NCBI GenBank assembly: GCA_004017535.1
Contig: SAJS01000001.1
Location: 62,001 to 126,000, forward strand
Reading direction: 5' to 3'
Origin: Mesorhizobium sp.
Lineage (GTDB): Bacteria; Pseudomonadota; Alphaproteobacteria; Rhizobiales; Rhizobiaceae
Length of the DNA stretch: 64,000 nt
Part shown: positions 1 to 64,000 of the stretch, one piece after another
How the letters are laid out: the number at the start of each line of letters is the position of its first letter
Position numbering within the stretch: the first letter of the stretch is position 1
Translations under genes and position numbers: made by a program
The notes under the pieces: generated by a model
Told to the model about the DNA's origin: nothing
Database searches by the model: none
The model's input: the letters and a program-made list of their open reading frames with translations, nothing else

Positions 1-790
1 TGTTGAACGTCGCCGTCGCCTTGGCCGGGATGACGTTGGTCGCCGGATTGCCGACATCGATCGACGTCACTTCGAGATTGGTCGGCTGGAAATCCTTCGT
101 TCCCTTGTCGAAAACGGGATGGAGCAGCGCGTCGACCAGGCTCATCAGGCCGCGCACCGGATTGTCGGCAAGCTGCGGATAGGCGGCATGGCCCTGGCGT
201 CCGTTGACGGTCACGGTGCCAGACAGCGAGCCGCGCCTCCCGATCTTGATCATGTCGCCAAGCGCATCCGGATTGGTCGGCTCGCCGACGATCGAGGCGT
301 CCCACTTCTCGCCCTTGGCGGCCGCCCAGTCGAGCAGCTTGGTGGTGCCGTTGATCGCCGGCCCTTCCTCGTCGCCGGTGATGAGCAGCGAGACCGAGCC
401 TTTCGGGCCGCCGTTTTTCCCCACGTGGCGCGCCACCGCGGCGATGAAGCAGGCGATGCCGCCCTTCATGTCGACGGCGCCGCGGCCATACATCTCGCCT
501 TTGGCGATCTCGGCGGCGAAGGGGGGATGCGTCCACGCTGATTCGTCGCCCACCGGCACGACATCGGTATGGCCGGCAAACATCAGATGCGGGCCGTTGC
601 CCGAGCGCCGCGCATAGAGGTTTTCGATGTCCGGCGTGCCGTCTTCCGAGAAGACTGGACGCTCGACCGAAAAGCCGAGCGGCTTCAGCATGTCCTCCAG
701 CGCGGCGAGCGCCCCACCTTCTGCGGGTGTCACGGACGGACAGCGGATCAGGACGGCAAGATTCGCGGCGGGATCGGTCGGCAATGTCAT
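1..790 (-). CDS. dapE: Succinyl-diaminopimelate desuccinylase, partial (C-terminus beyond window)
   Basis: DapE hydrolyses N-succinyl-LL-2,6-diaminopimelate to succinate and LL-diaminopimelate in the succinylase branch of lysine and peptidoglycan-precursor synthesis. Reading the minus strand from an ATG at 790, the protein begins [20 protein letters not shown] and carries the M20 metallopeptidase signatures [20 protein letters not shown] and ITGDEEGPA, which hold the metal ligands and the catalytic acids. The dimerisation region ([14 protein letters not shown]) follows. The reading frame stays open to base 1, so about 263 of the usual 375-400 residues are present. The cut is the window edge, not a mutation. 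dapD lies 2.4 kb upstream on the same strand with two membrane-protein genes and a divergent reductase gene between, so the two dap genes are linked but not one tight operon here. Confidence 0.93.
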
Positions 791-912
791 GGGCAAAGCG
801 ATAGTCGAAAGCGTTTGTCGTGTCACGGTGGCAGATCATCGCCGGTCATGCCGCCGACAATATGGTTTTCATCACGTATAAATGCATGTTGCGAGCCAGA
901 TGAGGACAATGC

Positions 913-1947
913 GTGGCCAGCGAAACAAGCACCATCGCGATAGCCGGCGCCGGCAGCATCGGCTGCTATGTCGGCGGCTGCCTGGCGCTCGCCGGGCGCA
1001 AGGTCGTCTTCCTGGGCCGCGGCCGCGTCGTCGAGGCCATGCGAGAAAGCGGATTGCGGATCAGCGATCTTGACGGCCGCGACCGCAGCCTCGACGCGCA
1101 GGCGATTTCAGCCACCGACGATCCGGCGATCGCTCTGCGCGAGGCGGACGTCATCCTGGTGACGGTGAAGAGCGGCGCGACAGAGGAGATGGCCGGGCTG
1201 ATCGGCACTCATGGGCGCCCGGATGCCGTGGTGGTCAGCCTGCAGAACGGCGTCGACAATGCCGACCGGCTGCGCGACGCACTCCCTGGCCGGCGGGTGC
1301 TGACCGGCATGGTGATGTTCAACGTCGTCCAGTCGCCGGACGGCGAGCTGCCGTTCAGCATCCATCGCGCCAGCCAGGGCGAGGTGATGATCGACCATGG
1401 CGTCGGTGGCCTTGCCGAGCTGCTCGATGTCGACGGGCTTGCCGTCGAGGCGCGCGCCGACATGAAGGCGGTGCAGTGGAGCAAATTGCTGATGAACCTC
1501 AACAATGCCCTGGTGGCGCTCTCCGACCTGCCGCTGGCAAGCCAACTGGCCGACCGGAGCTGGCGCGTGATCCTGGCCGCCCAGGTCGACGAGGCGCTGG
1601 CCGCGATGAGGGCGGCGGGGATAGCGCCGGCGCGCATCACCGGCCTTCCGCCGGCGCTGCTGCCGAAAGTGCTGCGGCTGCCCGATTGGCTGTTCGGCCT
1701 CCTGGCGCGCCGCATGCTGGCGATCGACCCTCAGGCGCGTTCGTCGATGTGGGATGATCTCAAACGCGGCCGTCCGACGGAGATCGGCGAATTGCAGGGC
1801 GCGGTCATTCGCCTGGCCAGGCAGGCCGGCATCCCGACGCCGATGAACGAACGGGTCACGGCTCTGGTGCGTCAGGCCGAGGCGGAAAAGCGCGGTCCCC
1901 CAGGCCTCGGGCCAGATGCGGTCAGCGCAGTTCCAGGAAAAGTGTGA
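913..1947 (+). CDS. panE: 2-dehydropantoate 2-reductase (ketopantoate reductase) family
   Basis: The family reduces ketopantoate to pantoate with NADPH in pantothenate and CoA synthesis. The 344-residue protein opens with a Rossmann nucleotide-binding loop, AIAGAGSIGCYVGG (GxGxxG), followed by FLGRGR. It has the family signatures VSLQNGVDN and, in the helical C-terminal domain, WSKLLMNLNNAL and SSMWDDLKRGRPTEI. The start is a GTG at 913; the ATG at 910 is in another frame. The gene is divergent from dapE with 122 bases between. Its last codons (VPGKV, stop at 1945-1947) lie inside a dispersed intergenic repeat, so the native C-terminus has probably been replaced by repeat sequence. A second family member sits at 57423-58388. 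Which of the two, if either, is the physiological PanE cannot be told from sequence. Confidence 0.85.
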   Translation: MASETSTIAIAGAGSIGCYVGGCLALAGRKVVFLGRGRVVEAMRESGLRISDLDGRDRSLDAQAISATDDPAIALREADVILVTVKSGATEEMAGLIGTHGRPDAVVVSLQNGVDNADRLRDALPGRRVLTGMVMFNVVQSPDGELPFSIHRASQGEVMIDHGVGGLAELLDVDGLAVEARADMKAVQWSKLLMNLNNALVALSDLPLASQLADRSWRVILAAQVDEALAAMRAAGIAPARITGLPPALLPKVLRLPDWLFGLLARRMLAIDPQARSSMWDDLKRGRPTEIGELQGAVIRLARQAGIPTPMNERVTALVRQAEAEKRGPPGLGPDAVSAVPGKV

Positions 1948-2026
1948 GCGGTTTTCCGTCCGGAATTGCGCAAAAACAAAAGGATAGACCGGTTCGCCGT
2001 GTCCTTGAAACGGTGAACCGCTCTAG
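1927..2026. repeat. Dispersed palindromic repeat, family A, copy 1
   Basis: About 100 bases made of two hairpins. The first is bounded by GCAGTTCC and GGAATTGC with nested GGAAAA/TTTTCC arms. The second pairs GGTTCGCCGTGTC with a GAAACGGTGAACC-like arm. It is closely similar to the copies at 22458-22574, 23291-23390 and 24771-24822. The first 21 bases encode the last residues and stop codon of the upstream reductase gene. Confidence 0.85.
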
Positions 2027-2724
2027 CGGCGGCCCTCGATCAGCGTGATCTTCTGCCAGATCTTGCGAGAGAGGTTGGAACTCAGGTTCTCGATGTCATT
2101 GACCCCGTCAATGACGACATCGTCATTGACCGACTGCGCGAACAGCGCCGCGACCTTGCCGGTGATCGACAGCATCTCCGAGCAATAGTCGAGATAGCGC
2201 GCAAGGTCCGCGCCGTTGGTAAGGCGGGCGGGCGAGTGCGCGGTCGGCCTGAACTCGGCCGACAGCGCCGCCGGGTCCTTGGTCAGCTGGTGCATGTCGA
2301 TGACATGGATCAGCGAGCGCAGCCCGTGCAATTGGCGGAAGACCTTCTTGCGCTTGATCCGCTCCTCGGTGCGGACCAGCGCCAGCAGCCCGAGCACGGC
2401 CAGGATGACGGTGTTGATGGTCGCTTCGATGCCTTGCATCGACTGCACGGCGTCGTCGGCGCCCGAGATGCGGTCGAGCGGCAGGATCGTGCCGACGAAC
2501 AGGAACACCGCCACGCCGGCGATGAAGGCCGCGATGATGACGCCGCGCAGCCACCAGATCGGCGTCTCCAGTTCCCTGGCCGCTTTGGCGAGGTCCCGCG
2601 ACAGCGACACCAGCTCGGCGGCGACGCCGCGCAGGCCGGCATCCGGAAAACGCTCGCCGATCCGCCCCTCCAGCCTTTCGGCAGTCTCGATGATCAGTTG
2701 CGGATCGAGCGCGCGGTAGCGCAT
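2023..2724 (-). CDS. Conserved membrane protein of unknown function
   Basis: A 233-residue protein. The N-terminal 55 residues look alpha-helical and soluble. Two predicted membrane segments follow at about 58-82 (WWLRGVIIAAFIAGVAVF region) and 104-118 (TVILAVLGLLALV), then a charged stretch EERIKRKKVFRQLHGLRSL and a roughly 100-residue C-terminal domain. I recognise no catalytic motif. It is likely an inner-membrane protein with both ends in the cytoplasm. It lies 7 bases downstream of the DUF805 gene on the same strand, so the two probably form an operon. The stop codon abuts the family A repeat. Confidence 0.75.
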   Translation of the reverse strand: MRYRALDPQLIIETAERLEGRIGERFPDAGLRGVAAELVSLSRDLAKAARELETPIWWLRGVIIAAFIAGVAVFLFVGTILPLDRISGADDAVQSMQGIEATINTVILAVLGLLALVRTEERIKRKKVFRQLHGLRSLIHVIDMHQLTKDPAALSAEFRPTAHSPARLTNGADLARYLDYCSEMLSITGKVAALFAQSVNDDVVIDGVNDIENLSSNLSRKIWQKITLIEGRR

Positions 2725-2731
2725 GACAGCC

Positions 2732-3121
2732 TCACGAATCGGCCGGCGCGTTGGTGCGCCTGCCGTAACGGTTCGGTCCGGGATCGCTGCGGAAACAGGA
2801 GAGGATGATGAGCAGGATGGGACCGATGATGAGCGAGATCAGCGCAAAATAGGTCGGCTTGCCGAAATCATGAAAGCGCTTTGCCGTCACCGCGAAGGTG
2901 GCCCAGGCCGAGATCAAGAGCACGCCCCAGCAGATCATGGCCCAGTTCTGGCTGGCGCTGGTGTTCAACTCCACCCGCGCGAATTGGTAGAACGGGAAAA
3001 ACTGGACGAGCACCAGCAAGACCCCGGCAAGCGCATAGGCGACCGGGCTCAGCCGCCCCGAAAGGCTGAAGAACAGCCAGAGGAATTGCGATCTTTCAGA
3101 CAATCGCGTCCGCTCCGTCAA
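2732..3121 (-). CDS. DUF805 family inner-membrane protein
   Basis: A 129-residue protein with the DUF805 pattern: an N-terminal LFFSLSGRLSPVAYALAGVL segment, a central basic AVTAKRFHDFGKPTYFALI motif (the family's R-hydrophobic-HD-x-GK element) and a terminal DPGPNRYGRR tail. Four hydrophobic segments are visible. The family is widespread but has no assigned biochemical role. It is transcribed toward, and 7 bases from, the 233-residue membrane protein. The ATG at 3121 starts directly at the edge of a palindromic repeat, so its promoter must lie in or beyond that repeat. Confidence 0.85.
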   Translation of the reverse strand: MTERTRLSERSQFLWLFFSLSGRLSPVAYALAGVLLVLVQFFPFYQFARVELNTSASQNWAMICWGVLLISAWATFAVTAKRFHDFGKPTYFALISLIIGPILLIILSCFRSDPGPNRYGRRTNAPADS

Positions 3122-3226
3122 AGCATGTCTCCCGAAAGTGGGAGCCGGTTTCGGGACAAAGACATGCGCAAGATCAAAAACCTAAAGCGCAGTGAGCGAA
3201 TCTGAAAGATCGCGAGGCGCTTTAGG
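3122..3226. repeat. Dispersed palindromic repeat, family B, copy 1
   Basis: It contains AGCATGTCTCCCGAAA, then CCGGTTTCGGGA and AAGACATGC, forming a long imperfect hairpin (GCATGTCT pairs with AGACATGC, TCCCGAAA with TTTCGGGA). A second hairpin follows with perfect 10-base arms, CCTAAAGCGC at 3181-3190 and GCGCTTTAGG at 3217-3226. The first half recurs at 11615-11662. It sits between dapD and the DUF805 gene and could also act as a terminator for dapD. Confidence 0.85.
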
Positions 3227-3231
3227 CAGCA

Positions 3232-4086
3232 TCAATCGCGCAGCAACTCGTTGATCGAGGTCTTCGAACGCGTCTTGGCGTCGACGCGCTTGACGATGAC
3301 GGCGCAGTAGAGGCTCGGACCCGGCTCGCCATTGGGCAGCGGCTTGCCCGGCAGCGAGCCGGCGACCACCACCGAATTCGCCGGCACCTCGCCGTAGAAC
3401 ACTTCGCCGGTGGCGCGGTCGACGATCTTGGTCGACTGGCCGATGAACACGCCCATGCCGAGCACTGAGCCTTCGCGCACGATGCAGCCTTCCACAACTT
3501 CGGAGCGCGCGCCGATGAAGCAATTGTCCTCGATGATGGTCGGCCCGGCCTGCATCGGCTCCAGTACGCCGCCGATGCCGACGCCGCCGGAAAGATGCAC
3601 GTTCTTGCCGATCTGGGCGCAGGAGCCGACCGACGCCCAGGTGTCGACCATGGTGCCCGAATCGACATAGGCGCCGACATTGACGAAGGACGGCATCAGC
3701 ACGGCGCCCGGCGCGACATAGGCCGAGCGGCGCACGATCGAGGACGGCACGGCGCGGAAGCCGGCCTTCTCGAAATCGACGGCGCTCCAGCCGTCGAACT
3801 TCGACGGCACCTTGTCCCACCACACGGCATGGCCGGGACCGCCCTTGATGATCTCCATCGGGTTCAGCCGGAAGGAGAGCAGCACCGCCTTCTTCAGCCA
3901 CTGGTTGACATGCCACGTGCCGTCGTCCTGCCGCTCCGCGACGCGGGCGACACCGCGGTCGAGCAGCTCGAGCGCCGCCTGGATGGCCTCGCGCGTCTCG
4001 CCGCGCGTGGCGCTCGAAATCGTGTCGCGCTCCTCGAAGGCCTTTTCGATGGTCGTTTCGAGGCTCGCCAGATCGGGCTTCGACAT
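3232..4086 (-). CDS. dapD: 2,3,4,5-tetrahydropyridine-2,6-dicarboxylate N-succinyltransferase
   Basis: DapD transfers succinate from succinyl-CoA to tetrahydrodipicolinate, the step that commits to the succinylase lysine/DAP pathway. The 284-residue length is typical. The protein starts [20 protein letters not shown]. After an N-terminal helical domain it shows left-handed beta-helix hexapeptide repeats from about residue 110 ([56 protein letters not shown]) and the C-terminal [13 protein letters not shown]-like strand of the family (here [19 protein letters not shown]). The ATG at 4086 was preferred over the upstream in-frame options because it matches the family N-terminus. The gene is divergent from the LOG-family gene, with about 135 bases between. 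Confidence 0.96.
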
Positions 4087-4221
4087 GATTTCGCTCCATT
4101 ACCAAGCTGTTAAGGGGCTCAGCCTTAACCTGTTTAAAAATCGCGCGGACCCTATGTTAAGGCTGAATGAGGGTCAATCGCGCCAGCGTCACGGGACGGC
4201 GCAAGTAAGGGAATTGGACGG

Positions 4222-5076
4222 GTGGATTCGATGACTCCCATGGAAAAGGCGGGGTGGACGCCGCTGCCGCATTCGGACGAGGACCTGGAGCGCGCGAAAA
4301 GCGTGCCGGACACCCCGCAGACTCGTGCCGAAACCTACCGGCTGGCCTGGAACGACCCGGACTTCATGACGCGGCGCGAATTGCGCGCCGTGCGGCTGCA
4401 ACTCGAGCTCCTGAAGCCGGAAATGATCCTAGCCGAACGCGGCATCCGCTCGACTGTGATCCTGTTCGGAGGTGCCCGCCTGCCCGAGCCGGGCGGCGAA
4501 GCCTGGGCGGCGAAGAACGAGACGCAGAAGAAGAACCTCGAGGCGAACAGCAAATATTACGAGGAGGCGCGCAAATTCGCCCGTCTGTGCTCGCAGCAAT
4601 CGGCCACCTCCTATTATCGTGAATATGTCGTTGCCACGGGCGGCGGGCCTGGCGTCATGGAGGCCGGCAATCGCGGCGCCGACGACGTCGGCGCGCCGTC
4701 GATCGGCTTGAACATCGTGCTGCCGCATGAGCAGGCGCCGAATGCCTATGTGACGCCGGAGCTCTGCTTCAACTTCCACTATTTCGCCATCCGCAAGATG
4801 CATTTCGTCATGCGCGCCAAGGCGGTCGCCGTCTTTCCGGGCGGCTTCGGCACGATGGACGAGTTCTTCGAAGCCCTGACCCTGATCCAGACCGGGCGTA
4901 TGGAGCGCGTGCCGGTGATCCTGTTCGGCAAGGCCTTCTGGCGAAGGGTGATCGACCTCGATTTCCTCGCCGAGCAGGGCACGATCTCGCCCGGCGATCA
5001 GGATATCATCGACTTCGTCGACACCGCCGAGGAAGCCTGGGACATCATCCGACGCTTCTACAAGTTGGGGGAGTAG
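4222..5076 (+). CDS. LOG family protein (Rossmann-fold nucleotide-binding)
   Basis: The 284-residue protein has the two hallmark motifs of the LOG (lysine decarboxylase-like) family: GGGPGVMEAGNRGA near residue 140 and PGGFGTMDEFFEAL near residue 212. In characterised members this fold cleaves cytokinin ribotides or nucleoside monophosphates to base and ribose-phosphate. This longer subgroup (about 280 residues, extra N-terminal helices) is common in alphaproteobacteria and its substrate is not established. The start is a GTG at 4222; ATG codons at 4231 and 4240 are in frame and equally possible. A GGAATTGAAGAATT hairpin begins at the stop codon. Confidence 0.85.
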   Translation: MDSMTPMEKAGWTPLPHSDEDLERAKSVPDTPQTRAETYRLAWNDPDFMTRRELRAVRLQLELLKPEMILAERGIRSTVILFGGARLPEPGGEAWAAKNETQKKNLEANSKYYEEARKFARLCSQQSATSYYREYVVATGGGPGVMEAGNRGADDVGAPSIGLNIVLPHEQAPNAYVTPELCFNFHYFAIRKMHFVMRAKAVAVFPGGFGTMDEFFEALTLIQTGRMERVPVILFGKAFWRRVIDLDFLAEQGTISPGDQDIIDFVDTAEEAWDIIRRFYKLGE

Positions 5077-5140
5077 GAATTGAAGAATTGAGGAAAAAGG
5101 ACGTCCGGGTCGTTCGTCTGTTCTCCAGTTCTTCAATTCC
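5076..5140 (+). terminator. Hairpin after the LOG-family gene
   Basis: Two 14-base arms, GGAATTGAAGAATT at 5076-5089 and AGTTCTTCAATTCC at 5127-5140, pair with one mismatch around a 37-base loop. The first arm overlaps the stop codon region of the LOG gene. There is no strong T-tract, so it may be a weak terminator or a mobile repeat fragment. Confidence 0.5.
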
Positions 5141-5171
5141 TCTACCCGGGATGGCCTCCCGACCCGTCTGC

Positions 5172-5661
5172 TTATATCGGCAACTCGGCCAGCCAGCCAT
5201 TCGAGTGCGCGAAGCACACAATGGCCGCCCGCGAGCGGAATTCGAGCTTCTCGGACGCCCTGGTGCGATAGGTTTCGATCGTCTTGATGCTGAGGTTGAG
5301 GCGGGACGAGATTTCCTTGTTGCTGTAGCCGAGCGCCACCAGCCGGATAACCGACCGCTCCCGTTCGCTGAGATTGCCCGGATCGCCCTGCGGGGCGCTG
5401 CGCGGGCTCAACATGCGCGCCGCGAGTGCGGGATCGACATAATTGTCACCGGCCAGCACGCATCGGATGGCCTGCAGCAGGTCCGTCGCGGTCGAGCGCT
5501 TGACCACGAAGCCGCGGGCCACCGGCCGCAAGCACCTGGCGCAGGCAGCCGCGGTTCTCATGCGCCGTCAATGCTATGCAGCTGACCTCGGGAAAACGCT
5601 CGCCGAGCCTCTGCCGGTTCTTGAAGGAGCTGACCGGCCGGCTGGGACTACCGCCCGGCAC
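5172..5661 (-). pseudogene. LuxR/NarL-type response regulator, frameshifted and N-terminally truncated
   Basis: The 3' part (5561-5172) encodes a normal NarL-type output domain: NLSERERSVIRLVALGYSNK, then EISSRLNLSIKTIETYRTRA. The preceding receiver-domain tail is split over two frames. One frame reads ERFPEVSCIALTAHENRG and LRQVLAAG; the other continues ARGFVVKRSTATDLLQAI. An extra base in the GGCCACC stretch at 5517-5523 (minus-strand GGTGGCC where GGTGCC would keep frame) explains the shift. Upstream of about 5650 the expected phospho-acceptor Asp region and N-terminus are absent. The gene is therefore a remnant. A short C-terminal protein could still be made from within the output domain, but there is no evidence that it is. 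Confidence 0.8.
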
Positions 5662-5705
5662 GATTCCGGATTTCGACTAGAGCACATCGCCAGAAGTGAG
5701 CAGCG

Positions 5706-5767
5706 GCCTTGCTCCGCCCGTGGATGACGATCGCGATGGGCGTTTCGGCCAATCGCCAAGGCATGCC
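5706..5767. repeat. Dispersed repeat, family C, fragment 1
   Basis: About 62 bases, including CTTGCTCCGCCCGTGGATGA and GGCGTTTCGGCCAATC, match in inverted orientation the stretch at about 11806-11866 with only a handful of differences. It lies just upstream of the response-regulator remnant and may mark the rearrangement that truncated that gene. Confidence 0.75.
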
Positions 5768-5781
5768 TATGCAAACATCCT

Positions 5782-6489
5782 TCAAGCCACCACGTCGACG
5801 ATCGCGGTCAGGAAGCCGGCGAGGTCATCGGTGACGAAATCGACGTCGTCATCATTCGCCGGGTCGCGTTCCCAGATTTCCGAGAAGGTCGGTTCGAAAT
5901 TGCGCGGCACCACCAGCACGGTCGTCATGCCGAGCGATTTCGGCACGGCCAGATTGCGCGCCAGGTCCTCGAACATCACCGCATTGTGCCCAGTCACCGA
6001 GTGCAGTTCGGCGAAGCGTTCATAGGTCTGGCGCTCCGGCTTGGGGTTCAGCCCCGCCGCGACGATGTCGAAGATGGCGTCGAAATGCTCCAATATGCCG
6101 AGTTGGCGCGCGGTGCGCTCGGCATGCCTGCGGTCGCCATTGGTGAAGATGAATTTGCGTCCGGGAAGCTGGCGGATCGCCGCGCCCAGCACCGGATCCG
6201 GCACCAACCTCGAATAGTCGATATCGTGCACCTTCTCGAGGAAATCGTCGGGATCGATGCCGTGCCGCTTCATCAGCCCGTTCAGCGTCGTGCCATATTC
6301 CAGGTAAAGCTCCTTCTGCAGCTTGCGCGCGTCGTCGCGCGAAAGCGTCAGCAGCTCGCCGACATAGGCGGTCATCTTGACGTCGATCTGCGCGAACAGG
6401 TTCGAGTGATGCGGATAGAGCGTGTTGTCGAGGTCGAACACCCAGTCCGTGACATGGGCGAAGCGGGAGGGATCGGGTGTCATTGTCAT
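5782..6489 (-). CDS. HAD-family pyrimidine 5'-nucleotidase
   Basis: A 235-residue HAD-superfamily hydrolase. Motif I is VFDLDNTLYPHHSN near residue 18 (nucleophile Asp and acid/base Asp), motif II FIFTNGDRRHAERTAR near 113, and the C-terminal motif MFEDLARNLAVPKSLG near 178. DLDNTLYP followed by a helical cap fits the SDT1-like pyrimidine 5'-nucleotidase subgroup (TIGR01993), which releases phosphate from UMP and CMP. The substrate is inferred from subgroup only. The second ATG, two codons in, is an equally good start. In rhizobia I recall this gene lying between argB and dapD, as here, though foreign genes now separate them. Confidence 0.82.
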   Translation of the reverse strand: MTMTPDPSRFAHVTDWVFDLDNTLYPHHSNLFAQIDVKMTAYVGELLTLSRDDARKLQKELYLEYGTTLNGLMKRHGIDPDDFLEKVHDIDYSRLVPDPVLGAAIRQLPGRKFIFTNGDRRHAERTARQLGILEHFDAIFDIVAAGLNPKPERQTYERFAELHSVTGHNAVMFEDLARNLAVPKSLGMTTVLVVPRNFEPTFSEIWERDPANDDDVDFVTDDLAGFLTAIVDVVA

Positions 6490-6638
6490 GATTTCTTATG
6501 GCACGCTGGCGCTGACTTTATCCACAACTTATGCGCGACACGAAATGTGAAAATGGGCTCTCGGTTCAAATTTTAAAAGTTCCGGAAAGGTCACCTTTAG
6601 CGCTTGCTGGCACAGAGGCTATCCCTTGGGAGCAAGTG

Positions 6639-7400
6639 ATGAGCCGCATATTTCTAAAGGCCGCTACCGTGGCATTCGCTTCGGTCGCCGTCTCGCTGTT
6701 GTTGACGATGATTGTGGTTCCGGCGATGGGCTTTCCGATGAGCCGCACCGTCTGGCTGGCGTCGACCGTCTGCCCGCTCGTGCTCGCCTGGGCCGCCAGC
6801 GCCGGCAGCTTCTGGCACAGCGACCGGTTGCAGAACGCCCATCGCGAGCTTGCCCGTGCACACGCGCAGCTCGCCGCAGCGCACAGGCGCCTCTCCGAAA
6901 AGGCAAGCCGCGACGACATGACCGGCATGCTCAATCGCGAAACCTTCTTTGCCGCGCTCGATGGATCGCGGCGCAAGAGCGATCGCGGTGCGCTGCTCAT
7001 CATCGATGCCGATCACTTCAAGAGGATCAATGACGGCTACGGTCATTTGACGGGAGACGAAGCGCTGCTTCTGATCGCCGGAGCCATCGAACGTGGCGTC
7101 CGCAACGGCGACGTGCTCGGCCGCATCGGTGGCGAGGAGTTCGCGGCTTTCCTGGTCGGCGCCAGCGAGCGTGAGGCCAAGCATGTCGCCGAACGCATCC
7201 GCCGCGAGGTCGAGCTGATCCGTTTCCGCCCTAACGACGGGCGCACCGTGCCGCTCACGGTCTCGATCGGAGGCATAAGCTGCGGCGAGGGTGCAACCGT
7301 TTCTGATTTGATGCGCGCGGCCGACCGCAGGCTCTATGAGGCGAAGAACCGCGGCCGCAACCTTTCGATACTCGATAGCGAGCTTCCCGAAGCGGCTTGA
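6639..7400 (+). CDS. Membrane-anchored diguanylate cyclase (GGDEF)
   Basis: It makes cyclic di-GMP from two GTP. From the ATG at 6639 (GGGAGC 7-8 bases upstream) the protein has 253 residues. Two N-terminal membrane segments (IFLKAATVAFASVAVSLLLT and a TVCPLVLAWAASAG segment) are followed by a short coiled coil rich in Ala/His/Arg and a full GGDEF domain starting SRDDMTGMLNRETFF. The active-site loop is GGEEF at about residue 164. An RNGD inhibitory site lies exactly five residues before it, so product feedback inhibition is expected. There is no sensory domain beyond the membrane hairpin. The upstream in-frame ATG at 6531 would add 36 residues with no homology signal. Confidence 0.9.
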   Translation: MSRIFLKAATVAFASVAVSLLLTMIVVPAMGFPMSRTVWLASTVCPLVLAWAASAGSFWHSDRLQNAHRELARAHAQLAAAHRRLSEKASRDDMTGMLNRETFFAALDGSRRKSDRGALLIIDADHFKRINDGYGHLTGDEALLLIAGAIERGVRNGDVLGRIGGEEFAAFLVGASEREAKHVAERIRREVELIRFRPNDGRTVPLTVSIGGISCGEGATVSDLMRAADRRLYEAKNRGRNLSILDSELPEAA

Positions 7401-7556
7401 GGACGCGTCGCGGGCGCACCGCGCTCGCCTGTCGCCTGGGCGAGCATCTCGGCAAGGTGATCGCCGTCTGACACAGGATGCGTGCGGCAGCTCAAGCGGC
7501 TCAGCCACCTTCCGGCAACTGAACCGCCGTGAATGTCGGTTGGGCGAAAACCGACC

Positions 7557-8390
7557 TCACACCGTAGCCGGGTCGAGCGCCGGCTGACCCTTGAACCGTG
7601 AGACGATGCCGGCAAGGTCGCCATTGGCGAAGGCATCGCGCAGCGCATCGAAGGACGGCAGCACGAAATAGGCGCGCTGGAACTTGTCGATCTCGTAGCC
7701 GGTGCGCATCACCGTCTCGAGGTCGAACGGCACATGGTGGGCGTCCTTGCTTTCAACCGCGAATTGCAGCTCGGTGAAGGACGACATCAAGCCGGCGCCG
7801 AAGGCCTTGACGGGCTGGCCGGGTTCCTGGATGAGGCCGTATTCGGCGCTGTACCAGTATAGCCTGGTGATCATCTCGTCGCCGCCGAGCGCGATCATGT
7901 CCTCGGCCTTCTCGCCATACATCTGCATGAAATCGGCAAACACCGGCTGGGTCAGGATTGGGACATGGCCGAAGAAATCGTGGAACATGTCCGGCTCGAC
8001 GATATAGTCGAGCTCCTTCTTCGTCCGCAGCCAGTTGGTCACCGGAAAGCGCCGGTTGGCGAGGTGATCGAAGAACGGGCCGGCCGGAATGAGGCCGGGC
8101 ACCGCGACGATCTCCCATCCGGTCAGCCTGGTGAGCTTATCGCTGACCGCGTCGAAATCCGGAATCCTGTCGAGCAGCCCGAGCGCTGCGACGCCGTCCA
8201 GATAGGAACGGTGCGCGAGCTTCTGGGTCAGCTTCGTCTGGCGGTCGCACAGCGTGCGCCACACCGCCTGTTCCCCGGGGGAATAGTCGTAGCCTTGCGC
8301 CACGGTGAAATCGCTGCGGCAAACCGAATAGTCGCCGCGAAGGCCTTGCGCCGCGCATTCGGCGGCGTAATCGGCAACGCTGATCGTCAT
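7557..8390 (-). CDS. phhA: Phenylalanine 4-monooxygenase
   Basis: It hydroxylates L-phenylalanine to L-tyrosine using O2, non-haem Fe(II) and a pterin. The 277-residue monodomain form matches bacterial enzymes. The iron ligands are visible: His137 and His142 in PDMFHDFFGHVP and Glu183 in YWYSAEYGL. The pterin-side loop GLIPAGPFFDHLANRRFPVT is also present. The protein starts MTISVADYAAECAAQGLRGD at 8390 with AGGAGGAAACG just upstream on the minus strand. It is divergently transcribed from an Lrp-type regulator gene 139 bases away, a layout that points to amino-acid-responsive control. No pterin recycling gene is adjacent. Confidence 0.95.
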   Translation of the reverse strand: MTISVADYAAECAAQGLRGDYSVCRSDFTVAQGYDYSPGEQAVWRTLCDRQTKLTQKLAHRSYLDGVAALGLLDRIPDFDAVSDKLTRLTGWEIVAVPGLIPAGPFFDHLANRRFPVTNWLRTKKELDYIVEPDMFHDFFGHVPILTQPVFADFMQMYGEKAEDMIALGGDEMITRLYWYSAEYGLIQEPGQPVKAFGAGLMSSFTELQFAVESKDAHHVPFDLETVMRTGYEIDKFQRAYFVLPSFDALRDAFANGDLAGIVSRFKGQPALDPATV

Positions 8391-8529
8391 CGTTTCCTCC
8401 TCTAAGATCGTGATCCGTGGATCGTGAGGCGGAGTTTAGAGGCGGCTGATGAGGCAAATCAGCCTTGTTTGTAGCTTGCCGGGGGATTTTGAGGTAAAAC
8501 CACTCCGATCAACGAGAGATCGAGAAGAC

Positions 8530-9006
8530 ATGCCTCAATTCGACGACTTTGAGATCAAGATGCTCGACATCCTGCAGCGCGACGGCCGCAAGCCCGTTTC
8601 GGAACTGGCGCAGGAGATCGGACTGTCGACAACGCCTTGCGCGCGCCGCTTCGAGGCCTTGCAGGAAACCGGCATCATCAAGGGCTTTGCCGCCGTGCTC
8701 AGCCGCCGCGCCGTCGGCCTGACCGTCGAGGTGTTCATCCAGGTGCGGCTGGTCAGCCACAGCGACGGCTCGCCCGAAAGTTTTATAGCCGCCGTGCAGC
8801 GCATGGACGAGGTGTCGTCCTGCTGGACGATGACCGGCGACCACGATTTCCTGCTGCATGTCATGGTGCCGTCGGTGGACGATCTGAACGCCTTCGTCAT
8901 GCACCGGCTGATGCGGCTGCCCGGCGTGCGCGACGTCCACACGCAACTGGTGCTGCAGAACATCAAGGGCCCCGGCCACGTGCCGCTCAGCCATTTGCGG
9001 CGCTGA
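8530..9006 (+). CDS. Lrp/AsnC family transcriptional regulator
   Basis: The 158-residue protein has an N-terminal winged helix-turn-helix (DDFEIKMLDILQRDGRKPVS then ELAQEIGLSTTPCARRFEAL) and a C-terminal RAM ligand-binding domain (EVFIQVRLVSHS, VSSCWTMTGDHDFLLHVMV, LMRLPGVRDVHTQLVLQNIK). The start at the ATG at 8530 has GAGATCGAGAAG before it; the frame is open back to 8449 but those residues do not resemble the family. Divergence from phhA suggests it senses phenylalanine or tyrosine and controls phhA, by analogy with Lrp-type activators of aromatic amino acid catabolism. That target is inferred from position only. Confidence 0.88.
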   Translation: MPQFDDFEIKMLDILQRDGRKPVSELAQEIGLSTTPCARRFEALQETGIIKGFAAVLSRRAVGLTVEVFIQVRLVSHSDGSPESFIAAVQRMDEVSSCWTMTGDHDFLLHVMVPSVDDLNAFVMHRLMRLPGVRDVHTQLVLQNIKGPGHVPLSHLRR

Positions 9007-9108
9007 CCCGGTCAAATCTGGCGAAAAGCTGCTTGGAAACTGCTGAACCGCGCCAAGGCGGCTTCGGCATCGGCAATTAGGACAAGCGGACCAACATGGA
9101 GGTCCGCC

Positions 9109-10668
9109 TTGAACATCGTGCTGATCAATCCGCCGCACACGGCCATCGGCAGCCGCGTGCCCGACGACCATCTGCCGCCGCTTGGGCTGCTTGCGATCGG
9201 CGGCCCGCTGATCGATTCAGGCCATCAGGTACGCCTCGTCGATGCCGAGTTCGGGCCGATGCCGCTTGCGGTGCTGATGGAGGAGGCCTTGCGCGATGAT
9301 CCCGATTTCATCCTGATCGGCCATTCCGGTTCGACCTCGGCGCATCCGACCGCCTTGAAGATCGCCGAAATGATCAAGGCCCGCGCGCCGGTCGTCGTCG
9401 TCATCTATGGCGGCGTGTTTCCGACCTATCACTGGCGCGACATCCTCGCCGCGACCGACGTCTTCGACTTCATCGTGCGCGGCGAGGGCGAGGCGACCGC
9501 GACGGCGCTGGTCGAGGCCGTCGAAATGCGCCAGCCGGTGGGAAGTGTCGCAGGCATCGCCTATCGCGACGATCTCGGCCGCCCGGTCGCGACGCAGGCG
9601 GCCATGACGATCGCCGATCTCGACGCTTATCGCATCGGCTGGGAGCTGATCGATCATCGCCGCTACTCCTATTGGGGCGGCAAGCGCGCGGTGGTCATGC
9701 AGTTCTCGCGCGGCTGCCCGCATCTGTGCAACTATTGCGGCCAGCGCGGCTTCTGGACCCGCTGGCGGCATCGCGACCCGGTGAAATTCGCTAAGGAGAT
9801 CGGCTGGCTCTATCGCGAGCACGGCGTCGAGCTGGTCAATCTGGCGGATGAGAATCCGACCTCCTCGAAGAAGGCTTGGCGCGCCTTTCTCGACGCCATG
9901 ATCGCCGAGAACGTGCCGGTGCTGATCGTCGGCTCGACCCGCGCCGACGACATCGTGCGTGACGCCGATATTCTGCACCTTTACCGCAAGGCCGGTGTCA
10001 TTCGCTGGCTACTCGGCATGGAGAACACCGATGAGGAGACACTGTCATTGATCCGCAAGGGCGGCAGCACCAAGTCGGACCGCGAAGCGATCCGGCTGCT
10101 TCGCCGGCACGGGATATTGTCGATGGCGACCTGGGTCGCGGGCTTCGAGGACGAGACGTTTAGCGATCTCTGGCGCGGCTTCCGCCAGCTCATCGCTTAT
10201 GATCCCGACCAGATCCAGGCGCTCTATGTCACGCCGCATCGCTGGACGCCGTTCTTCCGCATCGCCCGCGACCGCAACGTGATCCAGAAGGACGTCCGCC
10301 TCTGGGATTACAAGCATCAGGTTCTGCATATGACCCGGCTGAAGCCGTGGATGCTGTTCTTCGCCGTCAAGCTGATCGAGGTCGCCGTGCAGTCGCGGCC
10401 GAAGGCGCTGGCGCGGATTCTTTTCCACCCCGATCCCGAGCAGCGACATTCGATGCGCTGGTACACCAAGATGGGCCGCCGCGTCTGGTTCCGCGAGGTC
10501 TGGGGCTTTCTCGCCCGCGACCGCCGCGTCACGGACGGGCCGACATTAGCCGAATTCTGGGGCGCGCCGCAGGACGCCGAGGAGGAATCGATGATCGTCA
10601 GGCGGCCGGTCCGCAGACCTGCCGTCGAGAGCCGGCCTCTGCCGGAAGGACGAAGATTAGCCGGCTGA
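9109..10668 (+). CDS. B12-binding radical SAM protein, BchE-like (anaerobic Mg-protoporphyrin ester cyclase family)
   Basis: The 519-residue protein has an N-terminal cobalamin-binding Rossmann region (MNIVLINPPHT, VYGG-type strand VVVVIYGGVFPTYHWRDIL) and a radical SAM domain. The iron-sulfur cysteines are Cys203, Cys207 and Cys210 in RGCPHLCNYCGQ (CxxxCxxC). Its C-terminal region (VKLIEVAVQSRPKAL, FHPDPEQRHSMRWYTKMGRR, WFREVWGFLARD) resembles what I recall of BchE, the oxygen-independent enzyme that closes the isocyclic ring of Mg-protoporphyrin IX monomethyl ester. The start is a TTG at 9109, with GGAGGT 7 bases upstream. No other bacteriochlorophyll gene is in the window, so the substrate may differ. 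Confidence 0.8.
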   Translation: MNIVLINPPHTAIGSRVPDDHLPPLGLLAIGGPLIDSGHQVRLVDAEFGPMPLAVLMEEALRDDPDFILIGHSGSTSAHPTALKIAEMIKARAPVVVVIYGGVFPTYHWRDILAATDVFDFIVRGEGEATATALVEAVEMRQPVGSVAGIAYRDDLGRPVATQAAMTIADLDAYRIGWELIDHRRYSYWGGKRAVVMQFSRGCPHLCNYCGQRGFWTRWRHRDPVKFAKEIGWLYREHGVELVNLADENPTSSKKAWRAFLDAMIAENVPVLIVGSTRADDIVRDADILHLYRKAGVIRWLLGMENTDEETLSLIRKGGSTKSDREAIRLLRRHGILSMATWVAGFEDETFSDLWRGFRQLIAYDPDQIQALYVTPHRWTPFFRIARDRNVIQKDVRLWDYKHQVLHMTRLKPWMLFFAVKLIEVAVQSRPKALARILFHPDPEQRHSMRWYTKMGRRVWFREVWGFLARDRRVTDGPTLAEFWGAPQDAEEESMIVRRPVRRPAVESRPLPEGRRLAG

Positions 10669-10703
10669 ATATGGCAGTTCACGAGACGGTGAACTTGCCC
10701 CTT

Positions 10704-11597
10704 TTACGGAACGATCAGCGTGCCGGCGCCGTGCTCGGTGAAGAGCTCCAGCAGCACCGAATGCGGCGTCTTGCCGTTGAGGATGACGACGCCTTCGACT
10801 CCGCGCTCGATCGCCTCGATGCAGGTCTCGACCTTCGGGATCATGCCGCCCGACACCGTGCCGTCCTTGATCAGCACCTTGGCCTCGGCGACCGTCAGCT
10901 CGTCGATCAGCTTCTTGTTCTTGTCGAGCACGCCGGGCACGTCGGTGAGGAAGAGCAGGCGCGAGGCGCGGCAGGCGCCGGCGATGGCGCCCGCGAACGT
11001 GTCGGCGTTGATGTTGTAGGTGTGGCCGTCGCGGCCGGGCGCCACGGGCGCCAGCACCGGGATCATCTCCGAGCGGGCAAGCAGATCGAGCAGCGTGCGG
11101 TCGACCTCGACCGGCTCGCCCACGAAGCCGAGATCCAGCACCCGCTCGATGTTGGAGTCGGGGTCGATCATGGTCTTGCGCGCCTTTTCGGCGAACACCA
11201 TGTTGCCGTCCTTGCCGCAAAGCCCGATCGCCCACTCGCCCTCGGCGTTGATCAGCGCCACGATTTCCTTGTTGATCGAGCCCGCCAGCACCATCTCGAC
11301 GATCTCGACCGTCTTCTGGTCGGTGACACGCAGCCCGCCCTCGAACTTGGATTCGATGCCCATCTTGGTCAGCATCGCGCCGATCTGCGGCCCGCCGCCA
11401 TGCACGACGATCGGGTTTACGCCGGACTGTTTCAAGAGCGCGATGTCGCGAGCGAAGGCCTTGCCGAGCTCGGTATCGCCCATGGCATGGCCGCCATATT
11501 TCACCACCACCGTCTTGTTCTCGTAGCGCTGCATGTAAGGCAGCGCGCGTGAGAGCAGCGCGGCCTGCATTTCGGCGTTGGCGGCGACGTCCGTCAT
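10704..11597 (-). CDS. argB: Acetylglutamate kinase
   Basis: ArgB phosphorylates N-acetyl-L-glutamate, the second step of arginine synthesis. The start chosen is the ATG at 11597 ([20 protein letters not shown]), giving 297 residues as in rhizobial ArgB. Visible motifs are [11 protein letters not shown] (phosphate-binding Lys), [34 protein letters not shown] and [17 protein letters not shown]. The frame is open further upstream to 11720, but that extension is translated repeat sequence (family B). The neighbours upstream in a typical rhizobial chromosome would be engB and yidC; here they are 12-17 kb away on the same strand. Confidence 0.96.
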
Positions 11598-11614
11598 AGG
11601 TATCGATCCCAGCT

Positions 11615-11662
11615 GAGCATGTCTCCCGAAAATGGGTACCGGTTTCGGGATGAAGACATGCT
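11615..11662. repeat. Dispersed palindromic repeat, family B, copy 2
   Basis: AGCATGTCTCCCGAAA and CCGGTTTCGGGA with AAGACATGCT form the same hairpin as at 3122-3168, with few differences. It lies in the argB leader, between its start codon and any promoter, so it would be part of the argB transcript if transcription starts upstream of it. Confidence 0.85.
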
Positions 11663-11785
11663 TGAAATCAGAGTTAAGCTTGATTGGCGGCCTCTTAGCG
11701 GGAATTGCCGCGGGCCGCAAACGGCTTTGCGGTCACAATGATGAAATCACTTGGTTCCCCGCACTGGGATTTGATCAGGCCGGCA

Positions 11786-11965
11786 ATGTTTATGCTGTCA
11801 GGCGGCATGCCTGGAGATTGGCCGAAACGCCTATCGCGATTGTAATCCACGGGCGGAGCAAGGAGCGAAGCGACGCGAGCAGACCCGAGGATCCATTCCA
11901 TGACTTCGACGCGCCTCAGCGGTCCAGAATTCTGCTCCGCTGCATCTCTCGTCTGAGGTAACGGC
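11786..11965. repeat. Dispersed repeat, family C, fragment 2
   Basis: The left part (about 11806-11866) is an inverted match to 5706-5767. The right part (CCCGAGGATCCATTCC at 11884-11899, CAGAATTCTGC near 11925) matches the element at 61237-61397 in the same orientation. The order of the shared blocks differs between copies, so it is a composite or rearranged copy. Confidence 0.75.
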
Positions 11966-12138
11966 ATAGATTCCAGGGTCCCCGCGACGCAGCTTCGCGG
12001 CGGCTCCGTCCTGGAAAGACGAGGTTGGAAGATTTCAGCCAATTCCCGGCCATCGGCGCCTGATTTGCTTTGCAACGGCCCATGCCCACAAGCGCCGGAT
12101 CGGCCCGCGGCCGCCGGTGAACAAGGCTCTCGCGCCCG

Positions 12139-12155
12139 TTGCAATTAGATTGCAA
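12139..12155. promoter_or_regulatory. Perfect inverted repeat upstream of the ECF sigma gene
   Basis: TTGCAAT-TAG-ATTGCAA, 7-base perfect arms around a 3-base spacer, ends 17 bases before the sigma-factor ATG. Its place over the expected leader or promoter of the sigma/anti-sigma operon makes it a candidate operator. No binding protein is identified. Confidence 0.45.
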
Positions 12156-12172
12156 TCTTCTAATTTGCCGCC

Positions 12173-12712
12173 ATGGCGCCGCAGGACATCAGCAAGCTGA
12201 TCGTCCGGACTTCGATGAAGGACCGGGCCGCGTTCGATCTGCTCTACAAGCAGACGAGCGCGAAACTTTTCGGCGTTTGCCTTCGTATCTTGAGGGACAG
12301 AGGAGATGCGGAAGAAGCGCTGCAGGAGGTCTTCGTCAAGATATGGACGAAGGCGGACCGCTTCGCGGTTTCCGATCTGAGCCCGATTTCCTGGCTGGTG
12401 GCCATCGCGCGCAACCATGCGATCGATCGCATCCGGGCGCGGCGCAGTCCTCCCGCCAATATCGACGCAGCTCTTGACGTCGCCGATCCGACGCCGGGAC
12501 CTGAGGCCACGGCGGTGGCGGGCGGCGAGACCGAACGCATCCACCATTGCCTCGAAGAGTTGGAGAAGGACCGGGCAGCGGCCGTCCGGGGCGCCTATCT
12601 AAGTGGCGAAAGCTATGCCGAGCTGGCGGAGCGCTTCAAGGTTCCGCTGAACACGATGCGGACCTGGCTGCGGCGAAGCCTGCTTAAACTGAGAGAATGC
12701 CTGGAAAGATGA
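12173..12712 (+). CDS. ECF-type RNA polymerase sigma factor (SigK/RpoE-like)
   Basis: The 179-residue protein has sigma region 2 (RAAFDLLYKQTSAKLFGVCL, then LRDRGDAEEALQEVFVKIW and SPISWLVAIARNHAIDRIRA) and region 4 (RGAYLSGESYAELAERFKVP, then NTMRTWLRRSLLKLRECL). There is no C-terminal extension. The next gene is an RskA-type anti-sigma factor whose preferred start overlaps this stop by four bases (ATGA), so the pair is translationally coupled and this sigma is presumably held inactive at the membrane. The secreted fasciclin gene that follows at 13647 is a plausible target, by analogy with the SigK-RskA-MPT70/MPT83 arrangement of mycobacteria. Confidence 0.92.
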   Translation: MAPQDISKLIVRTSMKDRAAFDLLYKQTSAKLFGVCLRILRDRGDAEEALQEVFVKIWTKADRFAVSDLSPISWLVAIARNHAIDRIRARRSPPANIDAALDVADPTPGPEATAVAGGETERIHHCLEELEKDRAAAVRGAYLSGESYAELAERFKVPLNTMRTWLRRSLLKLRECLER

Positions 12713-13431
12713 CGCTGGCGGAAGACAACGGACCGGAACGTGGAGGCGACGACCTGCTCGCCGCCGAATACGTTCTCGGCGTGCTGGCAGCCGACGACCG
12801 CCAGATCGCGTCCCGCCGCGTCGATACCGAGGCGGCCTTCGCCCGGCTGGTCGATGCCTGGGAGGTCCATTTCGCCCCGATGGCCGCCACCTATGCCGCA
12901 GTCGAGCCGCCGGCTTCTGTCAAGGTGGCGATCGACAGGCGGCTGTTCGCATCGTCCGCCTCCAACTCAACGGCGCCCAGCGGTGGCCTATGGCGCAGCC
13001 TCGCCTTCTGGCGCGGCCTTGCCGCCGCGGCCATTGCGGCTTTGGCCCTCTATGTCGCCCTGCCTTATGTCAATCCGCCGGTTCCGCCGCCCGGGACCAG
13101 GCTTGTCGCGTCGCTCGCCGCCGACAACAGCAACGTCAAATACCTTGCCGTCTACGACGCCGCCCGCCATGAGGTCGGCCTGTCGCTGGTCTCCGGCGAT
13201 CATGGCGCCGGCAAGGACTTCGAGCTGTGGATGATCGAGGGCAAGAACGCGCCGGTCTCGATGGGCGTCATCCCGGCCGGCCAGACCGCGCGCATGGCCG
13301 TTACCCCGGCCGTCCAGCAGAAGCTGGCGCAAGGCGCCGTGCTCGCCGTCAGCCTAGAGCCTTCGGGCGGTTCGCCGACCGGCCAACCGACCGGCCCTGT
13401 CGTGGCCGCGGGTGACCTGAAGGGCATCTGA
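12709..13431 (+). CDS. RskA-type membrane anti-sigma factor
   Basis: About 240 residues. The N-terminal cytoplasmic part (DDLLAAEYVLGVLAADD, then WEVHFAPMAATYAAVEPP) is the sigma-binding region of the RskA group and lacks the HxxxCxxC zinc motif. One membrane segment follows near residues 100-118 (GLAAAAIAALALYVALPYV). The periplasmic C-terminal domain (RLVASLAADNSNVKYLAVYD, KDFELWMIEGKNAPVSMGVI, LAVSLEPSGGSPTGQPTGPV) fits the anti-sigma-K RskA C-terminal family. The start at 12709 gives an ATGA overlap with the sigma gene; an in-frame ATG at 12697 is the alternative. Release of the sigma factor probably needs regulated proteolysis, but no protease gene is adjacent. Confidence 0.88.
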   Translation: MTLAEDNGPERGGDDLLAAEYVLGVLAADDRQIASRRVDTEAAFARLVDAWEVHFAPMAATYAAVEPPASVKVAIDRRLFASSASNSTAPSGGLWRSLAFWRGLAAAAIAALALYVALPYVNPPVPPPGTRLVASLAADNSNVKYLAVYDAARHEVGLSLVSGDHGAGKDFELWMIEGKNAPVSMGVIPAGQTARMAVTPAVQQKLAQGAVLAVSLEPSGGSPTGQPTGPVVAAGDLKGI

Positions 13432-13646
13432 CCGCCGCTTCGGCATAGTCACGCCCATAAAGACCAATCGAAGTCTATTTTCTGTCAGTAGATGGCAGGA
13501 GAACTCTGTTGTCGTTGTAGGTAGGGCATATGAAATAAATCGCGCTAAGGAAAAATTTTGTAACAGTCGTGAAACTAGCTTTTCGACCGCCCCGTATCTC
13601 CTCGCGTTCCCAAGGACGGGAAAAACAACCCGAGGAGACTGACACA

Positions 13647-14201
13647 ATGCGTAAACTCGCCACCCTTTTGCTCGCCTCCACGCTCGGCCTTTCCGCGCTC
13701 GGCGCCGTTGCCTATGCCAATCCGATGGTCGGCGGCGCTCCGATGTATGCCAAGAAGAACATCATCGAGAACGCCGTCAATTCGAAGGACCACACCACGC
13801 TGGTCGCCGCCGTCAAGGCCGCCGGTCTTGTCGACACGCTGCAGGGCGCCGGTCCGTTCACTGTGTTTGCGCCGACCAACGAAGCCTTCGCGGCGCTGCC
13901 CGCCGGCACGGTCGACACGCTGCTCAAGCCCGAGAACAAGGATAAGCTGACCAAGGTGCTGACCTGCCATGTCGTCGCCGCCAAGGCGCTGGCCGCCGAT
14001 GTTGCCAAGATGGCCAAGGCCGATGGCGGCGCCCACCAAGTCAAGACGGTCGGCGGCTGCGAGCTGACGCTGAAGGCTGAGAAGGGCAAGCTCACCGTCA
14101 CCGACGAGAACGGCAATGTCGCCCATGTCACTATCGCCGATGTCCGCCAATCGAACGGCGTCATCCACGTCATCGACAAGGTTCTCTTGCCCAAGATGTA
14201 A
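13647..14201 (+). CDS. Secreted fasciclin (FAS1) domain protein
   Basis: A 184-residue protein. The N-terminal signal peptide is MRKLATLLLASTLGLSALGA with a likely cleavage near AYA-NP. A single FAS1 domain follows, with its conserved boxes GAGPFTVFAPTNEAFAALP (H1) and a C-terminal GVIHVIDKVLLP (H2). FAS1 proteins are adhesion or surface-binding proteins; MPT70 of Mycobacterium has the same one-domain secreted form. The ATG at 13647 has GAGGAG 10 bases upstream. The 215-base upstream gap from the anti-sigma gene suggests its own promoter. The stop-codon region is duplicated in tandem just downstream. Confidence 0.93.
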   Translation: MRKLATLLLASTLGLSALGAVAYANPMVGGAPMYAKKNIIENAVNSKDHTTLVAAVKAAGLVDTLQGAGPFTVFAPTNEAFAALPAGTVDTLLKPENKDKLTKVLTCHVVAAKALAADVAKMAKADGGAHQVKTVGGCELTLKAEKGKLTVTDENGNVAHVTIADVRQSNGVIHVIDKVLLPKM

Positions 14202-14230
14202 CAAAGCGGGCCGAAGATGTAACAAAGCGG
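14193..14230. repeat. Tandem duplication of the fasciclin gene 3' end
   Basis: AAGATGTAACAAAGCGG occurs at 14193-14209 and again at 14214-14230 (period 21). The first copy contains the native stop codon TAA; the second repeats the last codons and stop outside the gene. Confidence 0.9.
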
Positions 14231-14423
14231 ACCTGGCCGGCGAAGACATGGCTGAGCGCCGGCCGCGACATCCAAGATCCGCGCCGCCGGCAAGGGTCTG
14301 CTCCGTGTCGCGCCGCAAGGGCGGCGCGGAGCTGCGTGCTCAAGCAATAACGGATAGGGCGTCACCGGTTTTTGATTTCCGGGCGGTGCTCTATCTTGGC
14401 AAAATATCGCAGGAGGAACGGCA

Positions 14424-14927
<504 letters not shown>

Positions 14928-14952
14928 TCACTTTCGACTGCTGGAAATGAAT

Positions 14953-14984
14953 GACCCCGGAAATCGTCGCCGATTTCCGGGGTC
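14953..14984. terminator. Bidirectional hairpin between convergent msrB and DHA2 pump gene
   Basis: A perfect 13-base inverted repeat, GACCCCGGAAATC at 14953-14965 and GATTTCCGGGGTC at 14972-14984, around a 6-base loop. It sits between two convergent stop codons, where a shared terminator is expected. There is no long T-run on either side. Confidence 0.7.
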
Positions 14985-15019
14985 ACGTGTTGAGGAGACC
15001 AGGCGGGGGTTCCGGCTCC

Positions 15020-16633
15020 TCAATGGCCTCCGCCGCCACCGCCACCCTGCTGGGCGGGCTTGTTGATGAACAGCACGAAGAATCCGAGCGAGGCGAACAG
15101 CACCGTCAGCATCATGAAGACGTCCATGAAGGACAAAAGCGCCGCCTGCTGCTGCACGATGCCCGACAATTTCGAGATCGCCGCGCTCGTAGCGTCGAGC
15201 CCTGCGGTCTGCTGGAAAGTCAGCTCCATGTTCTGCAGCTTGGTCTGTGCGGCCTGGCTGCCCCACTGCACATGCTCAGCAAGCCGCGCATAGTGGAAAG
15301 CGTTGCGGTCGATCAGCACCGTGTTGATCAGCGCCAGGCCGACGGCGCCGCCGAGATTGCGGGTCAGGTTGAACAGGCCCGACGCATTCTTCAGCCGTTC
15401 CGGCGGCAAAGTGCCGAGCGCGATGTTGTTGATCGGCACCATGCACAGCATCATTGAGCAGCCGCGCAGGATCTGCGGGATCAAGAGCTCGTAAAAATCC
15501 CAGTCGGCGGTGAGATGCGTCATCCACCACGTACCGGCGGCGAAGCCGACGAAGCCGATCATCATCATCAGCCTGAGGTCGATCTTGTTCGACAGGATGC
15601 CGGCGACCGGCGCGGTGAAGAACATCGCCAGGCCGCTGACAAACAGCGCCTCGCCGATCATCATAGAATCGTAGCCGCGGATGCGTCCCAGGAACACCGG
15701 ATAGAGGTAGGTGAGCCCGTAAAGGCCGATGCCGACGACGAAGGAGAACAGCGAACCGAAGGCGAAGTTGATGTTGCTGAACGCCCTCAGGTCGACGATC
15801 GGCTCCTCGGCGGTGAAGACGCGCCAGAAGAAGATGACGCCGCCTATGGTCATGATGATGGCGCAGGCAAAGACGGCCGGCTCCTGCAGCCAGTCATGGT
15901 TCGGGCCTTCCTCCAGCACATATTCCATGCAGCCGAGGAAGGCGGCCATGCCGGCCAAGCCCCACCAGTCGAACTTGGAGAACAGTTTCAGGTTGGGCTT
16001 GTCGAAATCGATCAGCGCCCAGGCGGCAGTCGCCACCAAAATGCCGGGCACGACATTGATCAGGAACAGCCAGTGCCAGGACATGGCATGGCTGATATAG
16101 CCGCCCACAGTCGGGCCGATCGTCGGCGCCAGCGTCGCCACCAGGCCGATCATCGGCGAGACGACGGCACGCTTGGAGGGCGGAAAGATGGTGAAGGCGG
16201 CCGCAAACACGCTGGGGATCATGCCGCCGCCGATAAAACCCTGGATGGCGCGGTAGACGATCATCTGGTCGATGTTGGTTGCGGTGGCGGCGAGTGCGCT
16301 GGCCGCGGTGAAGCCGGCGGCCGCCGTGGTGAACAGCACGCGCGTCGACAGCATGCGGCTAAGGAAGCCCGACAGCGGGATCATCACCACCTCGGCGATC
16401 AGATAGGCGGTCTGCACCCACGGGATCTCATCGGAGCTGGCGCTGAGGCCCGCCTGGATTTCCGACAGCGAGGCCGAGACGATCTGGATGTCGAGGATCG
16501 CCATGAACATGCCGAACACCATCGCCAGAAAGGCAACGACGCGGCGCACGGGCATATGGTCCGTGGGCAGCGCCGGCGCGGCAGCGGCCGGACGTGTGGG
16601 CATTGATCCTGCGGTGATGGTTGCGGTTGCCAT
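15020..16633 (-). CDS. DHA2-family MFS efflux permease (EmrB-like)
   Basis: A 537-residue, roughly 14-helix proton-coupled drug exporter. Early DHA2 motifs are visible: LAMVFGMFMAILDIQIVSAS in the first helix, IPWVQTAYLIAEVVMIPLSG in the second, and the family C motif APTIGPTVGGYISHAMSWHW. The tail is glycine-rich (QQGGGGGGGH). In this family the permease works with an EmrA/HlyD periplasmic adaptor and an outer-membrane channel. The adaptor gene is directly upstream (118 bases between) and both are [19 protein letters not shown] by the divergent TetR protein. The natural substrate cannot be read from sequence. Confidence 0.92.
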   Translation of the reverse strand: MATATITAGSMPTRPAAAAPALPTDHMPVRRVVAFLAMVFGMFMAILDIQIVSASLSEIQAGLSASSDEIPWVQTAYLIAEVVMIPLSGFLSRMLSTRVLFTTAAAGFTAASALAATATNIDQMIVYRAIQGFIGGGMIPSVFAAAFTIFPPSKRAVVSPMIGLVATLAPTIGPTVGGYISHAMSWHWLFLINVVPGILVATAAWALIDFDKPNLKLFSKFDWWGLAGMAAFLGCMEYVLEEGPNHDWLQEPAVFACAIIMTIGGVIFFWRVFTAEEPIVDLRAFSNINFAFGSLFSFVVGIGLYGLTYLYPVFLGRIRGYDSMMIGEALFVSGLAMFFTAPVAGILSNKIDLRLMMMIGFVGFAAGTWWMTHLTADWDFYELLIPQILRGCSMMLCMVPINNIALGTLPPERLKNASGLFNLTRNLGGAVGLALINTVLIDRNAFHYARLAEHVQWGSQAAQTKLQNMELTFQQTAGLDATSAAISKLSGIVQQQAALLSFMDVFMMLTVLFASLGFFVLFINKPAQQGGGGGGGH

Positions 16634-16647
16634 GTCATGGCCTCCTT

Positions 16648-16712
16648 AAGCAATTCCCCAGGACAAGCGCGTGGCGGTCCGGAATTGCGTCGAAACGGAT
16701 AAAGCAGGCTGG
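16648..16712. repeat. Degenerate family A repeat in the pump operon
   Basis: Between the adaptor and permease genes, AAGCAATTCCCCAGGAC and GGTCCGGAATTGCGTCGAAA keep the GCAATTCC/GGAATTGC arms of family A but have lost the conserved middle. Its place inside an operon means the transcript must read through the hairpin. Confidence 0.55.
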
Positions 16713-16751
16713 GCGGCTCGGCGCTCGATTGGCCACCGAACCGCCCCCCAA

Positions 16752-17945
16752 TCAGTTGGCCGTCGAGGCCGGCGCGGTGCGGCTGTCGACCGCGACGACG
16801 ACGCTCAGGCCGGCGCGCAGCTTGCCGGTCTTCAAGACGTCGGCCGGCACGTCGATGCGCACGGGCACGCGCTGCACCACCTTGGTGAAGTTGCCGGTGG
16901 CGTTCTCCGGCGGCAGCAGCGAGAACACCGCGCCCGAAGCCGGCGCCAGCGAGGAGACCGTGCCTTCGAAGCTCTGGCCGTCGATCGCGTCGACGGTGAT
17001 GCGGACCTTCTCGCCGGGCACCATGCGGCCGAGCTGCGTCTCCTTGAAGTTGCCGACGATGTAGAGCTTGTCCATCGGCACGACGACGGCGAGCTTTTGG
17101 CCGGGGCTGACGAGGTCGCCCTGCTCGACCGAGCGGTTGCCGACGACGCCGTCATAGGGCGCCTTCAGCACGGTGAAGGAGAGGTCGCGCTGAGCCTTGT
17201 CGCGGGTGAGCTGCAGCGACGCGAGCGTCGAGGCCGATTCCGCGCGCTGGGCTTCCAGAACGCCGATATTGGCCTGCGCCGCGGCGATCTGCGCGTCGGC
17301 GCCGACAAGCGCCGCCTTGGCCTGGTCGAGCGCGGTCTGGGCGTCGTCGAGCTGCGCCTGGGTGCCGACATGGGTCTTGAGCAGCTGCGCGGCGCGATCC
17401 TGGGCGCGCGCCGCGTTGTCGGCGGCGGCCTGGTCGGCGACCTTCTGCGCCTGAGCCTGCGACAGCGAGGCCTGGGCTGCCTTGGTCTGCGCGTCGATGC
17501 GGTCGAGCGTCTTCGCCAGCGTGGCGATCTGCGCTTCGGCCTGGGCGACGGCTATTCTGTAGTCGCCATTGTCGATGACGAACAGCGGATCGCCGGCCTT
17601 GACCTGCTGGTTCTCGCTCACCAGCACCTTATCGATATAACCGGATATTTTCGGCGACACGAACGACATGTCGGCCTGGACATAGGCGTCGTCGGTGGAG
17701 ATCATGAACCGGCCGTCGGTCCAGTAGTTATAGCCATAGTAGGAACCGGCGCCGAGCAGGGCGAGGCCGATGACCGGCAAAAGGAAAGAACGCGCCGAAC
17801 GCTTCTTCTTGGCGGGCGCTTCAGCCGCGGGCGCGGCAACCGGAGCGGCGGGCTGGACAGGGATTTCCGGAGCCTCGGTCGACGGTTGGACCTTGGCGTT
17901 GGGAAACGTGCGGACTTCGGCGGTGGCGGGCGCGTTGGAGGACAT
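16752..17945 (-). CDS. HlyD/EmrA-type membrane fusion protein
   Basis: A 397-residue periplasmic adaptor. A short cytoplasmic N-terminus ends in basic AKKKRSARSFLLPVIGLAL, the start of the single membrane anchor. Next come the first lipoyl half (DDAYVQADMSFVSPKISGYI), a long Ala/Gln-rich coiled coil (about residues 130-240) and the second lipoyl half with beta-barrel (LKAPYDGVVGNRSVEQGDLV, LYIVGNFKETQLGRMVPGE). The domain order and length match EmrA. It is the first gene of the minus-strand pump operon. Its start codon is 28 bases from one of two GAACCG-N2-CGGTTC operators shared with the divergent tetR. Confidence 0.92.
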   Translation of the reverse strand: MSSNAPATAEVRTFPNAKVQPSTEAPEIPVQPAAPVAAPAAEAPAKKKRSARSFLLPVIGLALLGAGSYYGYNYWTDGRFMISTDDAYVQADMSFVSPKISGYIDKVLVSENQQVKAGDPLFVIDNGDYRIAVAQAEAQIATLAKTLDRIDAQTKAAQASLSQAQAQKVADQAAADNAARAQDRAAQLLKTHVGTQAQLDDAQTALDQAKAALVGADAQIAAAQANIGVLEAQRAESASTLASLQLTRDKAQRDLSFTVLKAPYDGVVGNRSVEQGDLVSPGQKLAVVVPMDKLYIVGNFKETQLGRMVPGEKVRITVDAIDGQSFEGTVSSLAPASGAVFSLLPPENATGNFTKVVQRVPVRIDVPADVLKTGKLRAGLSVVVAVDSRTAPASTAN

Positions 17946-17973
17946 GGGTATCTCTCTGGATGTCAGTCAGACT

Positions 17974-17987
17974 GAACCGTTCGGTTC
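17974..17987. promoter_or_regulatory. TetR operator, copy 1 (GAACCG-TT-CGGTTC)
   Basis: A perfect palindrome located 28 bases upstream of the adaptor start codon on the minus strand. The same half-sites with the same 2-base spacing recur at 18038-18051. The pair in one divergent promoter region points to binding sites of the adjacent TetR-family regulator, which would repress the pump and probably itself. Confidence 0.8.
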
Positions 17988-18036
17988 GAATTGGCGATTG
18001 ACATAGCGCGGAAAGAGGACCATATCAAGAGGAAAT

Positions 18037-18052
18037 CGAACCGAGCGGTTCG
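18037..18052. promoter_or_regulatory. TetR operator, copy 2 (CGAACCG-AG-CGGTTCG)
   Basis: A perfect palindrome ending 15 bases before the tetR start codon. Centre-to-centre distance to copy 1 is 64 bases. Being this close to the ATG, it should block tetR transcription or early elongation, giving autoregulation. Confidence 0.8.
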
Positions 18053-18066
18053 AATATTTTCAAGGA

Positions 18067-18774
18067 ATGACTTCCATGGTCGACACGACAGCCGATAGCG
18101 ATCTGCTCGACTTACGCAAGGGCCGCCCGGCCGCCGGGCAGGACCCGGTCAAGCGCGCCCAGATCATCGAAGGCGCCCGCCGCGTCTTCATAGACAAAGG
18201 CTTCGAGGCCGCCTCGATGAACGACATCACGCGCGAGGCCGGCGTCTCCAAGGGCACGATCTACGTCTATTTCGAAAACAAGGAAGAGCTGTTCGAGGCT
18301 CTCATCGAGGAAGAGCGCGGCACCATCTTCAAGAACATGTATGAGGTGCTCGATCATTTCGACGACCTGCGCAGCACGCTGGTGAAGTTCGGCATGGGGC
18401 TCTCCGCCAAGATCACCTCGGCCAAGGTCATCCAGGCACAGCGCACCGTGGTCGGAGCCGCCGACCGGATTCCCGAGCTCGGCGCGCGTTTCTACGAGCG
18501 CGGCCCGAAGCGCGGCCATGACAAGGTCATGGCTTTCCTAAATGAAGCCATAGAGCGCGGCCTGCTCAAGATCGACGATGTCGACCTCGCCGCCTATCAG
18601 TTCACCGAGCTCTGCCTCGCCGGCCTGTTCCGCCAGTGCATCTTTTCCTACCGCACCAAGGCGCCGACCCAGGCCGAGATCGAGCGTATCGTGAAATCCG
18701 GCGTCGACGTCTTCCTGAAGGCCTACGGCACGGAAAAATTCCTCGCCGAGCAAAAGGCGCTGCAATCGGCCTGA
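18067..18774 (+). CDS. TetR/AcrR family repressor of the divergent efflux pump
   Basis: A 235-residue regulator. The N-terminal helix-turn-helix reads RAQIIEGARRVFIDKGFEAA then SMNDITREAGVSKGTIYVYF, a very typical TetR DNA-binding domain with YVYFENKEELFEAL. The C-terminal ligand domain is of the AcrR/TetR_C type (TSAKVIQAQRTVVGAADRIP, AYQFTELCLAGLFRQCIFSY). The start is the ATG at 18067. Its likely targets are the two palindromes described at 17974 and 18037. The inducer is unknown. Confidence 0.92.
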   Translation: MTSMVDTTADSDLLDLRKGRPAAGQDPVKRAQIIEGARRVFIDKGFEAASMNDITREAGVSKGTIYVYFENKEELFEALIEEERGTIFKNMYEVLDHFDDLRSTLVKFGMGLSAKITSAKVIQAQRTVVGAADRIPELGARFYERGPKRGHDKVMAFLNEAIERGLLKIDDVDLAAYQFTELCLAGLFRQCIFSYRTKAPTQAEIERIVKSGVDVFLKAYGTEKFLAEQKALQSA

Positions 18775-18974
18775 CTTCCCCCCGAGGCGAGTGAATCCCA
18801 AAGCGTGCGAAGCAAGGATGGGAGGCCTCTCCGCGTCTTGTGACGCTCGTCGCGATCGTCCGCCGATCCCCTCTGAAAATATCGGTAGGCATCCCTCCGG
18901 CAGGCGCTTTCGGAAGGACCTGTTAACCATCGCTTCCTATGTCTCGGGAGACGTTCCATCGGCGAGTCTCGAGA

Positions 18975-21419
18975 ATGACATCCATGCGTTTTCCCCGTGC
19001 CAATCTTTCCGGCGCTTCAGCTTATCAGGGCGACGACGATCAGGGCGCGGACGGGCGCCGGGGCGGGGTTCCGCAGACGCATACCGCGCAGGTGGTCGCG
19101 TTGCGCGTCGCGCCGGCGAGCGAATCGGACGCGGCCCGCAACGCGCCGCTCGATTCGGCCAATAGCGGCGAGTTCAGCCGGCCGGCCTGGCAGGACTATT
19201 TCTTCCTTGCGCCGAATGTGCGGTTCACGCGCACGCCGGACACCGATCTCAGGCGAACCGCCCCGCAGGAAGATGCCGCGCCGGCCAGGACGCCGCCACA
19301 CGAGCCCGTCCGGCCTGCGCCGCCGGCAGCCAATTCAGTTCGGACGATTCCCGCGGCTCCCGCCGCTCGAGTCGCGGCGCCGGCGCAAGCCAAACCGGTC
19401 GTCGCGCCTTCCGCCGTCACGCCGGTGGCTCCCGCCGCGCCACTCCAGCCCACCGTCGCTCCGGCACAAAAGCCGCGCTCGAGCGGGCTGCGCTGGTCCT
19501 ATCTTTCCGATCACGCCTTCTTCGAATTCGGCATGCCTTTCCTTGCCGAGCGCCTGGCGCGGGCGCGCCTGAATGAAGCGGGCGAGGCGCCCGCGGCTCC
19601 GGCGCCGCCGCCCGTCAGGCCGATGCCGGCGCCGGCGGCGCAACCGATACCGCCCCGCGCTGCCTTCATGGGCGAGGCCACATCATTCTACCGGGTCATC
19701 GAGTGGCGCTCCAACGCGACAGATATAAGCCCTGCTCCGGTGCAGGCGCTGTCTCAGGTGGCTGCCCGGCCGGCACCTGCCGAGACCATGCCGGTTCCCG
19801 CGCCGGCAAGGACCGCAAGGCAGGCACCCTCCTTGCCCATTGCCGGCGAGGTCGTGCCCTTGCCGACTTCCGTGGGCTACGAGCTTCCCTCCGAGGAGCT
19901 CCTGCAGATGCCACCGGAAGGCCAGGGCTTCTACATGTCGCAGGAGCGGATGGAGCAGAATGCCGACCTGCTCGAAAGCGTGCTGGAGGATTTTGGCGTC
20001 AAGGGCGAGATCATCCATGTCCGCCCCGGTCCGGTCGTCACGCTTTATGAGTTCGAGCCGGCGCCGGGCGTGAAATCCAGCCGCGTCATTGGCCTCGCCG
20101 ACGACATCGCCCGCTCGATGTCGGCCATCTCGGCCCGCGTTGCCGTGGTGCCGGGCCGCAACGTCATCGGCATCGAGCTGCCCAATGAGACACGCGAGAC
20201 GGTCTATTTCCGTGAGCTGATCGGATCGGCCGGTTTCCGCAACACCTCCTGCAAGCTGGCGCTCGGCCTCGGCAAGACGATCGGCGGCGAGCCGGTCATC
20301 GCCGAGCTCGCCAAGATGCCGCATCTGCTGGTCGCGGGCACCACCGGTTCCGGCAAGTCGGTCGCCATCAACACCATGATCCTGTCGCTACTCTACCGGA
20401 TGAAGCCGGAGGAATGCCGCCTCATCATGGTCGACCCCAAGATGCTGGAGCTCTCCGTCTATGACGGCATCCCGCATCTTCTGACGCCGGTCGTCACCGA
20501 TCCGAAGAAGGCGGTGACCGCTCTGAAATGGGCGGTGCGCGAGATGGAGGACCGCTATCGCAAGATGGCGCGCCTCGGCGTGCGCAACATCGATGGTTAC
20601 AACCAGCGCGCCGCAAGCGCCCGCGACAAGGGCGAGGTCGTGACCATGCAGGTGCAGGCGGGCTTCGAGAAGGGCACCGGCGAGCCGCTGTTCGAGGAAC
20701 GCGTGATCGACCTCACGCCGATGCCCTATATCGTCATCATCGTCGACGAGATGGCCGACCTGATGATGGTGGCCGGCAAGGAGATCGAAGGCGCCATCCA
20801 GCGCCTGGCGCAGATGGCGCGCGCTGCCGGCATCCATCTGATCATGGCGACCCAACGCCCGTCGGTCGACGTCATCACCGGTACGATCAAGGCCAATTTC
20901 CCCACCCGCATATCCTTCCAGGTGACGTCCAAGATCGACAGCCGCACGATCCTGGGCGAGCAGGGCGCCGAGCAGCTGCTCGGCCAGGGCGACATGCTGC
21001 ATATGGCCGGCGGCGGACGCATCTCGCGCGTGCACGGCCCCTTCGTTTCCGATCTCGAGGTCGAGCATGTCGTGGCGCATCTGAAGGCGCAGGGACGTCC
21101 CGAATATCTCGACACCGTCACCGCCGACGAGGAGGAGGCTGAAGAGGCGGCCGATACCGGCCCGGTCTTCGACAAGGGCTCGATCGCCGAGGAGGATGGC
21201 GACGCGCTGTTTGAGGAAGCGGTCAAGGTGGTCAAGCGCGACAAGAAATGCTCGACCTCCTACATCCAGCGCCGCCTCGGCGTCGGCTACAATCGCGCAG
21301 CCTCGCTGGTCGAGCGCATGGAAAAGGAAGGCCTGGTCGGCGCCCCCAACCATGTCGGCAAGCGCGAGATCCTCACCGGCCGGCGCGATCGCGAGCCGGA
21401 ACGCGAAGAGACGGATTGA
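18975..21419 (+). CDS. ftsK: FtsK/SpoIIIE-type DNA translocase lacking the N-terminal membrane domain
   Basis: FtsK pumps chromosome ends across the division septum and activates XerCD recombination at dif. The C-terminal motor is complete: beta-domain strand [20 protein letters not shown], Walker [16 protein letters not shown] near residue 455, Walker [15 protein letters not shown], and the winged-helix gamma domain ([20 protein letters not shown]) at the end. The first 300 residues are Pro/Ala-rich linker sequence, and no membrane helices are seen, unlike the four-helix N-terminus of classical FtsK. Rhizobia often carry such a second copy. ATG codons at 18939, 18975 and 18984 are all possible starts; 18975 has a nearby GAG. 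Confidence 0.9.
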
Positions 21420-21587
21420 TCCTGGCTGATCGGCCTCAGGCGGACGGCGTCAGCCGCCGTTCGCCATCACTCTCGCGGCCGGCGCCCACCAGATTCCGCC
21501 CCCCGATTTGAATCTCCGGACGACGGTGAGCGGCTGTTTTGCCGAACACCAGCTTGACCTGACGGTCCCGAGGTTCAAACATTTAAG

Positions 21588-22475
21588 GTGGTTTTTGACG
21601 GATCATTGGGCGCCAAGGGAGATGGGCTCGGCGTGACAGGCAGGTCGGGGATGGGCGATACGAAGCTCCAGGACCAGATGCGGCGCATCGTGGCGGACTT
21701 CAACGCCGGCCGCCACGACCAAGCGCGCCTGCTTTGCGAAGAGGGCCTTCGCCAGACGCCGGACGAACCGGCGCTCAACCATCTTTTGGCGGCCGTCCTG
21801 TTTGCAAAGGGAGAGGTGGCGAAAGCCCGCGCCCACATTCGTGCAAGTCTGTCGATCAGGGCCGACAACGCATCCGCTCATCTGCTCGCTGGGCGAATAG
21901 CGCGGGCGGCGAAGGATTTTGAGCCGGCACTTCACCATTTCGGGCGCGCGGCGGAATTGGCCCCCGGCATTACCGTGCTCATCGAGCGGGCGCGCACGCT
22001 CGATCAGGCAGGCGACCGAAGCCAAGCATATCAGGCGTGGCGGGCAGTGACACGTGCCGATCCTTCATCTGCCGAAGCTGCCGCGCGCCTGGGCCGCATT
22101 CTGTTCGAGGACGGCATGCCAGCCGAAGCAGCGCCCTTGCTGGAGCGCGCCGTCAAGGGCGACGCGCCCGCCTCGGCATGGTTCGATCTCGGCCTTGTCA
22201 GGCAGGATCTGCATGACCACGCGGCCGCCGCCGCCGCTTATCGCAAGGCGCTGGAAAAGCGCCCGGACGATGCCGAGGCCGCGATCAATCTAGGGATCGC
22301 GCTTCAGGAAACAGGCGACATGGACGCCGCGATCCAGGCCTATCGAACGGCCTACCAGAAGCGCCCCGCAACATTCGGCACCATTGCGATGGCGCTGACG
22401 TCGGCGCCGCATGGACGGCTTTGGCTCGATCGTGAAGCGCAGAGGGGACTGCTCGGCGAGCCAGGAAAAGTGTGA
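21588..22475 (+). CDS. Tetratricopeptide repeat protein
   Basis: A 295-residue protein made almost wholly of TPR helices (for example DEPALNHLLAAVLFAKGEVA, DFEPALHHFGRAAELAPG, DHAAAAAAYRKALEKRPDDA and EAAINLGIALQETGDMDAAI). There is no signal peptide or membrane segment, so it is probably a cytoplasmic scaffold. The start is uncertain: GTG at 21588 or an ATG at 21651 (MGDTKLQDQM). The last residues EPGKV and the stop codon are supplied by a family A repeat, exactly as in the ketopantoate reductase gene at 913, so the original C-terminus has been altered. The partner protein is unknown. Confidence 0.8.
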   Translation: MVFDGSLGAKGDGLGVTGRSGMGDTKLQDQMRRIVADFNAGRHDQARLLCEEGLRQTPDEPALNHLLAAVLFAKGEVAKARAHIRASLSIRADNASAHLLAGRIARAAKDFEPALHHFGRAAELAPGITVLIERARTLDQAGDRSQAYQAWRAVTRADPSSAEAAARLGRILFEDGMPAEAAPLLERAVKGDAPASAWFDLGLVRQDLHDHAAAAAAYRKALEKRPDDAEAAINLGIALQETGDMDAAIQAYRTAYQKRPATFGTIAMALTSAPHGRLWLDREAQRGLLGEPGKV

Positions 22476-22574
22476 GCGGTTAGGCTCGGCGTCTTCGCCG
22501 TAGCCGTCCGGCCGGAACTAAGTAAAAACAAAGAGATAGAGCACTTCACCGCTTCCGTGAAACGGTGGAACGCA
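22458..22574. repeat. Dispersed palindromic repeat, family A, copy 2
   Basis: It begins GAGCCAGGAAAAGTGTGAGC, contains AAAAACAAAGAGATAGAGC and ends near GTGAAACGGTGGAACGC. The middle carries a short insertion (GGCTCGGCGTCTTCGCCG) not present in copies 1 and 3. It overlaps the TPR gene stop and runs to the stop of the next, convergent gene. Confidence 0.8.
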
Positions 22575-22575
22575 C

Positions 22576-23277
22576 CTAGCGGACACGCTTGTCGCGAAAC
22601 TGCTTCCGGTAGACGCCGGGTCTAGCTAGGACATCGGCGACGGTTCTCGCATAGGCGATCTCGCGGGCGGCATCGAAGCTTTCGAAGACGAGTTCGGGTG
22701 CCGCGCGCGGTACGGGAAAACATTGCGCAACCGGCGTGCCCTTCGGCAGAACGCCGCGGAAATCCCGGTCCGTCCAGATGGCCGGGAAATTGATGCCGGC
22801 GTCCTGGAAATGATCAGAATCGACAACACCCGTCACCAGGCGGAAAGGAAGTTCGTCGCGGTTGACCGGGTGGGTGGCGAACAGGGACCAGCCTTCCTCC
22901 AGCTCGATTGTCCAGAAGCTGTTGAATTTTATCGCCGCCAGCCCGTTGGCGAATGGCGCTCCGGCGAGTTGTTCAGCGACGTGGAAGCTGAGTGGAGACC
23001 GTGGGTGGCCCTTCGTTGAAGGCTCCGCGATGTCCCAATGCCACTCGAAGGCGCCGTTCTCCACCGTAATGTCGCACGGCAGCAGGATCATGAAGCCATG
23101 TGTCATGGCATCGACGAAGGGCGGACACTGTTTTACCGTTCGGATATCGCGGCCGTGGATCTCAGAATAGGCTTTTGCCGGCATTTTGCGCAGCCAGTCA
23201 GGCAGGACCGTGCGTGCCGGCACGGGTTGCGGCAGCGTCTCGGCAAGTGCGGGGTCGCAACGGAAAACAATGCGCAT
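22576..23277 (-). CDS. Conserved hypothetical protein (possibly DUF6065-like)
   Basis: A 233-residue soluble protein. It starts MRIVFRCDPALAETLPQPVP and contains VLPDWLRKMPAKAYS, TVKQCPPFVDAMTHGFMILL, FEWHWDI and KFNSFWTIELEEGWSLFATH. Tryptophan- and proline-rich strands suggest a beta-rich fold. I recall similar proteins filed as DUF6065 but cannot confirm it, and no function is assigned. It is bracketed by two family A repeats (22458-22574 and 23291-23390), so it could have been moved or exchanged by recombination between them. Confidence 0.65.
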   Translation of the reverse strand: MRIVFRCDPALAETLPQPVPARTVLPDWLRKMPAKAYSEIHGRDIRTVKQCPPFVDAMTHGFMILLPCDITVENGAFEWHWDIAEPSTKGHPRSPLSFHVAEQLAGAPFANGLAAIKFNSFWTIELEEGWSLFATHPVNRDELPFRLVTGVVDSDHFQDAGINFPAIWTDRDFRGVLPKGTPVAQCFPVPRAAPELVFESFDAAREIAYARTVADVLARPGVYRKQFRDKRVR

Positions 23278-23290
23278 GGCGTAACCTAGG

Positions 23291-23390
23291 GCAATTCCAG
23301 GAAAAGTGTGAGCGGTTTTCCGTCCGGAATTGCTTCAAAAACAAAGAGATAGAGCGGTTCGCCGTTTCCGTGAAACGGAGAAACGCTCTT
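23291..23390. repeat. Dispersed palindromic repeat, family A, copy 3
   Basis: The best-preserved copy. GCAATTCC and GGAATTGC bound the first hairpin with internal GGAAAA/TTTTCC arms; AGCGGTTCGCCGTTTC and GAAACGGAGAAACGCT form the second. It lies between the hypothetical gene start and the engB stop. Confidence 0.88.
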
Positions 23391-23445
23391 GCAGGTCGTG
23401 CAATTTTGACGGTTTGCCGAGGCGTGGTCAACGTCGCTCCTGCTG

Positions 23446-24102
23446 TCAGCCGCCGTTCGCCACCAGCACAATCGCGGCGCGCAGCTCGTCTAGACCCGAG
23501 GCTTTTTCCGATGATGTCGCCAGGACCACGGGGAAAGCCGCCGGCCGCTTCTTGATCTTGGCTAGCGTCTCCTCGATCAGCCTCGGCACGCCGGCGGCCT
23601 TGATCTTGTCGGTCTTGGTCAGCACCACCTGGTAGGACACCGCCGCCTTGTCGAGCAGGGTCAGCACTTCCTCGTCCTTGGCCTTGATGCCGTGGCGGGC
23701 GTCGATCAGCACATAGACGCGCTTCAGCGTCACGCGGCCCTGCAGATATTCATAGATCAGCTTCGTCCACTCATCGACCTTGTCCTTCGGCGCGCTGGCG
23801 TAGCCGTAGCCCGGCATGTCGACCAGCGCCATCGGCGGCAGGTCGGCGCCTTCGCCGGAGAATCCGTCCGGCACGAAATAGTTGAGCTCCTGCGTGCGCC
23901 CCGGTGTGTTGGAGGTCCGCGCCAGCCCCTTGTGGCCAACCAGCGCGTTGATCAGCGATGATTTGCCGACATTGGAGCGGCCGGCGAAGGCGATCTCCGG
24001 CGGGCCTTCCGGCGGCAGGAACTTCATCGACGGCACGCCGCGGATGAAGATCCAGCCGCGGGTGAACAGCTCCGGATCGACCGCCATCTTGTCGCTTTTC
24101 AT
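23446..24102 (-). CDS. engB: Ribosome-biogenesis GTP-binding protein EngB (YsxC/YihA)
   Basis: An essential GTPase for late 50S assembly. From the ATG at 24102 it has 218 residues. GTPase motifs are in order: G1 [18 protein letters not shown]2-region [17 protein letters not shown]3 [19 protein letters not shown]4 [12 protein letters not shown] and G5 [16 protein letters not shown] at 24117 overlapping the upstream stop codon (TTGA) is an alternative start. In rhizobia it normally follows yidC; here an acetyltransferase gene is directly upstream and about 4 kb of foreign genes lie between it and yidC. Confidence 0.96.
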
Positions 24103-24113
24103 GTCGGGCGCGT

Positions 24114-24752
24114 TCAAACCGCTGCCTCCAGCCTGGAAATGTCGGCGCCGCGAATGGCGTCGAGGTTGCGGCTGATCTTGTCGACCGGCCAGTCCCACCA
24201 GGCCGCCTTCAAAAGCCGCCGCACCGTGAATTCGTCGAAGCGCATCTTCACTATCCTTGCCGGATTGCCGGCGACGATCGCATAAGGCGGCACGTCGTGC
24301 GTGACAACCGATTTTGCCGCAACGATGGCGCCATTGCCGATCCTGACGCCCGGCATGGTCACCGCATCCATGCCGATCCACACGTCGTTTTCGATGATGG
24401 TGTCGCCGCGGATCTCCTTCGACCAGGTCTCAGGGTCAAAACCTTCCTCCCAGCCATGGCCGAAGATGTTGAACGGATAGGTCGAGAAGCCGGACATGGC
24501 GTGATTGGCGCCGTTCATGATGAAGCGCGCGCCTTCCGCGATGGCGCAGAACTTGCCGATCACCAGCCGGTCGCCGATGAAGTTGTAGTGGTGCAGCACG
24601 CATTTCTCGGCGAATTTGTCGGGACCGTCGGGATCGTCATAGTAGGTGAAGTCGCCGATCTCGATGTTGGGCGACGTCACCAGCCCCTTCAGGAAGCCGA
24701 CGCGCGGATGCGTCGCGATCGGATGCTTGATGTTGGGATTGGGTCCGGTCAT
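24114..24752 (-). CDS. CatB/Vat-type hexapeptide xenobiotic acetyltransferase
   Basis: The family uses acetyl-CoA to O-acetylate chloramphenicol or streptogramins; many chromosomal members have unknown natural substrates. From the ATG at 24752, with GGAGGGACC just upstream, it has 212 residues. Family features: [37 protein letters not shown] (with the catalytic-type His), [40 protein letters not shown] and [17 protein letters not shown]. The C-terminal WWDWPVDKI is characteristic of this subgroup. It overlaps or nearly overlaps engB, so both are likely cotranscribed. A family A repeat lies in its upstream leader. Confidence 0.9.
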
Positions 24753-24770
24753 CGCGGTCCCTCCGTGGCT

Positions 24771-24822
24771 AGAGCAATTCCAGGAAAAGTGTGAGCGGTA
24801 AAAACAGAGAGACAGTGCGTTC
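24771..24822. repeat. Dispersed palindromic repeat, family A, copy 4 (truncated)
   Basis: AGAGCAATTCCAGGAAAAGT then GTGAGCGGTAAAAACAGAGA. The centre from the TTTTCC arm through GGAATTGC is deleted, joining the first half of hairpin 1 to the linker of the element. It lies 19 bases upstream of the acetyltransferase start. Confidence 0.8.
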
Positions 24823-24876
24823 CGGCGCGGTCGACGTCCGATCAAACTAACGTGATCCGGCCGCGGCACCAACCGT

Positions 24877-25191
24877 TCAGTGGCTGCCGCGGCAGATCAC
24901 GATCGGGTTGGAGAGGGCGCTGTCGAATCCACTGCCCTGATAGACCTGGACGTTCGACGCGCCGGGCGGCAGCGAGAAGCTGCCTTCGACGATCTTCTGC
25001 TCGCCGGCCATCGTGTGCAGCGCCCAGCTGAAGGTGCAGAATTGCGGCGGCGCCTTGGGTTGCACGTGGCTGCAGTTGAGCTGCGCGCCGCCCAGCATCG
25101 CCGCCCCGCCGCAGCTCACCGCGTCCTTCGCCGCGGCGGGAAAAGCGTATCCCATGAGCAGCGCCAGCATGGTGATCTTGAGCCGGTTCAT
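24877..25191 (-). CDS. Small secreted protein of unknown function
   Basis: A 104-residue protein with a clear Sec signal peptide (MNRLKITMLALLMGYAFPAA, cleavage near AAA-KD). The mature part of about 82 residues has four cysteines (SCGG, NCSH, FCTF, ICRG), which could form two disulfides in the periplasm, and a beta-rich pattern. I recognise no family. It lies between the acetyltransferase and the marR operon on the minus strand, with about 170 bases on its upstream side. Confidence 0.7.
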   Translation of the reverse strand: MNRLKITMLALLMGYAFPAAAKDAVSCGGAAMLGGAQLNCSHVQPKAPPQFCTFSWALHTMAGEQKIVEGSFSLPPGASNVQVYQGSGFDSALSNPIVICRGSH

Positions 25192-25358
25192 CGTCTTGTC
25201 CTTGCCGTGACCCCAAGCCGATCGGGCCGGGTCCTGGCCTATGCGATATTTTTGCCAAGCGCCTTAGTCGGTCTTGCGCTCCGCGTCCAGCGGGATTATG
25301 TGCATGATGATAATAAGCATGCTCACGAAAGTTTGTCCACGGCCTCCGAAGTTCTCCC

Positions 25359-25823
25359 ATGCCCTCCTCGCCCAATATTAGCTTCGTGCTGCACGACGTC
25401 GCGCGCCTGCTCAGGAAGCGGTTCGAGCAGCGCTCGCGCGCCTTTGGGCTGACCCGCGCGCAATGGCAGGTGCTGGCCTATCTTTCGGTGCATGAGGGCA
25501 TCCACCAGAACAAGCTGGCCGACCTCATCGAGATCATGCCGATCACGCTCGCAAGGTTGCTCGACAAGATGGAAGCGCGCGGCTTCATCGAGCGCCGGCC
25601 CGATCCGGCCGACCGCCGGGCGTGGCTCCTCTATCTGACCCCGCAGGCGCATCCGCTGATTGAAGTGATGCGCAGCAACGGCCGGAAAACGCGCGACGAA
25701 GCCTTCGCCGGCCTGTCCGCGGACGCGCAGCAGCAACTGCTGCAAACCCTTTGCCTGATCAAATCCAATCTGCTCGAGGCCTGCACCCAGCCGGCCGTCG
25801 ACCGGGAGAAAGTCCATGTCTGA
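25359..25823 (+). CDS. MarR family regulator of an EmrAB-type pump
   Basis: A 154-residue winged-helix regulator: LTRAQWQVLAYLSVHEGIHQ, NKLADLIEIMPITLARLLDK (recognition region) and MEARGFIERRPDPADRRAWL (wing). It is the first gene of a three-gene operon. The adaptor gene's ATG overlaps its 3' end by 8 bases, and the layout matches emrR-emrA-emrB, where the MarR protein represses the operon until it binds a lipophilic ligand. No obvious perfect palindrome was found in the short upstream region by eye. Confidence 0.92.
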   Translation: MPSSPNISFVLHDVARLLRKRFEQRSRAFGLTRAQWQVLAYLSVHEGIHQNKLADLIEIMPITLARLLDKMEARGFIERRPDPADRRAWLLYLTPQAHPLIEVMRSNGRKTRDEAFAGLSADAQQQLLQTLCLIKSNLLEACTQPAVDREKVHV

Positions 25824-27111
25824 AGGAACCTCACCCAGAAAGCCCGCCGACGGAGAAAATGCTGGCGAAAGAGCAAGCGACCAGGTCATTCGACTGGACA
25901 GCCAGCGCGAGCAGAGGCGCGGCAACAATCCGCCTGTCGTCGACGACGATGAGTTGGAAGCGCCCGTGGCGCCGGAGCCGGCGACGCTGGAGGCTCCCTC
26001 GGCGCAGCCGAAGCCGGCTTCCGTCACTGTAGCTCCGCCCGCTCCCGTCAAGCCGCGCCGCAGCCTGACGCGGCCGATCATGTTCGCGCTGCTGCCCGTC
26101 GCTCTGGTGGCCGGCGGCTACTACTATGTCGTCGGCGGCCAGATTATGACCACCGACAATGCCTATATCCAGGCGCAGTCGCTCGGCGTCTCGACCGACG
26201 TCTCCGGCACCGTCGACGAGATCGATGTGCACGACAACCAGGCGGTGAAGAAGGGCGATGTGCTCTTCCGGCTGCGGCCCGCCTCGTTCGAGACCGCGCT
26301 CGCCGGCGCCAAGGCGCAGCTCGGCACCGTGCGCAACCAGGTGCTGACGCTGCAGGCGAGCTACCAGCAGTCGCTGGCCTCGATCGACCAGGCTGAAGCT
26401 GACATTCCCTATTACGAGTCGGCCTTCCAGCGTCAGCAGGACCTGCTCAAGACCTCGACCGCTTCCAAGGCGACCTTCGACAGCGCCCAGCACGATCTGA
26501 TCGCGGCCCGCCAGAAGGTGACCGTCGCCAAGGCGCAGGCGCAGGCAATGCTTGCCCAGCTCGGCGGCGACGCCAGCCAGCCGGTCGAGCAGAACCCGTT
26601 CTACCTGCAGGCCCAGTCGGCGGTGGACGACGCGCAGCGCAACCTCAACGATTCCGTCGTCAAGGCGCCGTTCGACGGCATCGTCACCAATGTCGACGCG
26701 CTGCAGGTCGGCAAGTATCTGCCGGCCTCGCAGCCGGCCTTCAGCCTGGTATCATCGACCGACATCTGGATCGCGGCCGAGCCGAAGGAAACCGAGCTCA
26801 CCTATGTCCGGCCGGGACAGAAGGCGACGATCAGCATCGACGGCTATCCGGGCGAGGTCTGGCACGGCACCGTCGGCTCGATCAGCCCTGCATCGTCGTC
26901 CAGCTTCTCGCTATTGCCTGCGCAGAACACCTCGGGCAATTGGGTCAAGGTCGTGCAGCGCATCCCGATGCGGGTGACGATCGACGATCCGGATGGCAAG
27001 CCGCCGCTGCGCGGCGGCATGAGCGCGGTCGTCAGCATCGACACCGGTCACGCCCGCGGCCTGCCCGATTTCATCGCCAACCTCTTCAACCAATCCGGGT
27101 CAAAGTCATGA
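25816..27111 (+). CDS. HlyD/EmrA-type membrane fusion protein, second pump
   Basis: A 431-residue periplasmic adaptor. The first 85 residues are a long disordered cytoplasmic stretch rich in Pro, Ala and charged residues, then a membrane anchor (MFALLPVALVAGGYYYVVGG). Lipoyl half 1 is TDNAYIQAQSLGVSTDVSGT, then a coiled coil, lipoyl half 2 VVKAPFDGIVTNVDALQVGK, and a beta-barrel TDIWIAAEPKETELTYVRPG. It overlaps marR by 8 bases and the permease gene by 4 (ATGA), so expression is translationally coupled. It is paralogous in architecture to 16752-17945 but clearly diverged. Confidence 0.92.
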   Translation: MSEGTSPRKPADGENAGERASDQVIRLDSQREQRRGNNPPVVDDDELEAPVAPEPATLEAPSAQPKPASVTVAPPAPVKPRRSLTRPIMFALLPVALVAGGYYYVVGGQIMTTDNAYIQAQSLGVSTDVSGTVDEIDVHDNQAVKKGDVLFRLRPASFETALAGAKAQLGTVRNQVLTLQASYQQSLASIDQAEADIPYYESAFQRQQDLLKTSTASKATFDSAQHDLIAARQKVTVAKAQAQAMLAQLGGDASQPVEQNPFYLQAQSAVDDAQRNLNDSVVKAPFDGIVTNVDALQVGKYLPASQPAFSLVSSTDIWIAAEPKETELTYVRPGQKATISIDGYPGEVWHGTVGSISPASSSSFSLLPAQNTSGNWVKVVQRIPMRVTIDDPDGKPPLRGGMSAVVSIDTGHARGLPDFIANLFNQSGSKS

Positions 27112-28652
27112 CAACGGCTTCCGCGACAGGCGCGCCCCTGGTCGCCAATCGCGGCGCCATCACCGCCTGCGTCATCCTGGCGGTCATCATGCAGGCGCTG
27201 GACACCACCATCGCCAACGTCGCGCTGCCCTATATCCAGGGCAGCGTCTCGGCGAGCGCCGACCAGATCAACTGGGTGCTGACCTCCTATATCGTCGCCG
27301 CCGCCGTGATGACGCCGCCGTCCGGCTATCTCGCCAATCGCTTCGGCCGCAAGCGCATCCTTCTGGTGGCGATCACCGGCTTCGTCGTCGCTTCGGTGCT
27401 GTGCGGCTTTGCCCAGTCGCTGCCGCAGATCGTCGGCTTCCGCCTGCTGCAGGGCCTGTTCGGCGCAGCTCTCGTGCCGCTGTCGCAGTCGATCCTGCTC
27501 GACATCTACAGCGTCGAGGAGCGCGGCTCGGCCATGGCGCTGTTCGGCGTCTCGGTCATGGTCGGCCCTGTGCTGGGGCCGGTCATCGGCGGCTGGCTTA
27601 CCGAGAATGTCTCCTGGCGTTGGGTCTTCTACATCAACGTGCCGATCGGCGCGCTGGCGTTTATCGGCGTCTCGATGTTCGTCCAGGAAACGAAGCTCGA
27701 CTTGAAGGCAAGGCTCGACTGGCTGGGCTTCGGCATGCTCTCGATCGCCATCGCCTCGCTGCAGATGTTCCTCGACCGCGGCGAGCAGCTCAACTGGTTC
27801 TCCTCGGCCGAGATCATCGTCGAGGCGCTGGTCTGCGCGTCGGCCTTCTACATCTTCATCGTCCACACCTTCACCGCGCGCGACACCTTCGTGAACCCGC
27901 GGCTGTTCCTCGACCGCAACTTCGCCGTCGGTATGATCTTCATCTTCATCATCGGTATCACCTATCTCGCCTCGCTGGCGCTGATGACGCCCTACCTGCA
28001 GACGCTGATGGGCTATCCGGTGGTGACCGCCGGCATCGTCATGGGTCCGCGCGGCCTCGGCACCATGGCCTGCATGTTCCTGGTCGGCCGCCTGGTCGGC
28101 AAGGTGGACACACGCTGGCTGCTGTTCATCGGCCTCGCCATCACCGCCTGGGCGATGTACGACATGACCGGCTGGACGCCTGACGTCTCGCAATGGACGA
28201 TCATCAGCACCGGCTTCATCCAGGGTGCGGGTCTCGGCTTCCTGTTCGTGCCGCTCACCACCATCACCTTCGCCACGCTGGCGCCGGAGCGGCGGGCGGA
28301 AGGCACCGGCCTCTACAATCTGTCGCGCAACATCGGCTCCAGCGTCGGCATCTCGGTGGTCTCGGCGCTTTTGACGCAGAACCAGCAGATCAACCACGCC
28401 GATATCGCCACCTATGTGACGCCCTACAATCCGGCCTTCGGCGATCCGGCGGTCTCGCAGGCGCTGAGCCCTTACACCGCCGCCGGCCGCGCCGCGCTCG
28501 ACGGTCTGGTCACGCTGCAGGCCACGATCATCTCCTATATCGACGACTTCAAGCTGATGATGATTCTGTCGCTCGCCGCCATCCCGCTGGTGCTTCTGCT
28601 GCGCAAGCCGTCCACGCCGGCCAGGGTCGATCACAGCGCAGCCATCGAATAA
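27108..28652 (+). CDS. DHA2-family MFS efflux permease, second pump
   Basis: A 514-residue, 14-helix transporter. It starts MTTASATGAPLVANRGAITA at the ATG overlapping the adaptor stop. Motifs: MQALDTTIANVALPYIQGSV (helix 1, motif D1), NWVLTSYIVAAAVMTPPSGY, LANRFGRKRILL (motif A) and MVGPVLGPVIGGWLTENVSW (motif C). With the adaptor it should form a pump for lipophilic or phenolic compounds through an outer-membrane factor encoded elsewhere. A long inverted repeat (AAAAGGACCGGG/CCCGGTCCTTTT) begins right after the stop codon. Confidence 0.93.
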   Translation: MTTASATGAPLVANRGAITACVILAVIMQALDTTIANVALPYIQGSVSASADQINWVLTSYIVAAAVMTPPSGYLANRFGRKRILLVAITGFVVASVLCGFAQSLPQIVGFRLLQGLFGAALVPLSQSILLDIYSVEERGSAMALFGVSVMVGPVLGPVIGGWLTENVSWRWVFYINVPIGALAFIGVSMFVQETKLDLKARLDWLGFGMLSIAIASLQMFLDRGEQLNWFSSAEIIVEALVCASAFYIFIVHTFTARDTFVNPRLFLDRNFAVGMIFIFIIGITYLASLALMTPYLQTLMGYPVVTAGIVMGPRGLGTMACMFLVGRLVGKVDTRWLLFIGLAITAWAMYDMTGWTPDVSQWTIISTGFIQGAGLGFLFVPLTTITFATLAPERRAEGTGLYNLSRNIGSSVGISVVSALLTQNQQINHADIATYVTPYNPAFGDPAVSQALSPYTAAGRAALDGLVTLQATIISYIDDFKLMMILSLAAIPLVLLLRKPSTPARVDHSAAIE

Positions 28653-28746
28653 AAGGACCGGGATCCCGCCGCCCGCGGGACCCCGGCCTGCCCGGACGAC
28701 CTCCCAAACACGGGCGTCGCTGCGCCGGAAGCCGCCCGGTCCTTTT
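28651..28746 (+). terminator. Inverted repeat after the second pump operon
   Basis: Perfect 12-base arms AAAAGGACCGGG (28651-28662) and CCCGGTCCTTTT (28735-28746) enclose a 72-base GC-rich loop containing further pairing (CCGCCCGCGGGACCCCGG). The 3' arm ends in TTTT, consistent with an intrinsic terminator for the plus-strand operon. Confidence 0.65.
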
Positions 28747-28845
28747 GGGGAGGAATGGAATCATACGAAGCGGTGGCGGGCGGAGTTTCACCAGCCTCCT
28801 GCAATTTGCCGAAGTTGTTTCGCCTCGGCATTATCGGGCGGGCAA

Positions 28846-28870
28846 CAAAAAACCCCGGCCGAGGCCGGGG
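28846..28870 (-). terminator. Rho-independent terminator of yidC
   Basis: CCCCGGCC-GA-GGCCGGGG (28853-28870) is preceded on the plus strand by AAAAAA, so on the minus strand a strong 8-bp GC hairpin is followed by a T-tract. It sits about 25 bases after the yidC stop codon. Confidence 0.92.
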
Positions 28871-28896
28871 TTCTGACTGGAAAGCGCGGGGTCCGG

Positions 28897-30729
28897 CTAT
28901 TCCGCCGGCGATGGTTTCTTGCGGAACATCGCCGCCAGATTGTCCCACAATTCGATCTTGGCGCCCTGGCGCTTCATGATCACGCCCTGCTGCAGGATCG
29001 ACAGCGTGTTGTTCCAGGCCCAGTAGATGACGAGGCCGGCCGGGAACGAGCCCATCATGAAGGTGAAGATCACCGGCATCCAGGTGAAGATCGCGGCCTG
29101 CGTGGGGTCCGGGGGTGCCGGGTTCATGCGCATCTGCAGGAACATGGTGATGCCCATCACCACCGCCCAGGCGCCCATATGCGGCAGGAAGGCGGGCGCA
29201 GCGAAGGGCAGCAGGCCAAACAGGTTGAAGATCGACGTCGGATCGGGCGCCGCAAGATCGTGGATCCAGCCGAAGAACGGCGCGTGCCGCATCTCGATGG
29301 TGATGTAGAGCACCTTGTAGAGCGAGAAGAAGACCGGGATCTGCAGCGCCACCGGCCAGCAGCCGGCCAGCGGATTGATCTTCTCTGTCTTGTACAGCTC
29401 CATCATCGCCTGCTGCTGCTTCATCTTGTCGTCCGCGTATTTCTCGCGGATCTCGACCATCTTCGGCTGCACCTTCTTCATGTTCGCCATCGAGGCGTAT
29501 GACTTGTTGGCCAGGGGGAAGAAGATCGCCTTGACGATAACGGTGGTGGCGAGGATCGCCAGGCCGAAATTGCCGAAGAATTTGTAGAGCGTGTCGATGA
29601 GCCAGAACATCGGCTTGGTGATGAAATAGAACCAGCCCCAGTCGATCAGCAGGTCGAACTGGCGGATGTGCCGGTCCTTTTCATAGGCGTTGATGGTCGA
29701 GACTTCCTTCGCGCCGGCGAAGATTTCAGACTCGATCGTCGTCGACTGTCCAGGCGCGACGCTGATCGCGTCGGACAGGAAGTCGGACTGATAGCTGTGG
29801 CTGTGCGGCCCGTCCTTGAATTCGAAATAGGAGAATTTCGGCTGGAAGGGCTGCTTCTCCGTAGGGATAAGCGTCACGGCCCAGTATTTGTCGGTGATGC
29901 CGAGCCAGCCATCGGTGGATTTGCCGGGCTTGACTTCCTTGTCCTTCTCGATGGCCGCGTATTTGTACTCCGTCAGCCCTTCACTGCCGGTCACGCCGAT
30001 CAGGCCTTCATGCAGCACATAAGTGCTGGCCACGGCCGGTTTGTCGAAGCGGGTGACGCGCCCGTAATTGTAGAGCGAGACGGCGGCCGTTCCCGAATTC
30101 TGCACCGCGTCGGAAACGGTGAACATATATTCGTTGTCGATCGAGATGGTGCGCTTGAACGTCAGGCCCTTGTCGTTGGTGAAGGTCAGCGTCACCGGCG
30201 TCGAGGGCGTCAGCGTCGGATTGCCTTCGACGCTCCACACCGTATCCGCGCCCGGGACAGCGCCAGTCGCATCGTTGCCGACGAAGCCGATCTCGGCGAA
30301 ATAGCCGTTGGGCAGCGACGATGGGTTGAGCAGCTCGATCTCGGGCGAGTTCTTGTCGACCGTCTCGGTATAGTGCTTGAGCTTCAGGTCATCGAGGCGC
30401 GCGCCCGTCAGGTTGATCGAGCCCTCAAGGCTGGGCGTGTCGATCTTGACGCGCTTGGTCGCGGCAATGGCCTGGTCGCGGCTGGCGGCGGTCACCGCTT
30501 CACCGCCGGGTGCGCCGGGAACGCTGCCGGCCGCCGGGGCCGGCGTTCCGGTCGCGCCGGAATTGGCGCCGCCGCCCGCTTCCTTCTTCTGCGCCTCGAC
30601 GCGCTGCTGCTCGATGCGGGCTTGCTCGCGCTGCTGCTCCATCTTCGGGTTCATGTAGAACACCTGCCAGAGCGTCAGGATCAGCACCGACAACGCGATG
30701 GTGATGAAGAAATTGCGGTTGTTTTCCAT
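28897..30729 (-). CDS. yidC: Membrane protein insertase YidC (Oxa1 family)
   Basis: YidC inserts and folds inner-membrane proteins with or without SecYEG. At 610 residues it has the proteobacterial form: the first membrane helix (FFITIALSVLILTLWQVFYM), a linker rich in Gln, Ala and Gly, and the large periplasmic beta-domain (about residues 100-370). The conserved five-helix insertase core follows: LIDWGWFYFITKPMFWLID, AIFFPLANKSYASMANMKKV, IPVFFSLYKVLYITIEMRHA and SFPAGLVIYWAWNNTLSILQ. It is preceded 14 bases upstream by rnpA and followed by a strong terminator, so rpmH-rnpA-yidC form one unit ending here. Confidence 0.97.
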   Translation of the reverse strand: MENNRNFFITIALSVLILTLWQVFYMNPKMEQQREQARIEQQRVEAQKKEAGGGANSGATGTPAPAAGSVPGAPGGEAVTAASRDQAIAATKRVKIDTPSLEGSINLTGARLDDLKLKHYTETVDKNSPEIELLNPSSLPNGYFAEIGFVGNDATGAVPGADTVWSVEGNPTLTPSTPVTLTFTNDKGLTFKRTISIDNEYMFTVSDAVQNSGTAAVSLYNYGRVTRFDKPAVASTYVLHEGLIGVTGSEGLTEYKYAAIEKDKEVKPGKSTDGWLGITDKYWAVTLIPTEKQPFQPKFSYFEFKDGPHSHSYQSDFLSDAISVAPGQSTTIESEIFAGAKEVSTINAYEKDRHIRQFDLLIDWGWFYFITKPMFWLIDTLYKFFGNFGLAILATTVIVKAIFFPLANKSYASMANMKKVQPKMVEIREKYADDKMKQQQAMMELYKTEKINPLAGCWPVALQIPVFFSLYKVLYITIEMRHAPFFGWIHDLAAPDPTSIFNLFGLLPFAAPAFLPHMGAWAVVMGITMFLQMRMNPAPPDPTQAAIFTWMPVIFTFMMGSFPAGLVIYWAWNNTLSILQQGVIMKRQGAKIELWDNLAAMFRKKPSPAE

Positions 30730-30743
30730 CGAAAGCCTTTGGC

Positions 30744-31097
30744 CTATCGTGCGCCGCGTAGCCGGCGGGAAAGCTCGGCCTTCAACTGGCCGAACGGAGT
30801 GGCGAGCACGTCTTCACGCCCGACGATGACATAGTCATTGCCGGGCGCCATGTCATCGGCGGCGTGAACGCGCACGGCTTCCCTCAGCCGCCGCCGGACG
30901 CGGTTGCGCACCACGGCGTTGCCGACCTTCTTGGTGACGGTGTAGCCGACACGCGGCGCAAGGTCGTCGCCGCGGTCGAGAACTTCAACGAGAAAAAGCC
31001 GTCCGCGGCGTTTCTCGCCGCCGCGCACAGCCAGGAAGTCCGCGCGTTTCAGAAGCCGCCCGGGAGTTTTCCCCTTTGGCTTGCCGGTTGCGGGCAA
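30744..31097 (-). CDS. rnpA: Ribonuclease P protein component
   Basis: RnpA is the protein subunit that helps the RNase P RNA bind pre-tRNA leaders. The signature basic region is [20 protein letters not shown] followed by LREAVR; the N-terminal part [20 protein letters not shown] and the C-terminal [15 protein letters not shown] also match. The TTG at 31097 gives 117 residues, the normal length, 17 bases downstream of the rpmH stop. The frame stays open to 31202 through the rpmH gene, but that part is just rpmH read in another frame. The neighbours rpmH and yidC confirm the identity. Confidence 0.94.
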
Positions 31098-31113
31098 CGA
31101 TCTCGTCTTTCGT

Positions 31114-31248
31114 TCAGGCGCTGAGCCGCTTGCGACCGCGATTACGGCGGGCAGCAACGACGCCACGACCACCCTTGGTGGCCATGCGGGCACGGAAACC
31201 ATGCCGGCGCTTCCGGACGAGCTTGGACGGTTGGTATGTACGCTTCAT
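31114..31248 (-). CDS. rpmH: 50S ribosomal protein L34
   Basis: A 44-residue basic protein starting at the ATG at 31248 and reading [20 protein letters not shown], then [20 protein letters not shown] and RLSA before the TGA at 31114-31116. This is the complete, highly conserved L34 sequence. It is too short for many gene finders and overlaps a longer open frame in the rnpA register. It is the first gene of rpmH-rnpA-yidC, so the promoter should lie in the 250 bases upstream, shared with the divergent histidine kinase gene. Confidence 0.98.
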
Positions 31249-31502
31249 TTGTTTTAATACCGCGGGGTGCGGCCCTTCTTGATTCTGTCACTCTGTAACA
31301 GGAGCTTTGCCGGGCCGGCTTAGGCGCGATCGAAACCGCGCCGGGACGAATGGCCCGAGCGTGAGCGGGCTTATAGAAAGAAGGTTTTTGGAAGTCAATC
31401 CGCCGTCGTCCCCGGGCATATTTTCGCTGGACCAAGGTTGAAATTGGCAAAAAAGCCGCAAATCGCATATCTTGCCGATCAAGCCTTTGTGAATGCGCGT
31501 CA

Positions 31503-32993
31503 ATGACGAGTGAAACTCAGTCCACGAACGATAAGGCAACCCCGGCGGCAAACCCGACGCGCCGGGTGCCGCTGTCGCGCGGCCTGTCGACAAAGCTTCT
31601 TCTGCTCACCATCGCCTTCGTGCTCTTGGCCGAAATCCTGATCTTCCTGCCCTGGATCGCCAGCTACCGGGTGAACTGGCTCAAGGAGCGGTTGAGCACC
31701 GCCGCCGCCGTGTCGATCGTTTTGTTGCAGGGCGAGCCCAACGCGCTGTCGCACAACGCTCAGAACGATGTGCTGATGGCGATCGGGGCCAAGGCGATCG
31801 CCGTTCGCGACGGCGGCGTCTCGCGGCTGCTCGTCGTTTCCGACATGCCGCCGCAGGTCGACGAGCATATCGACATCGCCAATGTCGGCCTGGTCAACGG
31901 CATGACCGGCGCGCTCGACACTTTGTTCTTCGGCGGCAAGCGCATGCTGCGCGTCTTCGGCCCGGTCGGCGACAGCGACAAGGAATTCGAGCTGATCATG
32001 CCGGATTACCGCCTGCGCGACGCTATGCTCAGATACTCGCGCAATGTCGCCGTCGTCTCGCTGCTCATCTCGCTCTTCACCGCAATGCTGGTCTATGCGG
32101 CGATCGACCTGATCATGATCGGGCCGATCCGCACCATGACGCGCTCGATCCTGTCCTTCTCCGAGGCGCCCGACGATCCCGGGCGCATAATCTGCCCGAC
32201 CGAGCGCGCCGACGAGATCGGCGTGGCCGAGCGCGAGCTGGCGCAGATGCAGGGCCGGCTGCAGAAGATGCTGTCGGAGCAGAAGCACCTCGCCGACCTC
32301 GGCCTTGCCGTGTCGAAGATCAACCACGACATGCGCAACATCCTGGCTTCCGCGCAGCTGATGTCGGACCGCCTGCGCCAGGTAAAGGATCCGACCGTGC
32401 AGTCCTTCGCGCCGAAGCTCTTGCGCGCGCTCGACCGCGCCGTCTCCTATTCCGAAGGCGTGCTTCACTATGGGCGCACCCAGGAGCCGGCGCCCTCACG
32501 CCGGCGCCTGCGGCTGCGCCAGCTGGTCGACGACGTGCACGGCCTGCTCGACATCGAGGAAGGCATCGAGTTCATCAATGGCGTCGAGCATGCCTTCGAG
32601 GTCGATGCCGATTCCGACCATCTCTTCCGCGTGCTCACGAATCTGTGCCGTAATTCCATTCAGGCGATGGCAGCCGATACGGAGAGGACGGTTGTGCGCC
32701 GGCTGGCGGTCGCCGCCGAGCGCCACGGCAGCGTCAGCCGCATCACCGTCACCGACACCGGCCCCGGCCTCCCGCCCAAGGCGCGCGAGAATCTGTTCGC
32801 CGCCTTCCGGGGCTCGGCGCGCAGCGGCGGCACCGGTCTCGGCCTGGCGATCGCGCATGAACTGATCCGCGCCCATGGCGGCTCGGTCGAACTTGTCGAA
32901 TCGATCGGTGGCCGCACCGTCTTCGCCGTCACCATCCCCGACCAGCCGGTGCGGCTCGATCAAGCGCGCAGCGGCCTGCGCCGCCCGGCTTGA
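31503..32993 (+). CDS. Orphan sensor histidine kinase
   Basis: A 496-residue membrane kinase. Two membrane helices (LLLLTIAFVLLAEILIFLPW and NVAVVSLLISLFTAMLVYAA) flank a roughly 150-residue periplasmic sensor region, followed by a HAMP-like linker. The phosphoacceptor is His275 in SKINHDMRNILASAQLMS; HDxRN is an unusual H-box. The ATPase domain has an N-box NLCRNSIQAM, G1 VTDTGPGLPP and G2 GSARSGGTGLGLAIAHELIR. No response regulator gene is adjacent, so the partner is elsewhere. The gene is divergent from rpmH. The signal is unknown. Confidence 0.92.
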   Translation: MTSETQSTNDKATPAANPTRRVPLSRGLSTKLLLLTIAFVLLAEILIFLPWIASYRVNWLKERLSTAAAVSIVLLQGEPNALSHNAQNDVLMAIGAKAIAVRDGGVSRLLVVSDMPPQVDEHIDIANVGLVNGMTGALDTLFFGGKRMLRVFGPVGDSDKEFELIMPDYRLRDAMLRYSRNVAVVSLLISLFTAMLVYAAIDLIMIGPIRTMTRSILSFSEAPDDPGRIICPTERADEIGVAERELAQMQGRLQKMLSEQKHLADLGLAVSKINHDMRNILASAQLMSDRLRQVKDPTVQSFAPKLLRALDRAVSYSEGVLHYGRTQEPAPSRRRLRLRQLVDDVHGLLDIEEGIEFINGVEHAFEVDADSDHLFRVLTNLCRNSIQAMAADTERTVVRRLAVAAERHGSVSRITVTDTGPGLPPKARENLFAAFRGSARSGGTGLGLAIAHELIRAHGGSVELVESIGGRTVFAVTIPDQPVRLDQARSGLRRPA

Positions 32994-33137
32994 GGTGTAC
33001 CGATATTCAGGTGATGCCGGCCTGCAAATGGCGCCTTCCTGTGCTTCCGGTGCTCACGTACTTTAAGTACGTTCCGCTCCGGTTCTCGGAATCCACCATT
33101 TTCGTCTCTGCCTGACCTGAATCTCGGCACACCTCCA
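32992..33137. repeat. Long nested palindrome (RIME-like) upstream of tRNA-Arg
   Basis: The outer arms GAGGTGTACCGATATTCAGG (from 32992) and ACCTGAATCTCGGCACACCT (from 33116) pair with two mismatches. Inside, CAAATGG pairs with CCATTTT. At the centre is a perfect palindrome, ACGTACTT-T-AAGTACGT at 33056-33072. It starts at the histidine kinase stop codon and resembles the large intergenic mosaic palindromes known from rhizobia. It may also end the kinase transcript. Confidence 0.75.
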
Positions 33138-33273
33138 CATCGGGGAACCGCCTGCGACAAAACTTTTGCCGGATCGGCTTGCAATTCTCAAATTCAGTCG
33201 TTAGGGAACACTCCACATCGCGGCCGGCCGTCTCGACCGGATCGCGGGGCTTGTGTCACACACGGCCTGTTGC

Positions 33274-33350
33274 GCGCCCGTAGCTCAGCTGGATAGAGCA
33301 CCAGACTACGAATCTGGGGGTCAGGAGTTCGAATCTCTTCGGGCGCGCCA
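33274..33350 (+). tRNA. tRNA-Arg (anticodon ACG)
   Basis: A 77-base tRNA with encoded CCA. The acceptor stem is GCGCCCG (33274-33280) with CGGGCGC (33340-33346); D-stem GCTC/GAGC; anticodon stem CCAGA/TCTGG with loop CTACGAA and anticodon ACG at 33308-33310; T-arm with GTTCGAATC. The ACG wobble A is read as inosine after TadA editing, so it decodes CGU, CGC and CGA. The AT-richer block that follows makes it a candidate integration site. Confidence 0.98.
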
Positions 33351-33381
33351 ATCATTCTGCAAATCGCATTTGATTGTGAGG

Positions 33382-33936
33382 CTAGGCAATAGAGCGTCTG
33401 ACGATCTTTTCACTTCTGCGTTTCGTCTCCGCCCTCGCGTCCTCATAGGCTTTTCTCAGGCCAATAAATTCAGGTTCTCGTCCTGCCCTCCTTGCAACGG
33501 TGTAGAGCCAATCGAGGTTGTTCAGCGCGCTTACGGTCTCAGATGGCTTGCGCCCAGCGCGTCGGGCCTTCCGTAGATGCTCAATGTTTAGCTTGGCAAT
33601 GCCCAGCCGGTGCATTTCTCGCAATTCTACAGTAGCGGGCTTGGTAGCATAGTCTGCAAAATGAGCGTCCACGAGATCATCAACGATGGCAAGCAAGCGC
33701 GTAGAAATTTCAAGCTCAGCCTCATAGGCCTCTTTGTACGATTGCTCCGACGCGTTGTTCGTCATCGTGCCGTAGCTGCTAAAGCTCCACTCGTTGGAGC
33801 AGCGCTGACAATCTGTGCCATAAGAGATTTGCACGGAACTCCAAGGGTTGTCCTGTGACGTGACGTATTTGAACAGCTTGCCTTGGCTGCACGGACACGG
33901 ACCCAATGCAATGTCGACTGTCTCAGATGTGCTCAT
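33382..33936 (-). CDS. Zinc-ribbon-like protein of unknown function, island gene
   Basis: A 184-residue protein from the ATG at 33936, which has a good Shine-Dalgarno GAGGAGT just upstream; the frame is open to 34113 but the extension lacks support. The N-terminus has Cys14 and Cys16 (GPCPCSQG) and Cys43 and Cys46 (TDCQRCSNEW), spaced like a zinc ribbon. The rest is helical and charged (ARRAGRKPSETVSALNNLDW, LRKAYEDARAETKRRSEK). I do not recognise a named family. Codon use is noticeably more AT-rich than in flanking core genes. It points toward the tRNA and is divergent from the nucleotidyltransferase/DUF262 pair, with about 155 bases between. Confidence 0.65.
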   Translation of the reverse strand: MSTSETVDIALGPCPCSQGKLFKYVTSQDNPWSSVQISYGTDCQRCSNEWSFSSYGTMTNNASEQSYKEAYEAELEISTRLLAIVDDLVDAHFADYATKPATVELREMHRLGIAKLNIEHLRKARRAGRKPSETVSALNNLDWLYTVARRAGREPEFIGLRKAYEDARAETKRRSEKIVRRSIA

Positions 33937-34091
33937 ATTTCCACTCCTCATAGCTTCCGTATACTGCGAGTGACCACGGTCATCCAGGGTTGAGGGTGTG
34001 TCCGAAAAAACGGCACGGTCGCCCATTTGCCTGGAGGGTTGCCTCGACTCTGGACGGAGCATAGAGTTCGGATCGGCGGGGGTAATCATGC

Positions 34092-34691
34092 ATGTCGGCG
34101 AAGAATGAGCCAAAAAGTCTCCAGGAATTTAAGGCGGCAATTCTAAAAGATGGCGTGGAAGCTGCCGCATCTACGCATCTGATGGACCGTATCCCTTTTG
34201 TGTTTAAGAACGACTGGGGTCTTTACCGAAATTGGAAACGGAAGCTTGGAAAGCTCATAGAGGTTGATCCCCTAAATATAACCATTATTGGAAGTGGGTG
34301 CACTGGTTTTAGCTTGAATCCCTATAAAGGATTCCGAGCCTTCTCCTCCCAATCCGATATCGATGTGGCGGTCGTTTCTGACTATCATTTTACGCTGTCT
34401 TGGCGTGCGCTTAGATCCATCAAACTTCCAGATGTGCGCTCTGCGCGCGATCGGGAAGCGATATTGGCTCATCGATCGAACTACATCTATTGGGGCTGCA
34501 TAGCGACCGATCGGGTGCTTCGTTATTTACCTTTCGTGCGTCAGTGGACGGAAGCTACGTCCGCAATGGCTGGCGAGAGACCGACGGAAGAACGAGACGT
34601 AAAGATTCGTCTGTATAGGGACTACGACGCTCTGCGCTCCTACCACATGAATGGTCTGGAGACGATCGTCACAACATTGATGGCAAGCTGA
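34092..34691 (+). CDS. Nucleotidyltransferase-like protein, coupled to DUF262 gene
   Basis: A 199-residue protein. Between residues 62 and 95 it reads NITIIGSGCTGFSLNP and then SSQSDIDVAVV, matching the Pol-beta-type nucleotidyltransferase pattern: Gly67-Ser68 and the metal-binding pair Asp89 and Asp91 (GS-x-DxD). A third catalytic acid is not obvious, so activity is uncertain. The rest is helical with a tail ending ETIVTTLMAS. The start ATG at 34092 has GGGGGT upstream. The stop codon TGA shares its last base with the DUF262 start (TGATG), so the two proteins are made together. Base composition is AT-richer than the chromosome around it. The substrate is unknown; CBASS-type cyclases share this core motif but are larger. 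Confidence 0.65.
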   Translation: MSAKNEPKSLQEFKAAILKDGVEAAASTHLMDRIPFVFKNDWGLYRNWKRKLGKLIEVDPLNITIIGSGCTGFSLNPYKGFRAFSSQSDIDVAVVSDYHFTLSWRALRSIKLPDVRSARDREAILAHRSNYIYWGCIATDRVLRYLPFVRQWTEATSAMAGERPTEERDVKIRLYRDYDALRSYHMNGLETIVTTLMAS

Positions 34692-35731
34692 TGGACAAGA
34701 ACCTTTTATCGTCGACAACTCACAACGTGGCGTGGCTTAACAAGCGCTATTTGTCAGAAGAATTGCAGTTAAAGCCACCTTTCCAGAGAAACCCAGTATG
34801 GACCGAGAAGCAGAAATCGTATTTAATTGATACAATATTGCACGGATACCCAATTCCGGAGTTATATATGCAGGAGTATACGGATCAAAACGGCAATGAT
34901 GCGTATATTGTTGTCGACGGGCAGCAGCGCGTAAGGGCATGTCTCGAATATATTCGAGGGGAATTTCCTCTTTCCTCGAAAGACAGTCCCGACTGGGCAG
35001 ACATGTTCTTTGACGAACTTAGCGACGATGATAAGAAAAAAGTATACAATTACAATTTCATAGTCCGGGTATTGCCGGACCTTCCCGACGCTGAACTTAG
35101 GGCTATCTTTAGCAGGCTGAACCGCCATGTCGTGGCACTCAATAGGCAGGAGCTTAGACATGCTACATACTGGGGTGAATTCATTGAATCAGTTGAGAAG
35201 ATTTCAGACATGGAAGGATGGTCCGAGGTTGGTCTTTTCACGCCGAACGACGTGCGGCGAATGTTGGATATCGAATATGTTAGCGAACTAGCAGTTGGGT
35301 ATCTTCATGGCCTTCAAAATAAAAAGGAGAGTTTGGACAAGTGGTATGAGGCCTATGAAAATGAGTTTCCAGACAGGCGTCGAATGGAGAGAGCGTTTTA
35401 TATCACACTACAGGAAATTATCATGGTGCTGCCAAATATCACGAAGACGAGATGGAGAAAGAAGTCGGACTTCTACACGTTATTCCTTTTGCTTGCGGAG
35501 AACTCGTCAAAGTTTCCGCTGGCAAGCGATCTAAGAGAGAAATTGGGAAATAATCTTACCGAGTTCGCGGACCAAGTTGATTTGTACCTTCGCGATCCAA
35601 ACAGCGATGGCCATAATGATAAGTCGGTTCGAGACTATGCTGCAGCGGTTGAGCGTGCAGCGTCCGATTTAGCACGTCGCCGCGCCAGAAGGACTGAGGT
35701 CGCAAAGGTTGTCGACGCAGTGATTGGCTAG
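34691..35731 (+). CDS. DUF262 domain protein (ParB/Srx-like fold, DGQQR motif)
   Basis: A 346-residue protein with a full N-terminal DUF262 domain: LKPPFQRNPVWTEKQKSYLI, DTILHGYPIPELYM and IVVDGQQRVRACLEYI, where Asp76-Gly-Gln-Gln-Arg80 is the conserved active motif. Then comes FSRLNRHVVALNRQELRHA, also typical. In GmrS/GmrD, SspE and similar anti-phage proteins this fold acts as an NTPase that licenses a nuclease. Here no HNH/DUF1524 nuclease domain follows; the C-terminal 170 residues are helical and end in a basic tail (ASDLARRRARRTEV). It is translationally coupled to the nucleotidyltransferase-like gene. A hairpin follows its stop codon. Confidence 0.85.
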   Translation: MDKNLLSSTTHNVAWLNKRYLSEELQLKPPFQRNPVWTEKQKSYLIDTILHGYPIPELYMQEYTDQNGNDAYIVVDGQQRVRACLEYIRGEFPLSSKDSPDWADMFFDELSDDDKKKVYNYNFIVRVLPDLPDAELRAIFSRLNRHVVALNRQELRHATYWGEFIESVEKISDMEGWSEVGLFTPNDVRRMLDIEYVSELAVGYLHGLQNKKESLDKWYEAYENEFPDRRRMERAFYITLQEIIMVLPNITKTRWRKKSDFYTLFLLLAENSSKFPLASDLREKLGNNLTEFADQVDLYLRDPNSDGHNDKSVRDYAAAVERAASDLARRRARRTEVAKVVDAVIG

Positions 35732-35736
35732 CTGAG

Positions 35737-35773
35737 GGCAGCCTGTCGTTTCTTGCAGTCGATACAGGCTGCC
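35737..35773. terminator. Perfect hairpin between the DUF262 gene and a convergent AraC gene
   Basis: GGCAGCCTGT (35737-35746) and ACAGGCTGCC (35764-35773) are perfect 10-base arms around a 17-base loop. It lies 5 bases after the DUF262 stop and 12 before the AraC gene stop, a position suited to a bidirectional terminator. It also marks the right edge of the AT-richer island. Confidence 0.7.
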
Positions 35774-35784
35774 ATCCGAAACCG

Positions 35785-36663
35785 CTATTTCAACGGCAGA
35801 AACAGATCCACGATGATCTCGGGCACAGGCCTGTCCGGGGCGAAGGACAGCCGTCGCTGGCAATAGAGCGGGAAGTCGCGCGCTTCCTCGCCGCTGGCCG
35901 GAAGCCAGTCGCGATAAAGATAGAGACCGGCTGGCTCAAGATTGTTGGTGTTGCCGGGGTAACGCAGTACTGCGCAGCGTCCGCCGGGGATGACGCCGGC
36001 CTTCATCTGCTTGTCGTCCGCCGCGATCGGCTGGTCGGTCCCGACGCAAATATCCATGCTGTAATCGGCCGCGACCGCCGGACATCTCTCGGAACGGAAG
36101 ATGTTGAAGGTCGGGCTTGTTTCCGGCGACAGGCCGGCGGCCTTGCGCCAGGCGATGAAGCGCTGGATGGTATCGCCGAGCGTCGCCCGGTCCCCCCGAT
36201 GCTCCATGATAGCCACCGGCGTGGGCGGCACGTCGCGGATCGTCACGTCGTCTTGGGTAAAGATGATCTGCATGAGCTTTCTCCTGGCATTGTCGAGCGG
36301 CCCGAAGGCCATAAGCCACGCTCCCCAGTTGGGAGATTTACGGAATGACGAGGGCGATTGTCCGAACCGTTGCCGAAAGGCGCGGGCGAAGGCGTCCGGC
36401 GCTTCGTAACCGATATCCATCGCTATGTCCGTGACGCTCTCCCTGTCGGCCAGCCGGTACGAGGCGCGCTTCATGCGGGTGAGTTGGACATAGCGATGCA
36501 CGGACAACCCGAAGGTCGCCGTGAACTGCCGGTGGAAATGGAACTTGGAGAAGGCCGCGACGCGGCTCACCGTTTCCAGGTCCAGGTTGCCGTCGAGGTG
36601 CTGGTCTATGTAGTCCAGCGCCCGCTGCATTCGGGCATGGTAGTTCTGAAACGCCGCTTTCAT
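35785..36663 (-). CDS. AraC family regulator with GyrI-like effector domain
   Basis: A 292-residue protein. The N-terminal double helix-turn-helix (ALDYIDQHLDGNLDLETVSR, FSKFHFHRQFTATFGLSVHR, then DIAMDIGYEAPDAFARAFRQ and RFGQSPSSFRKS) is joined to a C-terminal GyrI-like/SHV domain (VPPTPVAIMEHRGDRATLGD, GVIPGGRCAVLRYPGN, FPLYCQRRL). In this Rob/SoxS-related group the second domain binds small lipophilic effectors. It is divergent from a RibD-like reductase gene about 180 bases away, which may be a target. The effector is unknown. Confidence 0.9.
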   Translation of the reverse strand: MKAAFQNYHARMQRALDYIDQHLDGNLDLETVSRVAAFSKFHFHRQFTATFGLSVHRYVQLTRMKRASYRLADRESVTDIAMDIGYEAPDAFARAFRQRFGQSPSSFRKSPNWGAWLMAFGPLDNARRKLMQIIFTQDDVTIRDVPPTPVAIMEHRGDRATLGDTIQRFIAWRKAAGLSPETSPTFNIFRSERCPAVAADYSMDICVGTDQPIAADDKQMKAGVIPGGRCAVLRYPGNTNNLEPAGLYLYRDWLPASGEEARDFPLYCQRRLSFAPDRPVPEIIVDLFLPLK

Positions 36664-36846
36664 CGTTCCTTGCTCTGTGGCCGCATCACTTAGCCGCCAG
36701 GGGCTGAAATGTTCTCGACCGATCTTGCGGTTTGGAAACGTTCATGCGCGCGCCAAAAACCAATTGCAAAATAAAACCGGTCGGCCTAACCTGAACCGAT
36801 TGCACAATTCAATCGGATCGCGCGAATGCCATGTGAGGAACAGGCA

Positions 36847-37377
<531 letters not shown>

Positions 37378-37398
37378 TCTCGCGATGGTCTCCCGTGA

Positions 37399-38235
37399 TC
37401 AGGTGAGCCGGACGATCTTGAAACCCTCGACCTCCTTGACGACCGGATGGTCCTTCCAGCGCTCGACATCATGCAGCACGACGAGCTTCGACAGGTCGCC
37501 GCCGAGCTCGTCGTTCATCTTGTCGATGGTCTTCAGCTGCTCCCAGACGCTGCCCACCGCATTGTTGAGCGGGACATAGACGCCGTCGTGATTGTGCCCG
37601 GTGAACTGGCGGCGCGAATAGACGCAATCGCCGGAGATGACCCGGCGACCGGCATCGGTGTCGACGAGCACGAATTGCTGGCCGATTGTGTGGCCGCTGC
37701 CGAGCCGCGCATGGATGCCGGGCAGGATGTTGTCCTTGTCGCCGTCGATGAGCGTCACGCGATGCTCGATCGAGGCTTCGAGGGCGGTGCGCAAATTGTC
37801 GGGATCGATGATGGCGGTCAGATGCGCGAAGCGTTTCGGCAGCGCGATCGCCTCTTACCACGAAAGCAGTTCGCTCTTCTGGATGTGGATATGCGCCCGC
37901 GGGAATTCGGCGATCGAGCCCATATGGTCGAAATGCGCATGGGTGACCACGATGTCGCTGATCTGATCGGGCGCGATGTCGAGCGCCGCCAGCATCCGCA
38001 CCGGCGAAATCCATGTCGGGATGCCGAACTTCTGCGAGAAGCTGTGGTCGTCCTGCATGAAGCCGGTATCGATCAGCACGTTGCGTTCGCCGTTGCGCGC
38101 GAGCACGAAGGAGAAGGGCAAGTCGACCACGCCGTCATTGTACATGCCGCTGATGAGATCGACCCAGGGCTGCTCCTTGGAGCGCGCATATTCCAGCACG
38201 AAGACTTGCCATTTCGCGGATTGCGGAACGGTCAT
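37399..38235 (-). pseudogene. N-acyl-homoserine-lactonase-family metallohydrolase broken by one in-frame stop
   Basis: From the ATG at 38235 the frame encodes a metallo-beta-lactamase-fold lactonase: ISGMYNDGVVDLPFSFVLAR, NVLIDTGF and the metal motif THAHFDHMG (His99, His101, Asp103, His104). Codon 127 is TAA (37855-37857) right after KSELLSW. The same frame then continues without a gap (EAIALPKRFAHLTAIIDPDN, GSGHTIGQQFVLVDTDAGRR, ISGDCVYSRRQ, VVLHDVERWKDHPVVKEVEG) to 37399, completing a normal 278-codon gene. A single base change thus explains the break. The gene is 17 bases downstream of the ABC permease stop in the same operon. The truncated 126-residue product would lack two metal ligands. 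Confidence 0.85.
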
Positions 38236-38252
38236 CGGTATCCTCCTCCAAT

Positions 38253-39245
38253 TCAGCTTTCGGCAAGCGAGCGGCCAAGGCTGGCGAGCCCGACCGCGAC
38301 GATCAGGATGGCGCCCTGGAAAACGAATTGCGAGAAGGTCGGCGCGCCGAAGATGTTGAGCCCGTTGAAGCCGAGCACGATGATGAGCGTGCCGATGAGC
38401 GTGCCCAATATGTGGAATTCGCCGTCGCGCAGCGTGGCCGATCCGAGGAAGACGGCTGCGAAGGCGGTCAGCAGATAGGAATCGGCGGCATTGGTCGTGC
38501 CGCTGCCGAGCCGGGCGGCAAGCAAGGTGCCGGTGAGAGCCGCGCACATGCCGGAAAGCACGAAGCCGAGGATCTTGATGCGGTCGACATTGATGCCGGC
38601 GAGCCTGGCAGCGGCGGGGTTGCCGCCGACCGCCTGGATCTCCTGGCCGACCGCCGTGCGCTCGACCAGCAACCACAGGCCGCCGAACACCAGCGCCATG
38701 AAGATGATCGGGTTGGGGATGCCGAACAGCCAGCGTCCCAGCGCCAGCTGCAGGAAGGATTCCGGCACGCCGGAGACGATCGGCACGCCGGCCGAATAGG
38801 CAAAGGAGAGGCCGACCAGCACGGTGCCGACGCCAAGCGTGGCGATCACCGAATTGACCTTGAGCTTGGTGACGATCACGCCGTTGACGACGCCGATGAC
38901 GGCCCCCAGCGCGAGCTCGATCAGAACCGCCACCGGGATCGGCAGATGGTTTGCCACGATCAGCCCCGTGACGAGCACGCCGTGCAGGCTGGCGGCATAG
39001 CCGACCGAGAGGTCGAGCTCGCCGACGATCACGGCCATGGTCAGCCCGCCGGCGATGATCATGGCGAGGGATGCCTGGCTCAGCACGTTGATGAAATTAT
39101 TGTAGGTCGGAAAGGCGTGCGGCGACAGGAACGAGAAGACCAGGATCATCACGAGCAGGCCGATGATCGTGCCATAGCGCGCGAAAACACCGAGCGCGGC
39201 CCTGGTGCCGGGCGAGAGGCGTCGCGTGTAACCGGCGTCACTCAT
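38253..39245 (-). CDS. Ribose-type (RbsC/CUT2) ABC sugar transporter permease
   Basis: A 330-residue inner-membrane permease from the ATG at 39245. It has the CUT2 family pattern: MIIAGGLTMAVIVGELDLSV then GYAASLHGVLVTGL (the G-x-DLSVG signature), GAVIGVVNGVIVTKLKVNSV, IATLGVGTVLVG, VGGNPAAARLAGINVDRIKI (coupling-helix region) and FLGSATLRDGEFHILGT near the C-terminus. About eight or more hydrophobic helices are visible. The start overlaps the ATPase stop by four bases (ATGA), so the two are coupled. With the ATPase and binding protein it imports a sugar or sugar-like compound. Confidence 0.93.
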   Translation of the reverse strand: MSDAGYTRRLSPGTRAALGVFARYGTIIGLLVMILVFSFLSPHAFPTYNNFINVLSQASLAMIIAGGLTMAVIVGELDLSVGYAASLHGVLVTGLIVANHLPIPVAVLIELALGAVIGVVNGVIVTKLKVNSVIATLGVGTVLVGLSFAYSAGVPIVSGVPESFLQLALGRWLFGIPNPIIFMALVFGGLWLLVERTAVGQEIQAVGGNPAAARLAGINVDRIKILGFVLSGMCAALTGTLLAARLGSGTTNAADSYLLTAFAAVFLGSATLRDGEFHILGTLIGTLIIVLGFNGLNIFGAPTFSQFVFQGAILIVAVGLASLGRSLAES

Positions 39246-40795
39246 GCGGAAACCCTTTCCTCGGTTAAGGCATAGCTTGCCTCGATGATGGCGCTGCGGG
39301 TGAGGTCGGTGCCGGCGAGCTCGCGCACGATCCGTCCTTCCGCCATCACCAGGACCCGGTCGCACAGATCGGGGAGCTCGTCCGGTTCGGACGAGATGAC
39401 GAGCACGGCCATGCCGTGTCCGGCGAGCTCGCGGATGAGCCGATGGATTTCCCCGCGAGCGCCGATATCGACCCCGCGCGTCGGCTCGTCGAGGATGAGG
39501 ACCTTCGGCTTCGAGCGCAGCCAGCGGCCGATGACGACCTTCTGCTGGTTGCCGCCGGAAAGCCGCCCGACCGGCTGTTCCGGCGAGCTGGCCTTGATTG
39601 AGAGGTCGCGAATCGTAGCCTGCGCCAGCCGCGCCCGCTTGCGCAGGCTGATGAAGGGCAGGACCGGACTGGCGAGGAGAGGCGTGAGATTGCCGAGGCT
39701 GAGGTTGAAGGCGACGGATTTGCCGAGCAGCAGCCCCTCCGTGCGGCGCTCTTCGGGAACAAGGCCCAGCCCGGCGCGCACCGCGCCAGCCGGTGTGCGC
39801 GGAGCGAAAGGCCTTCCCTCTATCGTCATGCTGCCGGCGTCAGGCCGGTCGGCGCCATAGAGCAGCCGCGCAAGCTCGCTGCGCCCGGCGCCGACAAGGC
39901 CGCCGAGCCCAAGCACCTCGCCGCGGTGGAGGTCGAAGCTCGCCTCCGTCACCCGCGGCAGGCGGCACAGGCCCCGCACCGACAGCACGACCTCGCCCCG
40001 CGCCGCGCCGCGGGACTTGGGCAGGTGCTCGACCGCCCCGCCGACGATTGCCTGGACCAGCCCGCGCCGGGTCAGGTCGGGGCCGCCGAGGACCGCCACC
40101 GATCGGCCGTCGCGCAAGACGGTGACGCGGCTGCACAGATCGAGGATCTCATCCAGCCGGTGCGATACGTAGAGTACCGCCACGCCCGACGTCGAAAGCC
40201 CCCGGATGATGGAAAAGAGCTTGCGGCATTCGCCCGCCGACAGCGAAGCGGTCGGCTCGTCCATGACGATGAGGCGCGCCTTCCACACCAGCGCCCGGGC
40301 GATGCTGATCAGCCAGTTCTCAGCCGTCGACAGGCTCTTGGCCGCGGCATCGAGCGGTGCTGTTATGCCGACGCGCTCGATGATCGGCGCGACGTCGCGC
40401 TGGATCGCGCTCCAGTCGACCAGGCCAAGCCTCGTCGTCTTCTTGGGCAGGCCGAGCATGATGTTCTCGAGCACCGTCATGTCGGGCACGAAGGCGAGCT
40501 CCTGATGGATGAAGCTCATGCCAAGCCCGCTCGCCGCGTGCGGCGACACGATCGCCACCGGCCTGCCCTCGATGGCGATCTCGCCCGTGTCCGGCTGGGT
40601 CACGCCGGGCAGGATGCGGATCAATGTCGACTTGCCGGCACCGTTGGCGCCGACCAGCCCATGCACTTCGCCGGGCAGCACGGAGAGCGACGCGTCGCGC
40701 AGCGCCTGCGCTCCTCCGTAGGATTTGCTGATCGCATTCGCCGCCACGAACGGCACCGCCGGCGGCGCCGCCATCGCTGTCGGGACTGGGTTCAT
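39242..40795 (-). CDS. Ribose-type (RbsA/MglA) ABC sugar transporter ATPase
   Basis: A 517-residue duplicated ATPase. NBD1 has Walker A VGANGAGKSTLIRILPGVTQ, a degenerate signature LSTAENWLISIARAL and Walker B LIVMDEPTASLSAGE. NBD2 has the altered Walker A GLVGAGRSELARLLYG, a good signature LSGGNQQKVVIGRWL and Walker B VLILDEPTRGVDIGARGEIH. One degenerate site per domain is normal in RbsA-type proteins. It overlaps the permease gene by four bases and follows the binding-protein gene. Confidence 0.95.
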   Translation of the reverse strand: MNPVPTAMAAPPAVPFVAANAISKSYGGAQALRDASLSVLPGEVHGLVGANGAGKSTLIRILPGVTQPDTGEIAIEGRPVAIVSPHAASGLGMSFIHQELAFVPDMTVLENIMLGLPKKTTRLGLVDWSAIQRDVAPIIERVGITAPLDAAAKSLSTAENWLISIARALVWKARLIVMDEPTASLSAGECRKLFSIIRGLSTSGVAVLYVSHRLDEILDLCSRVTVLRDGRSVAVLGGPDLTRRGLVQAIVGGAVEHLPKSRGAARGEVVLSVRGLCRLPRVTEASFDLHRGEVLGLGGLVGAGRSELARLLYGADRPDAGSMTIEGRPFAPRTPAGAVRAGLGLVPEERRTEGLLLGKSVAFNLSLGNLTPLLASPVLPFISLRKRARLAQATIRDLSIKASSPEQPVGRLSGGNQQKVVIGRWLRSKPKVLILDEPTRGVDIGARGEIHRLIRELAGHGMAVLVISSEPDELPDLCDRVLVMAEGRIVRELAGTDLTRSAIIEASYALTEERVSA

Positions 40796-40814
40796 GGGTG
40801 AAGCGTTGAGGTTC

Positions 40815-41750
40815 CTATTTCATGGCGTCGGGATGCTTGGCGATGAAGTCGTCGATAGTGTCCTTGGTGACGAGCACCGCGGGCACCTCCACCGCCTTCG
40901 GCGTCCAGTCCGCGCCGGCCTTGCGGATTTCCGGCAGCAGTTTGATCATATTGTAGCCTTCCGTATAGCTATCCTGCCAGGCGGTCGCGGTCATGAAGCC
41001 GTTCTTGATGTTCTCCAGCGCCTGCGCGTTGCCGTTGACGCCGTAAACCTTGACGTCGTCGCGGCTCTGCGCCCTGAGCGAGCCGATGGCGCCGATCGCC
41101 GGATCGTCCCAGCAGCCCCAGATGGCGAGATTCTCCTGGCCTGCCGGATGCGAGGCCAGCCAGGCGTTGGCATATTGCGCGCCATCCTCGAAATAGCCGG
41201 GGATGCGCACCTCGTTCTTCGTGACCTTGATGTCGGGATTGGCCGCAACCGCCTTGTCCAGCTCGACCTCGCGGTTCCGGCAGACCTCGCCTGTGTGATA
41301 GGTCAGCGCCAGGATGGAGCCCTTGCGGCCCATCGTCTTCAGCATCAGCTCATTGACCGGCACCACCATCGGCCCGCCCGAGCCATTGGTGGCGGCAACC
41401 GAGCTTCCCAGCCCGCCGCCCCAGGTCACGACCGGGATATTGGCCGACTTGGCCGCCTGCAGCCCGGCCCCGATCGAGGAATAGGGAAACACCATGTCGA
41501 CGATGGCCGCCGAGCCGCGCTGCGCGAAATTCTGGATCGCGGCATTGGCCTGGTCGGCGCTGCCCGCCGCATCGATGACCGAAACATCCCAGCCGATCTC
41601 CTTGGCGGCGGCCTTGGCGCCGACGATATAGCGGGCGTTGTTCGCCTCCGTCGCCGAGATCGAGACGATGCCGACCAGCGGCGTGTCCGCCCTAGCGGGA
41701 ACCGCTGCGGCCGCGGCCGCCAACGCAGCCCCAATGACTATCCACTTCAT
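40815..41750 (-). CDS. Periplasmic sugar-binding protein of the ABC importer
   Basis: A 311-residue Peripla_BP_4-type receptor. The ATG at 41750 has GGGAGGAG just upstream; the longer frame to 41831 is not supported. The signal peptide is MKWIVIGAALAAAAAAVPAR with cleavage near ARA-DT. The mature part shows the ribose-binding fold: VGIVSISATEANNARYIVGA, DVSVIDAAGSADQANAAIQN, NIPVVTWGGGLG and VYGVNGNAQALENIKNGFMT. It is the first gene of the importer operon and diverges from the lacI gene. The ligand cannot be named; the lactonase-family gene at the operon's end may hint at a lactone or aldonate, but this is inference. Confidence 0.93.
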   Translation of the reverse strand: MKWIVIGAALAAAAAAVPARADTPLVGIVSISATEANNARYIVGAKAAAKEIGWDVSVIDAAGSADQANAAIQNFAQRGSAAIVDMVFPYSSIGAGLQAAKSANIPVVTWGGGLGSSVAATNGSGGPMVVPVNELMLKTMGRKGSILALTYHTGEVCRNREVELDKAVAANPDIKVTKNEVRIPGYFEDGAQYANAWLASHPAGQENLAIWGCWDDPAIGAIGSLRAQSRDDVKVYGVNGNAQALENIKNGFMTATAWQDSYTEGYNMIKLLPEIRKAGADWTPKAVEVPAVLVTKDTIDDFIAKHPDAMK

Positions 41751-41882
41751 GATCTCCTCCCTTGACGTTGCGGCGCCTACCTCGCCGAACCGTTTCGCTA
41801 GATTATGCGGATAGCAACAGCAATCAAGCAAATTTTCGTTGATTTAGCCTAGACAAAGGTCGTTCTGATGACCAAAACTCAC

Positions 41883-41894
41883 CTAATCGATTAG
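41883..41894. promoter_or_regulatory. LacI-type operator candidate CTAATCGATTAG
   Basis: A perfect 12-base palindrome with the central CG typical of LacI/GalR operators, 11 bases before the lacI-family start codon and about 130 bases from the divergent binding-protein gene. It is likely bound by the adjacent regulator. A second full copy was not found in the region by eye. Confidence 0.65.
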
Positions 41895-41905
41895 CTGGGT
41901 TCGCT

Positions 41906-42958
41906 ATGGCCACCATCAAGGACGTCGCTCGCAAGGCAGAGGTATCGACGGCAACGGTGTCGGCGGTGATCAACGATTCCGCCTATGTGAGCCCGGAATT
42001 GCGGGCCCGCGTCCTGGCCGCCGTCCGTGACCTCAGCTATGCGCCCTCGCTCGCCGCGCGGAACCTGAAGCGCGGGCGCAGCCAGTTGATCGCTCTGGTC
42101 GTCGCCGATCTCGCCAACCCCTTCTTCTCGCGTGTCGTATGGGCCGCGGAAGCGGCGGTCGCCGCCTGGGGCTATTCGCTGCTGATCTTCAACAGCGACG
42201 AGAAGCCGGAGGTCGAGCGTCGCATCCTCGCCCGCGTGCGAACACTCTCCTGCGACGGGGTGATCCTGGTTCCGGTCGGCGACTCGACGGAGCATCTGCA
42301 GAGCGATCCCGACGGCAAACCGATCCCGACCGTGCTGTTTGGCCGTACCGTCGCCGGTGACAGGTCGGACACGGTGACGATCGACAACATATCGGCCAGC
42401 AGGCAGGCGACGGAATATCTGCTCGATCTCGGCCATACCCGCCTCGGCACGGTCACCGGCCCGCTGCATCTCACCACCGGGCGTGGTCGCCTCGACGGGA
42501 TGCTGGCGGCCATGCGGTCGCGAGGCCTGGCGCTTGAATCGCGCTATATACGCTCGGGTGAGTTCCGTGAGGATGCCGCCTATTCGGTGGCGCGCAGCCT
42601 GTTGGAACAGCCATCGCGGCCAACGGCGCTCTATGTCGCGAGCGGTCTGATGGCGCTCGGCGTGATGCGGGCAGTCGCGGATCTCGGGCTGCGTTGTCCG
42701 GGCGACATCTCCATCGCTTCCACCGATACCATCCCTGGCATCGGAGGCTTGCGTCCGCGCTTGACGCGCACCGAGCATCCGCTTGTCGACATGACCAACG
42801 AGGCGGTGCGGCTTCTCGTCGATCAGATCAGGCGTGGCGGTCCTGCCGAGCCGCGAAACGTCGTCTTCCAGCCCTCACTGGTGGTCGGCGACAGCTGCGC
42901 GCCGGTCGTGGCGCGATCCGTGGCGTCGCCGCTCTCATCCTCCGGTTCTGGTCAGTAG
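41906..42958 (+). CDS. LacI/GalR family regulator of the sugar importer
   Basis: A 350-residue repressor. The N-terminal helix-turn-helix and hinge read MATIKDVARKAEVSTATVSA, VINDSAYVSPELRARVLAAV and YAPSLAARNLKRGRSQLI. The periplasmic-binding-like effector domain follows (IALVVADLANPFFSRVVWAA, LDLGHTRLGTVTGPLH, VPVGDSTEHLQ, DISIASTDTIPGIGGLRPRL, EHPLVDMTNEAVRLLVDQI). It is divergent from the ABC importer operon and [19 protein letters not shown] it until the imported sugar or its metabolite binds. The candidate operator is the palindrome at 41883. Confidence 0.93.
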   Translation: MATIKDVARKAEVSTATVSAVINDSAYVSPELRARVLAAVRDLSYAPSLAARNLKRGRSQLIALVVADLANPFFSRVVWAAEAAVAAWGYSLLIFNSDEKPEVERRILARVRTLSCDGVILVPVGDSTEHLQSDPDGKPIPTVLFGRTVAGDRSDTVTIDNISASRQATEYLLDLGHTRLGTVTGPLHLTTGRGRLDGMLAAMRSRGLALESRYIRSGEFREDAAYSVARSLLEQPSRPTALYVASGLMALGVMRAVADLGLRCPGDISIASTDTIPGIGGLRPRLTRTEHPLVDMTNEAVRLLVDQIRRGGPAEPRNVVFQPSLVVGDSCAPVVARSVASPLSSSGSGQ

Positions 42959-42996
42959 CCGCTCCACTTCAAGGCAGCGGACATGCGGCACTTTGC

Positions 42997-43536
42997 TCAC
43001 ACCTTGGCGGTGGGCGCCTTCCCGTTCGCGCCGTCGAGCAGGGCGATCAATCCCTTGAGGATATCGATCGGCGGCGGCGGGCAGCCCGGGATGTGCAGGT
43101 CGACCGGCACCACGTCCGACACGCCGCCGACGACAGCGTAGCTGCCGGCGAAGCAGCCGCCGTCCTTGGCGCAGTCGCCTAATGCAACCACCCATTTCGG
43201 GTTGGGCGTCGCCTCAAAGGTGCGCTTCAACGCCTCGCGCATGTTCTTGGTCACCGGTCCGGTGACCATCAGCACGTCGGCATGGCGCGGCGAGGCGACG
43301 AAGCGGAAGCCGAAACGCTCGATGTCGTAGAAGGCATTGTTGAGCGCGTGCATCTCGAGCTCGCAGCCGTTGCAGGAGCCGGCGTCGACGGCACGGATCG
43401 ACAGGCTCCGGCCGAGTTTCCGGCGCGCCATGCCGTCAAGCGCGCGCGCCAGCTCGTCGACGGCAGCATCGCTGGCTTGCGGCGCGCGTTCCGTCAGAGG
43501 CGGCCGGATCAGGCTTTCGAAGAGCAGTTTTCGCAT
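42997..43536 (-). CDS. hyfI: HyfI-like small subunit (NuoB / [NiFe]-hydrogenase small-subunit family)
   Basis: A 179-residue iron-sulfur subunit of a complex-I-like membrane complex. It keeps all four cysteines for the proximal (N2-type) [4Fe-4S] cluster: Cys55 and Cys58 (DAGSCNGCELEMHALNN), Cys122 (ALGDCAKDGGCF) and Cys152 (IPGCPPPPIDILKGL). Other conserved parts are RHADVLMVTGPVTKNMREAL. It is the last gene of the operon, 4 bases after hyfG. With the large subunit's nickel site absent (see hyfG), this cluster more likely passes electrons to or from a quinone or an unknown partner than to hydrogen. Confidence 0.9.
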   Translation of the reverse strand: MRKLLFESLIRPPLTERAPQASDAAVDELARALDGMARRKLGRSLSIRAVDAGSCNGCELEMHALNNAFYDIERFGFRFVASPRHADVLMVTGPVTKNMREALKRTFEATPNPKWVVALGDCAKDGGCFAGSYAVVGGVSDVVPVDLHIPGCPPPPIDILKGLIALLDGANGKAPTAKV

Positions 43537-43540
43537 GGTT

Positions 43541-45067
43541 CTACAGGTCGTGGCCGGAATAGGAGCAGTTGAACGATTTGTTGCAGAGCGGGAAATCGGC
43601 GACGATGTTGCCTTCGATCGCCGCTTCCAAGAGCGGCCACTGGAACCATGAGGGGTCGCGCAGGTGGCAGCGCTCGATCAGGCCGTCCTCGCCGATGCGC
43701 AGCCAGGCAAGGATGTCGCCGCGAAAACCCTCGACCAGTGCCATGCCTTCGCGCGGCCCTTCCGGGGCAGCGAGGTCGACGAGGGTCGGACCGGCGGGCA
43801 GCCGCCCGAGAATCTGCTCGGCCAGCGACAGGCTCTGCTCGACCTCCCGCACGCGGATCCAGACGCGCGCGTTGACGTCGCCCTCCTGCAGCACCGGCAC
43901 ATCGAAGGCGAGCTCGTCATAGGGCGCGTAGCCCGGCATGCGCCGCGCGTCGAAATCTCGGCCCGAGGCGCGCCCGACATAGCCGCCTGCGGCATATTGC
44001 CGGGCAAGCTCGCCCTTGAGCCGGCCGGTCGCCACCGTGCGGTCCTGCAGCGAGGCCGTGTTGTCGTAGAGCTCGACCAGATGCGGGAAGCGGCGCCTGA
44101 TTTCCGCGACCAGCGATCGGATGGCGCTGGTGCCGGCCTCATCCAGGTCGCTCGCCGTGCCGCCGGGCACGATGCGGTCGCGCATCAGGCGGTGGCCGAA
44201 GGCCGCGTCGGCGGCGCGCAGCACGCGTTCGCGCAGCACGCCGCAATGCGCGTGCATGATCGCGAAGGCGGCGTCGTTGCAGATTGCGCCGATGTCGCCG
44301 AGATGGTTGGCCAGGCGCTCCAATTCGGCCATCAGCGCCCGCAGCCAGATCGCGCGCCCCGGCGGCGTAATGCCGAGCGCCGCCTCCACCGCGCGGGCGA
44401 AGGCGAGCGAATAGGCGACAGTGCTGTCGCCTGAAGTCCGGCCCGCGAGTTTCGCGGCACGATCGATCGATGCGCCCTGCATCAATCCTTCGATGCCCTT
44501 GTGCACATAGCCCAGCCGCTCCTCCAGCCGCACCACGGTTTCGCCGCCTGCCGTGAAGCGGAAATGCCCCGGTTCGATGATGCCGGCATGAACCGGCCCG
44601 ACAGGAATCTGATGGAGGCTCTCGCCCTCGGCCGCCAGGAACCGGTAGGACGACGCGGCCGCCGGCCCGCCGGGCCGCGCCGCCAGCGGGTGGCTGATGC
44701 CCCACTGGCCATGATCGAGCCAGCGGCGGGTGTCCGGGAGGCCTTGCGGCGCCAGCCCGAAAAGATCCGCCGCGGCGCGTTCGAGCCGGAGCGCCGGTGG
44801 ATGGTGCTGGCCGACCGACGGGTAACGGCCGCCACGGCAATCCAGGCTGATCACGCCGATGGTCTGCGCCTCGTCGAGAAGCGCCATGTGCACCTTGTCA
44901 GGCTCCCCCCACAGGCCGAGCAGGCTCCAGCGTCCGGCGGCGAGCTGCTCGACGGCGAGGTTCCAGGTCTTCGGAGCGACGACAGCTCGCCGCCAGGGCG
45001 CGTGATGTTCGACCTGGCGGTCGGCCTCGATGAGATCGGCAAGCGCGGGTATGTTTTTCCTGCTCAT
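43541..45067 (-). CDS. hyfG: HyfG-like large subunit lacking the [NiFe] cysteine motifs
   Basis: A 508-residue fusion of a NuoC-like N-terminal domain and a NuoD/hydrogenase-large-like domain. ATG at 45067. Family motifs: PVGPVHAGIIEPGHFRFTAG, RLEERLGYVHKGIEGLMQG, LAFARAVEAALGITPPGRAI, WLRALMAELERLANHLGDIG and SYSGHDL at the end. In true hydrogenases the first CxxC precedes LAF.RAVE; here the stretch is AGRTSGDSTVAYS with no cysteine. The C-terminal DPCxxC is also missing, replaced by DPSWFQWPLLEAAIEGN and DFPLCNKSFNCSYSG. Nickel binding is therefore not expected. M. tuberculosis Rv0087 is, as I recall, a similar case. Confidence 0.88.
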   Translation of the reverse strand: MSRKNIPALADLIEADRQVEHHAPWRRAVVAPKTWNLAVEQLAAGRWSLLGLWGEPDKVHMALLDEAQTIGVISLDCRGGRYPSVGQHHPPALRLERAAADLFGLAPQGLPDTRRWLDHGQWGISHPLAARPGGPAAASSYRFLAAEGESLHQIPVGPVHAGIIEPGHFRFTAGGETVVRLEERLGYVHKGIEGLMQGASIDRAAKLAGRTSGDSTVAYSLAFARAVEAALGITPPGRAIWLRALMAELERLANHLGDIGAICNDAAFAIMHAHCGVLRERVLRAADAAFGHRLMRDRIVPGGTASDLDEAGTSAIRSLVAEIRRRFPHLVELYDNTASLQDRTVATGRLKGELARQYAAGGYVGRASGRDFDARRMPGYAPYDELAFDVPVLQEGDVNARVWIRVREVEQSLSLAEQILGRLPAGPTLVDLAAPEGPREGMALVEGFRGDILAWLRIGEDGLIERCHLRDPSWFQWPLLEAAIEGNIVADFPLCNKSFNCSYSGHDL

Positions 45068-45071
45068 GCGT

Positions 45072-46523
45072 CTACCCCAGGATACCGGCGACATGCTGGA
45101 ACCACGCCACCAGCGGCGCCGGCAGATAGATGCCGGCGGCAAACACCAAAGCGAGGTGCGAGTACATCGGCACATAGGACGCCTCGACCGGCGCCATGCC
45201 GCCGCGCGGCTCGCCGAAGGCGACGCCGGTCAGCCGCAGCAGCAGCGCGCCGATGGCGATGAGCAGCCCGAACACCAGCGGGATCGCCAGCCACGGATGC
45301 CTGGCGAAAGTCGAGCTGACGACCAGGAATTCGCTCATGAAGATGCCGAGCGGCGGCAGGCCGGCAATGGCCACGACGCCGATCACCAGCGCCCAGCCAA
45401 GTCCGGGATGGCTTTCGGTCAGCCCCCTGATCTCCGAAATCTTCTGCGTGCCCTTGACCTGCGCGATATGGCCGACGGCGAAGAAAATCGCCGATTTGGT
45501 CAGGCTGTGCATGACCATGTGCAGCAGGCCGGCGAAATTGGCGAGCGGGCCGCCCATGCCGAAGGCAAAGACGATGATGCCCATATGCTCGATCGAGGAA
45601 TAGGCGAACAGGCGTTTGATGTCGCGGCGGCGGTAGAGCATGAAGGCCGCGAAGATCAGCGAGGTCAGTCCCATCGTGACCATCAGCGGCCCGGGTCCGA
45701 TCGCCTGCGGGCTCGCCGCGAGCAACAGCTTGAAGCGCAGCACGGCATAGAGCGCGACATTGAGCAGCAGGCCCGACAGCACCGCCGAGATCGGCGTCGG
45801 GCCCTCGGCATGGGCGTCGGGCAGCCAGGCGTGCAAGGGGGCAAGGCCAACCTTGGTGCCGTAGCCGAGCAGCAGGAAGATGAAGGCGACGCTGAGCAGC
45901 GCGGGATCGAAACGCGCCGCCTTTTCGATGAGCACCGACCAGACCATGGCGTTGGTGCCTTCACCGACGATCGGCTGCGCGGCCATGTAGACGAGGATCG
46001 TTCCGAACAGCGCGAGCGCGATGCCGACGCTGCCGAGGATGAAATATTTCCACGCCGCTTCCAGCGCCTCATGCGTGCGGTAGATGCCGACCATCAGCAC
46101 GGTGGTCAGTGTGGCAAGCTCCACCGCGACCCACATCAGGCCGATATTGTTTGACACGAAGGCGAGGTTCATGCCGAACATCATGATCTGGTACATGGCG
46201 TGGTAGAAGCGCAGGTTAGGCGCGGTCAGCCGGCCGGTCTCCAGCTCATGCGCGATGTAGGACGCGCTGAACACGCTGGTGGTGAAGCCGACGAATGTGT
46301 TGAGCACGATGAAGACGATGTTGAGGTCGTCGACCAGCAGATACTGTCCCGGGGCCGGCCGGTCGGTGACGAACAGCGACAGCGCCGCGAGCAAGGTGAA
46401 CAGGCTGGCGATGACGTTCACGAGGGCCGTCATCTTGTAGTTCGGCATTGCCGCCAGGATGGCCGCGGCACCCGCCGGGATGAAAAGGATCGCGGTCACG
46501 GCGTCGAAGGAAAACCCACTCAC
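45072..46523 (-). CDS. hyfF: HyfF-like proton-channel subunit (NuoL/M/N antiporter family)
   Basis: A 483-residue, roughly 14-helix membrane protein of the Mrp/Nuo antiporter family. The channel motifs are present: LMWVAVELATLTTVLMVGIY (the helix with the conserved Glu), GYGTKVGLAPLHAWLPDAHA (Lys of the proton half-channel), YRRRDIKRLFAYSSIEHMGI and LLHMVMHSLTKSAIFFAVGH. These residues are needed for proton movement and look intact. It overlaps the hyfE gene by four bases and is followed by hyfG. It should couple electron transfer in the peripheral arm to ion translocation. Confidence 0.92.
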   Translation of the reverse strand: MSGFSFDAVTAILFIPAGAAAILAAMPNYKMTALVNVIASLFTLLAALSLFVTDRPAPGQYLLVDDLNIVFIVLNTFVGFTTSVFSASYIAHELETGRLTAPNLRFYHAMYQIMMFGMNLAFVSNNIGLMWVAVELATLTTVLMVGIYRTHEALEAAWKYFILGSVGIALALFGTILVYMAAQPIVGEGTNAMVWSVLIEKAARFDPALLSVAFIFLLLGYGTKVGLAPLHAWLPDAHAEGPTPISAVLSGLLLNVALYAVLRFKLLLAASPQAIGPGPLMVTMGLTSLIFAAFMLYRRRDIKRLFAYSSIEHMGIIVFAFGMGGPLANFAGLLHMVMHSLTKSAIFFAVGHIAQVKGTQKISEIRGLTESHPGLGWALVIGVVAIAGLPPLGIFMSEFLVVSSTFARHPWLAIPLVFGLLIAIGALLLRLTGVAFGEPRGGMAPVEASYVPMYSHLALVFAAGIYLPAPLVAWFQHVAGILG

Positions 46524-47185
46524 CGGCGTTCTCCCCGGTAGTCGTCGAGCGCGCCGATATCGACCGAATCGAACCGTTCGCGGATGCGGAACAGGAAGAC
46601 GCCGATGACGATGAAGGCGATCAGGATCGAGAAGGCGACGCTGATCTCGACGACCAGCGGCATGCCCTTGGCGCCGGTGGCGGCCAGCACCAGCCCGTTC
46701 TCCAGCGACATGAAGCCGACGACCTGGCTGACGGCGTTGCGCCTGGTGACCATCACCAGCAGGCCCAGCAGGATGATCGACAGCGCGAAGGCGAGGTCCT
46801 CGCGGGCGAGCGGATCGGCCTCGGGCGTCACCCGCAGCATCAGCACCATGGAGAGCGTCACCAGCCCAATGCCGGCAAGCATGGTCGGGCCGATGCCGAC
46901 CGCGGTCTCGATGTCGCGGTGGATGCCGAGCCGCTGGATGATGCGATGCAGCCCGACCGGAATGACGATCGCCTTGAAGACCAGCGCGATTGCCGCGGTG
47001 ATGTAGAGATGATGCGCGTCCTGGATGTAAGCCTGCCAGGCCACTGAAAGCGCGAGCACGACGGCATGCAGCGCAAAGACGTTGATCAGCGCGAACAGGC
47101 GGTCCTGGTAGAGCATCATGAAGGAGATCAGCACCAGGCTGCCGGCGAGCACATGGGCGATGTCGAAGGTGAGACCGTTCATCAC
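46520..47185 (-). CDS. hyfE: HyfE-like membrane subunit (NuoK-related)
   Basis: A 221-residue membrane protein with about six to seven helices. Conserved family parts are ITAAIALVFKAIVIPVGLHR near residue 65, MSLENGLVLAATGAKGMPLV near 160 (the NuoK-like Glu in SLENG) and a C-terminal FRIRERFDSVDIGALDDYRG. HyfE corresponds to NuoK fused to an extra N-terminal part. ATG at 47185, with further Met codon next to it. It overlaps hyfC and hyfF by four bases on each side, so the operon is tightly coupled. Confidence 0.9.
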   Translation of the reverse strand: MMNGLTFDIAHVLAGSLVLISFMMLYQDRLFALINVFALHAVVLALSVAWQAYIQDAHHLYITAAIALVFKAIVIPVGLHRIIQRLGIHRDIETAVGIGPTMLAGIGLVTLSMVLMLRVTPEADPLAREDLAFALSIILLGLLVMVTRRNAVSQVVGFMSLENGLVLAATGAKGMPLVVEISVAFSILIAFIVIGVFLFRIRERFDSVDIGALDDYRGERR

Positions 47186-48138
47186 AGGCTCCGCGAGACG
47201 AACAGCAACAGCGTGCCGAGCAGCGCCAGCATCAGCGCGGCGCCCAGGAAGTCCGGCACGCGGAAGACACGCATCTTGGCGACCGCCGTCTCGAACACGG
47301 CAAGCAGGATGGCGAGCACCGTGAGCTTGCAGAGATAGGCGGCCACGCCGATGGCCAGCGATTTCGGGCCGGTCCCCCCGCTGTCCAGCCCCCAGGGCAG
47401 GAAGACGCAGGAGATCAGCGACATGTAGAGCAGCAGCTTGAGGAAGGTGGCCAGCTCGATCATCGCCAGATGGCGGCCGGAATACTCTAGGATCATCGCC
47501 TCATGCACCATGGTGAGCTCCAGATGCGTGGCCGGATTGTCGACCGGTATGCGCGCATTCTCGGCTATCGCCACCATCACGAGCGCAATCAGCGACATGC
47601 CGAGCGACACCCGCAGTCCGACCTCGGGAGAGCCCATGAAGGCGGCGACCGTCGAGAGCTGCGTGGCCCCGGCCAGCAGCGCCAGGCTGAACACGATGAG
47701 CAGCATCGCCGGTTCGGCCAGCGACGCGATCATCACCTCGCGGCTGGCGCCGAGGCCGCCGAAGCTGGTGCCGACATCCATTCCCGCCAGCGCCTGGAAG
47801 AAGCGCGCGCTGCCGAGCAGCGCCACGATGACGATGAGGTCGGCGGTCCAGCTGAATTCGAGGCCGGTGGCGAATGTCGGGACGAGCGCCGCCGCAACCC
47901 AGGTGGCGGCGAAGATCAAATAAGGCGTCACCCGGAACAGCCAGGATGCATTTTCAGCCAGCACGACCTCCTTGCGCATCAGCCTGACGAGATCGCGATA
48001 GGGCTGGATCAGCGAGGGTCCCTGCCGCCTGACCAGCCTTGCCTTCGCCTTGCGCACGAAGCCGATCAGCAGCGGCGCCAGCAAAAGCACGACCAGCATC
48101 TGCGCGCCCTGCACGGCCAGCTGCGAGATCATGGCCAT
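47182..48138 (-). CDS. hyfC: HyfC-like membrane anchor subunit (NuoH/HycD family)
   Basis: A 318-residue membrane protein with about eight helices. The NuoH/HycD signatures are present: RRQGPSLIQPYRDLVRLMRK (the GP.G.lQP.D..K loop), VGTSFGGLGASREVMIASLA, AENARIPVDNPATHLELTMV (the acidic E-channel loop) and HEAMILEYSGRHLAMIELAT. The start is the ATG at 48138, ten bases inside the hyfB 3' end. This subunit binds the peripheral arm (hyfG/hyfI) to the membrane and, in complex I, forms the quinone chamber. Confidence 0.92.
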   Translation of the reverse strand: MAMISQLAVQGAQMLVVLLLAPLLIGFVRKAKARLVRRQGPSLIQPYRDLVRLMRKEVVLAENASWLFRVTPYLIFAATWVAAALVPTFATGLEFSWTADLIVIVALLGSARFFQALAGMDVGTSFGGLGASREVMIASLAEPAMLLIVFSLALLAGATQLSTVAAFMGSPEVGLRVSLGMSLIALVMVAIAENARIPVDNPATHLELTMVHEAMILEYSGRHLAMIELATFLKLLLYMSLISCVFLPWGLDSGGTGPKSLAIGVAAYLCKLTVLAILLAVFETAVAKMRVFRVPDFLGAALMLALLGTLLLFVSRSL

Positions 48139-50144
48139 AGCGCGAGCACCAGAAGCAGGATGATGAGGTAGAGGAAGACCAGCGTCAGGTAGCGGCGGAT
48201 GGTCAGGAACTGCAGGTGGTTCAGCCGCTCCGTGGTGAAATCGATCGCGCCGGTGATCGGCTGGTAGAAGGTCTCCCAGGCCACATCGTGCATCTCCACC
48301 TTGAGTCGCGCCGGCTCCAGCGCGCCGGGAGCCGGCATGTCCACCGTCTCGCGCGAGCGGAAAGCGAAGCCGCCAAAGACGCGGCGAATGGGCTGAGCGA
48401 AGCTGACGGCCGTGTATTGCGCGGCCGGCACCGCATCCGGGAAGCCGCATCCCCACGCAATGCCCCGGCGCAGCGCATGCGAGGCGAATCGGTGGATGAA
48501 GAAGGCCGCGAGCGACGCCGAGATGGTGATGAAGACGAAGACCAGCAGGCCGTTATAAGAGCTGCGGCTTTCGGCGATAGGCACGATCGACAGCCAGGGC
48601 TGCGCCATCTGAACCGGCATGCGCTCGCCGACGAGCGGAAGCGTCACCGTCGACAGGCTGTCGATGACGAAGCCTGGCAGGATGCCGGCGAGCAGGCAAA
48701 GGGCGGCAAGCACGGCCATCGCCGCCAGCGACCAGCGATCGACTTCGTGCGCGCGTTCCGCCGCCGCCGACCGCGCCCGGCCAAGGAAGGTGATGCCGAA
48801 TGCCTTGACGAAGCAGGCCGCGGCAAGTGCGGCCGACAGCGCCAGCATGCCGCCGACCGCGGGCACGATGACCTTCAGCCCCCATTGCGGCAGCTCGGGG
48901 CTACGCAATATGGCCTGGAAGACCAGCCATTCGGAGGCAAAGCCGTTGAAGGGTGGCAGCGCCGAGATCGAGACGCAGCCGATGAGGAAGACAAAGCTGG
49001 TCACCGGCAGGCGATGGATGAGGCCGCCGAGCTTTTCCATGTCGCGTTCGCCGGTTGCCGAGAGCACGGCGCCGGCGCCGAAGAAAAGCAGGCTCTTGAA
49101 GAAGGAATGGTTGAGCACATGGAAGAGCGCCGCGGTGAAGGCCAGCGCGGCCGCAGACGGCATGCCGTGCGCCTTGAAGGCCAGCGCAAGGCCGAGGCTG
49201 GTGAAGATGACGCCGATATTCTCGATGGTGGAGTAGGCAAGCAGCCGCTTCAGGTCCCTTTCCATCAGCGCGTGCAGGATGCCCAGCACCGCCGTCACGC
49301 CGCCGATGAGAAGCACCGCGACGCCCGACCACCATGCCGGCTCGCCAAGCAGGTCGAACACTACGCGGACGAAGCCATAGACGGCGACCTTCGTCATGAT
49401 GCCGCTCATCAGCGCCGAGACGTGGCTGGGTGCCGCCGGATGGGCAAGCGGAAGCCAGGCATGCAGCGGCACGAGGCCGGCCTTGGAGCCGGCGCCGAGC
49501 AGCATGAGCACCAGCACCGCGCCGGCGGCGAACGGGCCGGGATGCGCCGTCCGCATCGCGTCGAACGCATAGGTTCCCGCCGGCCCGGCCAGCAGGCCGA
49601 ACGCAAGCAGCAGCGCCATCGTGCCGAAGCTTGCCATCACCAGGTAGATATAGCCGGCCCGCCGGTTGGCCTCGTCGCGGTGATGCGCCATGACCAGCGC
49701 CCAGGAGGCGAGCGACATGAATTCCCAGGACAACAGGAAGCTGAAGGCGTCGTTGGCCAGCACCACGAGGTTCATGCCGGCGAGGAAGGCGGGATAGAAT
49801 GGCAGAACCCGATGCGGCTGGGATTCATGCCGGCCATAGCCGAGGCCGTAGAGGCTGGTGATCGTGCCGCCCAAATTGACGACGACGAGAAAGAACGCCG
49901 ACAGGCCGTCGAGGCGGAACCGGGCGCCGGTCCAGGGCAGGCCGAGCGGCAAGGTGGCGGAGACCTCGCCGGGGTTGCCGGCGAGATGGCCGGCAGCAGT
50001 CGTGAGCATCACGGCTGAAATGACAAGCGTCGCGCCATAGACCAGTCGCGTCGCGGCGGCGAGCCGGCTGGCGGCCGCGGCCATTATGGCCGTTGCCAAA
50101 AACGCGGCAGGACCGCACAGCAGAAGGGCGACGGTCGAATTCAC
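48129..50144 (-). CDS. hyfB: HyfB-like proton-channel subunit (NuoL family)
   Basis: A 671-residue, 15-plus-helix antiporter-like subunit. Motifs: DAFSFLLSWEFMSLASWALV (conserved Glu), GAGSKAGLVPLHAWLPLAHP (channel Lys), LMERDLKRLLAYSTIENIGV and ALFHVLNHSFFKSLLFFGAG. A C-terminal extension beyond the channel core (AWGCGFPDAVPAAQYTAVSF) is typical of HyfB/HycC. It is the second gene of the operon, overlapping the xre-type regulator gene by four bases. Confidence 0.92.
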   Translation of the reverse strand: MNSTVALLLCGPAAFLATAIMAAAASRLAAATRLVYGATLVISAVMLTTAAGHLAGNPGEVSATLPLGLPWTGARFRLDGLSAFFLVVVNLGGTITSLYGLGYGRHESQPHRVLPFYPAFLAGMNLVVLANDAFSFLLSWEFMSLASWALVMAHHRDEANRRAGYIYLVMASFGTMALLLAFGLLAGPAGTYAFDAMRTAHPGPFAAGAVLVLMLLGAGSKAGLVPLHAWLPLAHPAAPSHVSALMSGIMTKVAVYGFVRVVFDLLGEPAWWSGVAVLLIGGVTAVLGILHALMERDLKRLLAYSTIENIGVIFTSLGLALAFKAHGMPSAAALAFTAALFHVLNHSFFKSLLFFGAGAVLSATGERDMEKLGGLIHRLPVTSFVFLIGCVSISALPPFNGFASEWLVFQAILRSPELPQWGLKVIVPAVGGMLALSAALAAACFVKAFGITFLGRARSAAAERAHEVDRWSLAAMAVLAALCLLAGILPGFVIDSLSTVTLPLVGERMPVQMAQPWLSIVPIAESRSSYNGLLVFVFITISASLAAFFIHRFASHALRRGIAWGCGFPDAVPAAQYTAVSFAQPIRRVFGGFAFRSRETVDMPAPGALEPARLKVEMHDVAWETFYQPITGAIDFTTERLNHLQFLTIRRYLTLVFLYLIILLLVLALWP

Positions 50145-50452
50145 GGCTGGCTCCCGCCCGATTCGACCTGGCCGCCATCGGGTTCGGGCGCCTTGGCGGG
50201 ATCGAAACCGCTCTTCAGCCGCACCCCGCGCCCGCCGCCTGGGCTCGGCGCGCCTTCCCCGATCAGTTCGATGCCGGAGATCTCGAGCGCCGCGATCAGC
50301 TTCATCAGCGAATCGACATTGCCCCGGATGATCGAGCCGCTGGCTTCCATCCGCTGGATCGTCGGCACCGATAGGCCGGACAATTCGGCAAGCCGGCGCT
50401 GATCGATGCCGAGCAGCGATCTTGCGGCGCGCAATTGCGGTGCGGTTATCAC
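50141..50452 (-). CDS. XRE-family helix-turn-helix regulator heading the hyf-like operon
   Basis: A 103-residue protein. The N-terminal half is a Cro/C1-type helix-turn-helix (APQLRAARSLLGIDQRRLAE, LSGLSVPTIQRMEASGS) followed by NVDSLMKLIAALEISGIELI. The C-terminal third is a Gly/Pro/Lys-rich tail (APSPGGGRGVRLKSG). Being the first gene of the operon and coupled to hyfB, it probably autoregulates the complex genes. The likely signal is unknown. An ACATT-AA-AATGT inverted repeat lies about 50 bases upstream. Confidence 0.88.
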   Translation of the reverse strand: MITAPQLRAARSLLGIDQRRLAELSGLSVPTIQRMEASGSIIRGNVDSLMKLIAALEISGIELIGEGAPSPGGGRGVRLKSGFDPAKAPEPDGGQVESGGSQP

Positions 50453-50503
50453 CGAGGACTCACTCGTTCACTTCTGAGATATGAGGTATCGGTGCTGTAG
50501 CCT

Positions 50504-50515
50504 ACATTAAAATGT
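50504..50515. promoter_or_regulatory. Small inverted repeat upstream of the xre-hyf operon
   Basis: ACATT-AA-AATGT at 50504-50515, in an unusually AT-rich stretch 52 bases before the xre start codon. It is a possible operator of the XRE regulator or part of the operon promoter. The arms are only 5 bases, so chance occurrence is possible. Confidence 0.3.
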
Positions 50516-50651
50516 TCTATCGTCAAGGATTGATGTTTAGGACATCTATGTTGATGGCGCGACAGTGTGGGCCAAAGCGCGGCAGCCCTTTGGTCAGTAC
50601 GGCCCCCGATGTATGAGCCGGTATCATGGTGCCGCGATACGGAAGGGCTTC

Positions 50652-51311
50652 TCAGCGCTCCGCGGCCGCATAAACCAGCGCCAGGATGCATGGAGAGGTG
50701 GCAAAACGGACGGCCAGGCGACGGCCCGGCGAAGTGACTGCTTCACCTTTTTCGAAATCGACGGCGATGTCCTCGAAACCCAACACGCGACCGTCGAGCG
50801 GGAACGATGCCTTGTAGGCCGCTTCCTTGACCGCGAACAGGATACGGCCGCCCAGCTTCGGATCGAGATCAACCAGGCGATCCTTCGGTGCGGCAACCAT
50901 GGTCCGGAGGTCGGCGGGCAATGGCAAGGCGGGTTCTATGTCGACGCCGACGCTTCGCAGCGCGTCGGATCGTGCGACGACTGCCACGGCCATCGTCCCG
51001 TCATGCGCGATCGAGCCGACAATGCCGGCCGGCCAGATCGGGCTTCCCGATCGGCCGCGCAATATCGCGGGGTTCACGCATCCCAGACGCCGCAGCAATT
51101 CATGCGCGATGTGGCGGCCTGCCCCCGTGGCGGCGCGCGCGCCGGGTTCGCGCGTCGCCATGGAAGCGCTTTCCACGGGCAGGATGTATTGGTCGTCGCC
51201 GGCGAGGATATGACGGCAACCGACGCTCAGGCCGGGCGGCGCGAGGCCGGCCAATGCCTGCTCGACGCTGTGTTGGATGCTTGCCGACATGCCTTGCGGC
51301 CGGGTGTTCAA
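50652..51311 (-). CDS. 4'-phosphopantetheinyl transferase (EntD/Sfp type)
   Basis: The enzyme attaches the phosphopantetheine arm of CoA to a carrier-protein serine. 219 residues from a TTG at 51311, or 212 from the ATG at 51290. EntD-type motifs: GSPIWPAGIVGSIAHDGTMA (the W/GS.sH region), SVGVDIEPALPL (Mg-binding Asp and Glu) and LFAVKEAAYKASFPL (the conserved KEAAYKA). It is the last gene of the NRPS-GNAT-PPTase operon, so its obvious client is the carrier domain of the upstream synthetase. A long intergenic gap with the divergent hyf operon leader does not exist: the two operons are tail-to-head on the same strand. Confidence 0.93.
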   Translation of the reverse strand: MNTRPQGMSASIQHSVEQALAGLAPPGLSVGCRHILAGDDQYILPVESASMATREPGARAATGAGRHIAHELLRRLGCVNPAILRGRSGSPIWPAGIVGSIAHDGTMAVAVVARSDALRSVGVDIEPALPLPADLRTMVAAPKDRLVDLDPKLGGRILFAVKEAAYKASFPLDGRVLGFEDIAVDFEKGEAVTSPGRRLAVRFATSPCILALVYAAAER

Positions 51312-51315
51312 CGCT

Positions 51316-51782
51316 CTATCCGCCCAGTTCGAGCACGGCGATCATCTCGTCGTCTTCGTCCAGTCCTTGCTCGACGAAACTGAAGCCGGCGTAAAGCCGG
51401 CGCGCCGCCTCGTTCTCCGGTTCATAGCAGATCGCAACTCGGCGGATGTGGCCGAGCTTCGCAATCTCTTCCAGCGCCTTGCCGACAGCGGCGCGGCCAA
51501 GGCCCCTGCCTTGCTCCCGGCGGTCGATCATAAAGCGATAGATGATCGCTTCGTCATCGTCCTCGGGCGCGCTGTACATGAGGAATCCGACCACGCGCCC
51601 GGCGCAGACCACGGCGCGGGCGATCGCCACGTCATCCTGCTTGGCCTCCGCCAGCGATTCAGCGTTGGAGGCGACGTACTCCTGCTGCTCCGGCAACAGT
51701 TCGAGCGCCAGTATCGCCGCCCGGTTGCCCTTGCCGACAGGCTCCAGGGCAACCGGCCGGTCGCTGGTGCCGGCGCGGCGCG

Positions 51783-51786
<4 letters not shown>
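51316..51786 (-). CDS. GNAT-family N-acetyltransferase in the NRPS operon
   Basis: A 156-residue Gcn5-type acetyltransferase: AIARAVVCAGRVVGFLMYSA (beta-4 region), YRFMIDRREQGRGLGRAAVG (the acetyl-CoA pyrophosphate loop Q/RxxGxG/A) and AICYEPENEAARRLYAGFSF (motif B). It resembles SpeG/diamine-type enzymes in the sequence YEPENEAARRLYAGFGF-like end. The start is a GTG at 51786 overlapping the NRPS stop (GTGA). Cotranscription suggests it acetylates the amino groups of the polymer product or its monomer, for modification or self-protection. This is inference. Confidence 0.88.
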
Positions 51787-55853
<4,067 letters not shown>

Positions 55854-55952
55854 CAGAGAACCCCGCGGGCTCCTATACGCCCGCATTATGTGATTGGTGA
55901 AATGACAAAAAACTAACGACGGCCGGCCAGGCGCCTTCTTCGCGGACGGTGA

Positions 55953-56035
55953 AATGATCGTGCCGTGGCGCGTATGGGACAGAGGACTGGCCGACTTCGA
56001 GCAGGCCTATGCTGCTGCGCTGATGGCCGATCCGT
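55953..56035 (+). other. Short coding-like fragment, possible gene remnant
   Basis: In the 200 bases between the NRPS and the ECF sigma gene, an ATG-initiated stretch reads MIVPWRVWDRGLADFEQAYA then AALMADP and a stop. The frame is also open 5' of the ATG (FFADGE). Its composition looks protein-like rather than random, but at 27 residues it may be chance or the 3' end of a lost gene. No function is claimed. Confidence 0.25.
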
Positions 56036-56087
56036 GACGATTGTGCGACTTCACGATGATTTGATGAAGCAGTGCCTCACGCGACGA

Positions 56088-56975
56088 TCAAACCGCGACG
56101 GAACGAATCTGGGCATTCTCGAGGCAGTAGGGTGCATGGCGAAAATCGCGGATGCGCACAATCTCTTCGCCGCGCCAATGGACCAGCACGAAGCCGCGCA
56201 CGGCATCGTCCGCCTGCGGGTTGCGGATGAGGATCGCCGGCAGGTCATCGACGAAGCCGAGCGACAGTGCCCAGTCGCCGAGGCGGTCGTAATTGCCGAA
56301 ATAGGTTGAGGCTTCCTTCTTGCCCTTGAGGCGGGTGCGGTTGACGACGTCGACCTGGACGTCCTCGGCGATCAGCGCCCTGACCCCGTCGAAATCGCGC
56401 GCGTTGAACAGGTCGATGTAGCGGCGCAGCCGGCGCTCTTCTTCCGGTTCGAGTTTCGGCATCGCGACGTCGGCCGGCGCCGAAGCGAGCGCCTTCAACT
56501 CCGCCCGGCCGCGATGCAGCGCCGCCTTGGTGGCGGCGAGCGTCGCGCCCGTCACCTCGCAGGTCTCATGCAAGGTAAGGCCGAGCACGTCGACGAGGAT
56601 CACGGCGCTGCGCTGCGCCAGCGTGAGCTGCATGAAACTGCGCAGGCTTGCCGCCGCCGCGAGCCTCGCCTCGGCATTGGCCGAGAGATCCTCGATCGTC
56701 GTCATGTCGGCCTCGGTGACGCGGGAGCGCTCCCGCTGGCGGCGGCGCAGATGATCCTGCGCCGCGTTGTGGGCGATGCGAAACAGCCACCGCTCGGGGC
56801 GTTCGACGAGAGCGCCGCCATCATATGCGGCAAGCGCCTTGACCACCGCCTCCTGCACGATGTCCTCGCCCTCGACGGCGGAGCCCGCCATGCGCGCGGC
56901 ATAGCGATACAGTTTCGGCCGCAGGCCGACGAGCATGGCCCCAAGTTCCGCGCGGCCGAACCCTGCCAAGCTCAT
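56088..56975 (-). CDS. ECF sigma factor with SnoaL-like C-terminal domain
   Basis: A 295-residue sigma factor from the ATG at 56975 (AAGGAGGAC upstream). Region 2 (MLVGLRPKLYRYAARMAGSA, VEGEDIVQEAVVKALAAYDG, PERWLFRIAHNAAQDHLRRR) and region 4 (LAQRSAVILVDVLGLTLHET, CEVTGATLAATKAALHRGRA) are followed by a roughly 120-residue SnoaL-like domain (YIDLFNARDFDGVRALIAED, ALSLGFVDDLPAIL, RGFVLVHWRGEEIVRIRDFR). ECF groups with this tail (ECF41/ECF56-type) lack a classical anti-sigma factor and use the tail to control activity. It follows the small gene 57007-57327 by 31 bases, which may be its target or partner. Confidence 0.92.
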   Translation of the reverse strand: MSLAGFGRAELGAMLVGLRPKLYRYAARMAGSAVEGEDIVQEAVVKALAAYDGGALVERPERWLFRIAHNAAQDHLRRRQRERSRVTEADMTTIEDLSANAEARLAAAASLRSFMQLTLAQRSAVILVDVLGLTLHETCEVTGATLAATKAALHRGRAELKALASAPADVAMPKLEPEEERRLRRYIDLFNARDFDGVRALIAEDVQVDVVNRTRLKGKKEASTYFGNYDRLGDWALSLGFVDDLPAILIRNPQADDAVRGFVLVHWRGEEIVRIRDFRHAPYCLENAQIRSVAV

Positions 56976-57006
56976 CGTCCTCCTTCTCGCCTCGCCGATG
57001 GGAAGG

Positions 57007-57327
57007 TCAGGCAGGCACAGCCTCATCGACCTGGGCCAGCATACGATAATTACCGACGATCTTCGCCGGCGACCTCACCAGCGGCGTCGAACGTCGAGCG
57101 GCGTGATCGGCGCCGAACACCTTGAAGGCGTCGAGTTCGGTCAGCGCCGAGCTGTCCTTGTCGTAGCCGACGACGTGGACGAACTCGCCGGTATCGAGTT
57201 CGAGCACCAGATAGCGCACCGATCGCGGCTGCGTTTCGTCCAGCGCCTCGAACACTTTTTCCACCAGCGCCCGGTTCTCGGCGATGTTGGCGTCCTTCAC
57301 GCCGTAGCGGATTAGATTGTAGGTCAT
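57007..57327 (-). CDS. Small protein of unknown function paired with the ECF sigma gene
   Basis: A 106-residue soluble protein. It reads MTYNLIRYGVKDANIAENRA, LVEKVFEALDETQPRSVRYL, VLELDTGEFVHVVGYD and then a Ser/Arg-containing C-terminus ending VDEAVPA. The strand-helix pattern with a central strand pair suggests a dimeric alpha/beta-barrel of the antibiotic-monooxygenase type, but no family can be named safely. The start ATG at 57327 has CAGGAGACTCCC just before it. It is upstream of the ECF sigma gene on the same strand. Confidence 0.7.
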   Translation of the reverse strand: MTYNLIRYGVKDANIAENRALVEKVFEALDETQPRSVRYLVLELDTGEFVHVVGYDKDSSALTELDAFKVFGADHAARRSTPLVRSPAKIVGNYRMLAQVDEAVPA

Positions 57328-57422
57328 GGGAGTCTCCTGTTTGCGGTTCTGCATGAGGAAGACGTTCCATCGGCTCGAAAGGATTCTCAGGCGGGTTGCT
57401 GTCTTTCGATTTGCTCGTGCGA

Positions 57423-58388
57423 TCAGCCGGCTCCGCCGATCATGGAGGCGATCGTGTCGTTGCCGGCCGATTGCGGTCGCATCCGGCCGCTGGCCAGCGC
57501 GATCGACAGTCTGCATAGGGCTGCGTTGACGGGCGTCGCCATGCCGTGCAGCCGCCCGAGCAGCACGATCTCGCCGTTGAGGAAGTCGGTTTCGAGGGAG
57601 CCGGTCCCGCGCACGATGCTCTGCAGCGTCGAGGAGCCGACGCGCGTTCGGCCGGGAATGGCGGTTATGGTCAGTTCCTGGCGGGCCATGGCGTCGGTCT
57701 CGTCCCACGCTATTCCAGCGGCGGTCAGCACCGCCTCCGCCTCGGCGAGCGCCCTGGCATACCATTTCCGCTGAAGCTCGGTGTCGCCAAGCGCCGCGTC
57801 GATGATGTTACGAAGATTGGCCAGCAGCTTGCGGTATTTGCTGTCCATCACATTGTCCCTGGCCTCGACGATGAAGCCGGATGTGCTCAGGACCCCGCAC
57901 AGATTCTCGACCGCGTCGTCGGTTCCGGAAGGATAGCGGCCGATGTCGAAGGCGCCGATCTTGGGCGCGAAATAGGCCGCGACCTCGCCGGGCGTATCGT
58001 AATCAGCCGGCAGCATCACCGTTGCGCCATAGACATTGGGGAAGAAACGCAAGGCCAGCGCCTCGTTGGCGACGCCGTTCTGGAAACAGAATACGGGCTG
58101 CGCCGCCAGGCCGGCGGCGTTGAGCCGTTGCAGTGCGCCGAGCGTATCTGGCGTTTTCATCGTCAGCAGCACGACATCGTCCGGCTCGAAGGAAATCTCC
58201 GACGCGTCGGCGTGGACGGGAAAGCGCGCGGTCCTGGTGCCCTGCGGAGTGGAAAGCGACAGTCCCGAGGCGCGGATGGCGTCAAGCTGTCTGCCGCGGG
58301 CGATGCCGAGGACCGTATGGCCGGAAAAACTCAGCTGGGCCGCGATGGCGCCGCCGATCGCGCCGATGCCATAGACGATAATGCGCAT
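57423..58388 (-). CDS. Ketopantoate reductase-family protein, second copy
   Basis: A 321-residue protein from the ATG at 58388. N-terminal Rossmann loop MRIIVYGIGAIGGAIAAQLS (GxGxxG), then VVLLTMKTPDT, VFCFQNGVANEALAL (the family's QNGV), GATVMLPADYDTPGEVAAYF, and a C-terminal helical domain with KYRKLLANLRNIIDAAL (the active-site Lys/Asn region) and IPGRTRVGSSTLQSIVRGTG. It is only distantly similar to the copy at 913. Members outside CoA synthesis reduce other 2-keto acids, so the substrate is open. Confidence 0.85.
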   Translation of the reverse strand: MRIIVYGIGAIGGAIAAQLSFSGHTVLGIARGRQLDAIRASGLSLSTPQGTRTARFPVHADASEISFEPDDVVLLTMKTPDTLGALQRLNAAGLAAQPVFCFQNGVANEALALRFFPNVYGATVMLPADYDTPGEVAAYFAPKIGAFDIGRYPSGTDDAVENLCGVLSTSGFIVEARDNVMDSKYRKLLANLRNIIDAALGDTELQRKWYARALAEAEAVLTAAGIAWDETDAMARQELTITAIPGRTRVGSSTLQSIVRGTGSLETDFLNGEIVLLGRLHGMATPVNAALCRLSIALASGRMRPQSAGNDTIASMIGGAG

Positions 58389-58473
58389 GCTCTTCCCGCT
58401 GATTGGAGTTCGGTCTGTTACTGAAAAGCCTACAGCGTTGTCGCTGACCCGGCGATCACCTGCGCCATCCCGT

Positions 58474-60132
58474 TCACGCAATCGTGGCCGCGGCCGCCCG
58501 GCCCGCGCTGCGTCCGGAAAAGATGCAGCCGCCGAGGAAGGTGCCTTCCAGCGCCGCGTAGCCATGCACGCCGCCGCCGCCGAAGCCGGCTACTTCGCCG
58601 ACCGCGTAGAGCCCTGGAACCGGCTGTCCGGCGGCATCGAGCACGCGGCTGTCGAGGTCGGTCTCAAGTCCGCCCAACGTCTTGCGGGTGAGGATGTTGA
58701 GGCGCACTGCTATCAGCGGACCGTTTGCCGGATCGAGCATCTTGTGCGGCCTGGCCGTGCGGATCAGTCTGTCGCCGAGATAGGCGCGCGCGCCGCGCAG
58801 CGCCGTGATCTGCGCATCCTTGGAGAACGGGTTGTCGAGCTGCCTGTCGCGGGCGCGGATCTCGCGCTCGACCTGGGCGAGGTCCAGCAGCGGCTCGCCG
58901 CCGGCCAGCGCATTCATGCGCGCCACCAGCTTCGAAAGATCGGCCTCGACGATGAAGTCTTCACCCTTCTCCATGAAGGCTTTCACCGGGCCGGGAATGC
59001 CCGATGTGGCGCGGCCCAGCACCTGCCGCCAGCTCTTGCCGGTGAGGTCCGGGTTCTGCTCGGAGCCCGACAGCGCGAACTCCTTCTGGATGATCTTCCT
59101 GGTCAGGATGAACCAGGAATAGTCGAAGCCGGTGCCCATGATGTGGCTGAGCGTGGCCAGCGTATCGAAGCCCGGATAGAGCGGCACCGGCAGCCTCTTG
59201 CCGCGCGCGTCGAGCCAGAGCGAGGAGGGGCCGGGCAGGATGCGGATCGCATGCTCCGTCCAGATCGGCGCCCAGTTCTTGATGCCCTCGACATAGTGCC
59301 ACATGCGGTCGCGGTTGATGATCCTTCCGCCCGCGGCCTCGGTGATCGCCAGCATGTGCCCGTCGACATGGTCCGGCACGCCGGTGATCATGCGCTTGGG
59401 CGGCGCGCCCAGGCGCTCGGGCCAATTCTTGCGCACCAGCTCGTGATTGCCGCCAATGCCGCCGGAAGCGACGATCACCGCCTGCGCATGGAGCTCGAAG
59501 TCTCCCGTCACCGCGCGCGAACTCTTGCGGCCACGTTCGACGCTGCTTGGCTCCAGCACGTCGCCGCGCACGCCGGTGACGGTATCGCCGGTGCGGATGA
59601 TTTCGTTGACCCGGTGACGGAACCTGAATTGGACGAGCCCGCGCTTCTGCGCTTCGCGAACGCGCAGGACGAATGGTTCGAGCACGCCGGGCCCGGTGCC
59701 CCAGGTGACGTGGAAGCGCGGCACCGAATTGCCGTGGCCGACAGCATTGCCGCCGCCGCGTTCCGCCCACCCCACGACGGGGAAGAATTTCAAGCCGCGC
59801 TCGATCAGCCAGGACCGCTTCTCGCCGGCGGCGAAGCCGACATAGGCCTCGGCCCATTTGCGCGGCCAGAAATCCTCCGGACGGTCGAAGGCGGCCGTGC
59901 CCATCCAGTCCTCGAGCGCGAGGTCGTGCGAATCGCGGATGCGCATGCGCCGCTGCTCCGGCGAATCGACCAGGAACAGCCCGCCGAAAGACCAGAAGGC
60001 CTGGCCGCCCAGCGACTGCTCCGGCTCCTGGTCGACGATGATGATTTTCTTGCCGGCCTCCGCCAGCTCGGCCGCGGCGACGAGGCCTGCCAGCCCCGCG
60101 CCGACAATGATCACGTCCGCGTCGCTAGCCAT
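58474..60132 (-). CDS. FAD-binding dehydrogenase (fumarate reductase/KsdD-like flavoprotein)
   Basis: A 552-residue flavoprotein. From the ATG at 60132: ADVIIVGAGLAGLVAAAELA (FAD-binding GxGxxG), EQSLGGQAFWSFGGLFLVDS, AVIVASGGIGGNHELVRKNW, GAPPKRMITGVPDHVDGHML and the C-terminal FAD motif GLYAVGEVAGFGGGGVHGYA then ALEGTFLGGCIFSGRSAGRA. The domain layout matches the FAD_binding_2 family used for ketosteroid dehydrogenases and fumarate reductases. Bacterial proteins like this are often annotated only as FAD-binding dehydrogenase, and I see no residue pattern that fixes the substrate. It is next to a Gfo/Idh/MocA gene on the same strand. Confidence 0.88.
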   Translation of the reverse strand: MASDADVIIVGAGLAGLVAAAELAEAGKKIIIVDQEPEQSLGGQAFWSFGGLFLVDSPEQRRMRIRDSHDLALEDWMGTAAFDRPEDFWPRKWAEAYVGFAAGEKRSWLIERGLKFFPVVGWAERGGGNAVGHGNSVPRFHVTWGTGPGVLEPFVLRVREAQKRGLVQFRFRHRVNEIIRTGDTVTGVRGDVLEPSSVERGRKSSRAVTGDFELHAQAVIVASGGIGGNHELVRKNWPERLGAPPKRMITGVPDHVDGHMLAITEAAGGRIINRDRMWHYVEGIKNWAPIWTEHAIRILPGPSSLWLDARGKRLPVPLYPGFDTLATLSHIMGTGFDYSWFILTRKIIQKEFALSGSEQNPDLTGKSWRQVLGRATSGIPGPVKAFMEKGEDFIVEADLSKLVARMNALAGGEPLLDLAQVEREIRARDRQLDNPFSKDAQITALRGARAYLGDRLIRTARPHKMLDPANGPLIAVRLNILTRKTLGGLETDLDSRVLDAAGQPVPGLYAVGEVAGFGGGGVHGYAALEGTFLGGCIFSGRSAGRAAAATIA

Positions 60133-60164
60133 CTTCGTCCCCCCAAAGCGTGTTCCGACGATTC

Positions 60165-61151
60165 TCAGACCGGCTCCCAGCCGTCCTTCTCGCCTGCGCG
60201 GAAGATGGCGTCGATGACCTTCTGGTTGAGCACCGATTCCTCCAGGGTGAAGACGCGGTCCTTGCCGCCCTGGGCGGCGCGCACGAAGGCTTCGCATTCC
60301 AGCCGGTATTGCTGCGTGCCGGGGAAGCGGAACACCTGCGCCTCGGTGTGGTTCTGGTTATGCAGCTCGATGCGGTGGTGCTCGTAGAGCCCGGCATTGA
60401 ACGGGCCGAAGACCTCGATGAAGCCTTTCTCGCCGTGGAACACCATCACCTGTCGCGCCGCCATCTGCGTCGAGAGATAGAAGGACAATTCGAAGTCGCC
60501 GAAATCGGCGCGGATCGAGGAATAGATGTCGGTGCCGAAGGTCTTGTCGCGCTCGATCGTCGCCTGCACGCGGATCGGCTCCTTGCCGGTCGAGAAGCGC
60601 GTCGACACCGTCGGATAGACGCCGATATCGGGTAGCGCGCCGCCGCCGAGGTCGAGCTTGTTGCGCATGTTGTTGGGGTCGACATTGTAGTAGGAGAAAG
60701 CGCCCTGCACGTGCCGCAGCCGGCCGATGGCGCCGCTGGCGATGAGATCGCGCACCTTGATCCATTGCGGGTGGTAGACGACCATGAAGGCCTCGCAGAC
60801 CAGCACCTTCTTTTGGTCGCGCAGCTTGATCAACGGCGGGATGTCCTTGGCGTCGAGCGCCAGAGGTTTTTCCACCAGCACATGCTTTCCGGCCTCGATC
60901 GCCTTCGCCGTCCATTCGACATGCTGCGAAGTCGGCAGCGGGATGTAGACACCGTCGACGTCCGGGGAGGCAAGCAGTTCCTCATAGGAGCCGAAAGCAT
61001 GGCGGGCGCCGAAACGCTCGCCCAGCGCCTTGGCCTTCGACAGGTCGCGACTGGCGATCGCCGACAGGACGCCGTTCTCCGAATCCACGATTGCCGGCAA
61101 AAGCTGCTCGCGGCCGATCTTCGCCGTCGACAGAACACCCCATCGGAACAT
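60165..61151 (-). CDS. Gfo/Idh/MocA family NAD(P)-dependent oxidoreductase
   Basis: A 328-residue oxidoreductase for a sugar or inositol-like substrate. N-terminal Rossmann domain: [60 protein letters not shown] and [20 protein letters not shown], with the signature EKP lysine. The C-terminal alpha/beta domain contains [20 protein letters not shown] with the DIG(V)Y motif that precedes the catalytic region. ATG at 61151. It is 32 bases upstream of the FAD dehydrogenase gene and probably cotranscribed with it. Confidence 0.92.
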
Positions 61152-61236
61152 TACGCTTCTCCATGTCGGTTACATCGATGGAGGTGTGCCCCAATTCTGG
61201 AGAAAAGCCAATCGCAGACGCGGATCACAAAGCGCC

Positions 61237-61397
61237 TTCGTCATCCTCGGGCTTGACCCGAGGATCCATTCCGTGACCTATGACGTAAAGTGCAGCGGTG
61301 CAGAATTCTGCAACTGCTGCAACGCCTTAGCGGCACGGCATGGATCGTAGGGTCTGCGCGCGTCGCTTCGCTCCTTGCTTCGCCCTAGGATGACGAA
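61237..61397. repeat. Family C repeat element with terminal inverted repeats
   Basis: TTCGTCATCCTCGGG at 61237-61251 and CCCTAGGATGACGAA at 61383-61397 form 15-base terminal inverted repeats with one mismatch around a 161-base element. Internal blocks (CCCGAGGATCCATTCC, CAGAATTCTGC, CGTCGCTTCGCTCCTTGC) recur at 11786-11965. No coding sequence lies inside. It resembles a small non-autonomous (MITE-like) element. It occupies most of the gap between the oxidoreductase and YceI genes. Confidence 0.75.
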
Positions 61398-61419
61398 CTC
61401 GAGGAGGCGGGGCTTGGAA

Positions 61420-61995
61420 TTACCCCCTCTTCCCCGTCAGCGTCATGTCGAAATCGACGACATTGGAATAGAGCGGCGTGCCGACATCCATGCCGTAGCG
61501 CGACCGCAGCACCTTGCCGGTGACGTGGAATTTGATCGTGCCGGATTTCAGCCCGCCGAGCTCGGCGGTGAATTTCTCCGGGAACGTCTTGCCGCGCGCC
61601 GTCAGCCGGCCAGTGACCAGCGCCGTCGTGTCGCCGGTGCGGGTCACGCTGGTCGAGCGGAACTGGATCTCCGGGTTGTTGGCGGCGTCGAACACCGCGT
61701 CGGAGCGCAGGAAGGCGTCGATGCGGCCCTGCCCCGTGCCGACGCTTTCGGGATAGATGGTGAGGTCGACCTTGGAGCGGCCGACATCACCATTGTCGAT
61801 GCGGATCGTGCCCTTGAAGCGGCCGAAGGCGCCGTCGAAACCGCCGCCGCCGGCCTTGCCGATGGTGAAGCGGATCGAGGAGCCCGACGGGCTGATCGTG
61901 TAGCTGCCGGCGGCGTCGCTGAGCGCCACAGCGGCAACGGCAGGCACGGCAAGGCAAGCGGCAAAGGCCGCCAATCCGAGGATACGCGCGTTCAT
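61420..61995 (-). CDS. YceI-family periplasmic lipid-binding protein
   Basis: A 191-residue secreted protein. Signal peptide MNARILGLAAFAACLAVPAV with cleavage near AVA-AV. The mature YceI lipocalin-like barrel reads GSYTISPSGSSIRFTIGKAG, FGRFKGTIRIDNGDVGRSKV, DAFLRSDAVFDAANNPEIQF (the family's FFD..nyP.i.F equivalent) and YGMDVGTPLYSNVVDFDMTL. YceI proteins bind isoprenoids such as polyprenyl chains or ubiquinone. The adjacent cytochrome b561 gene, 67 bases upstream on the same strand, is a classical partner (YceI-YceJ pair). Confidence 0.92.
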   Translation of the reverse strand: MNARILGLAAFAACLAVPAVAAVALSDAAGSYTISPSGSSIRFTIGKAGGGGFDGAFGRFKGTIRIDNGDVGRSKVDLTIYPESVGTGQGRIDAFLRSDAVFDAANNPEIQFRSTSVTRTGDTTALVTGRLTARGKTFPEKFTAELGGLKSGTIKFHVTGKVLRSRYGMDVGTPLYSNVVDFDMTLTGKRG

Positions 61996-62062
61996 GGGTT
62001 TCTTCCTTCCGCAGATACGCAGTTTCTGCGTTCTTGCCCCACCAACGAATGATGGCGCGGTT

Positions 62063-62632
62063 CTATTCCCTGTCTGACGAAGGTGTGATCATGCGAGTCA
62101 GCACCGAGTCGCGCAGCAGGAAATGGTGGCGCAGCGCCGCCGCGATGTGCAGCGCCACCAGCCCGATGCCGGCATAGGCGAGATACCAATGGGCGGAAGC
62201 CCAAAAGCTCTCTGAGGCGTCCGATTCGGCCAAGGGCAGGTTGGGCATCACGAAGAGATCGAACGGCATGGTCGGGATTTCCAGCGTCGACACCGACACC
62301 AGCGCCCAGCCGGAGAGCGGCAGCGCGATCTGGAAGGCATAGAGCGCGAAATGCGCCAGCGGCGCGGACCTGCGCTCCAGCGTTCCGACCGAAGCCGGCA
62401 GCGCCGGCGCAGCATTGCCGAGCCGCCAGGCGATGCGCAGGATGATCAGGCCGAGCAGCAGGAAGCCGAAGGATTTGTGCAGCTGGATCAGCTCGAAGGA
62501 CGTCCGCTGGCTTGTCGTTCGCACCATGACGACGCCGAGCACGAACTGGCCGATGAAGACGACGCCGATCAGCCAGTGCAGGACGATCATCGCCCAGCCG
62601 TAGCGGGTGGAAGTGTTGGTGAGGGATTGCAT
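62063..62632 (-). CDS. Cytochrome b561 (YceJ-like)
   Basis: A 189-residue four-helix di-haem protein of the cytochrome b561 family. The haem-ligand histidines are visible in AMIVLHWLIGVVFIGQF, ELIQLHKSFGFLLLGLIILR, ASAHWYLAYAGIGLVALHIA and the following AALRHHFLLRD. The start at the ATG at 62632 fits the family; longer versions of the frame do not. In this family electrons pass between quinol and a periplasmic acceptor. Cotranscription with the yceI gene downstream supports an envelope redox or quinone role. Confidence 0.93.
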   Translation of the reverse strand: MQSLTNTSTRYGWAMIVLHWLIGVVFIGQFVLGVVMVRTTSQRTSFELIQLHKSFGFLLLGLIILRIAWRLGNAAPALPASVGTLERRSAPLAHFALYAFQIALPLSGWALVSVSTLEIPTMPFDLFVMPNLPLAESDASESFWASAHWYLAYAGIGLVALHIAAALRHHFLLRDSVLTRMITPSSDRE

Positions 62633-62697
62633 GCGAGGCGAACGAAGCCGGCGCCGGCTTTCTTCCGAAGCCTTACCCTCCCAACAGGGGGGTGGGC

Positions 62698-63588
62698 TCA
62701 CCCGCTCACCTTGAAGAAATCCACAAACGCCCGCAGCGCCGGCCGCATCTGCCGGCGGCTGGGATAATAGACGAAGAAACCTTCGAAGGACGGGCACCAG
62801 TCCTCCAGCGCGCGGATCAGCCGGCCGTCGGCGAGCGGTGCCCTCACATACGGCTCGAAGACGAAGGCGAGCCCGGCCCCGTCGATCGCCGCCTGGGCGA
62901 TCAGGTGGTCCTCGTCGAGGATCAGCGGCCCTTGCACAGCGATCTCAATCTCCTCGCCGTCCTTCTCGAATTCCCAGCGGTAGAGGATGCCGCTGGAGAA
63001 ACGGAAGCGGATGCAGCGGTGGTCGGCGAGGTCGCGCGGGTGGCGCGGTTTGGGCATCGCCGCGAAGTAGGAGGGCGCGCCGACCACCGCGCCCCGGATG
63101 TTCGGCCCGATGCGCACCGCGATCATGTCGCGCTGCAGGCTTTCGCCGAGCCGCACGCCGGCGTCGAAGCCGCCTTCGACCACGTCGGTGAAGCGGTCCT
63201 CGATGACGATCTCCAGCACGATATCGGGATAGGCCGTGGCAAAGGCGCCGAGCCTGGGCGTGAGCGTCAGGTGGGCGGCCGTGCGCGGCACCGTGAGCCG
63301 CAGATTGCCGGCCGGCCGGTCGCGCGCCTCGACCACCGTCTCCAGCGCAAGATCGATCTCGGACAGCGCCGGCCGCAGCCGTTCGAGCAACTGCGCGCCT
63401 TCCTCGGTCGGCGCGACGCTGCGCGTGCTGCGCGCCAGGAGCCGCACGCCGAGCCGCGCTTCCAGGCTCGATACCGCGTGGCTCACGGCCGAGGGCGCGA
63501 TGCCAAGCTCGCGCGCGGCGCCGCGAAAGCTGGCGCATTGGGCGACGGTGGCAAGCACGGCGAGCTGCGAGAGGTTGGTTCGGTTCAT
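62698..63588 (-). CDS. LysR family transcriptional regulator
   Basis: A 296-residue LysR regulator from the ATG at 63588. The helix-turn-helix is NLSQLAVLATVAQCASFRGA, ARELGIAPSAVSHAVSSLEA with RLGVRLLARSTRSVAPTEEG. The substrate-binding domain follows (LEIVIEDRFTDVVEGGFDAG, VRLGESLQRDMIAVRIGP, GAGLAFVFEPYVRAPLADGR). It belongs to the DsdC/CrgA-like group that often controls an adjacent oxidoreductase. The divergent aldo/keto reductase gene, 97 bases away, is the expected target. Confidence 0.93.
   Translation of the reverse strand: MNRTNLSQLAVLATVAQCASFRGAARELGIAPSAVSHAVSSLEARLGVRLLARSTRSVAPTEEGAQLLERLRPALSEIDLALETVVEARDRPAGNLRLTVPRTAAHLTLTPRLGAFATAYPDIVLEIVIEDRFTDVVEGGFDAGVRLGESLQRDMIAVRIGPNIRGAVVGAPSYFAAMPKPRHPRDLADHRCIRFRFSSGILYRWEFEKDGEEIEIAVQGPLILDEDHLIAQAAIDGAGLAFVFEPYVRAPLADGRLIRALEDWCPSFEGFFVYYPSRRQMRPALRAFVDFFKVSG

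Positions 63589-64000
<412 letters not shown>

What the first reader, a model, noticed from the sequence alone, without database searches (positions are those of the whole stretch)
34092..35731. Coupled nucleotidyltransferase-like / DUF262 pair beside tRNA-Arg: candidate undescribed defence module
Two genes overlap by one base (TGATG) in an AT-richer block next to tRNA-Arg(ACG). One has a Pol-beta-like GS and DxD core (Gly67-Ser68, Asp89, Asp91) in a small 199-residue protein. The other has a complete DUF262 domain with DGQQR but no HNH/DUF1524 nuclease domain. DUF262 is known from anti-phage proteins such as GmrSD and SspE. A DUF262 protein without its nuclease, coupled to a nucleotidyltransferase, is not an arrangement I know. 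A toxin-antitoxin or nucleotide-signal defence role is possible; both functions are inferred from motifs.
Basis: partly seen in the sequence, partly recalled or inferred. Interest (0 to 1): 0.72.

Follow-up and report, generated by a model that had tools for sequence, protein, structure and literature searches.

The report
Prophage-borne nucleotidyltransferase–DUF262 gene pair
Two overlapping genes, a small nucleotidyltransferase-like protein and a nuclease-less DUF262 protein, form a mobile unit that recurs on bacterial chromosomes, plasmids and prophages, including a spot known to carry anti-phage genes, and is probably a not yet described two-part phage defence or toxin system.

Summary
ORFs 34092-34691 and 34691-35731 overlap by one base, lie in a low-GC block downstream of tRNA-Arg(ACG), and carry GS..DxD (G67, S68, D89, D91) and DGQQR.

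The pair is a conserved unit. From the NT side, 19 of 21 distinct loci have a DUF262 gene immediately downstream; two have a transglycosylase gene upstream (two weak matches dropped; most queries were built from paired NTs). Pairs occur in Rhizobiales, Paraburkholderia, a 6.2-kb Cronobacter plasmid, E. coli prophages and IMG/VR contigs, twice between P2-type gpA and portal genes, a published anti-phage hotspot, and in two related NaeI restriction islands.

Other small DUF262 proteins without a recognised nuclease domain are coupled to HEPN, SIR2, FRG or kinase genes; the PADLOC model of the second PD-T4-2 protein (PD-T4-2 is a tested anti-T4 system) hits one HEPN partner. I therefore place the NT in the effector slot and DUF262 as NTP-driven sensor: inferred, about 50%.

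The first protein matches no family of known function; no third catalytic carboxylate is conserved. Structure prediction never ran. My literature searches found no description of the pair. Verdict: new variant of a known kind of two-gene defence module; function untested.

The parts
34092..34691 (+). nucleotidyltransferase-like protein, 199 aa (P0001); GS(67-68)-X20-D89xD91 core
   Evidence: phrog_32008 E=7.1e-45; no Pfam match near threshold, no NCBIfam or PADLOC match; 7 of 19 homologues hit PF01909 at E<=1, best 8.3e-4; G67,S68,S74,S88,D89,D91 invariant in 22 of 22
34691..35731 (+). small DUF262 (GmrSD_N) protein, 346 aa (P0002), DGQQR at 76-80, no DUF1524/HNH match
   Evidence: PF03235 2.6e-21; PADLOC NsnA 6.9e-40, PD-T4-2_A 9.7e-20, REase_II 1.1e-18; phrog_2598 1.1e-38; Q32, R33, W37, D76, G77, Q79, R80, R142, N144, E154, G162, R333 invariant in 23 of 23, Q78 in 21 of 23
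34689..34693 (+). one-base stop/start overlap (TGATG) coupling the two genes
   Evidence: in 17 intact pairs measured the junction ranges from a 12-nt gap to a 70-nt overlap, the longest depending on the start codon taken
33274..33350 (+). tRNA-Arg(ACG), left border of the variable stretch
   Evidence: in nine relatives read, the DNA just after this tRNA differs
33382..33936 (-). low-GC ORF of unknown function (P0003), in the same inserted block; not noticed beside the other pairs (by eye)
   Evidence: no significant family match; GC 0.532

Best explanation
A mobile two-gene defence (abortive-infection-like) module. The small DUF262 protein is the sensor and NTP-driven switch; the Pol-beta-type nucleotidyltransferase (NT) is the effector. 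In uninfected cells the two form an inactive complex. A phage cue (possibly modified or replicating phage DNA, as for other DUF262 proteins) triggers NTP binding or hydrolysis in DUF262, which frees or activates the NT; this adds nucleotides to a cell component (tRNA 3' ends are the best precedent) and stops growth or phage production. Shown here: gene pair, motifs, conservation, correlated divergence, contexts. Inferred: complex, activation cue, enzyme activity, target, defence.
For: Pairing: 19 of 21 distinct loci found by NT-type queries have DUF262 directly downstream (neighbours in 24, 25, 33, 41, 44, 51-53, 68, 82, 117-119). Distances of the two proteins over 17 pairs correlate r=0.947, 0 of 5000 permutations as high. 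Context: between P2-type gpA (PF05840 3e-124, 6e-131) and portal (PF04860 6e-14, 1e-12) in L071 and L072, the interval that PMC9122126 describes as an anti-phage hotspot (passages); in an E. coli prophage; beside a phage integrase (L037); in a NaeI - pair - C5 MTase - Vsr - integrase-like island in two related genomes; on a 6.2-kb plasmid. Slot argument: other small DUF262 genes are coupled to HEPN (L014, L020, L029; weakly L012), SIR2 (L017), FRG (L015) or protein kinase (L011, L026, L093) genes; the DUF262 proteins of L010, L011, L012, L014, L015, L017, L026 and L029 match GmrSD_N and no other Pfam family above its cut-off. PD-T4-2, whose A model hits the L029 DUF262 (4.3e-50) and whose B model hits its HEPN partner (4.4e-4), protects against T4 in its native strain (PMC9519451, passage). 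NT toxins that act on tRNA exist (MenT, titles and abstract starts).
Against: No infection, toxicity or enzyme data. No conserved third catalytic carboxylate (D/E at 169 in 13 of 22), so activity may be absent or unusual. Profile comparison with PF01909-type proteins was not significant (probability 3%), and the NT profile found no solved NT structure. The slot argument is by analogy, and gene order differs: NT precedes DUF262, as FRG does, while HEPN, SIR2 and kinase genes follow it. The window's own surroundings hold no defence gene that I recognised in 28.9-40.8 kb (by eye), and its tRNA-Arg site carries metabolic- and regulatory-looking genes in relatives. Three tblastn searches found no copy in INPHARED phages.
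Confidence: 0.5

Rival explanations
1. Roles reversed: the NT is the antitoxin or regulator and nucleotidylates DUF262 (as MntA adenylylates HepT), holding a toxic DUF262 NTPase or nuclease in check until infection.
For: NT gene comes first and overlaps, as the MNT gene comes first in MNT-HEPN pairs (PMC3710099 passages; MntA mechanism in PMC7641770 passages); GS and DxD kept; five DUF262 positions differ consistently between NT-paired (17) and other (6) proteins, e.g. E57 in 17 of 17 against 0 of 6 (no control run).
Against: Small DUF262 proteins pair with several toxin-type domains, so DUF262 looks like the regulator; no HEPN or known toxin in this pair; spacing GS-X20-DxD here, not GSX10DXD; the five positions may only reflect phylogeny and a small sample.
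Confidence: 0.22
2. Signalling pair: the NT makes a nucleotide or oligonucleotide on infection and the DUF262 protein is the ligand-gated effector.
For: DUF262 carries the motif described as an NTP pocket (PMC10952713 passage); NT-plus-effector is the CBASS layout (recalled).
Against: No CD-NTase match in Pfam or PADLOC; only about 200 aa, no second domain recognised; no effector domain recognised in P0002; third carboxylate not conserved.
Confidence: 0.12
3. Plain addiction or stabilisation module of mobile elements, with no effect on phages.
For: Found on plasmids, prophages and islands; overlapping genes.
Against: Recurs in the gpA-portal spot and in a restriction island, where anti-phage cargo is common; addiction and defence are not exclusive.
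Confidence: 0.1
4. Regulator of, or accessory to, restriction-modification systems beside which some DUF262 genes lie, rather than a free-standing system.
For: L021/L022: pair inside a NaeI - C5 MTase - Vsr island; L020: Vsr-like, HEPN and C5 MTase-like neighbours; other DUF262 genes beside Eco29kI REase (L015), EcoRI MTase (L016) and, by annotation, BsuBI/PstI REase and N-6 methylase (L027).
Against: No restriction-modification gene recognised (by annotation or eye) next to the pair in the window, L019, L023, L024 or the viral contigs read.
Confidence: 0.06

Closest known systems
PD-T4-2 (DUF262 protein A with small protein B; tested anti-T4 system of E. coli ECOR65)
   Same: Module with a DUF262 protein lacking DUF1524 (PMC10952713, passages); P0002 matches PD-T4-2_A at 9.7e-20.
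   Different: Partner differs: the PD-T4-2_B model hits the HEPN partner of an E. coli plasmid DUF262 (4.4e-4), not the NT (no match); gene order is the reverse of that DUF262-HEPN pair.
GmrSD / BrxU / SspE (DUF262 plus DUF1524 restriction enzymes)
   Same: DUF262 domain with DGQQR motif.
   Different: No DUF1524/HNH match in either protein.
HEPN-MNT (HepT-MntA) toxin-antitoxin
   Same: Small Pol-beta-like NT encoded first in a tight pair.
   Different: Partner is DUF262, not HEPN; GS to DxD spacing 20 in the window protein, not 10.
AbiEii / MenT nucleotidyltransferase toxins
   Same: NT as a possible toxin in a two-gene defence or TA unit (recalled, and abstract starts).
   Different: No family match; different partner protein.
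PADLOC NsnA (DUF262 protein model)
   Same: Best PADLOC match of P0002 (6.9e-40) and of each of the other small DUF262 proteins scanned.
   Different: No paper on NsnA found, so its partners are unknown to me; no PADLOC model matches the five NT proteins scanned.

Membership tests
GmrSD-type (type IV) restriction enzymes | DUF262/GmrSD_N domain with DGQQR | tested here: met
   PF03235 2.6e-21, D76-R80
GmrSD-type (type IV) restriction enzymes | DUF1524/HNH nuclease domain in same protein or partner | tested here: not met
   no such match for P0001 or P0002 in Pfam, NCBIfam, PADLOC
PD-T4-2 | A component: DUF262 protein of its profile | tested here: inconclusive
   9.7e-20, but the NsnA model scores better; an E. 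coli plasmid DUF262 paired with HEPN scores 4.3e-50
PD-T4-2 | B component | tested here: not met
   P0001 has no PADLOC match; the B model hits the HEPN partner of L029
Pol-beta nucleotidyltransferase superfamily | GS and DxD motif | tested here: met
   invariant in 22 of 22
Pol-beta nucleotidyltransferase superfamily | profile match | tested here: inconclusive
   7 of 19 homologues match PF01909 at E<=1, best 8.3e-4; not P0001 itself; hhalign not significant; no NT among PDB hits
Pol-beta nucleotidyltransferase superfamily | third catalytic carboxylate | tested here: inconclusive
   no invariant third acid; D/E at column 169 in 13 of 22, at column 179 in 17 of 22
Pol-beta nucleotidyltransferase superfamily | palm fold | not tested
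   structure machine busy at all 21 attempts (20 for the NT; one, for DUF262)
HEPN-MNT toxin-antitoxin | HEPN partner | tested here: not met
   partner is DUF262; no HEPN match
HEPN-MNT toxin-antitoxin | GSX10DXD spacing | tested here: not met
   GS-X20-DxD
CBASS | CD-NTase family match | tested here: not met
   no PADLOC or Pfam match; that these libraries hold CD-NTase models is recalled
AbiEii / MenT toxins | family profile match | tested here: not met
   no match in Pfam, NCBIfam, PADLOC; that the libraries hold such models is recalled
Anti-phage defence system | protection against phage | not testable with these tools
   needs phage challenge

The most novel reading that the evidence does not exclude
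Small nuclease-less DUF262 proteins are a general infection-sensing switch that bacteria and prophages couple to interchangeable killers (HEPN, SIR2, FRG, protein kinase and, newly, a divergent Pol-beta nucleotidyltransferase with a GSX20DXD core and no conserved third carboxylate); the window pair is the NT member of that class, and the same NT family has also been coupled to a peptidoglycan transglycosylase.
Probability: 0.35. Interest if true: 0.75.

Novelty: new variant of a known kind. Interest (0 to 1): 0.6.

Why it matters
If the module works as proposed, it adds an undescribed effector type to DUF262 systems and points to one sensor family wired to many killers. It would make a practical question testable: what does the small DUF262 protein sense, given that the same scaffold can be compared with different partners in one host? 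It also gives a prophage gene family of unknown function (phrog_32008) a partner and a likely role.

Tried and rejected
Structure prediction never started: machine busy at 21 attempts (NT alignment A4; DUF262 alignment A3 once), so no fold search was run. The five-row alignment A1 was too diverse for a scan; smaller alignments were used. Scans of viral contigs with single proteins and with A2 found nothing. tblastn in INPHARED phages with three NT proteins found nothing. Profile search of PDB with the NT family gave only chance hits. Search for a copy of the last 25 bases of the tRNA between 33351 and about 37000: none (best 10 mismatches), so no attachment-site repeat in the window.

Dropped before counting: two weak phrog_32008 matches (L006, L007; E about 5e-4, partial); L006 lies in a long ORF of another kind, L007 was not inspected. 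With them the NT-side count would be 19 of 23. L038 carries the pair with a frameshifted NT; counted as a locus, not used in alignments. L021/L022, and L037/L038, are pairs of close relatives and not independent. Most NT queries were built from NTs already known to be paired, so unpaired distant relatives may be missed.

NsnA: no paper found. The idea that the block sits in a dedicated defence hotspot was rejected: the same tRNA-Arg site holds TetR-, hydrolase-, SDR-, aldo/keto reductase- and LysR-like genes in relatives (by eye). The mirror-tree value is inflated by relatedness.

Full report
1. What is there. tRNA-Arg(acg) lies at 33274-33350. Between it and the pair is an opposite-strand ORF of unknown function, 33382-33936. 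The pair's genes have 49.5% and 46.4% GC and third-position GC of 0.52; five flanking genes measured have 61-69% and 0.80-0.88.

2. Origin of the block. All 41 genomes of the genus searched with window 32500-37400 (own included) have matches to parts of it (the listing was cut, and not every genome shows both flanks). Nine relatives were read. One (G702) has only 116 bases between the end of the tRNA match and the match to the right-hand side at 36756; another (G710) shares the downstream AraC-like segment with the window but has a hydrolase- and a TetR-like ORF where the window has the low-GC ORF, the NT and DUF262. So 33351 to about 35764 is a replaceable insert. No repeat of the tRNA's end was found on the far side in the window, but one relative (G697) has a 39-base, 90% copy of the tRNA's 5' part at the right-hand junction. 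In L019 (Mesorhizobium sp. B2-7-2, NT 44% identical) the pair lies about 200 bases after a tRNA-Ala gene, counting from the start codon that I took.

3. First protein. P0001 has no NCBIfam or PADLOC match and only a noise-level Pfam match; PHROG 32008, of unknown function, is matched (7.1e-45). In 22 aligned homologues G67, S68, S74, S88, D89 and D91 are invariant; S96 is kept in 20. Seven of 19 homologues match PF01909 NTP_transf_2 at E<=1 (best 8.3e-4); each of the six other families listed is matched by one member. That supports a Pol-beta-type nucleotidyltransferase, but weakly: the window protein has no PF01909 match, hhalign with PF01909-type proteins gave 3% probability, and PDB profile hits were noise. 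Spacing is GS-X20-DxD, not the GSX10DXD of MntA (PMC7641770, passages). No third acidic residue is invariant; D/E occurs at column 169 in 13 of 22 and at column 179 in 17 of 22.

4. Second protein. GmrSD_N/DUF262 at residues 27-160 (2.6e-21), DGQQR at 76-80, no nuclease domain at threshold. PADLOC: NsnA 6.9e-40, PD-T4-2_A 9.7e-20, REase_II 1.1e-18 over the same DUF262 stretch. Across 23 DUF262 proteins (17 with NT partners, 6 with others) Q32, R33, W37, D76, G77, Q79, R80, R142, N144, E154, G162 and R333 are among the invariant residues; Q78 is kept in 21.

5. Are the two genes a unit? Distinct loci with an NT homologue: window; L009/L019; L020 (Paraburkholderia); L021 (Agrobacterium albertimagni); L003/L022 (Brucella endophytica); L005; L018; L023 (Cronobacter plasmid); L024 (Pseudoalteromonas plasmid); L030/L031; L032; L033/L034; L035; L036; L037; L038; L071; L072; L090; L091; L092; and L004 and L025: 23 loci, some of them close relatives (L021 and L022; L037 and L038). 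In 21 a DUF262 gene follows at once (in L038 the NT is frameshifted); in L004 and L025 a transglycosylase gene precedes the NT. L037 and L038 were found from the DUF262 side only; without them the count is 19 of 21. Two weak matches (L006, L007) were dropped, and most queries were built from paired NTs. From the other side the link is loose: of 22 DUF262 places in 20 of 61 genomes of the genus, two have an NT, and an NT search of 62 genomes found only those two. In IMG/VR, 9 of 12 loci found from the DUF262 side have an NT next to it (7 of 10 when near-identical contigs are merged); the three without are the weakest DUF262 matches. Distances of the two proteins correlate over 17 pairs (r 0.947; 0 of 5000 permutations), inflated by close relatives. 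The NT family is rare: 2 of 62 genomes of the genus, 4 of 297 of the family, 3 of 347 of the class, each count including the window's own genome, and 3 of 5426 E. coli genomes for the L035 version.

6. Contexts. L071 and L072: between a P2-type gpA and a portal gene, all four ORFs confirmed by Pfam. PMC9122126 (passages) describes the gpA-gpQ interval as a second hotspot, home of old and tin in P2; its main text holds neither 'DUF262' nor 'nucleotidyltransferase' (its tables were not seen). L033/L034: near phage baseplate V and tail S genes. L035: the same DNA, at 99.8-99.9% identity, in three pig E. coli chromosomes; in the one inspected it is in a prophage between replication and antitermination genes. 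L037: next to a phage integrase; L038 has an integrase-like ORF upstream (by resemblance). L030: 1.8 kb from a Zot-like filamentous-phage gene. L036: in a phage replication region, followed by an ORF matching PADLOC PDC-S20 (3e-86). L021 and L022, nearly the same island: NaeI, pair, C5 methyltransferase, Vsr (Pfam on L021; NaeI also on L003), then an integrase-like ORF and tRNA-Ser. L023: 6.2-kb plasmid. L025 (transglycosylase version): plasmid with TIR and phospholipase D genes nearby. Three NT queries found nothing in INPHARED phages, so the viral copies seen are in IMG/VR contigs and prophages.

7. The partner slot. Other small DUF262 proteins are coupled to: HEPN (L014 and L020 PF18737, L029 PF18735, L012 below the cut-off), SIR2 (L017), FRG (L015, beside an Eco29kI-type REase gene), protein kinase (L011 by Pfam, L026 and L093 by annotation), EcoRI-type methylase (L016) and, by annotation, DUF3696 (L096). 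The DUF262 proteins of L010, L011, L012, L014, L015, L017, L026 and L029 match GmrSD_N and no other Pfam family above its cut-off. L010 and L013 partners have no Pfam match; L027, L028, L094 and L095 have hypothetical or no clear partners. The PADLOC model PD-T4-2_B hits the HEPN partner of L029 (4.4e-4) and PD-T4-2_A its DUF262 (4.3e-50); B hit none of the other HEPN-like partners scanned (L010, L012, L020). That PD-T4-2 is a DUF262-HEPN pair is thus my inference. PMC9519451 (passages) reports that deleting PD-T4-2 from its native strain greatly increased T4 plaquing. PMC10952713 (passages) lists PD-T4-2, Menshen and Dazbog as DUF262 systems without DUF1524. PMC3710099 (passages) already lists HEPN families in operon with ParB-type genes. 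Hence DUF262 is the constant part and the partner varies, often among toxin- or effector-type domains; the NT fits that slot. In the DUF262 tree the NT-paired proteins need two changes of partner; one origin is not excluded by the well-supported branches alone.

8. Mechanism and verdict. Best explanation: sensor DUF262, effector NT (0.5). Main rival: NT as modifying antitoxin (0.22), favoured by gene order. Signalling (0.12), pure addiction (0.1) and restriction accessory (0.06) are less likely. Not filed as GmrSD, PD-T4-2, HEPN-MNT, CBASS, AbiE or MenT: each fails a tested defining feature. It works like PD-T4-2-type two-gene modules and is best called a new variant of that kind. That the pair is undescribed rests on listings in an open-access library; subscription papers and supplements were not seen.

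Noticed in passing
L004:831-2085 and L025:7343-8597: A peptidoglycan transglycosylase gene (PF00912 in L004) overlaps an NT gene of the same family in an alphaproteobacterium and on an Aliarcobacter plasmid with TIR and phospholipase D genes nearby: a second, different pairing of this NT.
   Followed up: partly
L017:1405-3356; L015:719-2541; L014:425-2250; L011:1483-3603: Small DUF262 genes in the genus are coupled to SIR2, FRG, MAE_28990-type HEPN and protein kinase genes: a sensor-like hub with many partners.
   Followed up: partly
L020:7594-13184: In Paraburkholderia sp. SG-MS1 the NT-DUF262 pair is followed by a Vsr-like gene, a second DUF262-HEPN pair and a C5 methyltransferase-like gene.
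   Followed up: partly
L021 and L022, about 8850-15080: The pair lies in a NaeI restriction-modification island (NaeI, pair, C5 MTase, Vsr, integrase-like) next to tRNA-Ser.
   Followed up: yes
window 33351-36755: The DNA after tRNA-Arg(ACG) is a variable site in the genus: 116 bases in G702, different regulatory- and metabolic-looking genes in other relatives read.
   Followed up: yes
L061:1154-1192: In relative G697 a 39-base, 90% copy of the 5' part of the tRNA-Arg region stands at the right-hand junction of the variable site, a possible trace of tRNA-linked insertion.
   Followed up: no
window 33382-33936: Low-GC opposite-strand ORF with paired cysteines near its N-terminus, no family match; inserted with the pair.
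   Followed up: partly
L038:4363-4976: NT gene broken by a frameshift upstream of an open DUF262 ORF.
   Followed up: no
L036:6576-8318: ORF soon after the pair in this phage contig matches PADLOC candidate PDC-S20 (3e-86), another possible defence gene.
   Followed up: no
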